A stretch of 64,000 nt of DNA. Origin: Candidatus Thiodiazotropha sp. LNASS1 (GTDB lineage Bacteria > Pseudomonadota > Gammaproteobacteria > Chromatiales > Chromatiaceae). Under the pieces are notes generated by a model, which was not told the DNA's origin, ran no database searches, and saw only the letters and a list, made by a program, of their open reading frames with translations. The stretch spans positions 930,001 to 994,000 of the forward strand of contig NZ_OZ156465.1 in the NCBI RefSeq assembly GCF_964212655.1, given 5' to 3'. Position numbers and translations under genes: made by a program. Shown here one piece after another: positions 1 to 64,000 of the stretch (position 1 is its first letter; each line of letters opens with the position of its first letter).

Positions 1-2260
1 CATACTGAATACCGGGCACACCATTAATATTTTCGACCACACCATCGTCGGGATCCAATGTGCCATCGTTATTCCAGTCGATGTCACAGTTCACCTGGCC
101 AGCGAGGGCGGGACAGTCGATGTCACCGTCGGCATAGAGTGCCAGCTGAACCCGGGGTACACCCGGCTCCCACTCCTCGGCGGCGGCGAATTGCGGTTCG
201 TTCTCCGCGCGGGTGGTGGCATAGAAGACCATACCGGAAATACCGCCGTTCTCACCGACAAACTCAGGCGGATGGAATGTTCCATCGTTGTAGGGTGGTG
301 TAATACCGATGTAATCCACCTTACCGAACTGCATCACACTGGTCTGGCCGAGAAAACCCTGGAAGCCCTGGGTCAGTACCGCACCGGTTTCCGTGCGTGA
401 CAGGTTGTCAGTGGTGTTCGGATTGATCAGCGCATCACCTGGGGTACATCCAAAGTTGGGATCTTCAGCATTTGCGGCAATCGCCGGTGTACATAACTGA
501 GGTTGGGGATTCAATTCACCAAAACCGGGAAAGTCACCGTTGGCCGTATCCACTGGACCACCCGCGTCGACCACAAAGGTGGCGCCGGTCGCCTTCTTGT
601 TGGCAAAGCTGACCTCAGCCACCAGCCAATGGAAGAAGGGAAAGATCTCGTCGAATGGCGCAAGACCCTCATGGTCGGTGGGGAAGTTCTGATAGACGCT
701 ACCGTCGCGCCAGCGCAGGGTCACATCCTGGCTCTCGGGGCCGATACCCCGCTCACCGTTGCCAAGCCCTGGTTCGCCCTGGTCCCAGAAACCATCCAAG
801 TCTTCGTCCAGGAAAACGCCGGTGTTCAGACGGGTAAACCAATTGAAAACGGCCACTTCACCGAAGGCGCAGCTATTGCCGCCATTACAAGTACCACCTG
901 TGGAATCCACGCTGAACGGATTTGCGGCGAAGACCACATCCAGGTTTGCATCCCAGATCGCCAGCTGATAGCTGCCTGGAGGCAGATCAAAAGAGAAACC
1001 GCTATCCCCGTCACAGGGGGCTGCTTCGACACCCTGACCCAGGGCACCGGCCGCATCCACTTGGTTGATACCAACCCAGCAACCCGGGAACGGGCGACCG
1101 GAAAAGAACTCGAATGTCGGTTGGCGTGTGACGCGCGACATATGCATGTCAGTGACAGTGCCACTCACGGTAGCTATCTGCTCACCCGGTTGCGGACCTG
1201 GCGCACCTGGCATACCGCCATCAGCTGTAGCTTTTACAAAACCGACGAACACATGGGGCCCCGGTAATCCGAACTCGACAAAGACCGGCGGTTCATTGGC
1301 CTTGACCCAGGCATCGATGACCTTGCTGCCTTCGATGGTGCTGGTCTGCTGCCAACCGATACTATCGTCGGGATTGGTGGGTGGGATGATCACAACACCG
1401 TATTTACCCGGCGCGATATTTTTTACCGTCAAAGTGCCGTCGGGATTGGGGTGCATGGTACCGTCACCCATTTCGAGCACGACTGGATTACCCTCAGCGT
1501 CGAAACAGAAGTGATCGATTAAAAGTACTGGCTCACCGCCAATAATCACGATATTGCCGGCGCCATCACGCAGGTACGCAGGCGATCCATCGGCAAGGCA
1601 GTGCTGATCATAGACGGTACCAAGCGGATTCCCGAAGGCATCCTGAATCACCTGGCCGCCTGCGATGCCGTAACGACCGCCCGGCTCTTCCAGAAACAGC
1701 GAAAACTGGGTCCAGTCAACGCTGCCATCGTTGGCCTCTTGAGGGAGGTCAGGCACACCGTTGATGGGATGGTTATCCTCAAACAGATAGATCGAGATCT
1801 GAGCTGTGGGGATCGGATGGGGCTGCACGGTCACAGTCAGTTCATTTGCACCAGGGACAACCTCTATCGGGGCGCCACTGATGCTGTGACCGCTGTAAGG
1901 CAGCACTGAAACATAGTAACGCGTGTCGGGCAGACCAGTGATTGTGGCTGAATTGGTATCCTCATTGCCACTCAGGTTCTCAGCCTGACCTGCCACATCT
2001 CGAGTGGCTGGTGGATGGTTACTCGCATGAAAACCCAATGACAAGAGGCCATCAGCGGTCGTCGCAGGATTATTGGGGTCGACAGCATAGGTTGTGTCTT
2101 CCTGAAAGATATAGCGAAAACCCGGCACAGCTGCGCCATCAGGTCCCACTACATTAAGCGTGACATCACCCGCGTTAACAATTGTAGACAGAAACAGCAA
2201 TGACAATGCAAATAGAGACATTACGCTTCTGCTTGTATAACCCTGATGCTCGTTTATCAT
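1..2260 (-). CDS. Large exported protein with Cna-B/SdrD-like repeats, 5' part only
   Basis: An uninterrupted minus-strand frame begins at ATG 2260 and stays open to the window edge, giving about 753 residues without a stop, so the gene is partial at its C-terminus. A GGAG ribosome site lies 8 bases before the ATG. Residues 1-30 form a signal peptide (SVMSLFALSLLFLSTIVNA). The rest is rich in Gly, Pro, Asp and Asn. It carries segments typical of carboxypeptidase-regulatory or SdrD/Cna-B-like beta sandwiches, such as FLDEDLDGFWDQGEPGLGN, and a calcium-loop-like DWNNDGTLDPDDG near the edge. The frame holds no enzyme motif I recognise. It is probably a secreted or surface-attached structural protein. 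Family assignment is inference from composition and short motifs; the existence of the gene is clear from the long open frame with a signal peptide. Confidence 0.8.
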   Translation of the reverse strand, partial: MINEHQGYTSRSVMSLFALSLLFLSTIVNAGDVTLNVVGPDGAAVPGFRYIFQEDTTYAVDPNNPATTADGLLSLGFHASNHPPATRDVAGQAENLSGNEDTNSATITGLPDTRYYVSVLPYSGHSISGAPIEVVPGANELTVTVQPHPIPTAQISIYLFEDNHPINGVPDLPQEANDGSVDWTQFSLFLEEPGGRYGIAGGQVIQDAFGNPLGTVYDQHCLADGSPAYLRDGAGNIVIIGGEPVLLIDHFCFDAEGNPVVLEMGDGTMHPNPDGTLTVKNIAPGKYGVVIIPPTNPDDSIGWQQTSTIEGSKVIDAWVKANEPPVFVEFGLPGPHVFVGFVKATADGGMPGAPGPQPGEQIATVSGTVTDMHMSRVTRQPTFEFFSGRPFPGCWVGINQVDAAGALGQGVEAAPCDGDSGFSFDLPPGSYQLAIWDANLDVVFAANPFSVDSTGGTCNGGNSCAFGEVAVFNWFTRLNTGVFLDEDLDGFWDQGEPGLGNGERGIGPESQDVTLRWRDGSVYQNFPTDHEGLAPFDEIFPFFHWLVAEVSFANKKATGATFVVDAGGPVDTANGDFPGFGELNPQPQLCTPAIAANAEDPNFGCTPGDALINPNTTDNLSRTETGAVLTQGFQGFLGQTSVMQFGKVDYIGITPPYNDGTFHPPEFVGENGGISGMVFYATTRAENEPQFAAAEEWEPGVPRVQLALYADGDIDCPALAGQVNCDIDWNNDGTLDPDDGVVENINGVPGIQY

Positions 2261-2822
2261 GGTTTTTTCTCCAGACCCCTAATGGTCATTCATCTTTCCC
2301 GGGGGTGATTTCCGCTTACCGGACGCACCAGCCCCTTCACCAGTACTTAGTGGCAAAGCTTACATCGCCATATATATAGGGTCTTTGCGTGAAACTACGC
2401 TTTTTTTCTACTCAATCACCTACCCGCACAGGTGACGATTGAGTATTTTGTCAGGAGCAGAAACCCTACCCCGAAAGGTAGGGTTTAATTAATAGGATTT
2501 AGAGTCGTTTTTATGCGCTGCAATCAACCTGTTTTTTCAGAGAAAAGATTGCATTAAAAAAATAAAAAACGCGCTGCTGTTCAGCGGAAAAATAAAAATG
2601 AATTGCTGCCTGTCATCCTCCATACTCGCTAACAGGGTTTATTCAAAGTCTATTTTATGTAATGGTGGATTTGTCGGAACTGCGATGTCATTTGTGTAAT
2701 AAAACCCAATGAAATTTGCATCGCTATCAATCAGGCCTAAACTTAATTGAAATCGAAAAACAGATTACGATACGCTATTGAAACTCTACCATTTAAGGGT
2801 TGAGGATAGATTTCAGATAACA
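2261..2822. other. 562-bp divergent intergenic region with several hairpins
   Basis: This spacer separates the exported-protein gene (minus) from the response-regulator gene (plus). Three inverted repeats lie in it: 2409-2443 (ACTCAATC/GATTGAGT outer arms with ACCT/AGGT inside), 2461-2486 (perfect 10-bp arms) and, read on the minus strand, a GCAAAG/CTTTGC pairing within about 2340-2395. The minus-strand gene therefore could have a structured 5' leader of 150 bases or more. I could not match it to a known riboswitch family. Confidence 0.5.
2461..2486. repeat. Perfect 10-bp inverted repeat (AAACCCTACC / GGTAGGGTTT)
   Basis: Arms AAACCCTACC and GGTAGGGTTT surround the 6-base loop CCGAAA. No T-tract follows on either strand, so it is not a convincing terminator. 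It may be an operator for the adjacent response regulator or part of a leader RNA. Its function is unknown. Confidence 0.6.
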
Positions 2823-3485
2823 ATGAATACGGACAAGAAAACAATCATCATAGCCGAAGACCATAATATTTTACGCGCCGGTCTGAAGGCACTGCTGACC
2901 TCCAACCCCCAGTTTGACGTGGTTGGAGAGGCCGATAACGGCCGTGACGCAATACGCCGTGTCATCGAGCTCAAACCCGATCTCGTGATCATGGACCTGA
3001 ATATGCCGGGCCTCAATGGTATGGATGCTATACGTGAAATAAAAGAGCGCATGCCGGATATAAAAACACTGGTTCTGACAGTGCACAACGAAGAGGAGTA
3101 TGTATTGGCCAGCCTGAAGGCCGGCGCCAACGGTTATGTATTGAAGGATGCCACACAGAACGAATTGATGACGGCGGCAGAACGGGTATTAAATGGCAAA
3201 ACCTACTTGAGTGCGGAAATCACTGAAAAAGTGGTCAACAGCTATCTCAATACAAACAATATCAGTCAAGAGCCAGTCACGCGCTGGGACACCGTCACCC
3301 AAAGAGAACGGCAGATATTAAAGCTCATTGCCGAGGGCCACACCAATAAAAGCATGGCGGAATATCTCTGCATCAGTGTAAAGACAGTGGAGAAGCACCG
3401 GGCAAATCTGATGAAAAAGCTCGATTTACACAGCGTTTCGGCATTAACGACTTATGCGCTTGATAAGGGTATCATCAGCCGTTGA
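2823..3485 (+). CDS. NarL/FixJ-family response regulator
   Basis: This is a 220-residue two-component response regulator. The receiver domain (about 5-122) has the acidic pair E11-D12 in AEDHN, the phospho-acceptor D58 in LVIMDLNMPG and the conserved Lys in VLKDA. A LuxR-type helix-turn-helix follows (about 150-215; LTxRERQILKLIAEGHTNK then SVKTVEKHRANLMKKL). The frame is open upstream to a TTG at 2778, but ATG 2823 gives the standard N-terminus of the family (MNTDKKTIIIAEDHN) and is preferred, although no strong ribosome site precedes it. It faces a histidine kinase gene and overlaps it tail to tail by 11 bp, so they are probably cognate partners. The target genes are not visible. The repeats in the flanking spacer are possible binding sites, which is inference. 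Confidence 0.9.
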   Translation: MNTDKKTIIIAEDHNILRAGLKALLTSNPQFDVVGEADNGRDAIRRVIELKPDLVIMDLNMPGLNGMDAIREIKERMPDIKTLVLTVHNEEEYVLASLKAGANGYVLKDATQNELMTAAERVLNGKTYLSAEITEKVVNSYLNTNNISQEPVTRWDTVTQRERQILKLIAEGHTNKSMAEYLCISVKTVEKHRANLMKKLDLHSVSALTTYALDKGIISR

Positions 3486-4323
3486 GAGTGATCTTTTTCG
3501 CAGGAAACGAACCGCATATCTTAACCCCCCGGCCCACTTCCGCATTTACCTGCAGTGTACCGCTTGCCGACTCCGCCCGCTCGCGCATGCTCATCAAGCC
3601 CATACCCAGCCTATCTTTGATCTCGACAGGATCAAAACCGACGCCGTCATCTTCAACAGTCAGCTGTATGGCGCTGTGAGTATGCCACAGACTGACCTTG
3701 ACCTGTTTTGCCCGCGAGTACTTCAACGCATTGTTCAAGGATTCCTGGACAATGCGATAGATGACTGTCTTTAACTCTTCCGGTATCTCCGATTCGTCGA
3801 TACCCAATTCGGCCACCACATCGAAATCAGTACTGATTTGAGAAATCTGTCGACACTGCCAAGTGATGGCTGCAATCACACCCAGGTCGTCCAGAATGGC
3901 GGGGCGAATCGTACTGCAAATTGTCCTGACTTCATCCATCGCAAGTTTGACCATCGACGAAAGCGCGTTAAGGGACTCGATGTGTTTGTCATACAGCATG
4001 TCTTCAACATTCTGATCGTTACACCCTTCCAGGCATCGTTGGATGTGCAGATTCATGCTGGTCAGTAGTTGCCCTAAACCGTCATGCAGCTCCCTCGAGA
4101 TCCTTTTTTTCTCTTCCTCCTCGATACCCATTCGATTATTTGGAAATTGAGCGAAATCGAGCAGTTCCGAAACACCTGCAATATGACGGGAATCGATTAA
4201 AGACTTATCGTGTTTTGATGTGGAAGTATTGGGAGATTGTGATCCCGGTGTGATTGAAGAGGCAGATAGTGTCAGGAGTGATTGCCCCACTGATTGTAGA
4301 TTCTTATCTTTTACCAAAGTCAT
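3475..4323 (-). CDS. Soluble NarX/DegS-type sensor histidine kinase
   Basis: This kinase of about 282 residues has a HisKA_3 dimerisation domain: ISRELHDGLGQLL carries the phospho-acceptor His at residue 80. A HATPase domain follows, with an N-box (IVQESLNNALKYS), DDGVGFDP and the G2-type GMGLMSMRERAES. The first 65 residues are low in complexity and show no membrane segment, PAS or GAF domain, so it is probably cytoplasmic. The signal input is not apparent. The frame is also open from TTG 4329, but ATG 4323 has AAGGG eight bases upstream and is preferred. Its 3' end overlaps the convergent response regulator by 11 bp, an uncommon layout for a cognate pair, which usually sits in one operon. 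Confidence 0.88.
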   Translation of the reverse strand: MTLVKDKNLQSVGQSLLTLSASSITPGSQSPNTSTSKHDKSLIDSRHIAGVSELLDFAQFPNNRMGIEEEEKKRISRELHDGLGQLLTSMNLHIQRCLEGCNDQNVEDMLYDKHIESLNALSSMVKLAMDEVRTICSTIRPAILDDLGVIAAITWQCRQISQISTDFDVVAELGIDESEIPEELKTVIYRIVQESLNNALKYSRAKQVKVSLWHTHSAIQLTVEDDGVGFDPVEIKDRLGMGLMSMRERAESASGTLQVNAEVGRGVKICGSFPAKKITLNG

Positions 4324-4731
4324 CAGCAATGCCCTTCATAATAAGTTCCCAATCCTTTCAGCCAGCATTGATTGGTAAAGTGTGATTCAAATCTCAATAA
4401 TATTTTTGTAAAACAAGAAGCACAGTTTGTGCCATACAGTATTTTTTTCTATTAATACATGCAATTAAGGCACATATTTAATGAATTTTATAATAACTCA
4501 GTATACACAACTGTAAAATTATCCGACAAATAGGAGGTAAACTCCCACCGCAATATGGGTGAAATACCCTATTTCTCTACTATTGTCGAGAATATTTACA
4601 ATTTTAAACAATTAAGGTTGACGGATTCGCTTGACAATATAGAAATTTCAACAAAGACATGCAGCTCGCCAAAATTGATCAGAGCTGCTGATCAGAGGCA
4701 AGTGTGGTAACTGTTCTAGTGTAGTGTCCTA
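4324..4731. other. AT-rich spacer without a gene
   Basis: About 400 bp between the histidine kinase start and the kdsB stop. It is markedly AT-rich. I see only a short GGGT-N5-ACCC inverted repeat at 4557-4569. No convincing coding frame or terminator was found. Confidence 0.5.
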
Positions 4732-5484
4732 CTACAGAAGCTCGGAAACCCGCTTCAGATCGTCGTGAGTATCGACACCATGGCCGGGTTCAATCATAGC
4801 CTCACTTACGTGTATCCGGTCACCGTGCCACAGGACCCTTAATTGCTCCAGGGACTCCGCCCGCTCTATCGGGGCATGATCCAGGGTGACGAAACGGGTG
4901 AGATAACCGGATCGATAGGCATATAGGCCTATATGTCGGGCAAACCCGATATCGGTGGGCAAGGGCGTATCGCTGTTGATAAACTCATCCCGGTGCCAGG
5001 GAATTGGCGCCCGACTGAAATAGAGTGCATAGCCTTGGGCGTCGGTGACGACCTTGACCACATGAGGATCGAACAGTTTATTGCGATCGGTGATGCCTGT
5101 AGAAAGCGTTGTCACTGCGGCCGCATCATGGCTGTCCATATCCTGTGCAACCTGATGCAGCAGCTCGGCCGGCATACAGGGTTCGTCACCCTGCAGATTG
5201 ACGATGATTTCATCGTCTGCCCAGCCCCGCATCGATACCACCTCTGCGATCCGATCCGAACCGCTGCGATGGTTGTCCGAAGTCATGCAGACATCGGCGG
5301 AAAAACTGCGGCATACATCGGCAATTCGTTGATCGTCTGTGGCGATTACGACTTCACTGGCGCCACTCTCGACCCCGCGCTGGAAAACATGCTGAATCAT
5401 TGGCTTGCCCGCCAGCTCCAATAAGGGTTTACCGGGAAGCCGGACAGAGGCATAGCGTGCTGGAATGACGACCTTGAACTGCAT
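4732..5484 (-). CDS. kdsB: 3-deoxy-manno-octulosonate cytidylyltransferase
   Basis: KdsB activates Kdo with CTP to give CMP-Kdo for lipopolysaccharide inner-core synthesis, in the cytoplasm. The 250-residue protein is full length for the family. It shows the N-terminal nucleotide-binding signature (VVIPARYASVRLPGKPLLE, Gly/Lys-rich loop), the VATDD and NLQGDEP motifs, and the FSRAPIPW segment. The ATG overlaps the stop of the upstream Trm112-like gene by one base, so translation is probably coupled. It is the last gene of a comEC-exbB-exbD-lpxK-ycaR-kdsB group, an order common in gammaproteobacteria. Confidence 0.97.
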   Translation of the reverse strand: MQFKVVIPARYASVRLPGKPLLELAGKPMIQHVFQRGVESGASEVVIATDDQRIADVCRSFSADVCMTSDNHRSGSDRIAEVVSMRGWADDEIIVNLQGDEPCMPAELLHQVAQDMDSHDAAAVTTLSTGITDRNKLFDPHVVKVVTDAQGYALYFSRAPIPWHRDEFINSDTPLPTDIGFARHIGLYAYRSGYLTRFVTLDHAPIERAESLEQLRVLWHGDRIHVSEAMIEPGHGVDTHDDLKRVSELL

Positions 5485-5681
5485 CAGCTGCGGCCTTCTG
5501 GGGAAATCTCCTCGTCCTCAGGCAGTTTTCTGGCCTCATCTTCCAGCATAACAGGTATATCATCCCGAATCGGAAACGCCAGCCGGTCAACGGGACAGAT
5601 CAGCTCGGCGGCTTTTTTCTGATAGGTAAGTTTTCCCTTGCAGAGTGGGCAAACCAGAATATCAAGCAGTTTTCTGTCCAT
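5484..5681 (-). CDS. ycaR: Trm112-like/YcaR family zinc-ribbon-like protein
   Basis: A 65-residue Trm112/UPF0434 protein of the usual size. The motif [16 protein letters not shown] has a CxxC pair, and [20 protein letters not shown] is the typical second half, in which only one Cys is retained. In bacteria it is nearly always found between lpxK and kdsB, as here. It overlaps lpxK by 20 bp and kdsB by 1 bp. Its biochemical role in bacteria is not established. Confidence 0.93.
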
Positions 5682-6657
5682 CTTTCAGCCTTTTCGTCAG
5701 TGTCATCAGTGCTTCCTCAAAACCATCATCCACTCCAGCCATGACCGGCACGTACCAGTGGCTTGGTTGTGCGAATAGCTCGCACTTTACCGCATCTTTC
5801 TCTGTCATGAGAACAGTCTGACTTGAAAAAGGCTGTAAATCGTCGGGGGTGAAGGCATGGTGATCAGGAAAAGGGTGGCGCTCGAATTTCAGTCCGAATC
5901 CTTCCAGCATATTGAAGAATCTGTCAGGATGGCCGATTCCGGCGATCGCATGCAGGCGATCATTTTTGAATTGGATCAACGCTCTCGATTCACCACGGCG
6001 ATCCAGTGCGACTGCATCGGTAGCCTTCAGATGCATACTGTATTCACACCCCTTCGAGGCACCATTGACGATCACCAGATCGGCTTCGACAAGCCGTCCT
6101 CTCCTTTCGCGCAGAGGTCCTGCCGGAAGACAGAGACCATTACCGAACCAGCGCTCCCCATCGATGACCACAATCTCCAGATCTCTTGCCAAAGCATAGT
6201 GCTGCAGACCGTCATCGGAGATAATCAGATCGCACTGATGATCGGTCAACAACTGTCGTGCTGCTGCCGGTCGATCCGGCCCGGCGTAAACCGGACAACC
6301 GGTCCGCCGTTGGAGTAAAACGGCCTCGTCGCCCACCTGTTTGGCGGAAGTGTTCTGTTTGACTTCACAGGGCCATCGATCCGAACCACCACCATATCCC
6401 CTGGTGACGATGCCCGGTTTGTATCCCCACTGCTGTAATTTTTCGGCCAACCAGATCACCAGAGGAGTCTTTCCTGTCCCTCCCACGGTGATGTTACCGA
6501 CCACAATGACCGGTACCTCGAGAGAAACGCTACTCAATAACCCGACACGAAAAAACAAGCGACGGATAGCGCTGACCAGACAGAAAACCCCGGACAGGGG
6601 GAGCAACAACAGGGTCAGGCCACTCCAGCCACGCCAGGATGCCTCTATTGCGTTCAA
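5662..6657 (-). CDS. lpxK: Tetraacyldisaccharide 4'-kinase
   Basis: LpxK phosphorylates the 4' position of the lipid A disaccharide precursor at the inner membrane. The protein has 331 residues, normal for the family. An N-terminal hydrophobic anchor (about 12-38) is followed by the P-loop [15 protein letters not shown] and by TRGYGGG. The catalytic-region [20 protein letters not shown] and the LPAGPLRE motif are present. It lies in the envelope operon next to ycaR and kdsB, which act in the same pathway or its branch. The start is 13 bp after the exbD stop. Confidence 0.97.
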
Positions 6658-6670
6658 GCGCCGGCCTTCC

Positions 6671-7090
6671 TCACTCGCTGATCGGACGATGGGCGGAAAA
6701 GGTCATCTTCGTCAGCCCCAACTGGCTTGCCGCATCCATTGCCGTCATCACCGATTGGTGCGGTGTTCTGGCGTCGGCATTGATGATGACCGGAAGATCG
6801 TGCTGATCGCCAATCGCATTTCTGATGGCTTGTTTGAGGGTTTCTATTTCCGTATTGACGACTTCACGCTGATTGACGAAGAAGGTACCGGATATATTGA
6901 TGGTGATATCCAGTTCGTCTTTCTTATGTTCGACTTCCTCTCCTGTCGCTTCGGGGAGCTCGATCATGATCTGACTTTCACGCTCGAAAGTCGTGGAGAC
7001 CATGAAAAATATCAGCAGCAGAAAGACCACATCAATAAGTGGCGTTACATCCACTCCGGGTGATTTGCGCGGCGACGGCCGGAGATTCAT
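6671..7090 (-). CDS. exbD: ExbD/TolR-family biopolymer transport protein
   Basis: A 139-residue inner-membrane protein with one N-terminal transmembrane helix. The key Asp sits in the helix entry (VDVTPLIDVVFLLLIFFMV), which forms part of the proton path with ExbB. The periplasmic domain follows. It starts 4 bp inside the end of exbB, so the pair is translationally coupled. In this genomic setting the pair energises an unidentified outer-membrane process. No TonB gene is nearby. Confidence 0.93.
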   Translation of the reverse strand: MNLRPSPRKSPGVDVTPLIDVVFLLLIFFMVSTTFERESQIMIELPEATGEEVEHKKDELDITINISGTFFVNQREVVNTEIETLKQAIRNAIGDQHDLPVIINADARTPHQSVMTAMDAASQLGLTKMTFSAHRPISE

Positions 7091-7701
7091 CTCAACTCCC
7101 GCTCCCCATGGATCACCTCGACCAGTTTGAGCGCCTGTTCTTCCATGCCGATCACAAACCTGTCGATCAGACCACTGAAATAACGATGAAACATCAAACT
7201 CGGTATAGCCACTGAGAGGCCGGCGGCCGTGGTGATCAGCGCTTCGGAAATACCACCCGCCAAGACCCCGGGATCTCCGACCCCCGCAGTGACGATGACG
7301 CTGAACACTTTGATCATACCGATTACGGTGCCCAACAGACCGAGCAATGGCGAGATCGAAGCTATGGTACCAAGGGTGTTGAGATAGCGTTCGAGTTCAT
7401 GCACCACCTGCCGCCCGACCTCTTCGATGGCTTCCTTCATCACCTCTTTGCTGTGATCCCGGTTGATTAATCCGGCAGCCAGAATCTTCCCCAGGGGAGA
7501 GCTGTCTTTCAGTTTATCGAGATCCGCCAGATTGAGCTTGTCATCCTTGTGCAGTTGCAGGATCTGCCTCATCAGGTATTCGGGCATGACCCGCTTTCGC
7601 TGTAGCGACCACAGCCTCTCCAAGACGATCCCCAGCGCGACAATGGAGCACGCGATGATGGGCAGCATGAGCCATCCGCCGGACTTTACCAGTTCTAGCA
7701 C
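7087..7701 (-). CDS. exbB: MotA/TolQ/ExbB proton channel family protein
   Basis: A 204-residue protein with three hydrophobic segments (about 11-30, 110-140 and 150-175). The typical ExbB/TolQ core is seen as TLGTIASISPLLGLLGTVIGMI and EALITTAAGLSVAIPSL. It forms a proton channel with the downstream ExbD. It lies between comEC and lpxK, a common arrangement in gammaproteobacteria in which this pair is sometimes assumed to help lipid A or LPS assembly; that link is not shown by the sequence. Confidence 0.94.
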   Translation of the reverse strand: MLELVKSGGWLMLPIIACSIVALGIVLERLWSLQRKRVMPEYLMRQILQLHKDDKLNLADLDKLKDSSPLGKILAAGLINRDHSKEVMKEAIEEVGRQVVHELERYLNTLGTIASISPLLGLLGTVIGMIKVFSVIVTAGVGDPGVLAGGISEALITTAAGLSVAIPSLMFHRYFSGLIDRFVIGMEEQALKLVEVIHGERELR

Positions 7702-7846
7702 CTTTTCTACGTCCTATATTCTTGATATGAAGTATTAAAAATCCCTGTTGCTTATCATACTTGATGCGTCGTGCAATCTGAAACAAAGGGTCGTAAACTG
7801 ATATCCGTTTCATACCGCAGCAAGTGCGGAACACCGTCTAAAGCAA

Positions 7847-10129
7847 TCATTCACTCCAATAGCGGCTGTTGTGTTTGCGATAGAGGCGGGGCTCGATCTC
7901 CTGCTGATCCCTACTGATACGAAACTGTATCGCCCCCGTTTCAGCTGTATTCAGTATAACTGCACCCTGTTGCCGCCAACGCTGAACAACCTCATTTTTC
8001 GGGAAACCATAGCTGTTTCTATAACCACTTGAGACAAGCACCCAGTCAGGCGCCACAGCGTTCACGAACGGCAGTGTAGAAGATGTCGCCGAGCCATGAT
8101 GAGGCGCAACCACAATATCTGACGCCAGATCCCCGGCATAGTGTCTCAACAATGCCCCTTCACCCCGCTCCTCGATATCGCCCGGCAGCAATATGCGCCA
8201 ATCACCCACAGCTACCTGCACCACACAGGAGCGATCGTTTGCATGCTTGAATCTTTCACTCCGGTCCGGGTGCAGCACAGTGAATGACACACCATCCCAA
8301 TGCCACTTCTCACCTGCCTGGCAGTCCCGTATCTGTGCTATACGTTCGGGTTCTCCCGCCAGGCTGTCAGCAACCTCCACAGCCTGTTTCAGTGCACTAT
8401 AGCCACCGGCATGGTCACGATCACCATTACTCAGCACCAGCCGGTCAACACTTGCGTGCCCTCGTGATCTTAAATACGGAATAAGCACCGATTCCGCGGT
8501 ATTGAATCCCGTTGCGTACGCGGGCCCCGTATCATAGACCATAACATGACGCTCTGTTTCAATGACACAGGCCAGGCCCTGCCCAACATCCAACAGTGTA
8601 AACCAAAGCTCTCCATGGGCAGGGCGAACCGGCTTAACGAGAATCAAGGGGGCGATCAACCAGATTGCCAATCCGCGTGCCGGTATACCTGCGGGGATCA
8701 GGAGCAGCAGAAAACCGATAATTGCCACGATCCAGCACCAAACAGCAGCAACAGGCAGGGTGAACATTGCATAGGGGAGCGTGGAAAACCAGACCAGAAA
8801 CTGATAGGTATGGGCAGCCAGCCATCCAAGCAGGCCAAACCACCAACCAGCCATAAGCGGCACCGTCAGCATCGGCAGACCGAACAATACCATGGGCACC
8901 AGGATCAGGGTAAACCAAGGCACCATAATCAAATTCACGATCAGCGATATCAATGACGCCTGGTCGAAAAACAGCAATAGAACAGGCACCAATCCCAGGG
9001 TAACGAACCACTGCACCCGTATCATCTGCCGCCACCCTGTCCAGCAATCGATGCGTCCGCCGGCACTCATGATAATCACAGCGACTGCGCCGAAGGAGAG
9101 CCAAAATCCAGCCGACAGGGTCGCCATGGGATCCATTATCACCACCATGAACATTGCCAGTACAAGACTTCTTCCCGGCTGAACCCTCTGTCCGAGTATG
9201 ACGCTGCCGAGGGTCGTGAATAGCATCAGCAGGGCACGTTGAGTGGGGAGTGAAAACCCAGCCAGCGCGGCATAGACGAATGCCCCGGCCAATGCGACGA
9301 CCGATCCTGCCTTGATGGCGGGGATTCTGAGAGTCAGGCGCTCGCTACGGCGCCACAGCCACTGGCTGACGAACAGCAACCATCCGGCAACTATGCCTAT
9401 GTGGAGTCCTGATATGGCCACCAGATGGTTGGTGCCGGTGGTACTGAATACACGCCATTGTTCCGTTCCGATACCCCGCTTGTCCCCTATTGCCAAGGCC
9501 TTTAAAAGAGACACCGCGTCAGGCTGTCGAACCCGCTGATCCAGCTGCAGCGCTATGGTCTGGCGCAACCTGTCTATCCACGCATGGTGCGTCCCGCTTT
9601 CCAGGATCCGGTTGCCGTGCCACTTTCTGACATATCCCTTGGCCTGCACTCCCTGGCTGAACATCCACCGTTCGAGGTCCGCCCCGGCCGGGTTTTGCAT
9701 GCCTCTTGGTCGTTTCAACCTGACTTTCAAGCGCCAGGTTTCACCGACACGAAGTGTATCGCGTAGGCCATACCAACTGAGTTGCAGACGGGTCAGTGGA
9801 ACCACATTGCCATGACTGTCAAACAGCTGCTTCACATCCGCTTGAAATCCTGTCAATCGGCCCTGACGCTTTGGCAGGGATGCAATAACAGCCTCCACCA
9901 CCATATCCCCGCCTTCCAATTCGGCTGGAAGCCTGTGCTGCAGGTGATTGGTAGCGAACAGAAGCGTCCACCCTCCTCCGACCAGAAATGCAATCAAGGG
10001 TCGCAGACGACGGACACGCCAGAAAAAGACCAGTGGTATGAGTACAGCCATCCACCATGTTTCAGGCAGGATCTGAAGTTGATGAAATAGTGTTGCACCG
10101 ACCACAAATGCGATCAGAATTAAATTCAC
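7847..10129 (-). CDS. comEC: DNA internalization-related competence protein ComEC/Rec2
   Basis: A 760-residue inner-membrane channel protein for uptake of single-stranded DNA during transformation. The domains are in standard order: an N-terminal DUF4131 region with transmembrane helices (1-190), a Competence domain with many helices (about 200-490; motif TTGTNHLVAISGLHIGIVAG) and a C-terminal metallo-beta-lactamase-like domain (about 510-730) with LLDVGQGLACVIE, SNGDRDHAGG and the metal-site motif APHHGS. It is complete and uninterrupted. A 145-bp gap separates it from exbB. Other competence genes are not in this window. Confidence 0.95.
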   Translation of the reverse strand: MNLILIAFVVGATLFHQLQILPETWWMAVLIPLVFFWRVRRLRPLIAFLVGGGWTLLFATNHLQHRLPAELEGGDMVVEAVIASLPKRQGRLTGFQADVKQLFDSHGNVVPLTRLQLSWYGLRDTLRVGETWRLKVRLKRPRGMQNPAGADLERWMFSQGVQAKGYVRKWHGNRILESGTHHAWIDRLRQTIALQLDQRVRQPDAVSLLKALAIGDKRGIGTEQWRVFSTTGTNHLVAISGLHIGIVAGWLLFVSQWLWRRSERLTLRIPAIKAGSVVALAGAFVYAALAGFSLPTQRALLMLFTTLGSVILGQRVQPGRSLVLAMFMVVIMDPMATLSAGFWLSFGAVAVIIMSAGGRIDCWTGWRQMIRVQWFVTLGLVPVLLLFFDQASLISLIVNLIMVPWFTLILVPMVLFGLPMLTVPLMAGWWFGLLGWLAAHTYQFLVWFSTLPYAMFTLPVAAVWCWIVAIIGFLLLLIPAGIPARGLAIWLIAPLILVKPVRPAHGELWFTLLDVGQGLACVIETERHVMVYDTGPAYATGFNTAESVLIPYLRSRGHASVDRLVLSNGDRDHAGGYSALKQAVEVADSLAGEPERIAQIRDCQAGEKWHWDGVSFTVLHPDRSERFKHANDRSCVVQVAVGDWRILLPGDIEERGEGALLRHYAGDLASDIVVAPHHGSATSSTLPFVNAVAPDWVLVSSGYRNSYGFPKNEVVQRWRQQGAVILNTAETGAIQFRISRDQQEIEPRLYRKHNSRYWSE

Positions 10130-10281
10130 GACATTCCCTGTCTCTTATTTCTATTGTGTAATTGTTTCTTCCATTAATCTAAGTTGTACTATGCTTTAAC
10201 ATGCTTCAGTATTGGTGTCGATTCAGGTATACCCTCATTTTGAACGTCATCAGCGGCTTGTGCAGATAATTTCATTGACTC

Positions 10282-10821
10282 ATGCCCAAGAGATTTATTA
10301 AAAGCCTGTTACCCCACCACGACACGGTACGTAACCATAAGCATTTGAGGATTTTCGGCTCGCTGATGCATGACGCAAATCTGTGGCATCTCAACAGGCA
10401 CTCCGTCTCAGGTGCGTTTGCGGTAGGTCTTTTTATGGCCTTCATTCCTATCCCGTTTCAAATGGTGCTCGCCGCAGCGGCAGCCATCTTTTTTCGCGTT
10501 AATCTCCCTCTCTCGGTAGCCCTGGTCTGGATCACCAATCCGATCACCATTCCTCCAATGTTTTTCTTCGCATATTGGGTGGGAACATTGATCACCGGCG
10601 ATACAGCCACATTGGAGCCTTTCCATTTCAGTTGGGAATGGATACAGAATGTCGGGGTCGAGATCTGGGTTCCATTGCTCATCGGCAGCTTGTTCTGTGC
10701 CACGGTCTCATCCATACTGGGTTACAGTCTGATTTTATGGATATGGCGCTGGCATGCGGTGGAGAAATGGAAGGCCCGTCGCCTGAGAAAGAAAACCCGC
10801 CGATCAGCCACCACACCCTAG
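10282..10821 (+). CDS. DUF2062 domain membrane protein
   Basis: A 179-residue protein of the DUF2062 family, with about three transmembrane segments. The region NRHSVSGAFAVGLFMAFIPI matches the family's typical start, and LVWITNPITIPPMFFFAYWVG its middle. The C-terminus is basic (RRLRKKTRR). Its function is unknown; the family is often annotated near comEC or lpxK in gammaproteobacteria. It is transcribed divergently from comEC. Confidence 0.88.
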   Translation: MPKRFIKSLLPHHDTVRNHKHLRIFGSLMHDANLWHLNRHSVSGAFAVGLFMAFIPIPFQMVLAAAAAIFFRVNLPLSVALVWITNPITIPPMFFFAYWVGTLITGDTATLEPFHFSWEWIQNVGVEIWVPLLIGSLFCATVSSILGYSLILWIWRWHAVEKWKARRLRKKTRRSATTP

Positions 10822-10889
10822 ACCTGATTCTCGACACCCACATCAGTCTGACTACTCATCCCCTGAAATCAATCAACCTGAAAAAGCTG

Positions 10890-11591
10890 CTATCCCGTCA
10901 GCGGCTCGGGCCTTGACAGCTTTCCATCCACCAACTGCCAGGTATGATCCATTCTTGCCGCCAGTTCATAATCGTGGGTAACCACCACAAAGCTTGTGTT
11001 GCTCTCCCGGTTCAATTGCAGCATCAATTCATAGACCTGTTCAGCACTTCTTCTGTCGAGATTTCCTGTCGGCTCATCCGCCAATACACAATCCGGCTGG
11101 TGGACCATTGCCCTCGCCAGTGCAGCCCTTTGCCGTTCTCCGCCCGAGAGTTCATTCGGCTTGTGCTCAACCCGCGCTTCCAAACCAACCTGCTGTAACA
11201 TCGCCTTGGCCGCCGCCCTTGCGTCGGTTACCGATTCACCGCCTATCAACAGCGGCATCGCAACATTTTCCAGTGCCGTGAATTCAGGCAACAGATGGTG
11301 AAACTGGTAGACAAAACCCATATGCCGATTTCTGAGCAGACCCTTTTCCCGTTCATTCATGATCAGCAGGTCATTGCCATGCAGCATCACCTGCCCCGAA
11401 TCTGGCCGGTCCAATCCACCCAGACAATGCAGCAGTGTGCTTTTACCTGAGCCCGATGCACCGATGATCGCCACCCGTTCACCTTTTTTTATGGATAGAT
11501 CGACCCCTTGCAACACCTCCACATGAAGATCGCCCTGGGTGAAAGATCTCACCAGGTTGTTCGCCTGCAGGACAATCCCGGCATCACTCAT
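10890..11591 (-). CDS. lolD: Lipoprotein-releasing ABC transporter ATP-binding protein
   Basis: LolD supplies ATP hydrolysis for extraction of lipoproteins from the inner membrane by LolCDE. The 233-residue protein has Walker A (GASGSGKST), a Q-loop in [19 protein letters not shown], the signature [15 protein letters not shown], Walker B ([12 protein letters not shown]) and the switch His (VVVTHDYE). The frame is open upstream to 11654, but ATG 11591 (MSDAGIVLQ) fits the family and overlaps the lolC stop by 8 bp, indicating coupling. Confidence 0.96.
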
Positions 11592-12831
11592 AGCGCAATG
11601 CCTCGGCGGGTTGGGTGCGTGATGCCTTCCAGGCGGGATAGAGGGTTGCCGCAAGGGTGATGATGAAAGCGGTAAACCCTATCAGCAACACATCGGAGAG
11701 ATGCGGTTCGGATGGCAACTTGGTGATGTAGTAGATACTGGGATCCAAAAAATCGATCTCGAATACCGACTCGATCCAACTGACAATCTCCTCCACGTTG
11801 ATCGCCAGCAGCACCCCACCGATCATGCCGAGTATGTTGCCGACGATACCGATAGTGGCGCCCTGCACCATGAAGATGCTCATTATAGATCTTGGTGATG
11901 CCCCCAGGGTACGAAGAATAGCGATGTCCGACTGTTTATCGGTCACCACCATCACCATGGTGGAAACGATATTGAAGGCCGCAACGGCCACGATCAGAGA
12001 AAGAATGATGCTCATCATACGTTTTTCCGTCTGCAACGCGGCAAAAAAATTACGATGCTGCATGGTCCAATCACTGATGCGATAATAACCACCCATCTTC
12101 AGTGCCAACTCTCTTGATATCTGTGGGGCCAAATAGAGGTCATCCAGCTTCAGGCGTATCCCGCTCGCACCCGACTCGAGACGCATCAATTTGGCCGCAT
12201 CCTCCATATGCATGATGGCAACCCCTCTGTCGTACTCCCCCATTCCCACCTGGAATATCGCTGCCACAGTAAAGCGTTTCAGGCGCGGCATGATACCGGC
12301 GGGCGTAACATTGACCTGGGGTGTCACCAGGGTGACACGATCGCCAACCCCGACCCCTAATACCAAGGCCAGTTCTCGTCCGAGAATCAGACCGTATTCA
12401 CCCGGCTGGAGGGCCTCGATAGAGCCATTTGTGATGGCTGAAATCACTTCGGATACCTTGCCTTCCTGGTCCGGCAAGATGCCCCGTAACAATACACCGC
12501 TGACCTTTTGCCCGCTGATCAGCATCCCCTGCCCCTCTACATAGGGCGCCTCTCCTATCACGTGCGGAAATGTTGCGGCCTCGGCCTGCACCTCAGCCCA
12601 ATTCTCCAGTTCCCCATTGACACCGGAAATCGTGGCATGTGATGTCATACCGAGAATTCGTTCACGGACTTCTTTGTGAAACCCGTTCATAACTGATAGA
12701 ACGACGATTAACGCCACCACACCCAACATGATGCCCAACATCGAGATCAGCGATATGAAGGAGATAAAGTGATTACGCCGCTTGGCGCGTGTATAGCGCA
12801 GGCCGATATAAAATTCGATCGGTTTGAACAT
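11584..12831 (-). CDS. lolC: Lipoprotein-releasing ABC transporter permease LolC/LolE
   Basis: A 415-residue inner-membrane permease with the FtsX-like arrangement: one N-terminal helix (about 25-50, [20 protein letters not shown]), a large periplasmic domain, then three helices near 270-300, 320-350 and 375-405. The N-terminal segment [20 protein letters not shown] is typical of LolC/LolE. Only one permease gene adjoins lolD, so either a second (lolE) lies elsewhere or the system is of the two-gene type; the sequence cannot decide. Confidence 0.94.
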
Positions 12832-13105
12832 TTCTGGCGATTAAATCCTGTTTTGTTAGCACCCAAACCTGCGGAATTATTTAGCGCCGCCGGGGGTTGC
12901 TCCTCGAATCGGATAGCCTAACAAAAATAGGCGGGAATAGCGGCCATATTTTTCCAATTCCGGAAAGATCATCCAACCATCCACTGCCACTATACATCAG
13001 AGCCATGAAAAGCAACTGACATGATTAAAGAAAAACTTTTTAATTTCTATACTTAGATAAGAGTGCTATATTCATTCCTGAAGAGATAAATTCGGAGTTA
13101 CCCAG

Positions 13106-13396
13106 ATGACTTTTCGTATCACCACCCTATCCGCCACACTAATCTGCATACTCGCACTGCCGGTCTCCGCCGATGTACTTTTGATCGAATCAATCCATTC
13201 GGCACCCATCAACAGTGAAGAGGGTATCCCCCGTCCGACGCGCAGCATGTCTATGGATCAGGTCAGCCAGCGATACGGCCAGCCATTGACCGCTCACCCC
13301 AGCGTCGGCGAGCCACCGATCACCCGATGGGAATACAGCAGCTATTCTGTGTTCTTTGAATACGATTTAGTCCTGACATCCGTCTTGCATCGCTGA
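13106..13396 (+). CDS. Small exported hypothetical protein
   Basis: A 96-residue protein with a signal peptide (about 1-22, cleaved after PVSA). The mature part is short, with the features RPTRSMSMDQVSQRYGQP and EPPITRWEYSSYSVFFEYD. I recognise this as a small conserved type found in other sulfur-oxidising gammaproteobacteria, without known function. ATG 13106 is preceded by GGAG at 7 bases. It stands alone, with no operon partner. Confidence 0.7.
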   Translation: MTFRITTLSATLICILALPVSADVLLIESIHSAPINSEEGIPRPTRSMSMDQVSQRYGQPLTAHPSVGEPPITRWEYSSYSVFFEYDLVLTSVLHR

Positions 13397-13767
13397 GGGC
13401 CAAGCGACACAAGCGCCTTCTATCTGGCCTGGTCAAACCTCACCATAACTGAAGGGCAAATGTACCTCGGTAAGCGACCGGGGTGCATATCTCGAGATGC
13501 TGCCCATCACACCATTTCCGCTGCAGCGTCACATATTGTTGTTTCATGGTTAATACCGCCTTACCCCCATAGACCATCCTTTGCAGCACACACATAACCC
13601 GGGGTGGGGCCCAGCCTTACCAGGCTAGTCTGCTGCATCGTACCCGATTCCTGGTCATCAAAAATTGAATCTGTAGATTAAACTTTACACTGGCCGGGTA
13701 ATTCTTGACAATTTTACTATGTTATTTATACTGCGCTCCATCAAGTCACTCAATCAGGTAGTACTTC
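13397..13767. other. Spacer upstream of trpD2 gene
   Basis: 371 bp without a convincing coding frame or RNA gene. The only clear element is the promoter at its 3' end. Confidence 0.5.
13705..13732 (+). promoter_or_regulatory. Sigma-70 promoter of the TrpD2-like gene
   Basis: A perfect -35 box TTGACA (13705-13710) is separated by 16 bp from a -10 box TATACT (13727-13732). The predicted start is about 25 bases before the ATG at 13768. This is the best sigma-70-like promoter I found in the window. Confidence 0.7.
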
Positions 13768-14874
13768 ATGACTGACACCATGACCTCTCAAACGTTGATG
13801 CATTCGATCATTCAGCGCATTGCCACCGGACCGGAACTGAGCAAGGACATCTCCCTTGAGGAGGCCAGTAAAGGTATGGCTGCCATCCTGAGAGGCGAAA
13901 TCGATGAGGTACAGGCGGCAATATTCCTTATTGCGCTTCGTATGAAACGAGAGACCGACGACGAAAACAAAGGCGCACTGGATGCAATCCTTAACATCTC
14001 ACAAAGTCGTCAGGTCGAGATTGACCAATTGATCTCCCTGGCTGACCCCTATGACGGTGTCAACCGAAATCTTCCCGTATCACCTTTTATACCCGCTGTA
14101 TTGGCTGCCTGCGGCCTGCCCTGCGTAAGTCATGGCCTCGAAACCGTGGGCCCTAAGTTCGGTGTCACTCACCGCCATGTACTGCAGGCTGCCGGCATCG
14201 GTGTGGATCTCGATCTCGATAGTGCCGCCTCTCGGTTGGAGAATCCGGAGTTGGGATGGGCCTATGTGGATCAGCGTACTTTTTGCCCGGGCCTGCACAA
14301 TTTGATCGATTTGAGACAAAAGATAATCAAACGACAGGTCCTGACCACAGTCGAGGTACTGGCCAAACCTCTTGTCGCCCGAAGCAAGACCCACCTGGTA
14401 ACCGGATATGTGCATAAACCTTATCCCGCAAAATATGCTTCACTGGCCCGTTTCGCCGGTTTTGAGGGTTGTCTGCTGGTGCGCGGTATCGAAGGAGGTG
14501 TTATCCCCTCCCTGAGACAGCAGGGAATGGTCTACCGCTATGATGACCTGGGTGATGAGCAACCTGTCGAGATCACACCGGAGAGCCTTGGAATCAACCA
14601 GCCCCTCAGAGCCGTTCCACTTCCTGAGGACGATGCCATCAGAATCGGTGGGGATGAAGTCGCCCGCATTAAGGATATCGGCGCTGCAGCTTCAGCCGCT
14701 GCCGAAACAGGCATGCGAGCTCTCCATGGCGAGCAAGGCCCGGCCTACGATTCACTGGTCTATAGCTGCGCCCTGATTCTGTGGCATGCCGGGGTTTGCA
14801 GCACAATCGCATCCGCTGCTGACCAGGTTCGTCAGGTTCTCGACTCAGGCCGTGCCCATCAGCGAATCAGGTAG
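13768..14874 (+). CDS. TrpD2/YbiB-like glycosyltransferase family 3 protein
   Basis: A 368-residue relative of anthranilate phosphoribosyltransferase. It has the N-terminal helical domain (about 1-75) and the larger alpha/beta domain. The family's DPYDGVNRNLPVSPFIPAVL segment takes the place of the GTGGD loop of true TrpD, which argues against tryptophan synthesis. No trp genes lie nearby. TrpD2/YbiB proteins have been described as nucleic-acid binding; applying that here is inference. It overlaps or abuts a Rieske protein gene downstream, suggesting one transcript from the promoter at 13705. Confidence 0.88.
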   Translation: MTDTMTSQTLMHSIIQRIATGPELSKDISLEEASKGMAAILRGEIDEVQAAIFLIALRMKRETDDENKGALDAILNISQSRQVEIDQLISLADPYDGVNRNLPVSPFIPAVLAACGLPCVSHGLETVGPKFGVTHRHVLQAAGIGVDLDLDSAASRLENPELGWAYVDQRTFCPGLHNLIDLRQKIIKRQVLTTVEVLAKPLVARSKTHLVTGYVHKPYPAKYASLARFAGFEGCLLVRGIEGGVIPSLRQQGMVYRYDDLGDEQPVEITPESLGINQPLRAVPLPEDDAIRIGGDEVARIKDIGAAASAAAETGMRALHGEQGPAYDSLVYSCALILWHAGVCSTIASAADQVRQVLDSGRAHQRIR

Positions 14875-14879
14875 TGACG

Positions 14880-15194
14880 ATGGCGAATGATTGGGTGCAA
14901 GTAGCACGTTGTGATGAGCTGCAGCCAGGCAGGATGAAGCGTGTCGATATTGACGGCCGGCACTATCTGATTGTGAATGCCAACGGCCGGATCTATGGCG
15001 TCGATGACCTCTGCAGTCACGAAGAGGTCTCTCTCTACCTGGGTTGTATCCAAGGGGATAGCATAAAATGCTCACTGCACGGCAGTCGTTTCAGCCTGAA
15101 AAACGGTAAGCCTTTGGACGAACCTGCAACAGAACCTATTAAAACCTATCCAACTAAAATCAGTTCTGATCTTATCTATCTGCATGTAGAATAG
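14880..15194 (+). CDS. Rieske-type [2Fe-2S] ferredoxin, NirD-like
   Basis: A 104-residue soluble Rieske protein. The two ligand pairs are CSH (in VDDLCSHEE) and CSLHG (in IKCSLHGSRF), the CxH-x(15-17)-CxxH pattern for a 2Fe-2S cluster. It has no signal peptide or transmembrane anchor, so it is a cytoplasmic electron carrier or oxygenase-type ferredoxin. A GTG at 14874 is also possible, but ATG 14880 has AGGTAG just upstream. It is adjacent to trpD2 with only a few bases between. The redox partner is not visible in the window. Confidence 0.88.
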   Translation: MANDWVQVARCDELQPGRMKRVDIDGRHYLIVNANGRIYGVDDLCSHEEVSLYLGCIQGDSIKCSLHGSRFSLKNGKPLDEPATEPIKTYPTKISSDLIYLHVE

Positions 15195-15214
15195 CCCTGG
15201 CAGGAGGTGTTTAG

Positions 15215-15228
15215 GTGATCTAGATCAA
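15215..15228. promoter_or_regulatory. FNR/CRP-family binding site (GTGAT-CTAG-ATCAA)
   Basis: GTGATCTAGATCAA matches the FNR consensus TTGAT-N4-ATCAA with one change, and its core TGATCTAGATCA is a perfect palindrome. It sits 138 bp before the start of the small ORF at 15353 and could control it by oxygen level. That is inference. Confidence 0.55.
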
Positions 15229-15352
15229 AAATCCACTCATTCCCGGACTAGCGAACCTAGGGTAATTCCTATATATTCCACCCTTTAAAAAAAAACTGCT
15301 CACAAGGGCGCCACAATTTCACCACCAAGTTAATTTCCGGGGGACATGTCCG

Positions 15353-15490
15353 GTGAAATATATTTTCGTATTGGTTATCGCTTTCTGTTTGACCCTGGTA
15401 TGGCAAACATCCAATATTGCTGAACGTACCCCCAATCTGCAAAGTTTTGAGCAGGAACAGGTCATTATAAAAAAACCGCAGGCCACCTGA
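15353..15490 (+). CDS. Probable small membrane or exported protein
   Basis: A 45-residue frame starting with GTG at 15353. A GGGGGA sequence lies about 6-10 bases upstream as a ribosome site. The first half is a clean hydrophobic helix after one Lys (KYIFVLVIAFCLTLVW), followed by a short polar tail ending KKPQAT. It could be a single-pass membrane protein or a signal peptide with a short mature part. It is preceded by an FNR-like site and followed by hairpins and a terminator. An ATG at 15345 in another frame gives a less plausible peptide. No homologue comes to mind, so this is tentative. Confidence 0.42.
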   Translation: MKYIFVLVIAFCLTLVWQTSNIAERTPNLQSFEQEQVIIKKPQAT

Positions 15491-15542
15491 TACCTAAAGA
15501 CATCCCCTTTAGACTCATCAAAGTCGGACACTTCCCAATTGC

Positions 15543-15565
15543 ATTCTTAAGCAAATCTTAAGAAT
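15543..15565. repeat. 9-bp inverted repeat ATTCTTAAG/CTTAAGAAT
   Basis: Perfect arms with a 5-base CAAAT loop, 53 bp after the small ORF. There is no T-run, so it may stabilise an RNA end or bind a regulator. Confidence 0.5.
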
Positions 15566-15669
15566 TCGAAGAATACTATCTCAACCAGACGATTTCGTGA
15601 CAGTGTACTGATTACAAATGGGAATCAGTTTGCTGAATGGGCATCAATAATAGTGTCTAATGGCAATTG

Positions 15670-15693
15670 ATGGGAATTAATTCCCATTTTTTT
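15670..15693 (+). terminator. Factor-independent terminator
   Basis: The perfect 18-base palindrome ATGGGAATTAATTCCCAT is followed by a run of T. It is well placed to end transcription of the unit beginning near 15215 before the ccm operon. Confidence 0.75.
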
Positions 15694-15834
15694 ATAAGGA
15701 GATTGTTCCCATATTCGATAGCGTTCGATTTTTGTTGAGGCTATGGAGTGAGATCGGGTAAGGTTGTCAACTTTGCCAGGGCTTTGTTCTCCACTCCATG
15801 AACAGAGTGATAACGATAAAACGACAGTAAATTT

Positions 15835-16485
15835 GTGACAGCATCAAGCACATCCTCTTCCATCACCTTCGAAGCACGCTCGCTGCTCTGCATACGAGAC
15901 GACAGGGTACTGTTCGAAGACCTGAGCTTCAGTATCAACCCAGGTCAGGCGCTGGTACTGGAAGGCCGCAACGGTAGTGGAAAGACCTCACTGCTTCGCA
16001 TACTCTGCGGCATACGCCTGCCAGAATCGGGCGATCTGTTGTGGCAGGGGAAAGATATTTTTCGACTGGGGCCCGAATTCCATGAGCATATCGCCTATTT
16101 GGGTCACAAGGATGGTTCCAAGCTCGATCTGACACCTTTGGAAAATCTCCGCATCGCCCGTGGACTCGGCAAGGCACAAGCAGGAATTGATCTGGATGAT
16201 GCGTTGGATCAGGTCGGTTTATACGGCTTCGAGGATATACCGACACGTAACCTCTCTGCAGGCCAACAGCGTCGTCTGGCGATAGCAAGACTTTTGGTCA
16301 CCGATGCGAAACTCTGGATACTGGATGAACCCTTTACCTCCCTCGATCGCAAAGGTATCGAGCATATGGAGCGCCTGTTCGAGGGACACCTACACCGAGG
16401 AGGCATGGCAGCCATGACCACCCATCACCGGATTGGCTTCAGGGATGAAATCCAACTGATACGTGTAAATCTGTCTGATCGATGA
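15835..16485 (+). CDS. ccmA: Heme exporter ATP-binding protein CcmA
   Basis: The first gene of a complete System I cytochrome c maturation operon. The 216-residue ABC ATPase works with CcmB and CcmC to release holo-CcmE. It has Walker A (GRNGSGKTS), the signature LSAGQQRRLAIARL, Walker B (LWILDEPFTSLD) and the switch His region MTTHHR. The start is a GTG at 15835; no ATG occurs early enough to retain the nucleotide-binding domain. It overlaps ccmB by 4 bp (ATGA). Confidence 0.95.
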   Translation: MTASSTSSSITFEARSLLCIRDDRVLFEDLSFSINPGQALVLEGRNGSGKTSLLRILCGIRLPESGDLLWQGKDIFRLGPEFHEHIAYLGHKDGSKLDLTPLENLRIARGLGKAQAGIDLDDALDQVGLYGFEDIPTRNLSAGQQRRLAIARLLVTDAKLWILDEPFTSLDRKGIEHMERLFEGHLHRGGMAAMTTHHRIGFRDEIQLIRVNLSDR

Positions 16486-17165
16486 GTACCCTCTCCCTCT
16501 CAAGCGCTTTCAGCCTGCTCCTTAAAAGGGACCTGGTGCTGGCCTATCGCCGTCGGGCGGAACTGGCCAATCCGATGCTCTTCTTCATTCTGGTCACGGC
16601 CATGTTTCCATTGGGGATCGGCAACGATCCCAAACTCATAGAAGCGGTCGGTCCCGGGGTGATCTGGGTGGCCGCCCTGCTCGCCGCCCTGCTCTCTCTG
16701 GACAGCATGTTCCGCTCCGATTACGATGACGGTTCATTGGAACAGTTCATGTTGAGTGCCCATCCGGTATCGATCCTCGTCCTGGCGAAGATACTGGCCC
16801 ACTGGCTGGTAACCGGTCTCCCGCTTTTTATCATCGCACCCTTGCTGGCAGTATTGCTGCACATCCCGGGTTCCGCCGTTCCCACCCTGATGCTGACCTT
16901 GCTACTGGGTACCCCGGTACTGAGCCTGATCGGGTCCGTGGGTGTGGCCCTGACGGTCGGCCTGCGCCGGGGGGGTATGATACTTTCACTCCTGGTGCTG
17001 CCTCTGTACGTACCGGTGTTGATCTTTGCCACGGATGCTGTCAAAACTGCTATTGTCGGCATACCGACGACAGCGCAACTGTCCATTTTGTCCGCCATGC
17101 TGGTGGGTTCATTGGTACTGGCCCCAATGGCTACTGCCGCATCATTGAGAATCAGTCTGAGTTGA
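16482..17165 (+). CDS. ccmB: Heme exporter membrane protein CcmB
   Basis: A 227-residue integral membrane protein with six predicted hydrophobic segments, the normal CcmB size. The conserved-type N-terminal segment LLKRDLVLAYRRRAELANPM precedes the first helix, and FRSDYDDGSLEQ lies in the next loop. It partners CcmA and CcmC. Its ATG overlaps the ccmA stop, and ccmC starts 2 bp after its stop. Confidence 0.95.
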   Translation: MSTLSLSSAFSLLLKRDLVLAYRRRAELANPMLFFILVTAMFPLGIGNDPKLIEAVGPGVIWVAALLAALLSLDSMFRSDYDDGSLEQFMLSAHPVSILVLAKILAHWLVTGLPLFIIAPLLAVLLHIPGSAVPTLMLTLLLGTPVLSLIGSVGVALTVGLRRGGMILSLLVLPLYVPVLIFATDAVKTAIVGIPTTAQLSILSAMLVGSLVLAPMATAASLRISLS

Positions 17166-17166
17166 T

Positions 17167-17913
17167 ATGATCATTCGCTTCTTTCATCAAATGGGTTCGC
17201 CACGCTACTTTTATAATGTGGCCGGAAAATTAATCCCCTGGTTCATGGTCAGCTTTCTGATCACCCTGGTATGGGGGCTCTACAATGGCCTTTTCATCGC
17301 CCCCACTGATTACCAGCAGGGAGAAAGCTACCGCATCATGTACATCCACGTACCCGCCGCATGGATGTCGATGTTTATCTATGTGGTGATGGCCGTCTCC
17401 GGCCTTATCAGCCTGGTTTGGCGTATCAAGATGACGGAAATCATTGTCATCAGCAGTGCCGCGGTGGGGGCCTCGTTTACGTTTTTAGCCCTTGCCACCG
17501 GCTCCCTGTGGGGTAAACCGATGTGGGGGACCTGGTGGGTTTGGGATGCGCGACTGACGTCTGAGCTTCTGTTGCTGTTTCTCTACCTCGGTATTATCGC
17601 CCTGCACAGTGCCATCGAGGATAAACGCGTCGCTGCCCGCGCAGTCTCGATTCTGGCCCTGGTCGGCGTGGTCAACATCCCCATCATTCACTATTCGGTT
17701 GAATGGTGGAACACGCTGCATCAGCCTGCATCGGTGACAAAATTCGACAAACCGTCAATGGATATGAGCATGTTGATACCGCTGCTCACCATGGCCATCT
17801 CATTTAAACTTTACTATGGCGCTGTGGTCTTAATGCGCGCGCGCGCGGAAATTGTCGAGCGTGAACGCAATTCACGCTGGGTGCAGGAAATGGTCGAGCA
17901 GGAGGCGAAATGA
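17167..17913 (+). CDS. ccmC: Heme lyase/handling protein CcmC
   Basis: CcmC loads heme onto CcmE. The 248-residue protein has six membrane segments, the tryptophan-rich WGTWWVWDARLTSELLL motif in the periplasmic loop, and flanking His residues in IHVPAAWMS and IIHYSVEWWN that serve as heme ligands in the family. It is in the expected operon position before ccmD, which it overlaps by 4 bp. Confidence 0.96.
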   Translation: MIIRFFHQMGSPRYFYNVAGKLIPWFMVSFLITLVWGLYNGLFIAPTDYQQGESYRIMYIHVPAAWMSMFIYVVMAVSGLISLVWRIKMTEIIVISSAAVGASFTFLALATGSLWGKPMWGTWWVWDARLTSELLLLFLYLGIIALHSAIEDKRVAARAVSILALVGVVNIPIIHYSVEWWNTLHQPASVTKFDKPSMDMSMLIPLLTMAISFKLYYGAVVLMRARAEIVERERNSRWVQEMVEQEAK

Positions 17914-18077
17914 GTGAGTTCTTCGCCATGGGCGGGTATGCCGTCTACGTTTGGCCCTCTTTTTTGCTGGCGCTGATTGTCCTTGTCGCCAACGTTGTTG
18001 CGCCGATGCAACAACGCAAACGAGTTTTGAAAGATATTGCCCGAAAACTCCGTCGGGCCAGGAAAGAACAGAGATGA
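17910..18077 (+). CDS. ccmD: Heme exporter protein CcmD
   Basis: A 55-residue single-pass membrane protein. The N-terminal MSEFFAMGGYAVYVWPSF leads into a hydrophobic helix (about 17-32), followed by a strongly basic tail (QQRKRVLKDIARKLRRARK). This is the usual CcmD design; it stabilises the CcmABCE complex. Both ends overlap neighbours: ATGA with ccmC, and the ccmE ATG at 18074 inside its stop region. Confidence 0.9.
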   Translation: MSEFFAMGGYAVYVWPSFLLALIVLVANVVAPMQQRKRVLKDIARKLRRARKEQR

Positions 18078-18535
18078 ATCCGATACGCAAGAAACGACTG
18101 ACCCTGATAGGCTTGATGGTTGCCGGTATTGGCGTGGCCACTTGGTTGGCCCTCAACGCCTTTGACGAAAACTTGATGTTCTTCTTTTCCCCTTCGGAAG
18201 TCGCTGAGGGTAAAGCACCGACCGCCCATCCCTTTCGCATCGGCGGTCTGGTCGAAGCCAATAGTGTAAAGCGTAAACCCGATGGGCTGACTACCGCATT
18301 CTCGGTTACCGATAATGCCGAGGCCGTTACCGTGGAGTACACAGGTATCCTGCCCGACCTGTTCCGCGAGGGGCAGGGAATCGTCGCCATGGGACAGCTG
18401 AACGAATCGGGCATCTTCATCGCCAGCGAGGTGCTCGCCAAGCATGACGAGAACTACATGCCGCCCGAAGTCGCGGCTTCACTGAAGACCGCTCATGACG
18501 AGGGGGTCAGCAACATGCAGTCGAAAGTCCAATGA
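18074..18535 (+). CDS. ccmE: Cytochrome c-type biogenesis heme chaperone CcmE
   Basis: A 153-residue heme chaperone with an N-terminal membrane anchor (about 8-28) and a periplasmic beta-barrel. The covalent heme-binding His lies in VLAKHDENYMPPE. The frame is open further upstream to 17951, but ATG 18074 (MNPIRKKRLTLIGL) is the family N-terminus and overlaps the ccmD stop. It overlaps ccmF by 4 bp. Confidence 0.95.
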   Translation: MNPIRKKRLTLIGLMVAGIGVATWLALNAFDENLMFFFSPSEVAEGKAPTAHPFRIGGLVEANSVKRKPDGLTTAFSVTDNAEAVTVEYTGILPDLFREGQGIVAMGQLNESGIFIASEVLAKHDENYMPPEVAASLKTAHDEGVSNMQSKVQ

Positions 18536-20529
18536 TTCCTGAACTCGGCCATTTCGCACTCATCCTCGCGCTCTGCCTGGCCATCACTCAGGCGGTCGTG
18601 CCCCTGATCGGATCCTATACCCGCACGTCCTCGTGGATGGCTGCATCACGCTCTCTTGCCTGGGGTCAGTTCGTTTTCTTGGGTATTTCCCTGATCATTC
18701 TTACCAATGCGTTCTTGAGTAACGATTTCTCGGTGATCTACGTTGCCCAGCATGGCAATACCAAGCTGCCCGATATCTATAAAATATCAGCGGTTTGGGG
18801 GGCCCATGAGGGCTCTCTGCTCCTTTGGGCCTTTTTCCTCGCAAGCTGGAGTGTTGCAATTGCCGTTTTCAGCCGCAACCTGCCCCTCGAGATGGTTTCC
18901 CGGGTACTCTCCGTAATGGGTATGATCAGCATCGGCTTTCTGCTCTTTATGCTCCTGACGTCAAATCCATTTGCCAGAACCTTCCCAGCCCCCATGGAGG
19001 GCGGAGAGCTGAATCCCATGCTTCAGGATCCCGGCCTGGCGATCCATCCTCCCATGCTCTATATGGGGTACGTGGGGTTTTCCGTTGCCTTCGCCTTCGC
19101 TATCGCCGCCCTTCTTGGTGGACGGCTCGATGCCTCCTGGGCACGCTGGTCTCGTCCCTGGACAACCATCGCCTGGGTCTTTCTCACGCTGGGCATCGCC
19201 CTGGGAAGCTGGTGGGCCTACTATGAACTGGGTTGGGGCGGCTGGTGGTTCTGGGATCCGGTAGAGAACGCCTCGTTCATGCCGTGGCTGATAGGTACTG
19301 CATTGATCCACTCCCTGGCGGTTACCGAAAAGCGCGGTGCTTTCAAAAGCTGGACCGTACTGCTCGCCATTTCCGCCTTCTCCCTGAGCCTGTTGGGTAC
19401 TTTTCTGGTGCGTTCCGGCGTACTCACCTCGGTACACTCCTTCGCCTCGGATCCGGCACGTGGCGTCTTTATCCTGATTTTTCTGCTGATTGTCATTGGC
19501 GGATCACTGCTGCTCTATACCTGGCGCGCACCCTACATATCGGGAGGCGGTCGTTTCGATCTGATATCCCGGGAGACATTCCTCTTGGGCAATAACCTAT
19601 TGTTCTCGGTATTCGCCGCCTTGGTTCTGATTGGCACGCTGGCACCCCTGATCTATGACGCCCTCGACATGGGCAAGATCTCGGTGGGTTTTCCCTGGTT
19701 TAACAAGATGTTCCTGCTGACAACCCCATTTCTCGCCCTGCTCATGGGAATGGGAACACTGGCACGCTGGAAACATGCCGAACCGTCTCAGCTGGTCAAG
19801 CAGCTGAGAGCCGCCTTCATTGTCAGCCTGGTGTTCGGTCTGCTCAGCCTCCTGCCCATGTTTTCAGGAGGGAACTGGCTGGTTGGCCTCGGCATGGGAT
19901 TGGCAATGTGGATTGCGACCTCCCATGTGGTCAATCTCAGGGACCGACTGAAGCACAAGCAGGGTTTTTCCGGCTTCTGGCTCGACCTGAAAACCGGCGG
20001 ACGCAGTTATTACGGTATGATCCTCGCCCACCTGGGGGTGGCGATGTTCATCGTCGGCGTGACCATGGTCAGCAACTACGGCATCGAGTCTGATGTTCGC
20101 ATGAGTCCTGGCGATGTGAGTGACATTGCCGGTTACAGCTTCAAGTTCGAAGGCGTGAATCGCACACCAGGTCCTAACTACAATGCCCATCGCGGCCGCT
20201 TCCAGGTCTCAAAAGACGGTGAACACATGGCCACCCTGGAACCGGAAAAGCGTACCTACTTCGTCCAGACCAAGCCGATGACCGAGGCCGCAATCGATTG
20301 GGGACTGACCCGTGACCTCTATGTATCGCTGGGTGAGCCCCTTGGCGCTGGTGACTGGAGCCTCCGCCTCTACTACAAACCCTACGTTCGCTGGATATGG
20401 TTGGGCGGACTGTTGATGGGGCTGGGGGGTATTCTTGCCGTCTCTGACCGGCGTTATCGTACCGCCAAAGTAAGGTCCTCTCAGCAGGTCAACACTGCCG
20501 ATGCCGCACCGGCATCGTCAGGGAGTTAA
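18532..20529 (+). CDS. ccmF: Cytochrome c heme lyase subunit CcmF
   Basis: A 665-residue multi-pass membrane protein that attaches heme from CcmE to apocytochromes together with CcmH and CcmG. The WWD motif GWGGWWFWDPVENASFMPW is present, as are the conserved His-bearing segments AVWGAHEGSLLLWAF, LAIHPPMLYMGYVGF and SVHSFASDP. It is full length for CcmF. It starts in the ccmE stop (ATGA). Confidence 0.96.
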   Translation: MIPELGHFALILALCLAITQAVVPLIGSYTRTSSWMAASRSLAWGQFVFLGISLIILTNAFLSNDFSVIYVAQHGNTKLPDIYKISAVWGAHEGSLLLWAFFLASWSVAIAVFSRNLPLEMVSRVLSVMGMISIGFLLFMLLTSNPFARTFPAPMEGGELNPMLQDPGLAIHPPMLYMGYVGFSVAFAFAIAALLGGRLDASWARWSRPWTTIAWVFLTLGIALGSWWAYYELGWGGWWFWDPVENASFMPWLIGTALIHSLAVTEKRGAFKSWTVLLAISAFSLSLLGTFLVRSGVLTSVHSFASDPARGVFILIFLLIVIGGSLLLYTWRAPYISGGGRFDLISRETFLLGNNLLFSVFAALVLIGTLAPLIYDALDMGKISVGFPWFNKMFLLTTPFLALLMGMGTLARWKHAEPSQLVKQLRAAFIVSLVFGLLSLLPMFSGGNWLVGLGMGLAMWIATSHVVNLRDRLKHKQGFSGFWLDLKTGGRSYYGMILAHLGVAMFIVGVTMVSNYGIESDVRMSPGDVSDIAGYSFKFEGVNRTPGPNYNAHRGRFQVSKDGEHMATLEPEKRTYFVQTKPMTEAAIDWGLTRDLYVSLGEPLGAGDWSLRLYYKPYVRWIWLGGLLMGLGGILAVSDRRYRTAKVRSSQQVNTADAAPASSGS

Positions 20530-20536
20530 ATCAACC

Positions 20537-21076
20537 ATGAATCGCTATCTACGCTATTCCATACCCCTCATAGTCTTTGCAGTGATCGCTGCCTTCCTGT
20601 TCAAAGGTCTGGGTATGAATCCACGTGAGATTCCATCCCCTTTGATCGGCAAGTCGGTACCTGAGTTTGCTCTCCCTACCGTGGAAAGTCCCGACACGAT
20701 CGTAAAAACGAGTGATCTGCAGGGTAAGGTCTATCTGCTCAATGTATGGGCCACCTGGTGTGTCTCATGCCGTGCCGAGCATGAGACCCTGGTGCAACTC
20801 TCCCGCTCCGGCAAAGTGGATATCGTCGGCTTAAACTGGAAAGACGAACGGGATAAGGCACAGGTATGGCTACGCCAGCTCGGTGATCCCTACAGCATCA
20901 ACATATTCGACAAGAAAGGACGCACCGCGATCGATCTTGGGGTGTATGGTGCTCCGGAGACGTTTTTGGTGGACAGCAAAGGCATTATCCACTACAAACA
21001 TGCAGGGCCGATGACCATGCAACTGTTCAATGAGAAACTACTGCCCCTGATTGAAGATTTAAAGCCTAAAGGATAG
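20537..21076 (+). CDS. ccmG: Thiol:disulfide interchange protein CcmG/DsbE
   Basis: A 179-residue membrane-anchored thioredoxin-like protein. Residues 5-24 form the anchor, and the active site is WCVSC in NVWATWCVSCRAEH. It reduces apocytochrome cysteines before heme ligation. ATG 20537 has GGGAG about 11 bases upstream and is preferred over a frame start inside ccmF. The Pro-containing YGAPETFLVD loop near the active site is intact. Confidence 0.95.
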   Translation: MNRYLRYSIPLIVFAVIAAFLFKGLGMNPREIPSPLIGKSVPEFALPTVESPDTIVKTSDLQGKVYLLNVWATWCVSCRAEHETLVQLSRSGKVDIVGLNWKDERDKAQVWLRQLGDPYSINIFDKKGRTAIDLGVYGAPETFLVDSKGIIHYKHAGPMTMQLFNEKLLPLIEDLKPKG

Positions 21077-21080
21077 CGAC

Positions 21081-21560
21081 GTGCGCCTGTTTGTATTGAT
21101 TTTCACCCTGTTCTTCGCCCTGCCCGCCGTACAGGCCGCGACCCTGGCTGACTACAGCTTCGATGAGCCGGGAAAGGCGGAGGACTTCCGCGATATTATC
21201 GAAGAGATGCGATGCCTGGTATGTCAGAACGAATCTCTGGCCGGATCCAACGCCGAACTCGCTATCGATCTGCGTAACGAGATCTATGAGATGATGAAGA
21301 GTGGCCAGGAGAAAGAGGATATCATCAACTTCATGGTTGCCCGCTATGGGGATTTCGTGCTCTACAGTCCACCCCTCAAACCCACGACCTATCCGATATG
21401 GTTTGGCCCCCTTATCGTTTTTCTTGTCGGCGGGGTGGTTCTATTCCGTATTCTAAAGCGTAAAAGCGTATCCAGGGAGACAGAGCTTTCTGCAGAAGAG
21501 GAACAACGACTCAATCGCTTGTTAAACCAGTCGAACGACCACAGAGACGCTGATCAATGA
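21081..21560 (+). CDS. ccmH: Cytochrome c-type biogenesis protein CcmH
   Basis: A 159-residue periplasmic thiol oxidoreductase with a signal peptide (1-19), the active-site motif MRCLVCQNESLAGSNA, and a C-terminal membrane helix (about 107-127). This corresponds to the N-terminal half of E. coli CcmH; the TPR half is the separate CcmI downstream. The start is GTG at 21081, four bases after the ccmG stop. It overlaps ccmI by 4 bp. Confidence 0.95.
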   Translation: MRLFVLIFTLFFALPAVQAATLADYSFDEPGKAEDFRDIIEEMRCLVCQNESLAGSNAELAIDLRNEIYEMMKSGQEKEDIINFMVARYGDFVLYSPPLKPTTYPIWFGPLIVFLVGGVVLFRILKRKSVSRETELSAEEEQRLNRLLNQSNDHRDADQ

Positions 21561-22843
21561 CCCTATTCTGGATTATTATCGCCGGGTTCTCACTCCTGGC
21601 TATGGGATTTGTCGCATTGCCATTGATGCGTAAGCAGGTTACCAGTGGCATCACTTCCGATGAACTCAACCTGGCTGTTTTCAAACAGCAGCTTGCTGAA
21701 TTGGACAGCGACCTGAAATCAGGTGCACTGGACCAGGCACGTTATGACGCAGCGCGCAGGGATCTGGAAAAAGAACTGCTGTCTGATGTATCCGAACAAT
21801 CTCGACCGGCGGAATCCGGAGGAAGCGGACAGAAAATGGCATTGTCAGCCCTGGTGATACCACTGGCAGCACTGCTGTTATACCAGTTTATAGGCTCACC
21901 GGAGATTATATCGCGTTTGGCCAATCAACCTGCAGCTACGCACACGGCTTCAGTGCAATCCCAAGGGTCCTCAACCCAGAACCTGCCGCCGATGGAGGAA
22001 CTTGTCAAACGGCTCGCCGCCAAAATGCAGGAACAGCCTGATAACCAGGAGGGCTGGATTATGCTGGGGCGCAGCTATATGGCGATGAACGATCCGTCAG
22101 CTGCCATCAACGCCTTTGATCGCGCCATGGAGATCAGTGATAAAAACGTGGGTCTGCTGCTTGCATATGCCGAGGCCATAGCCTCGAACACTGGTAATGA
22201 CTTCACCGGACGGGCGGCACCGATGGTCGATAAGGCATTTCAACTGGAGCCTGACAATCCCAATGTGCTCTGGATCGCCGGTATAGTCGCCTACCAGCGG
22301 ACCGATTACCAGGATGCCGTTGACCGCTGGTCCAAACTGAGGGGTCTGTTGAAACCACAGAGCGCGGAACTCGAATCCGTCAATGAGGCCCTGGATGATG
22401 CCCGCTCCAAATTGGGACTGCCTACTGAAGAACCTGAACTGCCCAGCATCGTTCAGCCCAAGAAGCAGGTGCCGGCAGAGCCTGCTGCCGCTGGAGATAA
22501 ATCGATTCAAGTCGAGATCTCCCTATCCCCGGATATGCAGGACAAGGCAAATCCGGATGATCTGCTGTTTATCTATGCCAAGGCGATGAGCGGCCCCCCC
22601 ATGCCGCTGGCAGCAGTGCGAAAACGTGTCAGTGACCTGCCTCTGTCTATCAACCTGGATGACAGCATGGCAATGATGCCACAGATGAAACTCTCCCAAT
22701 TTCCGGAAGTGGCAGTGGGTGCGCGTATATCCCTGTCTGGCAGTCCCACCGCTCAAAGCGGTGATCTCGAGGGCGAAATAATCGCAGTCAGTCCGGGTCA
22801 GCCGGAAATCGTGAAGGTTGTAATAAACTCTGTCCATCCATGA
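21557..22843 (+). CDS. ccmI: Cytochrome c maturation TPR protein CcmI
   Basis: A 428-residue apocytochrome chaperone. Two membrane helices (about 2-24 and 96-112) border a cytoplasmic loop. TPR repeats follow (about 140-265; for example GWIMLGRSYMAMNDPSAAI). The C-terminal periplasmic domain (about 300-428) is the extended form seen in many gammaproteobacteria. It ends the ccmA-I operon. Confidence 0.93.
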   Translation: MTLFWIIIAGFSLLAMGFVALPLMRKQVTSGITSDELNLAVFKQQLAELDSDLKSGALDQARYDAARRDLEKELLSDVSEQSRPAESGGSGQKMALSALVIPLAALLLYQFIGSPEIISRLANQPAATHTASVQSQGSSTQNLPPMEELVKRLAAKMQEQPDNQEGWIMLGRSYMAMNDPSAAINAFDRAMEISDKNVGLLLAYAEAIASNTGNDFTGRAAPMVDKAFQLEPDNPNVLWIAGIVAYQRTDYQDAVDRWSKLRGLLKPQSAELESVNEALDDARSKLGLPTEEPELPSIVQPKKQVPAEPAAAGDKSIQVEISLSPDMQDKANPDDLLFIYAKAMSGPPMPLAAVRKRVSDLPLSINLDDSMAMMPQMKLSQFPEVAVGARISLSGSPTAQSGDLEGEIIAVSPGQPEIVKVVINSVHP

Positions 22844-23150
22844 CAGTAACAAAAACCGACCGGTGAAATGGTCGCGGCTGCCTGTTTACCTTGAGCGAAC
22901 GCATCATGGGCTGGGACTGTTCGCGCTGATTCGATAATTGCTGCACTCCACCAGACATGCGTAGATGTCAATCCAATCAAGTGGGCAGTTGAACATGCCG
23001 ACTGATTTCTGACATTTTCCTGTTCAGGCTCAATTACTCCGGCGTTCGGATTGATATACTGGCCTAACCAGAAGAAAACTAATATCCTTTTGCTGTTATC
23101 TTCCATCAATCCTCTTGGATAGAGCCGCGTTTCCGCTGATAGGAGTCAAT
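22844..23150. other. Spacer between ccmI and the EF-G paralogue
   Basis: About 300 bp without a supported gene. I see no strong terminator and only the ribosome site AGGAG just before 23151. Confidence 0.4.
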
Positions 23151-25187
23151 ATGGCCAGTTATTCGACCCACGACATTCGTAATATCGCCCTCGTTGGGCA
23201 TGCAGGAGCTGGCAAGACCAGTCTGATCGAATCGTTACTGCAAAAAAGCGGTATGATTCTTAGTGCTGGCAGTATCGAGAGAGGTGACACCGTCTGCGAT
23301 TACGACGATATGGAGAAAGAATTACAACACTCTCTCGATATCGCGATCACCCATCTCAGCCATGAAGGTAAACAGGTAAATATCATCGATACACCCGGAT
23401 ACGCCGATTTCCTGGGACGGGGCATCAGCATCCTTCCAGCTGTCGAGACAGCCGCCGTCGTGGTCAATGCCGCCACCGGTATCGAACCCGTCACCATCCG
23501 CATGATGGAAGCCGCCAAGCGCAGAAATCTGTGCCGATTTATCATTGTCAATAAAATCGATACTGAGGGTATAGATTACGCAGCACTGATGAATAGCCTG
23601 CAGGAGAGCTTCGGCAAAGAGTGTCTTCCTATCAACCTACCCGCGGACAACGGGCAACGGGTCATTGACTGTTTTTTTCAGCCCGGTGGTGATGAAACGA
23701 TTTTCTCCTCAGTCTCTCGTGCCCACGACAATATGATCGACCAGGTGGTCGAAGTGGACGAGGAGTTGATGGAAGTCTATCTGGAGCAAGGCGAAGCACT
23801 GCAACCCGATCAGCTGCATGACCCCTTTGAAAAGGCCCTGCGAGAAGGTCATCTGATCCCTGTCTGCTTCACCTCCGTGGAGAACAGTGCCGGGCTGGAT
23901 GAGCTGCTGACACTGTTCGCGCGCCTGATGCCTGATCCGACAGAAGGAAACCCACCCCCCTTCATGAAGGGCGAAGGGACGGACACGCTGCCTGTAGAGG
24001 TCTCACCCGATCCGGACAAACACGTCATCGGGCATGTTTTCAAGGTCCTCAATGACCCCTATCGGGGAAAATTGGGGATCTTTCGCATACACCAGGGAAC
24101 CCTGGAAACCAATGCGCAACTCTTTATTGGCGATGCACGCAAGCCCTTCAAGGTCAATCATCTGCTCAGACTCCATGGAAAAGAGCAGGACGAGATGAGT
24201 CAGGCCGTTCCGGGGGATATCTGTGCGGTGGCAAGGATTGAAGACATCCACTTCGATGCGGTTCTGCATGATTCACACGATGAGGACCACCACCACTTGC
24301 GATCCATCGAATGTCCCGTGCCTCTGTTCGGCCTTGCCATCAATACCGCCAAACGGGGTGATGAACAGAAGCTGAGCGATGCACTACACAAACTGGAGGA
24401 TGAGGATCCCTGTTTCCACGTCGAGCACAACGTCAGTATGAATGAAACAGTGATGCGAGGCCTCGGGGAGTTGCATCTTGAAGTGTTGCTGCAACAAATC
24501 AAGAAAAAATATGGTGTCGAGGTGGAGACCCACCCACCCAGCATCGCCTATCAAGAGACCATTACCCGTAAGGCAGAGGCAGATTACCGGCACAAGAAAC
24601 AGACCGGTGGTGCTGGTCAATTCGGTGAGGTGCATCTTCGCATAGAGCCCCTTGGACGAGGTGAGGGCTTTGAGTTTGTCAACCAAATCGTCGGTGGAGC
24701 AATCCCGGGTCAATTCATCCCCGCTGTTGAAAAAGGGGTGAAACAGGCCATGGAGGAAGGTGCGCTGGGCGGTTTTGCCATGCAGGATATTCGCGTGATT
24801 ATCTTTGATGGAAAATACCATTCAGTGGACTCCAAAGAGATTGCCTTTGTCACTGCAGGCAAGAAGGCCTTCCTGGAGGCGGTCGAGAAGGCTGGACCGG
24901 TCATATTGGAACCGATCGTCAATATCTCGATCACCACACCAGACACATTTATGGGTGACCTGACCGGTGACCTTGCGGGGCGCCGTGGTCAAATCAGCGG
25001 TACTGAGTCGGGACACAACAATATGTTGGTCATTAAAGGTCAAGCGCCTCTGTCTGAACTCGAGGGATACGCCACACAGCTTAAAGCGATTACCGGTGGC
25101 GAAGGCAACTACACGATCGAGTTCAGCCACTACGAGGCGGTACCTCCGAATGTCCAGCAACAGCTCAAGTCAGCAAAACAGGGATAA
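23151..25187 (+). CDS. Elongation factor G-like translational GTPase (FusA2 type)
   Basis: A 678-residue five-domain GTPase of the EF-G superfamily. G1 is GHAGAGKTSLIESLL, G3 is DTPGYADFLG and G4 is NKIDTE. The domain IV region EADYRHKKQTGGAGQFGEV and the C-terminal domain (GDLTGDLAGRRGQISG) are present. G1 starts with GHAGAGKT instead of the GHVDAGKT of canonical EF-G, which with its lack of neighbouring rpsL/rpsG/tufA marks it as the second EF-G-like paralogue. A longer frame opens at 23115, but ATG 23151 has AGGAG at 5 bases. Its role (recycling, special translocation or stress) cannot be read from sequence. Confidence 0.92.
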   Translation: MASYSTHDIRNIALVGHAGAGKTSLIESLLQKSGMILSAGSIERGDTVCDYDDMEKELQHSLDIAITHLSHEGKQVNIIDTPGYADFLGRGISILPAVETAAVVVNAATGIEPVTIRMMEAAKRRNLCRFIIVNKIDTEGIDYAALMNSLQESFGKECLPINLPADNGQRVIDCFFQPGGDETIFSSVSRAHDNMIDQVVEVDEELMEVYLEQGEALQPDQLHDPFEKALREGHLIPVCFTSVENSAGLDELLTLFARLMPDPTEGNPPPFMKGEGTDTLPVEVSPDPDKHVIGHVFKVLNDPYRGKLGIFRIHQGTLETNAQLFIGDARKPFKVNHLLRLHGKEQDEMSQAVPGDICAVARIEDIHFDAVLHDSHDEDHHHLRSIECPVPLFGLAINTAKRGDEQKLSDALHKLEDEDPCFHVEHNVSMNETVMRGLGELHLEVLLQQIKKKYGVEVETHPPSIAYQETITRKAEADYRHKKQTGGAGQFGEVHLRIEPLGRGEGFEFVNQIVGGAIPGQFIPAVEKGVKQAMEEGALGGFAMQDIRVIIFDGKYHSVDSKEIAFVTAGKKAFLEAVEKAGPVILEPIVNISITTPDTFMGDLTGDLAGRRGQISGTESGHNNMLVIKGQAPLSELEGYATQLKAITGGEGNYTIEFSHYEAVPPNVQQQLKSAKQG

Positions 25188-25270
25188 GTCACTTGGCATG
25201 ATGATATGATCATTGACAAGCAAATACCCACTTATAGGTAGCTTTATAAAACCAAATGGGTGAGCATGGT

Positions 25271-25310
25271 CCGCTCTGGTTTTTTTATAAAATCAGAGCG
25301 GTTTTTTTTT
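25271..25310 (+). terminator. Factor-independent terminator after the EF-G-like gene
   Basis: Arms CCGCTCTG and CAGAGCGG, extended by T4/A4 pairing, are followed by a run of nine T. Confidence 0.9.
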
Positions 25311-25483
25311 GAATGTTTGTTTGTCAATAATTGACGAGATGATGAAAGTTAAAAAATTAAAATAACCAATCAATGACAGTAGAAAATAAGGGTTCAACTT
25401 ACCTGGGAGTAGAAATAAAACATCGTTTTCCGGTCTTCTTATCAAACACTGTATATTGCAAAATAATTATACACTGTACATGC

Positions 25484-25497
25484 TTGATTTAGATCAA
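25484..25497. promoter_or_regulatory. FNR binding site, perfect consensus
   Basis: TTGAT-TTAG-ATCAA is a full match to the FNR consensus TTGAT-N4-ATCAA. It is centred near 25490, 290 bp before the octaheme cytochrome ATG. It suggests oxygen-responsive control of the 25.8-29.8 kb redox cluster. A -10 box at the right distance is not obvious. Confidence 0.75.
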
Positions 25498-25780
25498 TGC
25501 AGTTATATTCCCGAATCGTTTTGATAGGTATGTGTTAAGCATAATAAGTACAAGGTTTTACTGAATAAGAATAAAAGTAAAACCATGCAGTCCCCATATC
25601 AATAATAATTTGGGGTTGGGGGGAAAGTCGTAAACATCCTTTCTTGTATATTGGCTTGCCGCACCAATTGGGAGAACTCATTTGCTTCGCTCGCACTTCA
25701 TCTGTACTGCTGCAGATGTCGAGTCACCGGGCGTTGCCTATGCAACTCTTCCTTACTGTCAACCCATTAAGGAGGGAGCT

Positions 25781-27274
25781 ATGAAACGCTTCGGTAATGG
25801 TCGATTCACCGCAATATTGGGGAGTATTGCAGCGGGAATCACGCTGCTGCTGCATATCTCTACAGCGGATGCCGCTAGACCGTCTGGTGAAATTGGTAAA
25901 GATTGGGGTAACCCGAAAGGCCACGAATGTGTCGAGTGTCACTGGATGGAAGATCCCGGACTCACTATGGAGTGGAACAACAGTCAGCATGGACAGAGTG
26001 GCGTCAACTGTCTCGACTGCCACGAAGCCAAACCTGAAGACAAGGATGGTTTCGAACATGAGGGATCCCGTATCTCCATCATAGTAACACCGAAGGATTG
26101 CTCCAAATGCCACTCCACTGAATTCGAGGAGATGGATGGCTCCCACCACTCCAAAGGCGGTCAGATACTCGCCTCCCTGGACAATCTGCTCGGCGAAGTG
26201 GTCGGTGGACCCGCAGCGGTAAATGCAGGCTGTCGCCAATGTCACGGTTCAGTGATTGAGATCGGTGATGACGGCAAACCAGCACCGACCACCTGGCCGA
26301 ATACCGGCATTGGCCGGATCAACCCGGATGGATCCGCCGGTTCCTGTACCGCATGCCACGGCCGTCACCGCTTCTCCAAGGCCCAGGCACGTACCCCTGA
26401 TACCTGCGGCAAATGCCATGTCGGACCCGACCATCCGCAAATCGAGGTCTACAACGAATCCAAGCACGGCATCATCTACCGTGCCAAAGTCGATGAGATG
26501 AACCTTGAGTCCGACAAGTGGGTCGCCGGTGTGGACTACTCGGCCGCCCCAACCTGTGCCTCCTGCCATATGAGTGCCGGCGGCAAGGAGGGTAAGACCC
26601 ACAACGTGGGCGATCGTATCTCCTGGACACTGCGTCCGCCGATCTCTCAGAAGATCAATCTGGTTCGCCTGCAGAACGGTCAGGAGTTCGACGTCAAAGA
26701 GGGCAAGGAAATTCCCAGCGTGGGCGACAAGGCCAAGGGCTCCACCGTGGTCGAGGTCGTGACCTGGAAAGAGCGTCGTAAGAAAATGCAGGAGGTCTGT
26801 AAGGCCTGCCACAGCGACAGTGTCATCACCGGTCACTACAACCAGTTCGACAATGTGGTGGAACTCTATAACGAGAAGTTCGCCAAACCGATCGCAGCCG
26901 TCATGGGCGAGTTGAAGAAGAACGGCTACATCACCAAGTCGCCTTTCGACGATAAGATCGAATGGACCTGGTGGGAGATCTGGCATCACGAAGGCCGGCG
27001 CGCCCGTCACGGCGCCTCCATGAACGGTCCGGACTACACCTGGTGGCACGGTATCTACGACGTGGCCAAGCACACCTACTTCAAGTGGATTCCGGAACTC
27101 AAGGAAGTGGCCATGAAGAAAGACGGTAATGAAGACTTCGCCAACAAGATGCTGGACAAGTACTTCAAGCCGATCGACGGTCATACCTGGTATTTCGAAG
27201 GCATGAGCAAAGAGGCCATCGACAAGGTCCGCAAAGGGTTCGAAGAGCGCTACGGTAAAGGTGCACTCAAGTAG
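25781..27274 (+). CDS. Octaheme cytochrome c of the hydroxylamine oxidoreductase family
   Basis: A 497-residue periplasmic multiheme cytochrome. A signal peptide spans about 1-31 (cleaved near ADA-AR). Eight CxxCH motifs are present: CVECH, CLDCH, CSKCH, CRQCH, CTACH, CGKCH, CASCH and CKACH. The spacing and C-terminal segment HHEGRRARHGASMNGPDYTWWHG match the octaheme HAO family. Family members either oxidise hydroxylamine or, in non-nitrifiers, act as nitrite or hydroxylamine reductases; the class depends on a cross-linking Tyr that I cannot place without alignment. ATG 25781 has AAGGAGGGAG upstream; the longer frame from 25682 has no such site. It heads the cluster with FccB, under a perfect FNR box. 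The upstream ccm operon would mature it. Confidence 0.88.
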   Translation: MKRFGNGRFTAILGSIAAGITLLLHISTADAARPSGEIGKDWGNPKGHECVECHWMEDPGLTMEWNNSQHGQSGVNCLDCHEAKPEDKDGFEHEGSRISIIVTPKDCSKCHSTEFEEMDGSHHSKGGQILASLDNLLGEVVGGPAAVNAGCRQCHGSVIEIGDDGKPAPTTWPNTGIGRINPDGSAGSCTACHGRHRFSKAQARTPDTCGKCHVGPDHPQIEVYNESKHGIIYRAKVDEMNLESDKWVAGVDYSAAPTCASCHMSAGGKEGKTHNVGDRISWTLRPPISQKINLVRLQNGQEFDVKEGKEIPSVGDKAKGSTVVEVVTWKERRKKMQEVCKACHSDSVITGHYNQFDNVVELYNEKFAKPIAAVMGELKKNGYITKSPFDDKIEWTWWEIWHHEGRRARHGASMNGPDYTWWHGIYDVAKHTYFKWIPELKEVAMKKDGNEDFANKMLDKYFKPIDGHTWYFEGMSKEAIDKVRKGFEERYGKGALK

Positions 27275-27293
27275 ATTCCTTTAATGCTGCATA

Positions 27294-27330
27294 CCCCTTC
27301 AGGCCTCACAGCCTGAGGGGGTCTTTTTTT
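27294..27330 (+). terminator. Terminator or attenuator after the octaheme cytochrome
   Basis: CCCCTTCAGGC and GCCTGAGGGGG form a GC-rich hairpin followed by TCTTTTTTT. The next gene starts only 25 bp later, so partial readthrough may set the ratio of HAO to the downstream genes. Confidence 0.85.
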
Positions 27331-27354
27331 CATCTTCCTGTATAGGGGTCATTC

Positions 27355-27798
27355 ATGGGGAGACAACTCATCTATCTACTGACGGTCTTGCTCAGCATGG
27401 GCTTCTCGACCGCCATCGCACAAGAGAGTGTCGAACAGTTGATTGCGGATGCACAGGCATTGTCCGAATCGGGTAATCTTGACGATGCGCACGCTATACT
27501 GGTGAAAGCGGTTGAGACAGACCCTCAATCTTCACATGCCCATACACGGCTCGGTGGCGTGGAACTGCTGCAACGCGACTACAAGTCCGGCATCAAGCGT
27601 TTTCAACAAGCGATCATGCTGGATCGCAACAATGCGGATGCCTTCGTCGGCCTGGCTGTCGCCTACCTGCATCTGGGCCGCTACACGCTGGCCAGAGAGG
27701 CATTGAAAGAAGCGGAGCAGCTGGGTCCGTCGAAACAGCAAGATATCGATAAAGTACTGGCCTGGCTCGATCAAAGATCCGGACAATCCGGACACTGA
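27355..27798 (+). CDS. Exported TPR-repeat protein
   Basis: A 147-residue protein with a signal peptide (1-22, ending TAIAQ). Two to three TPR motifs follow (about 45-140; for example AHTRLGGVELLQRDYKSGIK and DAFVGLAVAYLHLGRYTLAR). It is probably a periplasmic assembly or scaffold protein for the multiheme cytochromes around it. That role is inference from context. AGGGG lies 9 bases before the ATG. Confidence 0.85.
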   Translation: MGRQLIYLLTVLLSMGFSTAIAQESVEQLIADAQALSESGNLDDAHAILVKAVETDPQSSHAHTRLGGVELLQRDYKSGIKRFQQAIMLDRNNADAFVGLAVAYLHLGRYTLAREALKEAEQLGPSKQQDIDKVLAWLDQRSGQSGH

Positions 27799-27824
27799 GC
27801 CACAGTCCACCTGAGGAGATATTC

Positions 27825-28493
27825 ATGAAAATAAACAGAAAACTGTCAACGGCACTCTTCGTTGGCGTGATGTTTGGCTGGCTGGCGTCGAGCTGCAGCA
27901 CCACCGACAGCGCAATGAAAAAAGAGAGTGCCAAAACTGCAGCCAAACCTGCGGCTGAGATGGCCCCCGCCAAGCCACCAGGTATCCGTTCCCCCAGCAT
28001 GCTTGCCAATACATGTGCCGGCTGTCATGGAACCGACGGTGCCAGCGCCGGCGATGCTATGCCGATCATCGGCGGTATGGAAAAGGAGTATATGCAGCTG
28101 GTACTGGCCGAGTTCAAGAGTGGCGAGCGGGACTCGACCATCATGGGCCGGATTGCCAAAGGTTACTCCGACAATGAGTTGAAGGCGATCGCTTCCTATA
28201 TCGCCAGCCAGCCTTGGGTCTCCAGTCCCGCCAAAGCTGACAAAAAGCTGGCTGCTATAGGTAAAAAGATACATGAAAAGCGGTGCAAAACATGCCATGA
28301 AGATGGCGGCAGAGTTCAGGAGGACGATGCTCCCCGGCTGGCTGGGCAGTGGCCGGATTACACAATGATCTACCTGAAGGATTGCCACAAGAAAGGCCGG
28401 CGCTGTCTGCCGAGAAAAATGGGTAAACGAGTCGCCGAACTCTCTCAGAAAGAGTTGCAAGCCATGGCTCACTACTATCTGAGCGAGAAATGA
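27825..28493 (+). CDS. Diheme c-type cytochrome lipoprotein, FccA-like
   Basis: A 222-residue protein with a lipobox (LASSC, Cys24), so it is probably lipid-anchored at the periplasmic face. It has two class-I cytochrome c domains with CAGCH (about 64-68) and CKTCH (about 156-160), and Met ligand candidates in each half. It is immediately upstream of, and overlapping, the fccB-type gene, so it is the likely cytochrome subunit of flavocytochrome c. Anchoring as a lipoprotein differs from the soluble periplasmic FccA of purple sulfur bacteria. It also resembles cytochrome c4. Confidence 0.88.
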   Translation: MKINRKLSTALFVGVMFGWLASSCSTTDSAMKKESAKTAAKPAAEMAPAKPPGIRSPSMLANTCAGCHGTDGASAGDAMPIIGGMEKEYMQLVLAEFKSGERDSTIMGRIAKGYSDNELKAIASYIASQPWVSSPAKADKKLAAIGKKIHEKRCKTCHEDGGRVQEDDAPRLAGQWPDYTMIYLKDCHKKGRRCLPRKMGKRVAELSQKELQAMAHYYLSEK

Positions 28494-28504
28494 GGGGGAG
28501 AGCA

Positions 28505-29797
28505 ATGGCCAGACTAACACGAAGAAAATTTATCAAAGCCACCGGCGCATGTGCCGCACTGGGTAGCGTCGCTTCATTCAGCCCGGTATCATTCGGTAAA
28601 GGTGCCAAAGGGCGGGTGATTGTGATCGGTGGCGGCTACGGTGGCGCTATCGCCGCTAAATATATTAAAAAGGCCGATCCCTCGATCGATGTCATGCTGA
28701 TCGAGAAGAATACCCAATATGTCTCCTGCCCCCTCAGCAACGAGGTGCTGGGTGGTGAACGGGATATCGGCAGCATCACATTCAACTACAAGGCCATGAA
28801 TCAGAACCACAATGTCGAAGTGGTGCACGACGAAGTGGTGGAGATCGATGCGGCCAACCATACCGTCAAGGGTGCCGGCGGTAACCAGTACCAGTACCAG
28901 TACGACAAACTGGTGATCTCCCCAGGCATCGACTTCCGTTTTGAAATGATCGAGGGTCACAGTGCGGCCGTGGCGGAGAAGATTCCCCACGCCTGGAAGG
29001 CGGGTCCGCAAACCACTCTCCTGCATAAACAGCTCATGGCCATGAAGGATGGCGGTGTCTGCTATATCGCGGCGCCACCCAATCCCTTCCGCTGTCCACC
29101 AGGTCCCTATGAGCGTGCTGCACAGATCGCCCACTACTTCAAGCATCACAAACCCAAGTCGAAGGTCATTATCCTGGACGCCAAGGATAAGTTCTCCAAA
29201 CAGGGCCTTTTCATGCAGGGCTATAAGAAGTTCTATGGCGATACCATCGAGTGGGTTAGTGGCGCCGACGGCGGTATCATCGAAGCAATCGATCCAGACA
29301 ACATGACTCTGGTCGGACAGGTAGACGAGTACAAAGGCGATGTCCTCAATGTTATCCCGGCACAGAAGGCGGGTAAGATCGCACAAGTCGCCGGACTGAC
29401 CGATGATTCCGGCTGGTGTCCGGTCAACCAGAGTACATTCGAATCGAAGATCCATAAGGATGTGCACGTCATCGGTGACGCCAGTATTGCCGGCAAGATG
29501 CCCAAGTCAGGCTATGCCGCCAACTCACAGGGTAAGGTCTGCGCCGCCGCCATTGTCGCTGCGCTTAACGGTGAGGCACCGGGCGAACCCTCCTATGTGA
29601 ACACCTGTTACAGCATCATCACACCTGATTGGGGCATCTCGGTAGCTGCTGTCTACCAATTGGTTAACGGTAAGATCGTCGGTGTCAAAGGTGCCGGAGG
29701 TCTTTCGCCAATGGATGCATCCGCTGAGACAAGAGCCATCGAGGCGCAGTATGCGCGCAGCTGGTTCAAGAATATCACCTCAGATATGTTCACCTGA
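28505..29797 (+). CDS. fccB: Flavocytochrome c sulfide dehydrogenase, flavoprotein subunit
   Basis: FccB oxidises sulfide to sulfur or polysulfide in the periplasm and passes electrons to its cytochrome subunit. A twin-arginine signal (RLTRRKFIK) is followed by an FAD-binding GGGYGG motif (about 42-47). Cys75 in YVSCPLSNEVLGG is in the position of the covalent FAD attachment. CPPGPYERA and NTCYS supply the redox cysteine pair known in the Allochromatium enzyme. The frame opens at 28490, overlapping the cytochrome stop, but ATG 28505 has GGGGGAG upstream and gives a normal Tat signal. The size, 430 residues, is typical. Confidence 0.94.
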   Translation: MARLTRRKFIKATGACAALGSVASFSPVSFGKGAKGRVIVIGGGYGGAIAAKYIKKADPSIDVMLIEKNTQYVSCPLSNEVLGGERDIGSITFNYKAMNQNHNVEVVHDEVVEIDAANHTVKGAGGNQYQYQYDKLVISPGIDFRFEMIEGHSAAVAEKIPHAWKAGPQTTLLHKQLMAMKDGGVCYIAAPPNPFRCPPGPYERAAQIAHYFKHHKPKSKVIILDAKDKFSKQGLFMQGYKKFYGDTIEWVSGADGGIIEAIDPDNMTLVGQVDEYKGDVLNVIPAQKAGKIAQVAGLTDDSGWCPVNQSTFESKIHKDVHVIGDASIAGKMPKSGYAANSQGKVCAAAIVAALNGEAPGEPSYVNTCYSIITPDWGISVAAVYQLVNGKIVGVKGAGGLSPMDASAETRAIEAQYARSWFKNITSDMFT

Positions 29798-29838
29798 TAA
29801 AAAAAACACTTTGTAGAAAGACTAAAAACAGGCTATTC

Positions 29839-29865
29839 AAGCGCCACATTGTGGCGCTTTTTTTA
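29839..29865 (+). terminator. Terminator after fccB
   Basis: AAGCGCCAC and GTGGCGCTT form the hairpin, followed by TTTTTT. It closes the redox cluster. Confidence 0.9.
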
Positions 29866-29944
29866 TCTGTTGCTCAACCAGATCTATCCAATTGTTGTCA
29901 ACGCACCGAGCGGTAAACACCCTCACACTGACGTTTATTCAGTA

Positions 29945-30587
29945 GTAAGTATCCCCCGGCAAAGCCGGGGGCTTTAGTTGTGAACCGCTCGAAGCGGTCT
30001 GTAAAACGGAGCCTATTGGCTCCTTGAGCCCCTCAAAGGGGCTGTTACATCAACTGTAATTGATCAATCCTGCGGTCTTCCGCTTCCTGGTGCCGTATAT
30101 ACTCCCGAATCACCTGCTCATCCCTGCCTACCGTCGAAGTAAAATATCCCCTGGCCCAGAAATGATGGCCAACATAGTTCCTTTTACGACCCAGGTAGGT
30201 ACGGGCTATGTGGATCGCACTTTTCCCTTTGATAAACCCAACTACCTGCGATACCGCATATTTTGGTGGTATCGATATCATCATATGTACATGATCAGCC
30301 ATGACATGCCCTTCCTCTATCAAACTCTCTTTCTGCCTTGCCAACCGATGGAATACCTCTCCAAGCTCCTGCCTGATCTGCCCAAAAAGCGTCTTCCTCC
30401 GGTACTTCGGGATAAACACAATATGGTACTTACACTCCCATCTCGTGTGGCTTAAACTTTCTACTTGTCTCATGGTTTCTCCTTAGCGTGTTGCTTGGCG
30501 GCTCACGCTTTGGGGTTACTATGAGACTCCTGTTTCTGTCAAACTGTTGATGCCTCCCCAGCAGAGCTGGGGGGTCTCCATTTTTGT
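29945..30587 (-). mobile_element. IS200-type insertion sequence (approximate ends)
   Basis: An IS200/IS605-family element with one Y1 transposase gene and no terminal inverted repeats. Subterminal hairpins mark each end: CCCCCGGC-aaa-GCCGGGGG at 29953-29971 and CCCCAGC-aga-GCTGGGG at 30556-30572. Several further small hairpins lie between the left hairpin and the transposase stop (for example 30008-30023 and 30027-30043). The precise cleavage points cannot be set without an empty-site comparison. The right side abuts the MITE at 30588. Confidence 0.8.
30045..30473 (-). CDS. tnpA: IS200-like Y1 HUH transposase TnpA
   Basis: A full-length, uninterrupted 142-residue transposase. It has the typical opening SHTRWECKYHIVFIPKYRRK, the HUH motif in ADHVHMMISIPP, and the catalytic Tyr in IREYIRHQEAE. 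AAGGAG lies 6 bases before the ATG. It cuts and joins single-stranded DNA at the element's hairpin ends. The gene looks intact, so the element may still be active. No tnpB or IscB partner is present. Confidence 0.95.
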   Translation of the reverse strand: MRQVESLSHTRWECKYHIVFIPKYRRKTLFGQIRQELGEVFHRLARQKESLIEEGHVMADHVHMMISIPPKYAVSQVVGFIKGKSAIHIARTYLGRKRNYVGHHFWARGYFTSTVGRDEQVIREYIRHQEAEDRRIDQLQLM

Positions 30588-30858
30588 CTAGGGCCTGTTA
30601 ACACTAATCCAATCGACTCTGCTGGAGCTGTTTTTTTACCCAGCAAGGCAGAATGAGCGAGGTTTAGCCGTGCTAAATGAGCGAATGATAACGCCGCTGG
30701 GTGGAAAAACAGCCCCAGCCCTTCGGGTTGTGCCTGAAAATGCGCCACTCGGCGTTGCTCGTCACTCATTTGGAATCACCAAACCTCACTCCTCGCGCCT
30801 TGATTGGCGCATTTTCAGACACAACAGAGCCGATTGGATTAGTGTTAACAGGCCCTAG
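30588..30858. mobile_element. 271-bp fold-back MITE with 34-bp terminal inverted repeats
   Basis: The ends 30588-30621 and 30825-30858 are inverted copies of a 34-bp sequence with one mismatch, starting CTAGGGCCTGTTAACACTAA. Inside lie two more inverted repeats: 30627-30644 with 30696-30713 (18 bp, two mismatches) and 30727-30746 with 30806-30825 (20 bp, one mismatch). The element can thus fold into a stem with two arms. It encodes no transposase. CTAG at each outer end may be a target duplication; CTAG/TA targets are typical of IS5 or IS630 relatives, which is inference. Its right end lies within the 3' end of the cfa reading frame. Confidence 0.85.
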
Positions 30859-31977
30859 TTGCCAAAGCTGCCCCTGGCGACTGCGGAAAAAACCGGCACA
30901 TGAGTGCAGATAGTATTTCCACATGCGATAAAAACGTTCGTCATAGTGCTTACGCAGCTCAGGCCAGGCATGGTCAAAATTATGCCACCAGGCCATTAAT
31001 GTTCGGTCATAGTCCGGTCCGAAATTGTGCCAATCCTGTATCAGGAACACAGATTCCAGGGATTGCGTTATCTCCTGTGCAGAAGGCAGTTTACCGTTGG
31101 GGAAAATATATTTATCTATCCAGGGATCTAATGTCTTCGCTGTTTTGTTCTGGCCGATCGTGTGCAGCAGGAACAAACCGTTATCCCTGAGCAATCTGTC
31201 TACGGTATGGAAATAGGTGCGATAGTTCTTGTGGCCTACATACTCGAACATGCCTACGGATACCACCTTGTCATAGCTGCCTGTAATTTCCCTGTAGTCC
31301 TTGAGTTCAACCGTGACAGGAAGATCCTTACAGCGTTCACGGGCTAGTTTCTGCTGTGCTTTTGACACGGTAATTCCAATCACACTAACATCGTAATGTT
31401 CGGCAGCATACTGCATCAAGGCACCCCAGCCACAGCCTATATCAAGCAGTCTCTCACCGGGTTGCAATTGAAGCTTGCGGCAGATGATATCCAGTTTGTC
31501 GTGTTGTGCCTGTTCCAAATTTTCCGCGGACTTCCAATAACCACAAGAGTAGCTCAAGGTCGAATCGAGCATGGCTTCGAATATGTCATTACCCACGTCA
31601 TAGTGCCGTTCACCCACTTGAAAGGCTCGAGTAATAGACTGAAAGTTGAACAGATAGTTGCGAATCAACTCGACGAGCATACTAAACTTAAACCAACCAG
31701 CAATTTGGTGATCGATATCAACTGTCATCAAGCGAGAAAATAATACATCCATTGCATCACACATCCAGTGGCCATCCATGAAAGATTCACCAAAACCGAG
31801 TGAACCCCGGGTCAGGACATATCGATACAGTTCTTTGTCATGTACTTGAATGTCCCACGGTCGATTGCCGTTAAACTGAACATCAGCCTGCTTCAGAAGA
31901 TCGACCAATACCTGGGGAGGCTTAAGCTCACCGTGAGGTTCATTATGCAGGCCGTGATTAATATTCACGGAAGGCAT
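30766..31977 (-). CDS. cfa: Cyclopropane-fatty-acyl-phospholipid synthase, MITE-altered C-terminus
   Basis: Cfa transfers a methylene group from S-adenosylmethionine to double bonds of membrane phospholipid acyl chains. Seen here are the SAM-binding LLDIGCGWGALMQYAAEHY, the active-site-type motifs YDVGNDIFEAMLDSTLSYSCGYW and SVGMFEYVGHKNY, and the C-terminal region FRSRQGQLWQL. After that Leu the frame enters the MITE, and the last 30 residues (beginning GPVNTNPIGSV) are encoded by the mobile element, which supplies the stop. The frame opens at 32055, but ATG 31977 has GAGGAG at 8 bases and gives the normal start. The protein (403 residues) should retain the full catalytic domain. Confidence 0.92.
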   Translation of the reverse strand: MPSVNINHGLHNEPHGELKPPQVLVDLLKQADVQFNGNRPWDIQVHDKELYRYVLTRGSLGFGESFMDGHWMCDAMDVLFSRLMTVDIDHQIAGWFKFSMLVELIRNYLFNFQSITRAFQVGERHYDVGNDIFEAMLDSTLSYSCGYWKSAENLEQAQHDKLDIICRKLQLQPGERLLDIGCGWGALMQYAAEHYDVSVIGITVSKAQQKLARERCKDLPVTVELKDYREITGSYDKVVSVGMFEYVGHKNYRTYFHTVDRLLRDNGLFLLHTIGQNKTAKTLDPWIDKYIFPNGKLPSAQEITQSLESVFLIQDWHNFGPDYDRTLMAWWHNFDHAWPELRKHYDERFYRMWKYYLHSCAGFFRSRQGQLWQLGPVNTNPIGSVVSENAPIKARGVRFGDSK

Positions 31978-32430
31978 AGGCAATCTCCTCTCAGGTAATC
32001 GGTAAAATATCAATTCACCTATTACAAATTGATTTATTTTTTGTGACAGGTTCAATCAATTGCATGGAGCCGTTTCATTGTCATTTTTTACAGATATGCA
32101 CCACCACAGCACTAGAACGTAGTTTCGCCAATATACTACAGTTTTAGTTATACAATTCCTGATGTTAGTAGATACGCTGCATATCACCTGCCGGTTTCAG
32201 ACCAACTGTTCACAATTCCAACCCAATGCTCAGCTGAGCATGCGCTCTCTTATGGAATTGACACAAACTGGTAACACAACAATAGCCCCCCCTCGGTACA
32301 AGGAGTGCAAACCAAATAATCGCACCACTACATCTCACCAGATTTTAATCAAAACGTTTATTTATGATCGTCCAGTGACACACTCTCCAATATATTTAAA
32401 GATAAATTGGTTATCTTACAGACACCCCAG
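31978..32430. other. Spacer between cfa and rpfF
   Basis: 453 bp upstream of cfa. It carries a perfect 16-bp palindrome at 32226-32241 but no convincing gene; a plus-strand frame at 32162 lacks a ribosome site and family features. Confidence 0.5.
32226..32241. promoter_or_regulatory. Perfect 16-bp palindrome ATGCTCAGCTGAGCAT
   Basis: A complete dyad in the spacer upstream of cfa and downstream of rpfF. It is a possible operator for a dimeric regulator; the regulator is unknown. Confidence 0.4.
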
Positions 32431-33339
32431 TTAACCATGACTCTGCATAGGCAAGTCAGTCGGCTTTTCTTGCGTTTCTTGCTGGCTCATCATCTTCGTT
32501 TGTGCCCTTACAAGACGCGACATCGCTGAAATATCCCTATCTGAGAGTGAAAATGCCGCATCCACCCAATCATGCGCAATATCAAGCAACTCTTGTTTCT
32601 CCAAGGGCATGATCCGGTTTCGCATCTTTAGTACTGAACGCCTGGTAATATTCGACTTATTGAGACGCTTGATGAATGATCTGAGCGCCAGCTCACCCTC
32701 ACCCGGATCTGCAACAACATCAACAACTCCCATCTCATAAAGCTGTTCTGCGGTATAACCTTCAGCATTAATGATCATTCTCTCCACCAATGCGGGTGAT
32801 ATCCGCCGGGACAGGAAGGAATAGGCACCCATACCAGGGAACATATTGAAAACAACCTCGGGAAATTTAAACACACTACCGGCTTCAGCAATGATGTAGT
32901 CACTGGAAAGTGCTGCTTCGAATCCCGCTCCAAGCGCTGTTCCGGTAACCAATGATATGGTGTGGACATTGGTATTGAGATTGATGAAATTGGCATACAG
33001 CACATCGATACTCAGCTCTGCATATTTTTGCAGGGTCTGCCTGTCGCCTGTTGTTATCATGTCCACAAAAAATTTCAAATCGCCACCGAGATTGAAAATT
33101 CCGGGCACATCGGAGCCAAAAATCAGGAAATCGATATCGGTCTTCGATTCAGTACTTTTTAGGTAATCACTTGTCCATGTCTGAAAACAGTTTATGTCTT
33201 TCAGTAATTGGGGTGAAAAACAGGGAATTGTGCCGGGATCCATGGCAAAGGTAAGGGTCCTGTAACTTTCATCATATCGAATGTTCAACGTGTCAAATGT
33301 CAACTCTGATATTGATTGTGTAGGTACGGCTTTAAGCAT
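32431..33339 (-). CDS. rpfF: DSF synthase RpfF (crotonase-family)
   Basis: RpfF makes the diffusible signal factor, a cis-2-unsaturated fatty acid, from acyl-ACP through dehydratase and thioesterase activities. The 302-residue crotonase-fold protein has the oxyanion-hole type VTGTALGAGFEAALSS and FPEVVFNMFPGMGAYSFLS, which resemble Xanthomonas RpfF closely. Starting at ATG 33339, the catalytic glutamates fall at E141 and E161, the same numbers as in Xanthomonas. That ATG has GAGGAA at 6 bases; upstream starts at 33399 and 33366 lack ribosome sites. It is divergent from an RpfC-type receptor kinase, as expected for a DSF locus. An ordinary enoyl-CoA hydratase is unlikely given this motif set and context. 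Confidence 0.9.
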   Translation of the reverse strand: MLKAVPTQSISELTFDTLNIRYDESYRTLTFAMDPGTIPCFSPQLLKDINCFQTWTSDYLKSTESKTDIDFLIFGSDVPGIFNLGGDLKFFVDMITTGDRQTLQKYAELSIDVLYANFINLNTNVHTISLVTGTALGAGFEAALSSDYIIAEAGSVFKFPEVVFNMFPGMGAYSFLSRRISPALVERMIINAEGYTAEQLYEMGVVDVVADPGEGELALRSFIKRLNKSNITRRSVLKMRNRIMPLEKQELLDIAHDWVDAAFSLSDRDISAMSRLVRAQTKMMSQQETQEKPTDLPMQSHG

Positions 33340-33730
33340 TTTCTGTTCCTCACGGGTAGATGTCATATAGGTCTGGTGATAGGTATGTTTAATTTCCATC
33401 GCATAAGAAAAATAGATGGTGGATTTATATTAGGCGTTGCCACCACAGGATAGAAACAGCATTTTATGAAATGTTTAAGGACTGAGTAATCAAGTCAATC
33501 TGATCGTGACTCAATTCCACATTCCCTGGGAAGTAGAATCGCTTAAGCAATTGATCCCGAGCAACATATTTTGACATTAAACTTTTTTATAGGAATTTAT
33601 TTCTTATAATGACTAAAATTTTGCCTATTCTCAGCCGCTATCATTGTCCTATACGTTTAAACGTATGACTTGACTGTTACAATGGCTGGTCTAGAAAACC
33701 TAAAATCAATCACTTAGGGGTATTTGTGCC
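33340..33730. other. Divergent control region between rpfF and rpfC1
   Basis: 391 bp with a 16-bp palindrome (33651-33666) followed by a TTGACT (33670-33675) and, 16 bp on, TAGAAA (33692-33697), a weak candidate promoter for the kinase gene. I see no other gene. Confidence 0.45.
33651..33666. promoter_or_regulatory. Perfect palindrome ATACGTTTAAACGTAT
   Basis: A 16-bp complete dyad three bases upstream of a possible -35 box (TTGACT, 33670) for the RpfC1 gene. It is placed as an operator would be. The binding protein is unknown. Confidence 0.5.
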
Positions 33731-36301
33731 ATGGCTGGCAATACATTGAAAGAGGTTTTTAAATTACCCAGACTCACTTTCATCTCCCATGGACTAAGTG
33801 ATGAGGCACGTCTGGAATATGAGCAGGGACTGATTCGCCTCTTTTTTACCTTCATCGTGTTCACCTATCTGCTGATTTCTGATCTGACCAACCCACTCGG
33901 AAGTACTCATGTAACAGCTACAAGGCTGGCAGCTGGATACGAACTATTCTCAATTCTGATTCTTTTATCGTTTATTTACATCAAACAGGGTTCAAAGTTA
34001 CGTAAAACCATCACCATGCTGGGTGATCATACGATGACCTGTCTCGCCATGTATGGCGCAGGTGAGGTTGGTGCGCCACTCTTTACTGTCCTACTCTGGA
34101 TCACCGTTGGATATGGCGCACGTTTCGGTAACAGCTATCTCTACCTGGGTATGCTGCTCTCGACCTCCGGTTTTCTGGTTGTGATCAACACAACACCCTT
34201 CTGGCTAGCACACCCGGTTGTGGGTTATGGATTGATCATCACCAATATCATCATACCAATTTTCGTCTCCAAGATACTTGGACAGCTGGTAGATGCAAAA
34301 GCTATTGCTGAGGCAGCAAACCAGGCAAAGGGGCGGTTTCTTGCAAATATGAGTCATGAGATGCGAACACCGTTAACAGGCATCATAGGTGTTTCTCAAT
34401 TACTGATGACTGAAAACCTGGGAAAAAGGATAGAGAAAAAAGTCAATACCATCGACTCCTCAGCAAAACACCTGCTTTCACTCATCGATGATGTCCTTGA
34501 TTTTTCGAAAATAGATGCCGGTGAAATCAAGATTGAACACCAGGAGTTTGATCTGCATTCACTTATTACAACTGTCAGCGCATCACTTGAACCAATCGCA
34601 AAGGAGAAAAACATCAGTTTGATGACCCATATATCTCCTGAAGTTCCGTTCAATCTGCTTGGTGACCACCATCGCATACAACAGGTACTTAACAACCTCG
34701 TGGGTAATGCCATCAAGTTTACTCATCAAGGCTATGTAGACATCAGAGTCAACCCATTACACACCACTGACTCAATGGTAAATTTAAGATTTGAGGTTAT
34801 AGATACCGGTATCGGTATTTCTCAAGAGGGACTGAAAAATTTATTTCAGCGTTTCAACCAAATTGATGATTCCATTACCAGAGAGTATGGTGGTTCAGGT
34901 CTTGGTACTACAATTTCTAAAGAGCTCGTTAACTGCATGGGTGGCGATATTCATGTGGAAAGCACGTTGGGAAAGGGGTCTCGGTTCTATTTTGATCTTC
35001 CACTCGAGATACCTGGGTCAACAAAGGAGCAGAGCTATACAGGACACACTACAATCACATTCACCAACAGCCTTCACTTCTACAATAAGATCAACCAACC
35101 CCTGAAGCTGTGGGAGATAGGCAATGATGTGGTAAGTACAATTGAAGAATTGACTGAACTTCTCACTCAAAGCACATCTATATCTGATCAACAACCCCTT
35201 TTAATTCTGGATGCAGAGTATATAGATGAAAATCTAGCACAACTTGCAGTAAGATTACGTGAAGTATCGGGTGATCAAGCCCATCTGATACTAATTGATA
35301 TTATCGGCAAATACCAACCATTTGATGTACCACCTGAAATAGATTCTGTAGTCCATGATCTGAAAAACCGACGCCAACTTTATAATGCGATTCACACTGC
35401 ATTTCTCGATACCAACCTACCGGAGGGTGTAGAGGCAATCGATAGCTGGGCACATTCCCAGAACCACGACAAACTCAAGATTCTTGTTGCTGAAGATACT
35501 GCCGTTAATCGTCTAATTCTCAGTGAGATGCTGATTAAGGCAGGCTATCAAGTCGAGTTGGTAGAAGATGGACAAAGTGCCTTGGAAAAATTCGAAGATT
35601 GTGAATACGATTTGGCCATCCTTGATATGCAAATGCCCCGAATCGGTGGACTTGATGTCATACGCGAGTACAAATCCGGGTATGGCCTAATAAAAGATAT
35701 ACCTTTTATCATACTGACAGCAAATATCTCGAAAGATGCGGAACAGCAGTGTCGAGAAGCAGGGGCCGATGTCTATTTACAAAAGCCAATCGATATCAGC
35801 GCCCTACTCAAGGAGATCCATCGTCTGACGGATCGTGGCAACAAAATTTCAGAACAGACTCCCACGACCTACATGGCAGGTCATAAGACTACTCCTTTTG
35901 CATCAAAAAGAATGCAATACCTAGACAGGGACACACTTGATCAGTTAACCAGATTGAGTACACGCGATGACTTTTTCAAGGAACTGGTCAACCATTTCCT
36001 TACTGATGTCTACAGTTGCATAGGACGCATGGAAATCGCTATACATGATACCGATATAACACAGATCATCGATGATGCACATGCAATCAAAGGTGCCGCA
36101 GGTAATATTGGTGCAATTTATCTGCTCGAAAAGGCCAGCAGACTGAATCGCTTGTCGAGTGAAGAGATCAGACGTAATGGACAAACCTACCTGAAAGAGT
36201 TGGCAGAAATCATCGATAAAACCAAGTCTGCCTTGGAGCAATATCTTGAAGACAATCACATCAACATAAAACTGGTCAACCGCAAGGAAAATCTAGATTA
36301 A
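33731..36301 (+). CDS. rpfC: RpfC-like hybrid sensor kinase with Hpt domain
   Basis: An 856-residue DSF-receptor-type kinase. Five or so membrane helices occupy about 35-185, in the same arrangement as Xanthomonas RpfC. The HisKA box [13 protein letters not shown] holds His209. The HATPase domain has DTGIGIS and [12 protein letters not shown]. The receiver domain has Asp632 in [14 protein letters not shown]-terminal Hpt domain has His784 in [12 protein letters not shown]. The N-terminal tract [20 protein letters not shown] corresponds to the region that senses DSF in RpfC. It is divergent from rpfF. The cognate regulator RpfG is not in the window. AGGGG precedes the ATG. Confidence 0.9.
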
Positions 36302-36574
36302 TTATTCTCAGCAGCGGTTACGGTAATTGTGCATCTCCTAACCCGGCCTGACACATCTACTGATGCCGAACACAATCCCATTTCAGGTAATCTATAAACA
36401 CTTTACTTTCAGTAATTTTTAGATAGATATCTTGTCGTGTCTTTCCATGCAGTGTCAGATGACAATGTACGTTAGAAAATTCAATTCTTATTAGACGCAA
36501 CATTGTGCTTTCCATCCTTGGCACAATAATTTGATCTCAATTATTTCGATACTGCTCATATAGAATATTAAGAT

Positions 36575-38680
36575 CTATGACCTGCCATCTTTGCCATTAC
36601 GCTCATCTTTTTTTGTTATCAGTATTTGCTGAACTTCTGCTTTTAAATCTGCTCCTCTCAATGGCTTACTGAGATATTTGACGCCTATACTATCGCATGC
36701 CATCTGTGCTTCCTTACTCACATTGGCAGTAAGGACGATAAACGGCAGTTCAGTTCGGCTACCCTGTGTATTACGAAATAACTTGATCACATCGAGCCCC
36801 CCATGCCCCGGCATCATCATATCCACAATCGCTAAGTCAAAGTCTTGCGCCTCTAATTGATCAAGGGCTGTATCCCCATTATCTACCAATACCACCTTAT
36901 GCCCGTCTTGCTCAAGAAATCTACACGTTACTCGTTGATTTATCTTGTTGTCTTCTGCGACTAAAATATGGCCTGTTAGTAACGACTTTGCTGTTGCATT
37001 ATCTTGATCTGGCTGTAATTCAGTATCATTGAATGTCGCTGTCTGCAAACTATGTAATACGTTGAATAAACGTTCACGTTCAATCGGTAGTGGTTGTATA
37101 TCGATATAGTCGAATTTGTTAGCATCTTGCGATTCACGTGTTTTGTCAGTGATCAATATCAAGTCTCTACTGGCAAGTCCTGATTTACCAAGTATCGACT
37201 TATCTCCATGCTTCAAACAACGTGTATCAATAAGTACAACTGTTTCGTCAAAATCTGTTTGTAATGTAATTCCCATATCCACTGTGCAGCTTATTTTCCA
37301 CTCCCCTAACCACTCGCATAAAGTCTTGATTAATTTACTGTCACTACTGATTAAGCGGATACCAGCAGGAAACCTCAAATACTGTACACTAGCTGGCACA
37401 CTCGCACGCTGACAGTCCATAATCAAAGTAAACCGGCTGCCTTTGCCCATCTCACTTGAGGCTAAAAGCTGTCCATCCATCAAATCAACCAATTGCTTGG
37501 CGATGCTCATGCCTAAACCTGTACCCCCAAATCGTCTGTTGATCCCCTCATCCTCTTGTCGAAATGGGTCAAAAATATAAGATTTAGCCTCTTCAGATAT
37601 ACCTATCCCTGTATCTTCGACAGTTAACTTTATTTGCACACTGTCACTTGTCACGCTGTTGGCTTCTACTCGTACTTCAACCCACCCCTGATTAGTAAAC
37701 TTTACAGCATTTCCAACCAAGTTAACCAAGACCTGGCGCAAATGCAGTTCATCTCCGATCAACCAGTATGGACATGCCGGTTCAATATTACGTTTTAGTA
37801 CCAGATTCTTTTTTCTTGCCTCATTGTTAAACAAGCCGACAACACCGTTTATTAGAGCGTGCAAATCAAAAGGAGCATTTGCAATTATTATGCGTCCTGC
37901 TTCAATTTTGCTAATGTCCAATACATCATCGACCAAGTGCAACAGCATAGCTGCTGATGATTGAGCTCCATGTACCAGTGACTTCTGCTTTTCCGCCAAA
38001 GGTGTAACACTTAGCAACTCCAATAACCCGATTACACCATTAATAGGTGTACGGATTTCATGACTCATATTGGCCAGAAACCGGCTTTTGGCTTCATTTG
38101 CGGATTTGGCAGCATCCAGAGCACGTGATAGTTTAGCCAATAATGAAGCAATGTACATGGGCAGTACAATTAATCCGATCCACAAACTCCAACCTATGAT
38201 AGGATCCTCTCTCCACTCTGCGTTGTAGCGCATTACTAAAATAAAGCCCATTGCAGCAAGCACAGTAGAGGCAGCTAAATAGCGGTTTCCGTAACGCAAC
38301 CCATAACCGGATGATACCCATAGATATACAACGTAAAGTGGAGTCATCATCTGACCGTAATAGTACAAAAGATATGTAATCATCCCCATGTCACCAAGCA
38401 TACATATTATTCGCCTGGTAACAGAGATGCCTGGATTGATTGCAATCGCTATTAATATTACCGTGGAAAATACCAAGAATAGACAGAGAATTATCAGACC
38501 GTGCTTTACAGACTCGCTTTGCTCGCCAAGTAGTGACGACAACCCAAGATAGATCAGCACTATTATCGTAATAGCAATCCTGACAAGGGATTGTTCATGT
38601 TCAGAGTCTGGCCGATTTTTAAAGCGGGTAATAATCCTCTGAACAATCGATAAAGAACGAGTGATATTTTGTTCAATCAT
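36575..38680 (-). CDS. Second RpfC-like hybrid sensor kinase, no Hpt domain
   Basis: A 701-residue paralogue of the neighbouring kinase. The N-terminus RPDSEHEQSLVRIAITIIVL is even closer to Xanthomonas RpfC than that of the first copy. Membrane helices lie at about 35-185. HisKA is ANMSHEIRTPINGVIG with His207; HATPase motifs DTGIGIS and GTGLGMSIAKQL follow. The receiver has Asp620 in AIVDMMMPGHGG. It stops after the receiver, so there is no Hpt domain and no sign of a frameshift. It converges on the first kinase with 273 bp between. It could pass phosphate through the Hpt of the first kinase or use another Hpt protein; this is inference. Confidence 0.88.
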   Translation of the reverse strand: MIEQNITRSLSIVQRIITRFKNRPDSEHEQSLVRIAITIIVLIYLGLSSLLGEQSESVKHGLIILCLFLVFSTVILIAIAINPGISVTRRIICMLGDMGMITYLLYYYGQMMTPLYVVYLWVSSGYGLRYGNRYLAASTVLAAMGFILVMRYNAEWREDPIIGWSLWIGLIVLPMYIASLLAKLSRALDAAKSANEAKSRFLANMSHEIRTPINGVIGLLELLSVTPLAEKQKSLVHGAQSSAAMLLHLVDDVLDISKIEAGRIIIANAPFDLHALINGVVGLFNNEARKKNLVLKRNIEPACPYWLIGDELHLRQVLVNLVGNAVKFTNQGWVEVRVEANSVTSDSVQIKLTVEDTGIGISEEAKSYIFDPFRQEDEGINRRFGGTGLGMSIAKQLVDLMDGQLLASSEMGKGSRFTLIMDCQRASVPASVQYLRFPAGIRLISSDSKLIKTLCEWLGEWKISCTVDMGITLQTDFDETVVLIDTRCLKHGDKSILGKSGLASRDLILITDKTRESQDANKFDYIDIQPLPIERERLFNVLHSLQTATFNDTELQPDQDNATAKSLLTGHILVAEDNKINQRVTCRFLEQDGHKVVLVDNGDTALDQLEAQDFDLAIVDMMMPGHGGLDVIKLFRNTQGSRTELPFIVLTANVSKEAQMACDSIGVKYLSKPLRGADLKAEVQQILITKKDERNGKDGRS

Positions 38681-39132
38681 TTACCGTTTCGCATGAATAA
38701 TCTAAGACATCTCAAGTCTACAATAATATTGTGTGCAAAATCATAATAAGTGGAATTCTGTTAGCACTGATGGCAGTTATTACAAATACTATTTTTGAAA
38801 AATGGCTTCTTTAGTTCAATTTTTTGATAAACCCGTATAGGAATAACTCAATGGACACGGATTCACAGATTCAGGCATAAAAAGTGAATCCTCCTGCCAA
38901 ACTCTGAGATTAAGGAAGCTTGACCAACCACCAGACAGAGAACAGCGCATACTTAACGAAATTGCCGTATTTTGGGTATACTCTCGAACTGGCTCTGCTT
39001 CTCAAAGCACACTGAGTGTACCGTTACAAATACCTAATGGCCGAGTGACGGTTACATTGAATACAACTGATTAAAAAAATCACATCTTAGTGAGTAATAT
39101 CAAGATTTTATGTACAGTAAAAACTTCACCAC
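38681..39132. other. Spacer between the second kinase and the MFS gene
   Basis: 452 bp of AT-rich DNA between divergent genes. I see no gene, terminator or clear operator. Confidence 0.4.
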
Positions 39133-40317
39133 ATGGACAACCAGACTGAACGGCTAAAAGTACTGGCTGGCGGTATTATCAGCCTGATATTGATGTTGGG
39201 CATTGCCCGTTTTGCCTATACACCGCTACTCCCGATCATGCTGGAACAGGCCGGATTAGGACTTTCCCAGGGAGGCTGGTTAACGGCGGTCAACTATCTA
39301 GGTTATCTGAGCGGGGCTATCACGGCATCACTGATCAGTAATCTGGTACTCAAAGACCGTCTCTATCGTATCGGTCTGGTCGTGGCGGTGGTATCCACCC
39401 TGGGTATGGGACTTACAGAGAACATATGGCTCTGGTCCTTCTACCGCTATGTTGCAGGTTTAAGCAGTGCTGCGGGACTGCTGTTGGGCTCCGGTCTCAT
39501 TCTGAACTGGCTCATACGACACGGTCATCGCAGCGAGCTGGGCATTCATTTCAGCGGTGTCGGCCTGGGCATTGCGTTTGGCGCCATTGCGGTGGAACTG
39601 ATGAGTCACCATTTCGATTGGCGTGGACAATGGTTGATGCTGAGCCTGATGGGAACCCTGATGGTTTTACCCGCGTGGGCATGGCTGCCTTCTCCCGATA
39701 CCAGCCAGGTCACACGCAGCGGTAAGGTGATGGTCGATACACCACCCAGCCGACGCTTTTTGCAACTCTTCATGGCTGCTTACTTTTGTGCTGGTGCGGG
39801 CTATGTGGTCAGTGCCACCTTTATCGTAGCCATTATCGATCAATTACCCGGTCTCAACGGGCTGGGCGCCTGGAGCTTTTTCATCCTCGGCATGGCCGCG
39901 GCGCCCGCCTGTATCCTTTGGGACCTGGTGGCACGTCGAACAGGCGATCTCAACGCCCTGCTCATCGCCTTCCTGCTGCAGACTGTCGGCATCCTGTTAC
40001 CGGTGGTAGCTCATAGCCCCATCATGACGATGGCCGGGGCGTTGTTGTTTGGCGGAACTTTCATCGGCATCGTCAGCCTGGTACTGACCATGGCCGGGCG
40101 CTACTACCCTACCCGCCCCGCCAAAATGATGGGAAAAATGACCATTTCCTACGGCATTGCACAGATCGTCATTCCTGCCATTACGGGAGTGCTGGCTGAA
40201 CGTAGCGGCAGCTATAGTGACGGTCTCTATCTGGCCGCCGGCATCATGATAATCGGCTCATTATTGATAGCCGGCCTGAGACTGTTCGAGACCAAACAAA
40301 ACACCGCCACTTTATAA
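39133..40317 (+). CDS. YbfB/YjiJ-family MFS transporter
   Basis: A 394-residue inner-membrane transporter with about 12 hydrophobic segments. The first helix segment GIISLILMLGIARFAYTPLLPIML and GGWLTAVNYLGYLSGA are characteristic of the YbfB/YjiJ family of major facilitator proteins. The substrate is unknown. It converges on the cus operon and is probably a single-gene unit. Confidence 0.88.
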   Translation: MDNQTERLKVLAGGIISLILMLGIARFAYTPLLPIMLEQAGLGLSQGGWLTAVNYLGYLSGAITASLISNLVLKDRLYRIGLVVAVVSTLGMGLTENIWLWSFYRYVAGLSSAAGLLLGSGLILNWLIRHGHRSELGIHFSGVGLGIAFGAIAVELMSHHFDWRGQWLMLSLMGTLMVLPAWAWLPSPDTSQVTRSGKVMVDTPPSRRFLQLFMAAYFCAGAGYVVSATFIVAIIDQLPGLNGLGAWSFFILGMAAAPACILWDLVARRTGDLNALLIAFLLQTVGILLPVVAHSPIMTMAGALLFGGTFIGIVSLVLTMAGRYYPTRPAKMMGKMTISYGIAQIVIPAITGVLAERSGSYSDGLYLAAGIMIIGSLLIAGLRLFETKQNTATL

Positions 40318-40433
40318 TACAGCAGCCTCGCCATCATTGTATGCCTTTGAAGATCAACTTGTCTGTGACAGCACCCTTTACAGATCAAAGAGATCTTCGT
40401 TATGGTTGAGGTTGTTTGCTCACCGCCCTTTAT

Positions 40434-40787
40434 TCACTTGTCCAATTCCATGACGGTAATACGAAACTGTTTGTCACGACCTTTTTTTACCGTAAAGTTA
40501 ACCTTGTCATTTGGTTTGAATTCAGACAAGTCGACCCGTCTTGTAACCGGCAAGTCCATTGTCATCCCCATCCAATTGAGCTCGGGAATTGGTTGGTGTG
40601 TCAGATTGACGATTTTGTTTTCCATATCGATTTTGTGTAGCACGCCCTTCCCCATACCATGATTAGCGCTACTCGTCATTTCACCGTGACCATGCATACT
40701 ATGGCCGCTGTGGCTGTCACCTATAACTGGAGCAGCGATGATCACACCGGCAACCACAATTGAGATCAATTTTATTACTTTGTTCAT
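40434..40787 (-). CDS. cusF: Periplasmic copper-binding protein CusF-like
   Basis: CusF carries Cu(I)/Ag(I) in the periplasm and delivers it to CusB. The 117-residue protein has a signal peptide (about 1-23), a His/Met-rich linker (HSGHSMHGHGEM) and a CusF domain. That domain has the metal site pattern with His in VNLTHQP, then the Trp-Met-x-Met cluster in LNWMGMTMDL, as in E. coli CusF. The frame opens at 40826 inside cusA, but ATG 40787 has GAGGA at 8 bases and begins the signal peptide. It is the last gene of the operon. Confidence 0.92.
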   Translation of the reverse strand: MNKVIKLISIVVAGVIIAAPVIGDSHSGHSMHGHGEMTSSANHGMGKGVLHKIDMENKIVNLTHQPIPELNWMGMTMDLPVTRRVDLSEFKPNDKVNFTVKKGRDKQFRITVMELDK

Positions 40788-40800
40788 GCTCGAAATCCTC

Positions 40801-43800
40801 TTAGGGCAGTCTGGATGAGTATTCATCGGTTTTTTGAGAAGTCGGTACAGTCTCGGGTAGCCGGCGTGCCTCCCAGATTAAATAGATCACAGGAATCACG
40901 ATAAGGGTCATGACGGTAGTGCTGACCATACCGCCCACCATTGGCAAAGCAATTCGTCGCATGACATCAGAACCAGGCCCCTCAGTGAAAAATATTGGCA
41001 ACAAGCCGGCAATGATGACTGAAACGGTCATAAGCTTTGGCCTAACGCGTAAAGCAGCACCCGCCATAATGGCGGCAAACAATTGATGCCGATCCAACGG
41101 TGGTAGAGTACGCACCTGCTGATCGATATAGAGCAGCATTATCACAGCAGTCTCCACAGCGATGCCACCAAGTGCTATAAAACCGACCGCCACGGCCACC
41201 GAAAGATTGTATCCCGCAAGATACACCGACCACATACCGCCCACCAGGCCGAACGGTAAGGCGGTCATTACCATCACCGTACGATCGGTGCGGCCAAAAT
41301 GAATCATCAAGAGTACAAGGATAATGGCAACAGCTCCGGGTATCGCGATTTTCAAGTTGCTTCTCGCCTCAAGCATCTGTTCGTATTGACCGGACCATGT
41401 AACAGCGTAACCCTGAGGCAACGTAACTTGATCAGCCACAAGCTTACGCGCTTCATCCACATAACCGCCAATATCACGCTCACCAATATCCACAAATACC
41501 CAACCGGTTAATCTGGCATTCTCCGACTTGATCATAGGAGGGCCTTCGGTAAACTTGATTTCGGCCAGTTCACCGAGAGGAATATGCATACCGCCAGGTG
41601 TCGGCACAAGAACCTCGGTGAGGTCCTGCACAGATTCGCGGAACGGCCTGTCATAACGTAGAATGATGTTATATCGTTCCCGTCCTTGCACACTTTCCGC
41701 CACTTTCATCCCACCGAGCGCGGTTTGAATAATAGACTGAAACACACCAAGATCGATATTTCTCCGCGCCAATTCATCTCGATTTGGTGTAATTTCCAGG
41801 TATTTGCCGCCGGTTACACGATCGGCAAATACACTACGGGTTCCCTCCACATCCTTGACTACCGCTTCCACATCTAGTGCGATACGCCCAATCTCTTCAA
41901 GATCCGCACCGGATATCTTTATGCCGACTGGCGTGCGTATACCCGTTGAGATCATATCCATTCTGATCTTGATGGGATAACCCCAACTGTTGACCAAACC
42001 GGGTAACTTCACCTGTTGATCCAGGATCTTGATCAATTCGTCTATATTCACCTCCGGCCGCCACAGTTCCCTCGGCTTGAGGCGAATCCAACTCTCTATC
42101 ATTGATATTGGTGCGGGATCCGTAGCTGTATCGGCCCGTCCCAACTTGCCGAAAACCTGCTCCACTTCGGGCACGGAGCGAATCAAGCGGTTGGTCTGTG
42201 CCAAGACCTCCTTCGCCTTGGTGATAGATACACCCGGCAATGTGGTCGGCATATAGAGCAATTCTCCTTCATAGAGAGCGGGCATAAACTCTGAGCCAAG
42301 CTTGGATAGCGGGTACCACAGACTGGCAATACCCAGCAATGCGATCATCAGCGTCAACCAACGAACCCGCATAGAAAACTGTAGGACAGGTTTGTACAAC
42401 GCAACAAAGAGACGATTTAGTGGGTTAGCCTCCTCACGGCGTATTCTGCCTCGGATCAGCCAAAGCATGAGAATAGGTACTATGGTGACCGAAAGCAGGG
42501 ATGCAAAGGCCATGGCATAGGTCTTGGTGTACGCCAGCGGCGAGAATAACCGGAAACTTTCGCCAGTCAGTGCAAAAACAGGCAAAAAGGAGACGGTGAT
42601 GATCAAGAGGCTGAAAAAGAGACCTGGTCCAACCTCCTTGGCCGATTGCAGGATAGCTGCGTTACGCGCCTTTTGACCCACGGAATCTGGCATGTCACTG
42701 AGCTTTCGATGGGCGTTCTCCACCATCACGATTGAAGCATCCACCATTGCCCCGATCGCAATCGCTATGCCACCGAGCGACATGATATTGGCGGTAATAC
42801 CCTGTGCTGACATCACAGTGAACGCACCCAGCACACCTAGCGGTAGGGTAATGATGGCGACAAAGGCCGAGCGTGCATGTAACAGGAAAAGGATGCAGAC
42901 CAGGGCAACCACAATTCCCTCTTCAACCAGCTTGTGGCTGAGATAATCAACGGCACCCCGGATCAGGGGTGCCCGGTCATACACGGTTCGGACCTCCACA
43001 CCTTCGGGCAGACCTCGACGCAGAATATCGAGCTTTTCCTTCACTGCCTTGATCACGTTCAGCGCGTTTTCTCCGGAACGCATGACCACGATACCACCGA
43101 CAACCTCGCCTTCACCGTCCAGTTCCACAACCCCGCGCCTGAGCTCTGGCCCCTCCAGTACTCTGGCAACATCAGTGATCAATACAGGCGTACCGTTACG
43201 CGCCCGCACCACAACCCTCTGTAAATCCTCCAAGGTTGATACATAGCCTCGGGAACGGATCATTAATTCGGTCTCGGCCCGTTCCAACACCCTGCCACCC
43301 ACCTCCATGCTGGCGGCTTCAACCGCCTCGCGTACCCTAACCAACGGGATGTCATAAGCGCGCAATCTGTTTGGATCAATCAGCACTTGGTACTCGCGTA
43401 CAAATCCGCCAACAGCGGCAACCTCAGATACGCCGGAAACAGTTGCGAGCTCGAAGCGCAAGAACCAATCCTGCAACGCGCGCAACTCGGCCAGATCATA
43501 GCGGCCGGTTCGGTCCAGGAGGGCATATTGGTAGATCCAACCCACACCTGTGGCATCGGGACCGAGTCGAGGGGTGGCGTTTTCGGGAAGATCATTCTGT
43601 ACCGTCGCCAAAGCCTCAGCGACCCGACTACGTGCCCAATAGTCATCAACACCATCCTGAAATATGACGTAGACGAAACTCGTTCCAAACATGGAAAAAC
43701 CACGCACCGCTTCTGTCTTTGGCAATCCTAGCAGGGTGGTGGAGAGCGGATAAGTCACCAGTTCTTCAACGATCTGTGGCGCCTGCCCTGCGAAATCAGT

Positions 43801-43998
43801 GCGGATAATCACTTGCGTATCGGAGAGATCGGGAATCGCATCCAGAGGTGTGCGATCAATCGCAAGCATACCCGCGACAGCCAAGGCCGTGGTTAAGATC
43901 AACACGATCAACTGATTGTGAACCGACCAGCTAATTACTTGGGCGATAAAGGACCGGGAGGGATCCTCTCCCACAATATCGCTTGCATCATGCATCAT
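40801..43998 (-). CDS. cusA: Copper/silver efflux RND pump CusA
   Basis: A 1065-residue inner-membrane heavy-metal RND transporter with 12 membrane helices and two large periplasmic domains. MPTTLPGVSITKAKEVL and IRMDMISTGIRTPVGIKISG match the CusA subgroup, whose Met residues handle monovalent copper and silver. The proton-relay region GGIAIAIGAMVDASIVMVEN is present. It uses the proton gradient to export metal through the CusCBA channel. It is in order cusC-cusB-cusA-cusF and starts 28 bp after cusB. CzcA-type zinc/cobalt pumps are related, but the CusF and Met motifs favour copper/silver. Confidence 0.94.
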   Translation of the reverse strand: MMHDASDIVGEDPSRSFIAQVISWSVHNQLIVLILTTALAVAGMLAIDRTPLDAIPDLSDTQVIIRTDFAGQAPQIVEELVTYPLSTTLLGLPKTEAVRGFSMFGTSFVYVIFQDGVDDYWARSRVAEALATVQNDLPENATPRLGPDATGVGWIYQYALLDRTGRYDLAELRALQDWFLRFELATVSGVSEVAAVGGFVREYQVLIDPNRLRAYDIPLVRVREAVEAASMEVGGRVLERAETELMIRSRGYVSTLEDLQRVVVRARNGTPVLITDVARVLEGPELRRGVVELDGEGEVVGGIVVMRSGENALNVIKAVKEKLDILRRGLPEGVEVRTVYDRAPLIRGAVDYLSHKLVEEGIVVALVCILFLLHARSAFVAIITLPLGVLGAFTVMSAQGITANIMSLGGIAIAIGAMVDASIVMVENAHRKLSDMPDSVGQKARNAAILQSAKEVGPGLFFSLLIITVSFLPVFALTGESFRLFSPLAYTKTYAMAFASLLSVTIVPILMLWLIRGRIRREEANPLNRLFVALYKPVLQFSMRVRWLTLMIALLGIASLWYPLSKLGSEFMPALYEGELLYMPTTLPGVSITKAKEVLAQTNRLIRSVPEVEQVFGKLGRADTATDPAPISMIESWIRLKPRELWRPEVNIDELIKILDQQVKLPGLVNSWGYPIKIRMDMISTGIRTPVGIKISGADLEEIGRIALDVEAVVKDVEGTRSVFADRVTGGKYLEITPNRDELARRNIDLGVFQSIIQTALGGMKVAESVQGRERYNIILRYDRPFRESVQDLTEVLVPTPGGMHIPLGELAEIKFTEGPPMIKSENARLTGWVFVDIGERDIGGYVDEARKLVADQVTLPQGYAVTWSGQYEQMLEARSNLKIAIPGAVAIILVLLMIHFGRTDRTVMVMTALPFGLVGGMWSVYLAGYNLSVAVAVGFIALGGIAVETAVIMLLYIDQQVRTLPPLDRHQLFAAIMAGAALRVRPKLMTVSVIIAGLLPIFFTEGPGSDVMRRIALPMVGGMVSTTVMTLIVIPVIYLIWEARRLPETVPTSQKTDEYSSRLP

Positions 43999-44025
43999 GA
44001 TTCCTTCTTCTGAATCGATCTCTGC

Positions 44026-45657
44026 TCATTGCACCAACGCCCCCTTGCTGCCATCGAGATAGGGGCTGAATACCTGGTCGCCCTGCTGTACCCACAATCG
44101 CCCATCGGTTACGTCTTTGAACAATCGCACCCCCTTTTCGTGGTAATAGTCTTTTCTACCATCCAGCATCCAAGGCCTTAGAGCACTGACCAAACCATGT
44201 AATGCATTCCGCAAGTCACTCTCTGTTCGTGCCTGTTGGGCTTCAGCGATGGCATGATTAGCATTGTCTAGAACCGGCCCCAACCGGGTATTACCGAACT
44301 TCGGCCATAGCAAGTCGCGAATCTCCAGTGCAGGCTGCAACTGCACGGGATCGACATCGTAACCATCAGCCAAAGCCTCGTGCAGATATAGGCCAGCGTC
44401 GACCAGATGATCCACCATCGCCATCTGCGCCTTACTCAGGTTTAGATCGGCCAACTCCAGTTTGAGACGCTGGAGTTTCTGAAAAGACTCTCGTAGCGCA
44501 CTCTCAGAATCGATGAGAAACTGGCCAGAGGCGACGATACGCTCATCCCTGTCTATTCCTTCAACCACCTCGGTAAATCCGCCACTGCTCAGTCCTGTAC
44601 GTACCTGGCGTGGCTGAAAACGACCGTTCCCAAGCGCCACAACCAGATAGGGGCCATCGGCACCGATTAACAGTGCACTATCCGGTACCGCCAATCGACG
44701 ATCCAACCCTACCTCGAACAGCACATCGGCATATGCGCCGGGCCGAAGCCGGTTATCCTTGTTATCCAGCTGTAAACGCACTGTACCGGTCCTGCTCGAT
44801 CGATCCACGGTTGGGTGAATGTAATCGACGCTGGTCTCAATCACCTGGCCTGGAAGATTGGGGAGCATGATACGAACTTGTGTCGTACTGTTGATTGCCA
44901 CCAAGTCCTTCTCTGCCACAGCAGCATTAATCCAAACCGTGGAGTAATCCTGAATTACTGCCAAGGTCTCCCCGGGCCGCACATAGGTTCCTTCCCTAAC
45001 CCGTAAATCGCTCAAAGTACCGTCGGCTGAAGCGTAAAAAGGTACCTGTTCCACGACGCTTCGTTTCTTACGCAGCGTGGCGATAAACGACTTGGAAACA
45101 CCCAAGGCACCAAGCCTGATCGCTGCAGACTGAATACGGTTTGCGCTTTGTCTTTCCAGAGCGCTGAGATAGTCCTGTTGAGCCGCTACCAAGTCTGGAC
45201 TGAACAATCTGTATAGCAAGTTACCGCGTTTTACCTTATCACCGACAGCGGTTACAGCGAGCGACTCTATCCAGCCTGCCACCCTGCTCGATATCTCACT
45301 ACGCAATCGTTCGTTCTCCGCCACCACGCCATAGGCACGTATACGACGGCCGAATACCGTGGCTTCGGGTTGTGCGTAGCGTACCCCCATGTTCTGAATG
45401 GTCTCTGGTGCGATGGTTATCGCGGCACGTTCACCGTCTGTATCTTCTTCCTCGACAGCCAGCTCTGGCCCAGACGTCATTTTTACCAAGTCCATACCAC
45501 ATATGGGACAACTCCCCATCTCGTCGGCGATATAGTGCGGATGCATCGGACAAGTATATTTGGCGCTGTCCCCCTCTTCGCCAGCGCCCACTACAGAAGA
45601 TACCAGGAACAACACAATCCCTAACATGCGGGGATTCAATAACTGAATCGGAGTCAT
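44026..45657 (-). CDS. cusB: Copper/silver efflux periplasmic adaptor CusB
   Basis: A 543-residue membrane-fusion protein with a signal peptide (about 1-25). An N-terminal heavy-metal-binding domain (about 34-62) has YTCPMHPHY and GSCPICGMDLV. The barrel-sandwich and beta-barrel domains follow (EISSRVAGWIESL; VREGTYVRPGETLAVI). The region beyond about 400 is a longer C-terminal tail with a helical DUF3347-like part, seen in some CusB proteins. It links CusA to CusC and binds metal received from CusF. It overlaps cusC by 4 bp. Confidence 0.93.
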   Translation of the reverse strand: MTPIQLLNPRMLGIVLFLVSSVVGAGEEGDSAKYTCPMHPHYIADEMGSCPICGMDLVKMTSGPELAVEEEDTDGERAAITIAPETIQNMGVRYAQPEATVFGRRIRAYGVVAENERLRSEISSRVAGWIESLAVTAVGDKVKRGNLLYRLFSPDLVAAQQDYLSALERQSANRIQSAAIRLGALGVSKSFIATLRKKRSVVEQVPFYASADGTLSDLRVREGTYVRPGETLAVIQDYSTVWINAAVAEKDLVAINSTTQVRIMLPNLPGQVIETSVDYIHPTVDRSSRTGTVRLQLDNKDNRLRPGAYADVLFEVGLDRRLAVPDSALLIGADGPYLVVALGNGRFQPRQVRTGLSSGGFTEVVEGIDRDERIVASGQFLIDSESALRESFQKLQRLKLELADLNLSKAQMAMVDHLVDAGLYLHEALADGYDVDPVQLQPALEIRDLLWPKFGNTRLGPVLDNANHAIAEAQQARTESDLRNALHGLVSALRPWMLDGRKDYYHEKGVRLFKDVTDGRLWVQQGDQVFSPYLDGSKGALVQ

Positions 45658-46958
45658 GAGCCATCCTCCACCAATAGGGCATTGATTCTGGCAGCGGAAA
45701 TGGTACGCGCTGCGCGCTGTTTCGCCTTGTCCAGTGCAATCTCGGTTCGCTGAATCGCAGGACGAATGACATCCTCAAGTGAACCGTCACCCGCTTCGTA
45801 ACGCCTCCTGTTGGCAGCTTCAAGCTCGCTCAGCCTTCCGTTGCGTCTGGTCAATGCTCGTAACAAGTTATCCGATGTACGGTAGTCCGCCATGGCATCA
45901 TCATATTTTCCCCGTGCCTCTCTTAATCGGTGTTCCCGTTCAGCCGTCGCACTCGTTACCGCCTCTTCCGCGGCAATCAATCTGGGCCGTTGATTGGAAT
46001 CCGCCCAAAACGGGATGCTAACGGTGAACTTGAACGTAAGCCAATCCTTACCGTCGAAATTCGATCCTGACTCCCGTTGTTGCCAAGCCATACCCAAAGC
46101 GTAATCGGGAGATAATGCTGCCTTTTTTTCGTTTACTTGGGATCGTGCCACTTCAAGTTTCCGTTGCGCCCCCCGAACGGCAAGTAATTCCGAAGCGTTT
46201 CCCGTCCATTCTCGAGGTTCGATATCGAGTAATATATTCTGATCCGGAACCGTATCGAGGAGCTCTCTTAATTCAGCCTGCCAACGAAGGTCTTCGCCAT
46301 CTAGCGCAACCAGTCTCTCCTCGATTCGTCCGCGTTGTACATCTAGCTCATCAAAGCGGGCGTAAACAGAATTCCCTCCTTTCATCTCGCCGCGAAGCCA
46401 ACGTTCCAGTTCACTAATAAGATCCAGTTGTCCGCTCAATGCTCCTTTGGATTCCACAATCCGTCGCCTTTCAGCCAACGCGGTTATCAGTCTTTCCTTC
46501 AACTTGGCCAGAACTTTTAATCGTTCCAATTCCGCCACTTCCGAGCGTGCAAGATGTGTACGTCGTACTGCTTCCCGTGCGTCTCCATTGGGGATTGCCT
46601 GCTTAAATTCCAGGCTGCGGTTGCTGGGTAAATAGCGTTCGAGATTCAAGGGATCATCTGCAGGCACATTGTTCAAACCGATCGTTATGCTTGGATTAGG
46701 CAAACCCAGTGCGCCATCCGAGTTATTGCTCCATTTCCTTGCAATCGACTCATTCATACGAACCTCGGGGTGTTCATGCAAGCGATCCACCATTGCTTCA
46801 AGTGGAGTCAATTCCGCTCTCGCCGCTGTATGACCAACGGCTAGATAAAGCATCAACAGCAATACATACAGGTACCGGCGGCCACTAGACAGCGCGCCGT
46901 AACGACCTGAGATAGAATATGATTTACGCGACAATAGCGCCGCGTTAACAGAGTACAT
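45654..46958 (-). CDS. cusC: Outer-membrane efflux protein CusC (TolC family)
   Basis: A 434-residue TolC-family protein with two outer-membrane-efflux repeat halves made of long coiled-coil helices (about 60-250 and 265-430). A signal peptide occupies the N-terminal 48 residues (LLLMLYLAVGHTAARA). The frame opens at TTG 46997, but ATG 46958 has GGGGGGA at 7 bases and is preferred. It forms the outer-membrane exit of the Cus pump. It lacks an obvious lipobox, unlike E. coli CusC. Confidence 0.88.
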   Translation of the reverse strand: MYSVNAALLSRKSYSISGRYGALSSGRRYLYVLLLMLYLAVGHTAARAELTPLEAMVDRLHEHPEVRMNESIARKWSNNSDGALGLPNPSITIGLNNVPADDPLNLERYLPSNRSLEFKQAIPNGDAREAVRRTHLARSEVAELERLKVLAKLKERLITALAERRRIVESKGALSGQLDLISELERWLRGEMKGGNSVYARFDELDVQRGRIEERLVALDGEDLRWQAELRELLDTVPDQNILLDIEPREWTGNASELLAVRGAQRKLEVARSQVNEKKAALSPDYALGMAWQQRESGSNFDGKDWLTFKFTVSIPFWADSNQRPRLIAAEEAVTSATAEREHRLREARGKYDDAMADYRTSDNLLRALTRRNGRLSELEAANRRRYEAGDGSLEDVIRPAIQRTEIALDKAKQRAARTISAARINALLVEDGS

Positions 46959-47023
46959 TGAATATCCCCCCACGCATGAGTTCACCTTTGTGAACAAAAG
47001 CCAACCTTAAGTCAGGAACGCAA

Positions 47024-47371
47024 CTACACGGGGAAAATCTTTGGTGGGGGCGTTTCGACAGGGTGCTCTGAGCGTGGAGCTGCCGCAGTGACAGGAGTGA
47101 GAATCACCGATTGCAGTGAGACGAAGACACTTATTCGAGACCTGGAGCATTGCGTCACGAAGCCGCAGAAAACACATCCTTTTTCCGAAAAGATGGTAGA
47201 TGGGTCTCCGGTATCGTGACAATTAAGATACTCGGAAGTCACCTCCATGTTGAATGTTTGCGGTGATCCATCACTATTTCCGGCGAACTGGGGCCACGAC
47301 ATCAACATCGTTGCATGCAATAGCAGAAACGACAGAATACAGATAACCCAAGGATCTCGATTGGTCTTCAT
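47024..47371 (-). CDS. Small exported Cys-containing protein leading the cus operon
   Basis: A 115-residue protein with a signal peptide (about 1-24; ICILSFLLLHATMLMSWP). The mature part has three close Cys residues with a His (NCHDTGD, EKGCVFCGF) and a TQC, then a Pro-rich tail ending PPPKIFPV. It lies 65 bp before cusC on the same strand and may be the first gene of the efflux operon. Metal binding by the CxxC pair is inference; no family is recognised. The reading frame has signal peptide character, which supports it as real. Confidence 0.6.
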   Translation of the reverse strand: MKTNRDPWVICILSFLLLHATMLMSWPQFAGNSDGSPQTFNMEVTSEYLNCHDTGDPSTIFSEKGCVFCGFVTQCSRSRISVFVSLQSVILTPVTAAAPRSEHPVETPPPKIFPV

Positions 47372-47686
47372 AGGTATTTATAATGTAAGACAAGTTACTA
47401 TAGCGTCAACCCAGAATCACAGAATTTCAATCAATCTTTTCATTCGATCACACATAACATTTCGTACCCCGGATTGCTAACCAAACACCGCTTTAACCGA
47501 GGACAACCAAATACCACTAATAGTTTCATCCAACTATGAAAAAGAGATTCAGCTCTATCTTAGCTGAGCCCGGCGACATCGAAACCTACTAACAGGCAGG
47601 CTTTAACGAACGCGGCTGATCATCGATTCAACTAGGCTATGAAAAGAGTTAGTATAGACCGATTTGATCTTACTGTAATTTATTGA
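47372..47686. other. Divergent spacer between the cus operon and dusA
   Basis: 315 bp that must hold the promoter of the cus operon and of dusA. I did not recognise a CueR- or CusR-type operator. Confidence 0.4.
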
Positions 47687-48709
47687 ATGATAGTACGTAG
47701 ACTCTGCATCGCTCCGATGCTGGATTGGACAGATCGCTATTGTCGTTATTTTCTGCGTCTGATCTCCAAGCACGTGGTGCTGTATACGGAAATGGTCACC
47801 ACCGGCGCCTTGCTGCATGGCAATCGGGCGCGTTTCCTCGATTTTGATCCCACCGAACACCCGCTGGCGCTCCAGTTGGGCGGCAGCGATCCGCAAGCCC
47901 TGGCCGAATGTGCAATACTGGGCAGCCATTGGGGCTATGACGAGATCAACCTCAATGTGGGCTGTCCCTCTGACAGGGTGCAATCGGGCCGTTTTGGTGC
48001 CTGCCTGATGATGACACCCGGGGCGGTCGGTGACTGCGTCAAGGCGATGCGGGACAGCGTCACTATTGATGTCACCGTCAAGCACCGTATCGGTGTGGAT
48101 GAGCGTGACAGCTACCAAGAACTCTGCGACTTTGTCGGCACAGTCTCCGATGCCGGCTGCAGGACCTTCATCGTGCATGCCCGCAAGGCATGGCTGCAGG
48201 GATTGAGCCCGAAGCAGAACCGTGAAATCCCTCCACTTTCATACGGGACGGTTCATAACCTTAAGCACGACTTCCCCGATCTCGAAATTATCATCAACGG
48301 AGGAATCACTAACCTTGAACAGGTTGGCGAACAACTGCAACAGGTTAATGGCGTGATGATCGGCCGTGAAGCCTATCACAATCCCTGGATATTGGCCGAG
48401 GCCGACCGCCTGATCTTCGGTCAATCCGACTCCCCTTTGACCCGACACCAGGTTGTTGAGTCACTGATTCCTTTTGTCGAGCATGAACTGTCGAAGGGAA
48501 CGCCGATCAACCGCGTCACACGTCACATACTCGGCCTGTTTCAGGGTCAGCCGGGCGCCAGGAAGTGGCGCCGGGTGTTGAGCGAAGGGGCGCATTTGGC
48601 AGGAGCCGATGCCCAATTGTTACGTAAGGCGGCAGCTCAGGTTACTGAAGCGGTAAACCGGTGCGGCAAGCCGCACCCTACATCTCGATTGCCGGTTTCG
48701 TCACAGTGA
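47687..48709 (+). CDS. dusA: tRNA-dihydrouridine(20/20a) synthase DusA
   Basis: A 340-residue FMN enzyme that reduces uridine 20/20a in tRNA D-loops. IAPMLDWTDRYCRYFLRLIS, YTEMVTTGALLHG, LQLGGSDPQALAECA and the catalytic-loop NVGCPSDRVQSGRFGACLM (catalytic Cys in GCPS) closely match E. coli DusA. The HARKAWLQGLSPKQNREIPPL segment distinguishes DusA from DusB and DusC. It is a stand-alone gene. Confidence 0.96.
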   Translation: MIVRRLCIAPMLDWTDRYCRYFLRLISKHVVLYTEMVTTGALLHGNRARFLDFDPTEHPLALQLGGSDPQALAECAILGSHWGYDEINLNVGCPSDRVQSGRFGACLMMTPGAVGDCVKAMRDSVTIDVTVKHRIGVDERDSYQELCDFVGTVSDAGCRTFIVHARKAWLQGLSPKQNREIPPLSYGTVHNLKHDFPDLEIIINGGITNLEQVGEQLQQVNGVMIGREAYHNPWILAEADRLIFGQSDSPLTRHQVVESLIPFVEHELSKGTPINRVTRHILGLFQGQPGARKWRRVLSEGAHLAGADAQLLRKAAAQVTEAVNRCGKPHPTSRLPVSSQ

Positions 48710-48793
48710 CTACTGTTTCTGCCCAGCAGTTCTAAACCGATCCGGCTCACTCACGGCCACCCCCAGATCCCTGGCGATCTGTGAAGATGCAGG

Positions 48794-48991
48794 CCGCAAA
48801 TGAACGCTAATCACCGCAAATTTTCGCGAATATGTAACTTACCCTCCGCATGTTGAGTGCCTGGGTCAATGTTCCTGGATCAATCTGCACTCAACAATCA
48901 ATAAAATCCTCGTGAGTCAGCAACGAATTGTGGGTGGTCAAGCATCATCAACCATTTGCGTACATTCGCGGTGACTAGCGTTCATTTGCGG
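48794..48991. repeat. 198-bp inverted-repeat element, MITE-like
   Basis: The ends 48794-48821 and 48964-48991 are 28-bp inverted copies with two mismatches, starting CCGCAAATGAACGCTA. Inside is a 9-bp perfect inverted repeat, GTTGAGTGC (48852-48860) and GCACTCAAC (48887-48895). It encodes nothing. It occupies most of the 366-bp spacer between dusA and yceI. It is either a non-autonomous element or one of the CGCAAATGAACGC-type dispersed repeats known in many bacteria. Confidence 0.7.
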
Positions 48992-49075
48992 CTAATCTTT
49001 CATGCAAATCTAACAGGCGATTGGCATCCCCTCTTCCTGTACAGAGAGTATGCCATCACCTGGTTATGAGTCACT

Positions 49076-49648
49076 TTACTGCCTGATCCCTTCCACTGAG
49101 AGTTCCAGCTGCACGGTTTTCGAGGCCGGTCCCAGATCGAAGGGGATCCCGAAGTCGGCAAGCGCGATCTCGGTGGTACCGAAAAATCCACGTCTGTATC
49201 CGCCCCAGGGATCTTTACCGTGTCCGATATGTTCAACCGCAATCACAACCGGTTTGGTTACCCCGCGCAGGGTGAGATCGCCCTTGAGCTCCGCCTTGCC
49301 ATCGCCTTTCTCGGTAAAAGAGGTTGAGACGAATGACGCCTTGGGGTATTTGTCAACATAGAGGAATTCATCACCACGCAGATGCTTGTCACGTTCTCCA
49401 TGGTTGCTGTCGACGCTGGCCGGTTTGATATCCACCGATATCTTCGAGGCCTGGGGATTCTTCTCATCATAGCTGAAACGGCCGCTGAACTCGTTGAAGC
49501 GACCCAACAGCCAACTGTAGCCAAGATGCTTGATGCGGAATTGTATGAAGGCGTGCGCACCCTTGGTATCGATCACATAATCTTCCGCTTGAAGGGGTGC
49601 AGCGAATACAAAGCTGGCCGTAATCAATGGTAGTAAAAAAATTTTCAT
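49076..49648 (-). CDS. YceI-family periplasmic lipid-binding-like protein
   Basis: A 190-residue YceI protein with a signal peptide (1-21, ending LQA). The lipocalin-like barrel begins DYVIDTKGAHAFIQFRIKHLGYSWLLG, typical of the family, and continues with SGRFSYDE and DLTLRGVTKPV. YceI homologues bind isoprenoid chains such as ubiquinone precursors. It is downstream of the cytochrome b561 gene and could work with it on quinones; YceI and cytochrome b561 genes are often adjacent. Confidence 0.94.
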   Translation of the reverse strand: MKIFLLPLITASFVFAAPLQAEDYVIDTKGAHAFIQFRIKHLGYSWLLGRFNEFSGRFSYDEKNPQASKISVDIKPASVDSNHGERDKHLRGDEFLYVDKYPKASFVSTSFTEKGDGKAELKGDLTLRGVTKPVVIAVEHIGHGKDPWGGYRRGFFGTTEIALADFGIPFDLGPASKTVQLELSVEGIRQ

Positions 49649-49699
49649 AATATTCTCCTTTTATTTATTCACACAAAACCTACAGGTATGGGAGCGGTT

Positions 49700-49791
49700 G
49701 GCGGTCATCTTTCGTAGCAGCGGCATGGACGCCGCGGTAGCCCCTTCAGCATAGGGATATGCTGCAGGGGCGGCGTAGAAAGATGATCGCC
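49700..49791. repeat. Large imperfect stem-loop between the flavodoxin-like gene and yceI
   Basis: Outer arms GGCGGTCATCTTTC (49700-49713) and GAAAGATGATCGCC (49778-49791) have two mismatches, and further pairing lies inside, including CCCCT/AGGGG and CAGCATA/TATGCTG. It may be a dispersed palindromic repeat or an RNA-stabilising element within the operon. Confidence 0.55.
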
Positions 49792-49840
49792 GGCCGCGTG
49801 GAACTTGTGTAGTGCTCCAGACGTGTTGGCTGATAAATAC

Positions 49841-50440
49841 TCAAGCCGCATTTCGGCCACGCACCAACTGTTGAGTAATAGTGGCAACCCTGGCACCGTA
49901 AGCCTCAGCGGTTGCAATGTCCCCCGTGGAGGGGGCATCTCCGGGATTGACCTGAAAACTGGCCGCCATCGGTCCCATATAGGAACCGATCCGGTTCAAC
50001 ACCTCGGGACCCGGACCCTCGATACGGTTCATCGAATCCGGATCGCTGGCTGCCGGTTGCATACCAAGACTGACATAGATCATGCTGTGCTGCATGGCAT
50101 TGATCACAAGCCCTACCAGGGTATTCAACTTATCCCCGGAATAGGAACTGGAGTTGGTGAAGGCACCCGCCACTTTATCCTTCCAGGATTGGGTGAACCA
50201 CTTGGCCGCCGCGGTCTCAAGGAACCTCTTCATCTCCGCCGACATGCTTCCCATATAGGTGGGTGTGCCGAATATGATCCCATCCGCATCATCGAGACCG
50301 TCCAGATCGGCGCCGGCCTCTTCCGCGGTGAGCAACACGGCCTCCACGCCATCGATTGATGCGGCGCCTTTATGCACTGCCTCCGCCTGCAACTTGGTAT
50401 GGCCGAAGCCACTGTGATAGACGATTGCTACTTTTATCAT
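49841..50440 (-). CDS. Flavodoxin/NAD(P)H:quinone oxidoreductase-like protein (WrbA-like)
   Basis: A 199-residue flavodoxin-fold protein. The FMN phosphate loop is VAIVYHSGFGHTKLQAEAV, and GTPTYMGSMSAEMKRFLE and TNSSSYSGDKLNT are flavin-contacting loops. These resemble WrbA and NADPH-dependent FMN reductases. The likely activity is two-electron reduction of quinones. It is 23 bp after the cytochrome b561 gene on the same strand. Confidence 0.88.
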   Translation of the reverse strand: MIKVAIVYHSGFGHTKLQAEAVHKGAASIDGVEAVLLTAEEAGADLDGLDDADGIIFGTPTYMGSMSAEMKRFLETAAAKWFTQSWKDKVAGAFTNSSSYSGDKLNTLVGLVINAMQHSMIYVSLGMQPAASDPDSMNRIEGPGPEVLNRIGSYMGPMAASFQVNPGDAPSTGDIATAEAYGARVATITQQLVRGRNAA

Positions 50441-50463
50441 CCGATTCTCTCCTCCGAGTCGTG

Positions 50464-51009
50464 TCAGATCCCCAGCATGCGCTTGAGGCTCCGGTCATGG
50501 TCAAAAAAATGGTGTTTCAGGGCCGCCAGAGTGTGCAACAGACTGAGCAGCACTATGCCCCAGGCAAGATAAAGGTGGATCTTGCCGGCGATGTCCTCCT
50601 GTCCGTCGATGCCGCTCAGGGTTGCCGGAATCTCGAACCAGTCAAATACCTCCAACGAACGACCGTCAGCGGTGGTAATCAGATAGCCGCTGATCATGAC
50701 GATGAGTATCAGCAGATAGAACAGCCAGTGCACCAGGGAGGCTGCCCATCGTTCATAGGGTTTATGGGTGGGCAGATGATCGGGACGCGGCGTGATGAAG
50801 CGCCATGCAAGGCGTAGCACGAACACGAAGAAGAGCATCACGCCGATGCCTTTATGCCACCAGGGTCCAAGCTGATACCAGGGATCGTAGTAGCCAAGAT
50901 CGCGCATCCATAACCCCAGACCGAACAGGCCGTAGATCACCAGGGCCACCAGCCAGTGCAGCAGAATGGCAACCAGACCATAGTTCTCCCGGTCATTGGC
51001 CAAGCGCAT
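50464..51009 (-). CDS. Cytochrome b561
   Basis: A 181-residue membrane cytochrome with four helices. Heme-ligand histidines are expected at HWLVALV, HWLFYLLIL and HTLAALKHHFF, and GRSLEVFDWFEIP lies in the periplasmic loop. It moves electrons between quinol and periplasmic or soluble acceptors. Its start overlaps the last base of the pirin gene stop region, so the two are coupled. Confidence 0.93.
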   Translation of the reverse strand: MRLANDRENYGLVAILLHWLVALVIYGLFGLGLWMRDLGYYDPWYQLGPWWHKGIGVMLFFVFVLRLAWRFITPRPDHLPTHKPYERWAASLVHWLFYLLILIVMISGYLITTADGRSLEVFDWFEIPATLSGIDGQEDIAGKIHLYLAWGIVLLSLLHTLAALKHHFFDHDRSLKRMLGI

Positions 51010-51854
51010 CAGAAACGACCCTCCTGATAGTCGTTGAAGGCCTGCTGCAGCTCCGCTTCGCTGTTCATGACGAAGGGGCCGCGTCGGGCAATGGGTTCGT
51101 ACAGAGGCTGGCCTGCCACCAGCAGTAAACGACTCGGCTCCTGGGCGGTTATTTCAACACTATCTCCTTGATCCAGTACCGCCAGGCTATTTACCTCCAG
51201 ATCAATTCCATCGATTGAAACCGTCCCTTCGATGAGGTGTACAAAGCCATTATAGGTTTCCGGCAAAGATTCTTCGAAGCGGCTACCGGCGGGCAGTGTG
51301 ATATCGTAAAAAAGTACCGGTGTCACCAATTCACTCACCGGTCCTCTCGTCTGCCGGGATGTCTGCCCGGCCACCACGCGTACCTCGACACCACCGCTCC
51401 GCATCTCCAGCGGTATCGCCTGGCGATCGAACTCCTGATAGCGTGGATCGATCATCTTCTCGCCGGCCGGCAGATTGACCCAGAGCTGGAAACCGGACAA
51501 CAGGCCATCCTGCTGTTGCGGCATCTCGGAGTGAATCACACCTCGCCCGGCGGTCATCCACTGCACACCCCCCGTCTCGAGAAGACCGGTATGACCGGCA
51601 TTGTCACGGTGCTCCACCTGGCCGGCCAACAGATAGGTCACTGTCTCGAATCCCCTGTGAGGATGGGGAGGAAAACCGCCGATGTAGTCATCGGGATCGT
51701 CTGACACAAAGTGGTCCAGAAGCAAGAATGGATCGAATTGGGGTAACTGCGGTCCGCCGATAACCCGGGTCAGGCGCACGCCGGCGCCATCGGAAGTCTC
51801 TTGGCCGACAACGACTTGTTTAATCCCTCGTCTGTTAGTAACAAGCTGTTCCAT
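51009..51854 (-). CDS. Pirin-family bicupin protein
   Basis: A 281-residue bicupin. The metal-binding histidines are in FPPHPHRGFETVTYLL and GQVEHRDNAGH, and the C-terminal half is the second cupin. Bacterial pirins can act as quercetinases or as redox-linked regulators. It is the first gene of the pirin-b561-flavodoxin-yceI set, divergent from a LysR regulator, which suggests control by quinone or flavonoid-type compounds. The latter is inference. Confidence 0.92.
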   Translation of the reverse strand: MEQLVTNRRGIKQVVVGQETSDGAGVRLTRVIGGPQLPQFDPFLLLDHFVSDDPDDYIGGFPPHPHRGFETVTYLLAGQVEHRDNAGHTGLLETGGVQWMTAGRGVIHSEMPQQQDGLLSGFQLWVNLPAGEKMIDPRYQEFDRQAIPLEMRSGGVEVRVVAGQTSRQTRGPVSELVTPVLFYDITLPAGSRFEESLPETYNGFVHLIEGTVSIDGIDLEVNSLAVLDQGDSVEITAQEPSRLLLVAGQPLYEPIARRGPFVMNSEAELQQAFNDYQEGRF

Positions 51855-51969
51855 GACAGCCTCCTCGCAAAAAATGCATAGTGTTTTAATCAGTTATTAG
51901 CCAGTTTAGGTTGTCAATTACAAAGATAAAGGCCACAATTAAGGAAACACTGTTGCAGATTTTGGAACA

Positions 51970-52884
51970 ATGGACCGATTAGCGTGCTTAGAGAGCTTTG
52001 TCGCCGTGGTCGAGTCGGGTCAGTTCAGCGCGGCCGCGGAACGCTTAGGATTAGGTAAATCGGTCATCAGCCGACGGGTTTCGGAGCTCGAGGAGTATCT
52101 GGGCTCCCTACTGATCCAGCGCACCACACGCCGTCTATCCCTCACCGATGCCGGTCGCACCTTCTACCCAAGGGCGATTCAGTTGCTGGAAGATCTGGCG
52201 GATGCGGAGCAGTCCGTCTCCAGCGCCCAGCACGCCTTGAGCGGCCGAATCCGCCTGGCCGCCCCACTCTCTTTTGGCCTGATGCATCTGGCGCCCGCGC
52301 TCAACAGCTTCATGAGCAAGCACCCCGGTGTGATACTGGATATGGACTTCAACGACAGCCAGGTCGACCTGATCCAGGAGGGTGTCGACCTGGCACTGCG
52401 TATCGGTCAGCTTGAGGACTCCACCATGGTCGCCCTGCCCCTGGCGCCGATACGCACGATACTCTGCGCCAGTCCGGGTTATCTCGCCCGCTACGGTACT
52501 CCTGAGACACCTGAAGCGCTAACAGGTCATCAGTGCCTCTGTTATTCAAATCTGCCGGAACCGCAAAAATGGCGCTTTGTCGACCATAGAGGTGTGGCCC
52601 ATACCGTGCGTGTGGAAAACCGAATGCTGGCCAACAACGGCCAGATTATCCTGGAAGCCGCCGCATCGGGACACGGTATCTGCCTCTCCCCCACCTTCAT
52701 TGCCTACCGGACCATCCTCGAGGGCCGTCTGGTTCCGATCCTGGCGGATTACGAACTCCCCACTGCGACCGCTTATGCCATCTACCCGAATCGTCGTTTC
52801 ATACCGCAGCGGGTCAGGGTTCTGGCTGAATATTTTCGTGAACTGTTTGGCGAACGACCTTATTGGGACGAAGGCTTGGTCTAG
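51970..52884 (+). CDS. LysR-family transcriptional regulator
   Basis: A 304-residue LysR regulator. The N-terminal helix-turn-helix (about 3-62) contains FVAVVESGQFSAAAERLGLG and SVISRRVSELEEYLGS. The effector-binding domain follows (about 90-300). It is divergent from the pirin gene with 115 bp between, the usual layout in which a LysR protein controls the divergent operon. This resembles regulators of quinone or aromatic stress operons, which is inference. Confidence 0.94.
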   Translation: MDRLACLESFVAVVESGQFSAAAERLGLGKSVISRRVSELEEYLGSLLIQRTTRRLSLTDAGRTFYPRAIQLLEDLADAEQSVSSAQHALSGRIRLAAPLSFGLMHLAPALNSFMSKHPGVILDMDFNDSQVDLIQEGVDLALRIGQLEDSTMVALPLAPIRTILCASPGYLARYGTPETPEALTGHQCLCYSNLPEPQKWRFVDHRGVAHTVRVENRMLANNGQIILEAAASGHGICLSPTFIAYRTILEGRLVPILADYELPTATAYAIYPNRRFIPQRVRVLAEYFRELFGERPYWDEGLV

Positions 52885-55625
52885 ATTTCCGGATGGTACA
52901 AACCGGGTATTGCGCCATTGTCACCCGCATAGAGCAATACGGATTCGTTGTTGAATTCTCCCGGAAGCCTGACTTTGTACCACTGTACCCCGCCATCCCG
53001 TGTAAAAAACAGGCTCTTGCCGACAACCTGGTCCCAGTAGACTCGCGGTGAGCCCGATGATGAGTCCTCATACACTTCCTGACAGCGCGTCAAAGCCATC
53101 ATCACATCCTTGTCTTCAGGAGACTTGCCGATATAGATCGCGTTTTCAACTCTTCCCTCCCAGACAGGCAGTGATTCACAGGCCTGATCAAAGGGTGCAT
53201 TCATGGCGCTCAACCAAGTCATACCGCCATCAGAGGAGAGATGGAAAGTTAAGCCATTATGATAATCAGCAAGTGACTCGGAACGCAGATCCACCCAACC
53301 GAGTAACCGCTCATCCCCTAGGTATTCAAAGTGCTGGATACAATAAGTAACCTTGTTATCAGGATCATTCGGATCGCCGCATTCAGAGGAAAAGTCTGTC
53401 AACGGATAATAACTGGCGCCCCCATCGTCAGTTCGCACCATGATTGAATCAAATGGAAAGTCACCACCCTCCCGTCCCCCGGGCGGATCGCCCTCAAGGT
53501 AACCGGCAAAGCCAAAAGATGAGCTACCCAGGTAGTCTAGCTCCGGCAATCCCCCGGTACCCAGCCCCGGTGCACCTATCCAGCTTCCCGGCGCACCTAA
53601 GGCATTGGATTGAAAAAGCTGAAACGAGCGTGGTTCACCTCGCTCTTCCGGATGCTGAATCCTAATCCCCGCCAAGCCTTGCTCACCTGTATAGACAATG
53701 CTTTCATAGACAGAAAAAACATCCGAACCAAGTGCTGCACCAACAAGTAACGGCTGCCAAGTAAAATCGACAAGCTCCCACGTTTGACCATAGTCCGTAC
53801 TACGCGCCATGCTATTCTCTGATCTGCCTGTCATGATATTCCCTTCATCATCCATGTAATCGATATAGCTGAAGTGAACGAGCAGCTCACCTTCACCTAA
53901 ATTGATCGCGTTGTGGACCAGTACGCGATTGCCTGTAAACAGGGTTGTATCACTAACGGGCTTGTAAAATGCACCCTTGTACTCCCAGGTAAAGCCCATG
54001 TCGTAAGAAGCGGAGACAGTAATGATATTTGGGACGGGCGACTCCCCTTCAACACCATCAACGGAAAAGGCCAAAAGTGGATCCGGATAAAATTCCTTAA
54101 CTACGATACCCCGTTCTTCACCGACAATACCGTCAAAGATCAAGGTCATGGGTTTAGTCCGATCCCACTGACTTATCGGTATTTGATATGACAGATACTT
54201 GTCTTCCTGGTCACGCAACACATCTGTTTGGCCAAGCGCCACTTCGTCCCGATCATGCGGAGCCGCAGACCGTCGTTCACCTTGCAGTGTCTCATAATAA
54301 AGGCTGAAGCGGCCATCACTGAAGTCGAAGGGCGCATTGCCGGGCGTATGCTCACTCGATGCATTGACAATGGTAACACCGAGGCTATCTGTTGTCGTAG
54401 AACCGGTATTATATATCCTGGCGCCTGTGACCTTCATTTGACCACGAAAGAAGTAGTTGACCAGACCGGCGCTGTAGGCCACGGTGCGGGGGATCAGAAA
54501 GGACCTGGCAGCCGAAAAAGTCTCCTCATTCAACGTAAAGAGGTTCTCTGGGTGTGGGATATATTCGTACTCTTGCAAGTCACTATGGAATATTGACAGG
54601 GTACTTGCCTTGTCGTTCACCCCTGACTGTTCAGGCCGATATTGATCCGTTACCTGGTTTCCAACAAACCACTTGATACCGAGATCACCATATACAGGAC
54701 TTACAACAGGTTCACTCGTCAAGGAATTAGGCACAGGGTTATCGTAGAATGGACTTGGATAGAAATCGGGTTGATCTGTTGGGAACAAAGGATGGTGAAC
54801 ATAGATAAAGTTGGTGTCCTGGCTGACGAAGTTCCAGTTGGCGAACTCTGACATCCCTATACCGTGCCATTGACCACCGGTAGACCAGAAATCCCGCACC
54901 TTTCTGAAGTTGTTTAGGTTTAGGTCCATGTACCCAGTCAGGGGAAGGTTATTGTATACATATTCTGTACTCCGCTCATAAATGCTCGGATCATGGACCA
55001 GAAATCCTAAACATCTCGTTAGGCGATCTACCTCAGCGTCACAATGCATATCGTTGCGCACATGGGCCGGCTGTGCCATGTCCTGGAGATGGTGAACTAC
55101 ATGCCCTAGGGCAAGGAAGAGTTTCTGCTCGTTCTCACCCCGAATCCCTTGAGACGATTGTGTCTTTGATCCAAGAAAATAGCGGTATGCATCCCGGAGC
55201 GAGAAATCCTGGCTGTTATACTCCTCAGCATCCTCGAGCGCCCAGTCAGGCGACCGGCGAAAACCCGACAATGGCACACCGAGACGGTGCAGCGGTAGGT
55301 CTCTCACGGGATCATAAAAATGATTGAAGGAGCGCAGACCAATATCCTCGAATGCCGCACCACAATAAAAATGCTTTATGTTTGAGTCTCGCATGGCGGA
55401 ATCACACTGATCATCACCTTTATCATTGGTTATCAGCAAACTATCGACCTCCTCCGGGACCACAACACCAAAACCCATCCCCGACATCAGCTCCTCATTC
55501 GACAGGGTTGTCCTTGACGCCACATGGTTGGTGATCGCTTTGTGGGTCATCGCTTTATAGGCAGGCGCGGGACAAGCGTAAACCAATACGGCTATCGCCA
55601 CACCCAATAGTTCTCTACTACTCAT
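52881..55625 (-). CDS. Exported zinc phospholipase C-like protein with Asp-box repeats
   Basis: A 914-residue exported protein. A signal peptide spans about 1-23. Residues 24-260 resemble zinc-dependent phospholipase C / S1-P1 nuclease folds: THKAI near the start, NHFYDP at about 101-106, and HHLQDMAQPAH with H178, D182, H188, which reproduces the H-x3-D-x5-H zinc ligand spacing; H194 and E198 may complete it. The later part has Asp-box (sialidase/BNR) repeats: SYDMGFTW, STDYGQTW, SSDGGMTW and TRDGGVQW. So it is probably a secreted hydrolase or binding protein with a propeller-like C-terminal half. It overlaps the upstream lipoprotein gene by 8 bp and the LysR gene by 4 bp (tail to tail). Confidence 0.8.
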   Translation of the reverse strand: MSSRELLGVAIAVLVYACPAPAYKAMTHKAITNHVASRTTLSNEELMSGMGFGVVVPEEVDSLLITNDKGDDQCDSAMRDSNIKHFYCGAAFEDIGLRSFNHFYDPVRDLPLHRLGVPLSGFRRSPDWALEDAEEYNSQDFSLRDAYRYFLGSKTQSSQGIRGENEQKLFLALGHVVHHLQDMAQPAHVRNDMHCDAEVDRLTRCLGFLVHDPSIYERSTEYVYNNLPLTGYMDLNLNNFRKVRDFWSTGGQWHGIGMSEFANWNFVSQDTNFIYVHHPLFPTDQPDFYPSPFYDNPVPNSLTSEPVVSPVYGDLGIKWFVGNQVTDQYRPEQSGVNDKASTLSIFHSDLQEYEYIPHPENLFTLNEETFSAARSFLIPRTVAYSAGLVNYFFRGQMKVTGARIYNTGSTTTDSLGVTIVNASSEHTPGNAPFDFSDGRFSLYYETLQGERRSAAPHDRDEVALGQTDVLRDQEDKYLSYQIPISQWDRTKPMTLIFDGIVGEERGIVVKEFYPDPLLAFSVDGVEGESPVPNIITVSASYDMGFTWEYKGAFYKPVSDTTLFTGNRVLVHNAINLGEGELLVHFSYIDYMDDEGNIMTGRSENSMARSTDYGQTWELVDFTWQPLLVGAALGSDVFSVYESIVYTGEQGLAGIRIQHPEERGEPRSFQLFQSNALGAPGSWIGAPGLGTGGLPELDYLGSSSFGFAGYLEGDPPGGREGGDFPFDSIMVRTDDGGASYYPLTDFSSECGDPNDPDNKVTYCIQHFEYLGDERLLGWVDLRSESLADYHNGLTFHLSSDGGMTWLSAMNAPFDQACESLPVWEGRVENAIYIGKSPEDKDVMMALTRCQEVYEDSSSGSPRVYWDQVVGKSLFFTRDGGVQWYKVRLPGEFNNESVLLYAGDNGAIPGLYHPEI

Positions 55626-56391
55626 AATCCTTGTACTCCATCAGGTATCCTACCGGGTCGGGGTGGCATCGCTCAGGATTCTCAAACCAACGATCAACCA
55701 TATACTGCGCCAATGGCTTTCTCTGCATTTCTGGTTTATCTTTTATTTCTCTTTCCCTATGCCCAATCGCCATTGTCATTCTTGGCATCTTCATCCAATA
55801 ACAGTCTTTAAATGGAACGCTGTCGTAATCACTGACCACATGAATATTCTTTGACTTTAGAATCTTGTCTAATCTTGTCTTAGAGATAGCCCCTGATGGT
55901 TCTAACTCAATAACCGATCCCTGGAACTGCCACACCCATCCCGGTCCGCTGTAGCCCAGTTTGCCTTTTCCTATGCTGGTGTTCCAAAATGGACTGTTTC
56001 TGCTTTTCTTCGGAAAATAACCACGCTTGTAAAAACTGATACTGGCATCGCTGTGAAAGAAAACACCTGTAGTTTTAAGGCAACCCGGGATCCTGAACGC
56101 GCCGGTGCGGTCTGTAGTAGTTTCGTGCACATGGGATCTCATTGCTTCATGATCACCACAGTGGGTGCTACCGATCCCCGGCCAGGTGCCCACGACTATC
56201 ACATCCTTCAACGGTACGCCCGTTGCCCCATCAACCACATGGCCTGTAACCTCCCGGGTAAAGCTGTAGTAACCGGGCGACGCACATGCGGTTAAAACTG
56301 ACAGGTTGAAAAGTATAAAAAGAGTGTGCCATGCATGAAATGTTCTTTGCTCGCGTTGTGTTTGCAAGCTCAACGATTCATTCCTATTCAT
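55618..56391 (-). CDS. Lipoprotein with carboxypeptidase-regulatory-like domain, copy B
   Basis: A 257-residue predicted lipoprotein. The lipobox is SVLTAC with the acylated Cys at residue 36. A beta-sandwich of the carboxypeptidase-regulatory type follows (GHVVDGATGVPLKDVIVVGTW and TDRTGAFRIPGC). The C-terminal part contains WMKMPRM and ends with ERCHPDPVGYLMEYKDYE. It is a paralogue of the next gene upstream. It overlaps both neighbours by 8 bp. The function is unknown. Confidence 0.8.
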   Translation of the reverse strand: MNRNESLSLQTQREQRTFHAWHTLFILFNLSVLTACASPGYYSFTREVTGHVVDGATGVPLKDVIVVGTWPGIGSTHCGDHEAMRSHVHETTTDRTGAFRIPGCLKTTGVFFHSDASISFYKRGYFPKKSRNSPFWNTSIGKGKLGYSGPGWVWQFQGSVIELEPSGAISKTRLDKILKSKNIHVVSDYDSVPFKDCYWMKMPRMTMAIGHREREIKDKPEMQRKPLAQYMVDRWFENPERCHPDPVGYLMEYKDYE

Positions 56392-57196
56392 ACCGAACGG
56401 CCTCCTTCAAGTAGCTTGCAGGATCAGGATGGCATTTTTTCTGTTTCTCCAAATAAAGCCCTGTAAGATACTCCGATACAGGCATGGCAGTCTTTTCCTT
56501 GTCACGCTCCCTGAGTTGCATCTGTTGGGCCTTGAACATCAGGGTCTTCGGTATCTTCATCCAGTTACAGTTGTCGTTGAGGTAGAGTCTCGGTGAGAGG
56601 GAGTAGGCCGCCTCGAGTCTAGGGTCGTTTTCGTCACTGACCGGCTCCAATTCAATGGTTTTACCGTTCCAGCCCCAACGCCACAGGATATGCTCGGACG
56701 AGCGCGGATCATAGTGAACTTCCGAGATGGGATTGGAAAGCGCCTTGGGATAGTAACCTGCTTTGAAAAATAGGATGTCAGGCTGATAGTAGGCAAAAAA
56801 ACCGTCAACCTTGCAGGGAGGCTTGCAGGCAGGAATCTCAAAACGGCCTGATGCGTCGCTCGATGTCTCGGCCAGGTGGGCGGCGCCTACTGTAGCCCTC
56901 CAATGAGGTGAGGTCATCATCTTCGGCCAATACCCCATGATAAGGACTCCCTCCAGGGGCTCGCCCGACCTGCTATCGACTACCGTTCCATGGACGGTCT
57001 CGATACTCATCTTGCAGAGGATATTCCGATTATCATTACAGTATCCCATATGCCCTGATGTCACAAAATCTTGACCGGGAGGAACATAGACGCAGCTGGC
57101 AAACAGGATCAGCATCAGACCAATCAATCCTATCTGTACTAATCGACCGGGCCATGGCAGTTGTAAATAGTTACTCAGTTGTCTCATAAAAGTCAC
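56384..57196 (-). CDS. Lipoprotein with carboxypeptidase-regulatory-like domain, copy A
   Basis: A 270-residue predicted lipoprotein, with the lipobox ILFASC placing the acylated Cys at residue 35. The beta-sandwich begins GTVVDSRSGEPLEGVLIMGYW, with the matching SDASGRFEIPAC. The C-terminal half WMKIPKTLM and KKCHPDPASYLKEAVRYE parallels copy B, showing an old tandem duplication. The start is GTG 57196, with GGTGAG at a good distance; ATG 57187 is an alternative. The function is unknown, but conservation of the pair points to a role with the neighbouring large secreted proteins. Confidence 0.8.
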   Translation of the reverse strand: MTFMRQLSNYLQLPWPGRLVQIGLIGLMLILFASCVYVPPGQDFVTSGHMGYCNDNRNILCKMSIETVHGTVVDSRSGEPLEGVLIMGYWPKMMTSPHWRATVGAAHLAETSSDASGRFEIPACKPPCKVDGFFAYYQPDILFFKAGYYPKALSNPISEVHYDPRSSEHILWRWGWNGKTIELEPVSDENDPRLEAAYSLSPRLYLNDNCNWMKIPKTLMFKAQQMQLRERDKEKTAMPVSEYLTGLYLEKQKKCHPDPASYLKEAVRYE

Positions 57197-57239
57197 TCAT
57201 TCTCTCACCATATTTTCATGAGTTTACACAAGTCAGATA

Positions 57240-60200
57240 CTACATACTGATGATCCGCCACACCCCAAAAATGTCTTGGTTGAAACCGACCGTAAAGACT
57301 CGATTCTCACCATCGATGGTTCGCACCACATGGACAAAGGAGTGATCCAGTGAGAGAGATTCGACATATAAAGAAGAATAACTTGCAATGATCTCAGGCA
57401 TTCTTGGCATCAGATAGGTAAACTGCCTGCTGAATTTCTCGCTGTGGCTGGCAGCAATATGTTCCAGCGCCAAGCCGAGATTGCCGTCATTGAGGGCATT
57501 GTTCATACCGGACCAGTGATCCTCCAACTGGGCTAGTATGCGCATTTCTGGGATTGCGTTGACAACCTGAGTCAGGGTGTATTGCACGCCATCCACATCC
57601 GTCACGATCGCGGTCGGATAGTAGATTCCCTCCGTTTCGTAGACATACAACAGATCCCTCTCGAAGTCGTCGACCAAAGTCTCGTCGATAGCCCCATCGC
57701 CTTCGTAGTCGATATCGACCTGAGTGATCGGACTCTCACCTTCGTTGACCAGGCTTAGCCGATTTTCCAATGGTGTCAGGCCACTGCTTTCAGACACGAA
57801 AAATCGAATCGGGCTAGAACCAACCCGATTGACGGTCAGGGTCTGGCTCACCTGTTGACGACTTAGTGTTGTCGCCAAAACCTCAATTTCATTGGCGCCC
57901 ACGGCAAGCGGTATCCTGGCGACGAATTCACTGCCATAGGGCTCTCCCCCTCTCTCTGCAACAATGCCGTTAACGGTGGCGCCTATGCTTGCCGGTCCGT
58001 CTAGTGTGCCCTTTACGATGACGTATCCCGATTCGATATCCGCACCGTTCATCGGCTCTGTTATATCTATCTGAGGCGGATTCTGTCTTTGCGGATCGTT
58101 GGGATAATAATCGAGATCATTTTCAACACCATCCCCATCCCTGTCAGTGTCCCCGATGTCGCCGATACCGTCATCGTCGAAGTCGTAGGCTTCGCCTGGA
58201 TTATCGGGAAAGCGGTCGTTGTCGTCGCTGACGCCGTCGGCATCGATATCGCCGTCGGTCAGATCGGGCGTCACTCTTATTCTGACCGTATCGACCGCCT
58301 CCATCTCCCAATCGTTGGCCACAGTGAGTTGAAACACCAGATCCGCTTCAACAGCCAAAGCAGGCAGAGCCACCTCAGTTATCGCTTCATGTGGCTTAGT
58401 CAACAAGGCCTGCGGACCCTCCAACTGTATCCAATGAAATTGTTCTATCAAGCCATGCGGATCATAGCTGCCGGAGCCGTCAAGGGTTACCAGGTTTTTC
58501 TCCGGACTCTCTTGATCCGGACCCGCATCGGCCGTCAGTGCGGCCCCCTGAGGAAGTAGATACACCTTGACCGGATCGACTTCCGTCACAGCCCGATTAT
58601 TGAAAGCGGACACTATCTTGGTCAAGCCAAAGATCAATTCCACACGCTCGGTTACAGGCGGAGCCGTGAAAGAGAGGCTCCAACCACGACTCTGCATCAA
58701 CTCTATAGGGGGTCCCGCGAGCTGCAACCAGTGGAGACCGGCGCTATCGTCCACACAGCCGGTGATCGGATTACACTCTGCAGGCACATAAGGCTCTCCC
58801 GTTATAGTCACCTGGGATCCCGCCTGCACATAGATATCGTCACCGGCAGTAAACAGCGCTGCTTGATAATCAGGTGAAACGATCCAAAATGGCAGGGTTT
58901 CAGGAAAACGTGTGTCAGCGCCATAGAGATCAGTCACAATGAGTTCGATCCCCACACTCGCCAAACCGGAGACCGTATTTCTATCCGGCAGCTGTACCCT
59001 TGGTTGGACCGAATTGTCCAGGAATGTGACTGTAGGACCATAGTACTGGCTCCAGCGATAGCTTGAGATATAGTCATTGGGATCGCGATCGTAACTTGAT
59101 GACGCATCCAATTGAATGACGCTATCCGCCAAGCTTAGGATTGGCTGGTGGTTGAAATTTGCAGTGGGCTCGCTATTTACTAAATAGATCTGACGCCTCA
59201 CGAAACTCTCGTCCTTATCCCCTTCGTCATCAGTGACCATCAAGAGAAACCGGTATTCAATAGGGTTAGAACTGGTTGCGGAGCCATCGAATGGTTGAGG
59301 GATAAATGAGGTAACCGAGCTGTCTGGATTGGCAATATCCACTGTTGGCCCCGATAGCTGTTGCCATTGGAATGAGACGATTGAACCGTTTGCATCTGCA
59401 CTGTCACTACCATCAAGCCTCAATGAATCGTCCAATTGCCAATATCTGAGGGGCGTTTTATAGTGGGTACCGGCATCGGCATCTGGTGGATTATCTGTCG
59501 AACTCGTATATGGATTGAAGTTGACAATCACGTCATCGGTGGATATGCCACCCCTGTCATCCGTTACCGTCAACCGTAGAGTGTAATCACCAGGTTCATA
59601 GACCGAGGCATGATTTATTGGATATTGGCTGTCTCCTCTGAATGATCCGACATAACCTGGTGAATCGATAACCGACCATTCATAGGATACAATTTCGCCA
59701 TCTATATCATGGCTGTTCGTACCATCAACAATAAGAAAGTATTTACTTGAGCTGATTCTATCCTCGCCTGCAACAGCAACTGGCGGGTTATTTGGCGGAA
59801 GATCTTCTGGGTTGACAACATGTACTGTAACCGTGTTGGTTGCTGGCAGGCCGAAACGATCTTCAACCCCCACCTCAAATATCAAGTCAGTCGCAACATC
59901 AACTTCCGGCGCCAGTATCCTGACCTGTTCCCGATATTGCCTATATTGCAATATCGCTGGAGGACCACTGATCTGCCGCCATTGATAGCCAGTCAAAGAC
60001 CAAAAACCATCTTCTGGTTGAAAGGAGAAATATTGAGAAGCATCCAGAACATGATAGCTGCCTTCGACTATGGTTATTTCGTCTATCGCCAAGGGTTGAG
60101 GTGGTAGGTTGTCAAGCACCAAAACAACGATCTCGTCAGACGAGCTTAATCCACCATCGTCAGTCACGGTGAGTCTAAAACGAAGTTCTGTGTCTTGATC

Positions 60201-63200
60201 AACCTCGGGCATGTTAACGCTGAAAATAGATCTCGATGCGTTTGCTTCACTAATATTTACTGTTGGACCTGAGATTTGTTCCCATAAATAACTGGCAATG
60301 GAACCATCACTATCGCTACTTGATCTACCGTTAAATTGGTGATAACGCGTCTCTAAATGTGTTGCATCAGGGCCTGCATCGGCAATCGGGGGGGAATTAC
60401 CACCTACTTGGACAGTTATATGTACATCATCTGTTACCCGTGTGCCGCGATCATCTTCAACGATCAATCGTAATAGGATATCCCCTGCTGTAGTAGCAAC
60501 AAAATTCGGTGTGGCACTATTTTTGTCGTTGAGTTGAACTGTCGGCCCACTACGTTGCGACCAGATAAAGCGAGATATTTCTCCATCCGGATCTGAACTT
60601 GCACTACCATCCAGTTGAGCCAATTCACCTTCAATTACTACCAAGTCAGGTCCTGCATCGGCAACAGGTGGTTGATTGATATTGATCGCACTGCGAACCA
60701 CAACGCCATCTCTCGTGACTGCTCCCGAATCATCGATGACAGTCAGTGTAAATGCCAGCTCGGCATTCGCCGGCATCGTAAAACTCGGTGTCGCCGTCCG
60801 GCTGTCTTGAAGCACCACCGAGGGCCCGCGGTTTTGGGTCCAGATGTATCTGACGATCGTGCCATCCGCATCGCTACTCGCACTGCCGTCCAGCTGTACC
60901 GTCTCACCGGCGGCAATTGTCTGATCGATACCCGCATCGGCAACAGGTGGTTGATTGATATTGACCGCACTGCGAACCAGAACGCCATCTCTCGTGACTG
61001 CTCCCGAATCATCGATGACAGTCAGTGTAAATGCCAGCTCGGCATTCGCCGGCATCGTAAAACTCGGTGTCGCCGTCCGGCTGTCTTGAAGCACCACCGA
61101 GGGCCCGCGGTTTTGGGTCCAGATGTATCTGACGATCGTGCCATCCGCATCGCTACTCGCACTGCCGTCCAGCTGTACCGTCTCACCGGCGGCAATTGTC
61201 TGATCGATACCCGCATCGGCAACAGGTGGTTGATTGATATTGACCGCACTGCGAACCACAACGCCATCTCTCGTGACTGCTCCCGAATCATCGATGACAG
61301 TCAGTGTAAATGCCAGCTCGGCATTCGCCGGCATCGTAAAACTCGGTGTCGCCGTCCGGCTGTCTTGAAGCACCACCGAGGGCCCGCGGTTTTGGGTCCA
61401 GATGTATCTGACGATCGTGCCATCCGCATCGCTACTCGCACTGCCGTCCAGCTGTACCGTCTCACCGGCGGCAATTGTCTGATCGATACCCGCATCGGCA
61501 ACAGGTGGTTGATTGATATTGACCGCACTGCGAACCACAACGCCATCTCTCGTGACTGCTCCCGAATCATCGATGACAGTCAGTGTAAATGCCAGCTCGG
61601 CATTCGCCGGCATCGTAAAACTCGGTGTCGCCGTCCGGCTGTCTTGAAGCACCACCGAGGGCCCGCGGTTTTGGGTCCAGATGTATCTGACGATCGTGCC
61701 ATCCGCATCGCTACTCGCACTGCCGTCCAGCTGTACCGTCTCACCGGCGGCAATTGTCTGATCGATACCCGCATCGGCAACAGGTGGTTGATTGATATTG
61801 ATCGCACTGCGAACCACAACGCCATCTCTCGTGACTGCTCCCGAATCATCGATGACAGTCAGTGTAAATGCCAGCTCGGCATTCGCCGGCATCGTAAAAC
61901 TCGGTGTCGCCGTCCGGCTGTCTTGAAGCACCACCGAGGGCCCGCGGTTTTGGGTCCAGATGTATCTGACGATCGTGCCATCCGCATCGCTACTCGCACT
62001 GCCGTCCAGCTGTACCGTCTCACCGGCGGCAATTGTCTGATCGATACCCGCATCGGCAACAGGTGGTTGATTGATATTGACCGCACTGCGAACCAGAACG
62101 CCATCTCTCGTGACTGCTCCCGAATCATCGATGACAGTCAGTGTAAATGCCAGCTCGGCATTCGCCGGCATCGTAAAACTCGGTGTCGCCGTCCGGCTGT
62201 CTTGAAGCACCACCGAGGGCCCGCGGTTTTGGGTCCAGATGTATCTGACGATCGTGCCATCCGCATCGCTACTCGCACTGCCGTCCAGCTGTACCGTCTC
62301 ACCGGCGGCAATTGTCTGATCGATACCCGCATCGGCAACAGGTGGTTGATTGATATTGATCGCACTGCGAACCACAACGCCATCTCTCGTGACTGCTCCC
62401 GAATCATCGATGACAGTCAGTGTAAATGCCAGCTCGGCATTCGCCGGCATCGTAAAACTCGGTGTCGCCGTCCGGCTGTCTTGAAGCACCACCGAGGGCC
62501 CGCGGTTTTGGGTCCAGATGTATCTGACAATCGTGCCATCCGCATCGCTACTCGCACTACCGTCCAGCTGTACCGTCTCACCGGCGGCAATTGTCTGATC
62601 GATACCCGCATCGGCAACAGGTGGTTGGTTGGTATAAGGTTCCACTCGAATGACAACGCCATCTGTAGCAATTGCACCCGCGTTATCTTCAATCCTCAGT
62701 GAAAATCCCAATTCAGCATTAGGCGGCGCTTGAAAGCTGGATACCGCAGTCTGCGCATCAATCAATTGTACATTGGGTCCACGAGATTGATGCCAACGAT
62801 ATTTTATGATCGTGCCATCGGCATCACTACTGGCTGTGGCATCTAGTTGCACCAGATCGCCAGTTGCGACTATTTGATCAATTCCCGCATTGGCTTGTGG
62901 TAGTATATTATTATAAGGATCTGTTCGGATAACTACCCGATCAGTTGCGACTTCATCCGTGTCACTAACCAATCTTAAGCCAAACTCAAGCTCGGCGTTT
63001 GCCGGCGCTTGAAAGCTGGCAATGGCTGTTCTGGCACTCTCAAGAGTGACTACCGGGCCACGTACCTGATACCAGTGAAAACTGGCAATGGTGCCGTCTG
63101 TCTCGCTACTGGCACTTCCATCCAACTGAACCTGTTCACCTGCTGTAACAATCTGGTCGGGACCGGCGTTTACAATCAGCGCAGCATTTAGATCGCTTTC

Positions 63201-63281
63201 AACGATCAATAGGCATGTAAATATGATAAGAGGTAAAGTTATGAAAGAATATGGAGACGATTTTGCGGAATGATTGAGCAT
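57240..63281 (-). CDS. 2013-residue exported PKD-type repeat protein
   Basis: A 2013-residue secreted or surface protein with a signal peptide (1-33). Its body is a series of PKD/REJ-type beta-sandwich repeats of about 93 residues, each starting near PVADAGIDQTIAAGETVQLD. Two divergent copies come first, then seven almost identical copies (about residues 216-867), then further divergent copies. Thrombospondin type-3-like calcium repeats lie at about 1690-1740 (DADGVSDDNDRFPDNPGE and DGDGVENDLDYYPNDPQ). A Gly/Val-rich region and a C-terminal domain without membrane anchor end the protein. A role in adhesion or cell-surface structure is inferred from the repeats. It is the first gene of the operon that includes the lipoproteins and the phospholipase-like protein. 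Confidence 0.9.
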   Translation of the reverse strand: MLNHSAKSSPYSFITLPLIIFTCLLIVESDLNAALIVNAGPDQIVTAGEQVQLDGSASSETDGTIASFHWYQVRGPVVTLESARTAIASFQAPANAELEFGLRLVSDTDEVATDRVVIRTDPYNNILPQANAGIDQIVATGDLVQLDATASSDADGTIIKYRWHQSRGPNVQLIDAQTAVSSFQAPPNAELGFSLRIEDNAGAIATDGVVIRVEPYTNQPPVADAGIDQTIAAGETVQLDGSASSDADGTIVRYIWTQNRGPSVVLQDSRTATPSFTMPANAELAFTLTVIDDSGAVTRDGVVVRSAININQPPVADAGIDQTIAAGETVQLDGSASSDADGTIVRYIWTQNRGPSVVLQDSRTATPSFTMPANAELAFTLTVIDDSGAVTRDGVLVRSAVNINQPPVADAGIDQTIAAGETVQLDGSASSDADGTIVRYIWTQNRGPSVVLQDSRTATPSFTMPANAELAFTLTVIDDSGAVTRDGVVVRSAININQPPVADAGIDQTIAAGETVQLDGSASSDADGTIVRYIWTQNRGPSVVLQDSRTATPSFTMPANAELAFTLTVIDDSGAVTRDGVVVRSAVNINQPPVADAGIDQTIAAGETVQLDGSASSDADGTIVRYIWTQNRGPSVVLQDSRTATPSFTMPANAELAFTLTVIDDSGAVTRDGVVVRSAVNINQPPVADAGIDQTIAAGETVQLDGSASSDADGTIVRYIWTQNRGPSVVLQDSRTATPSFTMPANAELAFTLTVIDDSGAVTRDGVLVRSAVNINQPPVADAGIDQTIAAGETVQLDGSASSDADGTIVRYIWTQNRGPSVVLQDSRTATPSFTMPANAELAFTLTVIDDSGAVTRDGVVVRSAININQPPVADAGPDLVVIEGELAQLDGSASSDPDGEISRFIWSQRSGPTVQLNDKNSATPNFVATTAGDILLRLIVEDDRGTRVTDDVHITVQVGGNSPPIADAGPDATHLETRYHQFNGRSSSDSDGSIASYLWEQISGPTVNISEANASRSIFSVNMPEVDQDTELRFRLTVTDDGGLSSSDEIVVLVLDNLPPQPLAIDEITIVEGSYHVLDASQYFSFQPEDGFWSLTGYQWRQISGPPAILQYRQYREQVRILAPEVDVATDLIFEVGVEDRFGLPATNTVTVHVVNPEDLPPNNPPVAVAGEDRISSSKYFLIVDGTNSHDIDGEIVSYEWSVIDSPGYVGSFRGDSQYPINHASVYEPGDYTLRLTVTDDRGGISTDDVIVNFNPYTSSTDNPPDADAGTHYKTPLRYWQLDDSLRLDGSDSADANGSIVSFQWQQLSGPTVDIANPDSSVTSFIPQPFDGSATSSNPIEYRFLLMVTDDEGDKDESFVRRQIYLVNSEPTANFNHQPILSLADSVIQLDASSSYDRDPNDYISSYRWSQYYGPTVTFLDNSVQPRVQLPDRNTVSGLASVGIELIVTDLYGADTRFPETLPFWIVSPDYQAALFTAGDDIYVQAGSQVTITGEPYVPAECNPITGCVDDSAGLHWLQLAGPPIELMQSRGWSLSFTAPPVTERVELIFGLTKIVSAFNNRAVTEVDPVKVYLLPQGAALTADAGPDQESPEKNLVTLDGSGSYDPHGLIEQFHWIQLEGPQALLTKPHEAITEVALPALAVEADLVFQLTVANDWEMEAVDTVRIRVTPDLTDGDIDADGVSDDNDRFPDNPGEAYDFDDDGIGDIGDTDRDGDGVENDLDYYPNDPQRQNPPQIDITEPMNGADIESGYVIVKGTLDGPASIGATVNGIVAERGGEPYGSEFVARIPLAVGANEIEVLATTLSRQQVSQTLTVNRVGSSPIRFFVSESSGLTPLENRLSLVNEGESPITQVDIDYEGDGAIDETLVDDFERDLLYVYETEGIYYPTAIVTDVDGVQYTLTQVVNAIPEMRILAQLEDHWSGMNNALNDGNLGLALEHIAASHSEKFSRQFTYLMPRMPEIIASYSSLYVESLSLDHSFVHVVRTIDGENRVFTVGFNQDIFGVWRIISM
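60660..62640. repeat. Tandem array of seven near-identical 279-bp repeats
   Basis: Seven consecutive 279-bp units, each coding 93 residues of the PKD-type protein. Differences between units are few: the last residues read ININ or VNIN and VVVR or VLVR, and the unit nearest the N-terminus has a couple of extra silent changes. Synonymous sites are also the same, so the array is recent or kept uniform by recombination. Boundaries are approximate. Confidence 0.92.
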
Positions 63282-63307
63282 CCTTGTTCACCTACATGAA
63301 ATCCAGT

Positions 63308-63392
63308 TCATAACTACGACAGTCCGCCAAAGCAGGCAAACTGAGAATGATACTGCTTTAAAGAAAATCAGTGGGGAATCATAACTACGACA
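63308..63392. repeat. Direct repeat of TCATAACTACGACA upstream of the PKD operon
   Basis: Two exact 14-bp copies at 63308-63321 and 63379-63392, 71 bp apart start to start, in the spacer upstream of the PKD gene start at 63281. They may be regulator sites. Confidence 0.5.
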
Positions 63393-63496
63393 ATAATAAA
63401 ATCAAAATGACGCAGATCAACAAACCTGCAGTCAATCAATTCAGCATTCTTTTACTGAAACCAGCAGGTCAACCACCGTTTGGTATAAACTATTAA

Positions 63497-63835
63497 TCAC
63501 AGGATTGATTCAAACATGTCATTATCTTTGATTAATACAAGCAGTTGTTCGAGTTGCAAGGTGCCATTTACATCAGCTATCTTCTGCGATTCCTGGATAA
63601 TTCTAGTCCTGTATCCTTTACACAACTCATTCACCTCTTCCCGGCTGTAGCTCTGCTTGACTTGTTGTTTTAGTGCTCCAGATACTGCTCCATCAATGAG
63701 TGTCACCTCTGCCGAACGCCTGATCATAGCGCTGGCGCCCGTTCCCTCTTCAGAGGCAGTCAAAGGGCCTGTCTTGGTATATTGCTTGCCCTGATATTCG
63801 AATTGCTGGCCGATCTTGAGTTGAGGAAAACGCAT
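63497..63835 (-). CDS. Conserved-looking hypothetical protein
   Basis: A 112-residue soluble protein starting MRFPQLKIGQQFEYQGKQYT. The frame is open to 63862, but ATG 63835 gives the more sensible start. A small N-terminal beta region is followed by a helical half (YSREEVNELCKGYRTRIIQE). It has no signal peptide or recognised motif. It may head or stand apart from the operon at 63281. I do not recognise a family with certainty. Confidence 0.65.
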   Translation of the reverse strand: MRFPQLKIGQQFEYQGKQYTKTGPLTASEEGTGASAMIRRSAEVTLIDGAVSGALKQQVKQSYSREEVNELCKGYRTRIIQESQKIADVNGTLQLEQLLVLIKDNDMFESIL

Positions 63836-63904
63836 TATTAAAACCTGTATGTCATCTATCAAATAGGTTCATATAAAAAGGGATTACCCGCTACCCACAA
63901 CATG

Positions 63905-64000
63905 CTATCGCATCAATCGTTGCAGCACAGTGGCCAGCAGTCCCGAAGGTGGAAAGTGTTCGCTGTCGACGACAATTGTCCTTTCCAGTTCCGAGGCGGT
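63905..64000 (-). CDS. 3' end of an unidentified gene
   Basis: The last 31 codons before a TAG at 63905-63907 stay open to the window edge and read like a protein C-terminus (FPPSGLLATVLQRLMR). It is too short to name. Confidence 0.45.
   Translation of the reverse strand, partial: TASELERTIVVDSEHFPPSGLLATVLQRLMR

Follow-up and report, generated by a model that had tools for sequence, protein, structure and literature searches.

A candidate DSF-type rpf locus with two RpfC-type kinases of different ancestry in Candidatus Thiodiazotropha

The genome of a Candidatus Thiodiazotropha, a sulfur-oxidizing lucinid-clam symbiont, encodes an rpfF-family gene (minus strand) and two RpfC-type hybrid sensor kinases, here termed C1 (plus) and C2 (minus), side by side in the window (the whole stretch of DNA analysed, 64,000 nucleotides). 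Sequence comparison assigns C1 and C2 to different ancestries, which is new here, and we give even chances to the reading that the locus serves DSF-type quorum sensing, with C1 as the ancestral receptor and C2 as a recruited receptor acting via an Hpt domain in trans. The minus/plus/minus arrangement described in the initial annotation, of rpfF with one RpfC-like kinase that has an Hpt domain and one that lacks it, agrees with the coordinates, strands, and Pfam domains of all three ORFs. The RpfF protein is 98% identical to that of Ca. T. endolucinida.

Identity of the RpfF-family synthase

The crotonase encoded at 32431..33399 (minus; 322-aa ORF) has as its best matches among solved structures (PDB) four RpfF-type chains, at 190 to 172 bits, followed by an ordinary hydratase at 47 bits. 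It scores 327.5 bits against the PRK08788 model (cut-off 177) and 213.1 bits against the NCBIfam RpfF equivalog NF053515 (cut-off 550), and is named RpfF-family rather than RpfF equivalog because the latter cut-off is missed while that of the broader model is exceeded. The PRK08788 score, together with RpfF-type structural matches so far above the 47-bit hydratase, rules out an ordinary enoyl-CoA hydratase. The tree agrees: a position among ordinary hydratases, the result that the initial annotation had named as speaking against its DSF synthase, did not appear, although the split from three hydratase domains of the same genome is weakly supported (69/74) and the hydratase outgroup branches are very long.

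The glutamates reported earlier as an E141/E161 motif, which we take to be the catalytic pair in Xcc RpfF numbering, were found as E161 (32917..32919, minus) and E181 (32857..32859, minus) of the long ORF, and would be exactly E141/E161 if translation began at Met21. Among 98 aligned RpfF homologues the first position is Glu in 96 and Gln in two, and the second is Glu in all 98. A start at Met21 (window 33339; 302 aa) is likely, since most sister ORFs begin at about this point and the long-form stretch contains a stop in five of the 14 Thiodiazotropha genomes that carry rpfF. From its family and catalytic residues, we infer that the protein makes a cis-2-unsaturated fatty-acid signal. That the locus instead pairs a fatty-acid-related crotonase with hybrid kinases sensing a non-DSF cue, and has no part in quorum sensing, appears very improbable; the missed equivalog cut-off and the predicted nature of the locus function leave some room for this reading, but the glutamate pair, PRK08788 membership, the four top-ranking RpfF-type chains, and the rpfG-rpfC-rpfF gene neighbourhoods of relatives all argue against it.

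Downstream of rpfF lies a gene for a cyclopropane fatty acyl phospholipid synthase (30766..32055, minus), whose role in the circuit is putative at most. The same gene adjoins rpfF in the sister genomes G001, G003, G006, G009, and G019 and was not seen beside it in G015 and G020 in the sister-locus comparison.

Domain organization of C1 and C2

C1 (33731..36301, plus; 856 aa) is divergent from rpfF and has the full RpfC set of an RpfC-type membrane sensor, HisKA (residues 199-264), HATPase_c (311-426), receiver (584-696), and Hpt (751-818; 35981..36184), the last with the phospho-acceptor His in HAIKGAA present. C2 (36575..38680, minus; 701 aa) shares the order of sensor, HisKA (197-262), HATPase_c (309-422), and receiver (572-683), and ends soon after the receiver, neither Pfam nor a family HMM detecting an Hpt in it; the HisKA His and the Asp of the receiver are both preserved. 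A failure of the membrane regions to align with RpfC, which would have counted against the kinase assignments, was not encountered, as both match RpfC of a Xanthomonadaceae-like genome in pairwise BLAST (E = 7e-47 for C2 and 5e-31 for C1), and the earlier description of two RpfC-type membrane regions, one in a kinase without Hpt, stands. A single-sequence AlphaFold2 model of C2 had a mean pLDDT of 37.8, too low to read.

The N-terminal segments of the two kinases differ. Residues R15, D17, S18, E19, and Q22 of Xcc RpfC are reported as needed for DSF sensing (PMC5391125), and in alignments all five are found in C2 (RPDSEHEQ; 38591..38614, minus), whereas in the C1 segment aligned with the R15-Q22 region (EARLEYEQ; 33803..33826, plus) two are found, E19 and Q22. 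Among 75 rpfF-adjacent kinases (a set in which some genomes are near-identical and one row can be read only in part, with three kinases lacking a readable N-terminus omitted and Thr scored like Ser at position 18), five residues are held by 24, four by five, three by five, two by 37, and one by four. The five-residue set is thus not general to rpfF-linked kinases as far as these sequences go and, since 37 of the 75 hold just two, loss of the residues cannot be equated with loss of DSF sensing. C1 may be as good a sensor of its own RpfF product as C2. The N-terminal residues also lend indirect support to the earlier suggestion that the two kinases may sense different signals.

Ancestry and recruitment of C2

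A C1-type kinase divergent from rpfF is found in 14/14 rpfF-bearing Thiodiazotropha genomes examined (C1 being cut by a contig end in G008 and read as two pieces in G009), so the pairing is not attributable to chance, and by this sequence criterion C1 is the native rpfF partner. C1 groups with Sedimenticola/Thiotrichales homologues (support 100/99) in a 36-row kinase tree built from a chosen subset, and RpfF groups with homologues from the same taxa (93/91) in its own tree, a common grouping that is read from separate trees and not from a formal co-evolution test. C2 and three relatives fall elsewhere, inside a 14-row clade (SH-aLRT 100) of a 97-row kinase tree, which covers kinases of at least 600 aa with a readable N-terminus and leaves out near-duplicate genomes. 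The other 10 members of this clade are rpfF-linked RpfC kinases of other families, eight of them under 1 kb from rpfF and two at about 2.6 kb, and the matching clade in the 36-row tree has support of 97/99. A constraint joining the C1/K3 and C2 lineages (K3 being a further RpfC-type kinase of this genome) was rejected in the 36-row tree (p-AU 0.0026), which rules out C2 as a local duplicate of C1.

The right-hand neighbour of C2 is a YbfB-type MFS transporter gene (39133..40317, plus), which directly adjoins C1 in the close relatives G015, G019, and G020, where the C1-to-MFS gap is 293, 209, and 293 bp, respectively, vs 2831 bp with C2 in the window. In G003, the fourth relative compared, the gap measures 1952 bp and contains another ORF and no C2, so the site is variable in itself. 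Repeats flanking C2 are short and mostly imperfect. C2 probably shed its own Hpt, judging from sequence relatives in two sister species, G006 and G017, that are 65% identical and retain one (in G006 by Pfam). Downstream of C2 no Hpt remnant was found, the sole strong match there being C1's own end. A decaying pseudogene is unlikely: the ORF is unbroken, it retains the HisKA and receiver residues, and its dN/dS against the G009 copy is 0.20 (one pairwise estimate).

Possible outputs of C2

C2 is most likely a recruited DSF receptor that either uses the Hpt of another protein in trans or acts only as a gate on RpfF. In the first case, C2 would be an RpfC-type receptor of another lineage, set beside C1 with its DSF-sensing N-terminus kept and its Hpt lost; it would bind a DSF-family acid, autophosphorylate, and pass phosphate to its own receiver and from there to an Hpt in trans, for which the nearest candidate is that of C1. 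The relay would end at RpfG, with breakdown of c-di-GMP, or at another regulator, while C1, as the ancestral receptor, would have the complete HisKA-REC-Hpt relay and, with its differing N-terminal sensing residues, would answer a different acyl chain or cue. C1 and C2 may share one Hpt, as the initial annotation proposed, a reading drawn from their proximity and from one Pfam scan of the genome, in which no stand-alone Hpt was detected (one too divergent for Pfam being possible) and each of the 14 Hpt matches belongs to an open frame of at least 768 aa. G009 is the only other genome with C2 at this place, and its C1 is split by a one-base difference, which disfavours a fixed C2-to-C1 relay unless it reflects an assembly error.

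The second case, in which the C2 receiver holds RpfF inactive until DSF binds, as the receiver of Xcc RpfC reportedly does, and C1 or K4, a further kinase with an Hpt domain, does the signalling, is possible though rather doubtful. A pure gate has no downstream output and hence needs no Hpt, so that loss of this domain with receiver and sensor under constraint fits, as does the location of C2 in the rpfF locus; a role of RpfC in RpfF repression is stated in the literature (PMC4517397). Among receiver-only PDB chains, both kinases match best the receiver of Xcc RpfC solved in complex with RpfF (3m6m_D), at 4.8e-20 for C2 (next 1.5e-14) and 5e-17 for C1 (next 7.4e-16), the C1 margin being small and RpfF contact being judged here from whole-receiver matches. 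The intact HisKA His and receiver Asp of C2 would, however, be superfluous in a pure gate.

C2 could also be independent of C1, with an orphan Hpt and a response regulator of its own encoded elsewhere, and lie beside rpfF by accident or for co-regulation, a reading that we consider unlikely. Its model is PA1396 of Pseudomonas aeruginosa, described as an RpfC-like sensor kinase without Hpt that answers DSF and BDSF of other species via an orphan Hpt and PA1397 (PMC4504480); the likeness to C2 is drawn from this published description. Unlike PA1396, C2 is encoded at the rpfF locus of its own genome, next to an RpfC that has an Hpt. Two further Hpt-less RpfC-type kinases, K3 and K5, are located away from rpfF in this genome, and in G006 and G017 the Hpt-bearing C2 relative shares a genome with C1 but is unlinked to it, on a contig other than that of rpfF, so linkage to rpfF is not needed for a C2-type kinase. 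Against this, C2's wider clade is rpfF-linked, and Pfam detected no stand-alone Hpt in the genome.

RpfG and the wider receptor set

RpfG was rightly reported as absent from the window, and the proposed search elsewhere in the genome gave a match 394 kb from the locus, a 389-aa REC-HD-GYP protein (L069:4796-5965) encoded beside a third RpfC-type kinase. For 41/41 REC-HD-GYP proteins from rpfF loci it is the best match among the nine HD-GYP proteins of its own genome, by margins of about 120-290 bits, in a test that is partly circular because the 41 comparators were picked by similarity to this RpfG. The two RpfC-type kinases first described are both confirmed at the locus; the genome total of RpfC-type sensors is five.

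Among 100 rpfF locus records, some of them from the same or near-identical genomes, 17 lack an RpfC-type kinase of at least 480 aa in the surrounding 4 kb, the stretch being cut by a contig end in some cases. Sister genomes that keep an RpfC-type kinase and RpfG but have no rpfF, as judged from a single search (E <= 1e-30) of genomes that are mostly drafts, raise a testable split between producers and listeners. A fuller form of the in-trans reading can be put forward only tentatively: two receptors tuned to different acyl signals would converge in trans on a single Hpt (or a single RpfF) as part of a network of five receptors, C2 having been recruited from another lineage with its DSF-binding end kept and its output domain shed, and RpfG would have lost its coupling to the synthase, persisting together with its own receptor in relatives that make no signal (listeners).

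If the in-trans reading is correct, a DSF circuit gained a second receptor when a gene of another lineage was relocated and lost a domain, not through local duplication, fatty-acid quorum sensing would be placed in an animal symbiont genus, and C1 and C2 would form a natural pair with which to probe the N-terminal determinants of DSF specificity; the locus may serve as a natural experiment on how bacteria acquire an additional receptor for one chemical signal. In the literature searched, none of the papers listed connected DSF or rpfF with Thiodiazotropha or lucinids; the word-searched text of two Thiodiazotropha papers contains no DSF or rpf terms, and neither does the one paper on lucinid symbionts, judged by title, among those matching quorum sensing. 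The bearing on biofilm or host-associated growth raised in the initial annotation remains conjecture.

Comparison with known DSF systems

The locus resembles the Xanthomonas rpf system in the RpfF catalytic pair, the sensor-HisKA-HATPase-REC-Hpt order of C1, the N-terminal residues of C2, and the presence of a REC-HD-GYP RpfG in the genome. It differs in that rpfF and C1 are divergent, whereas the Xanthomonas rpfC operon is described as convergent to rpfF (PMC8357829), in the distant rpfG beside another RpfC-type kinase, and in the second RpfC of other ancestry among five such sensors. Precedents exist both for RpfC-like receptors without an Hpt (PA1396) and for second DSF sensors. RpfS, and BCAM0227 with RpfR, likewise place a second sensor next to the core receptor in one organism, but the input regions of RpfS and BCAM0227 are described as other than RpfC-type (a PAS_4 domain, or two TM helices enclosing a large periplasmic loop; PMC4504480), in contrast to that of C2. 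The rpf-1 and rpf-2 forms of Stenotrophomonas maltophilia provide two rpfF-tied RpfC variants in one species, reportedly one per strain (PMC4517397, PMC5928129), whereas here two RpfC-type kinases occupy one locus. A locus of another genus in the same family (G029, L082) also has RpfC-type kinases from two separate lineages, one on either side of rpfF; there both kinases carry an Hpt, one above the Pfam cut-off and the other at 20.8 bits vs 24.6, and rpfG is adjacent.

The rpfF locus and its synthase

The window (G000:C1:930001-994000) belongs to a 4.75-Mb single-contig genome, and the three reading frames recognized in it by the initial annotation were recovered at the same positions and with the same domains. 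These are rpfF (32431-33399, minus strand), the divergent gene for C1, an RpfC-type hybrid kinase with an Hpt domain (33731-36301, plus), and that for C2, a second RpfC-type kinase without Hpt (36575-38680, minus), which precedes a YbfB-type MFS gene (39133-40317, plus). C1 and C2 are 36% identical across 684 positions. With the Ca. Thiodiazotropha endolucinida protein (L009) the window RpfF shares 98% identity, and with those of nine other lucinid-symbiont records 62-89%, which assigns the organism to Ca. Thiodiazotropha. Near the locus, a 142-aa ORF (30045-30473, minus) could, from its sequence, be a small transposase of the REP or IS200 type.

The crotonase exceeds the cut-off of the NCBI model PRK08788 (327.5 bits; cut-off 177) and matches the RpfF equivalog model strongly (213 bits) but below its cut-off of 550; among solved structures, RpfF-type chains score 190-172 bits and the best ordinary hydratase 47. 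The catalytic glutamate pair noted initially is present as E161 and E181 of the 322-aa ORF, which align with the catalytic residues E141 and E161 of Xanthomonas (Xcc) RpfF, and is conserved in 96/98 and 98/98 homologues, respectively. The true start is probably Met21, since most sister ORFs begin near there and a stop interrupts the longer form in 5 of 14 genus genomes. Phylogenetically, the protein groups with RpfF of Sedimenticola, Thiolapillus and Thiotrichales (support 93/91), apart from the three hydratase-type domains of the same genome, which fall outside on very long branches, the split itself being weakly supported (69/74). Its assignment to the RpfF family rather than the ordinary hydratases is supported.

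Within the genus, RpfF was detected in 14 of 21 genomes, G000 among them (E ≤ 1e-30), and across the class in 67 of 369 sampled genomes (E ≤ 1e-35). A divergent C1-type kinase gene adjoins rpfF in all 14, counting one truncated by a contig end (G008) and one read as two pieces. The latter is in G009, the nearest relative (L009/L132), where C1 is broken into two ORFs (253 and 560 aa) by a one-base difference, which may be real or an assembly error. The arrangement is convergent in Sedimenticola, Thiotrichales and several further lineages, where rpfF faces its rpfC and has an rpfG nearby. More than one RpfC-type kinase (≥ 480 aa) within 4 kb of rpfF was found in only two of 100 rpfF locus records, the window and G029, from another genus of the same family, in which both kinases carry Hpt and rpfG is adjacent; if the two pieces of its C1 are taken as one kinase, G009 joins them.

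Ancestry and sensing residues of the second kinase

A kinase tree of 97 rows places the C2 group and ten rpfF-linked RpfC kinases from other families in one clade (SH-aLRT 100), and C1 with Sedimenticola and Thiotrichales kinases; a careful 36-row tree returned the same groupings (97/99 and 100/99, respectively). On the latter, a constraint uniting the C1/K3 lineage with that of C2 was rejected (p-AU 0.0026; K3 is a further kinase of this genome). The separate clades and the rejected constraint rule out an origin of C2 as a copy of C1. Four of the 21 genus genomes carry high-similarity C2-type sensors, namely G000, G009 (95% identity over the sensor), G017 (72%) and G006 (71%), of which only G000 and G009 have the kinase beside rpfF; in G006 and G017, rpfF and C1 are on other contigs. 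C1 and the MFS gene are 293 bp apart in G015 and G020 and 209 bp apart in G019, compared with 2831 bp, including C2, in the window; a fourth relative, G003, has 1952 bp containing a different ORF and no C2. C2 may have entered the genus by transfer or be an old gene lost elsewhere. A block (40434-47371) between the MFS gene and a gene at 47687 appears, from its sequence, to hold an RND heavy-metal efflux pump; G015, G019 and G020 have no such block at this site, which suggests a further insertion beside C2.

Changes at R15, D17, S18, E19 and Q22 of Xcc RpfC are reported to impair DSF perception, S18T being largely tolerated (available portions of PMC5391125). The N-terminal alignment proposed initially showed that C2 (RPDSEHEQ) retains all five of these residues and C1 (EARLEYEQ) two; K3, K4 and K5, the RpfC-type kinases outside the window, retain two, three and three. 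The register is supported by two Xanthomonadaceae-like genomes that read REDSEHAQ and RPDSEHGQ (so called because they have a family code in common and the RpfF of one is close to that of Xcc and almost identical with PDB 7zq7). Of 75 rpfF-adjacent kinases, 24 keep five residues and 37 only two, so that an incomplete set is common among rpfF partners. The most parsimonious reading is that C2 is a recruited second DSF receptor. Second DSF sensors (RpfS, and BCAM0227 beside RpfR) and an Hpt-less RpfC-like receptor (PA1396) are already known (excerpts of PMC4504480), and RpfC domains are divided over two proteins in Leptospirillum ferriphilum (PMC8357829, in part). Excerpts of PMC8357829 and PMC5928129, on two RpfC or RpfC-like proteins, contain no description of two RpfC receptors of different lineages at one rpfF.

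Absence of Hpt from C2

C2 ends shortly past its receiver, and no Hpt-like sequence was found downstream. Its relatives in G006 and G017 (65% identical) both possess Hpt, that of G006 scoring 50.1 bits in Pfam with the phospho-acceptor His evident. The short form is common to C2 and its G009 counterpart and evolves under constraint (pairwise dN/dS 0.20, compared with 0.08 for RpfF and 0.07 and 0.14 for the C1 pieces). C2 output could proceed through the Hpt of C1 in trans, by gating of RpfF through the C2 receiver, or via an Hpt that escaped detection in searches.

RpfG and the remaining sensors

As noted initially, the window lacks RpfG; a genome-wide search located a REC-HD-GYP protein (RpfG) at G000 1357795-1358964. 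Among the nine HD-GYP proteins of this genome it is the best match for 41/41 REC-HD-GYP proteins from rpfF loci, a partly circular test in that the 41 were chosen by similarity to it. Close by is a third RpfC-type kinase, K4 (1360899-1363400), whose Hpt falls short of the 24.6-bit Pfam cut-off when the ORF is scored (22.4 bits) and passes it on the genome (26.1). With the Hpt-less sensors K3 (1511924-1514032) and K5 (2052645-2054771), the genome encodes five RpfC-type sensors, only C1 and K4 having Hpt; all 14 of its Pfam Hpt matches lie in large open frames. K4-type kinases and RpfG occur together in 11/11 K4 loci fetched, including four genomes without an rpfF match at E ≤ 1e-30 (G004, G005, G013 and G018; L135, L140, L136 and L084), which are possibly listeners to the signals of other cells. 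RpfC/RpfG genes are also described in Hiromi 1, a sulfur-oxidizing bacterium of an animal-symbiont lineage (PMC4136832, in part).

A membrane protein of 636 aa is encoded between rpfG and K4 (L069:5962-7872; G000 1358961-1360871); its REC-Hpt tail is RpfC-like, and it has no Pfam match to a kinase domain. In 11/11 Thiodiazotropha copies the receiver Asp is replaced by Asn and the Hpt His by Gln or Gly, the His being kept in two homologues from other genera; these replacements suggest an adaptor of the RpfC/RpfG pair that is conserved but without catalytic activity.

Variant architectures at other rpfF loci

A 638-aa protein encoded 5.9 kb from rpfF in G030 (L128:14917-16833) carries an RpfC-type sensor and REC; its Hpt match is weak (20.2 bits against a cut-off of 24.6), and neither HisKA nor HATPase is matched in Pfam. 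In G116 an RpfC-type sensor-GGDEF fusion (L237:3992-5137) lies between rpfG and rpfC, the position of rpfH in Xanthomonas. The rpfF-adjacent RpfC proteins of G307 (L260:4589-7321) and G272 (L261:7858-10953) have a tandemly duplicated membrane sensor region, resembling S. maltophilia RpfC, for which ten TM regions are described (PMC4517397, in part).
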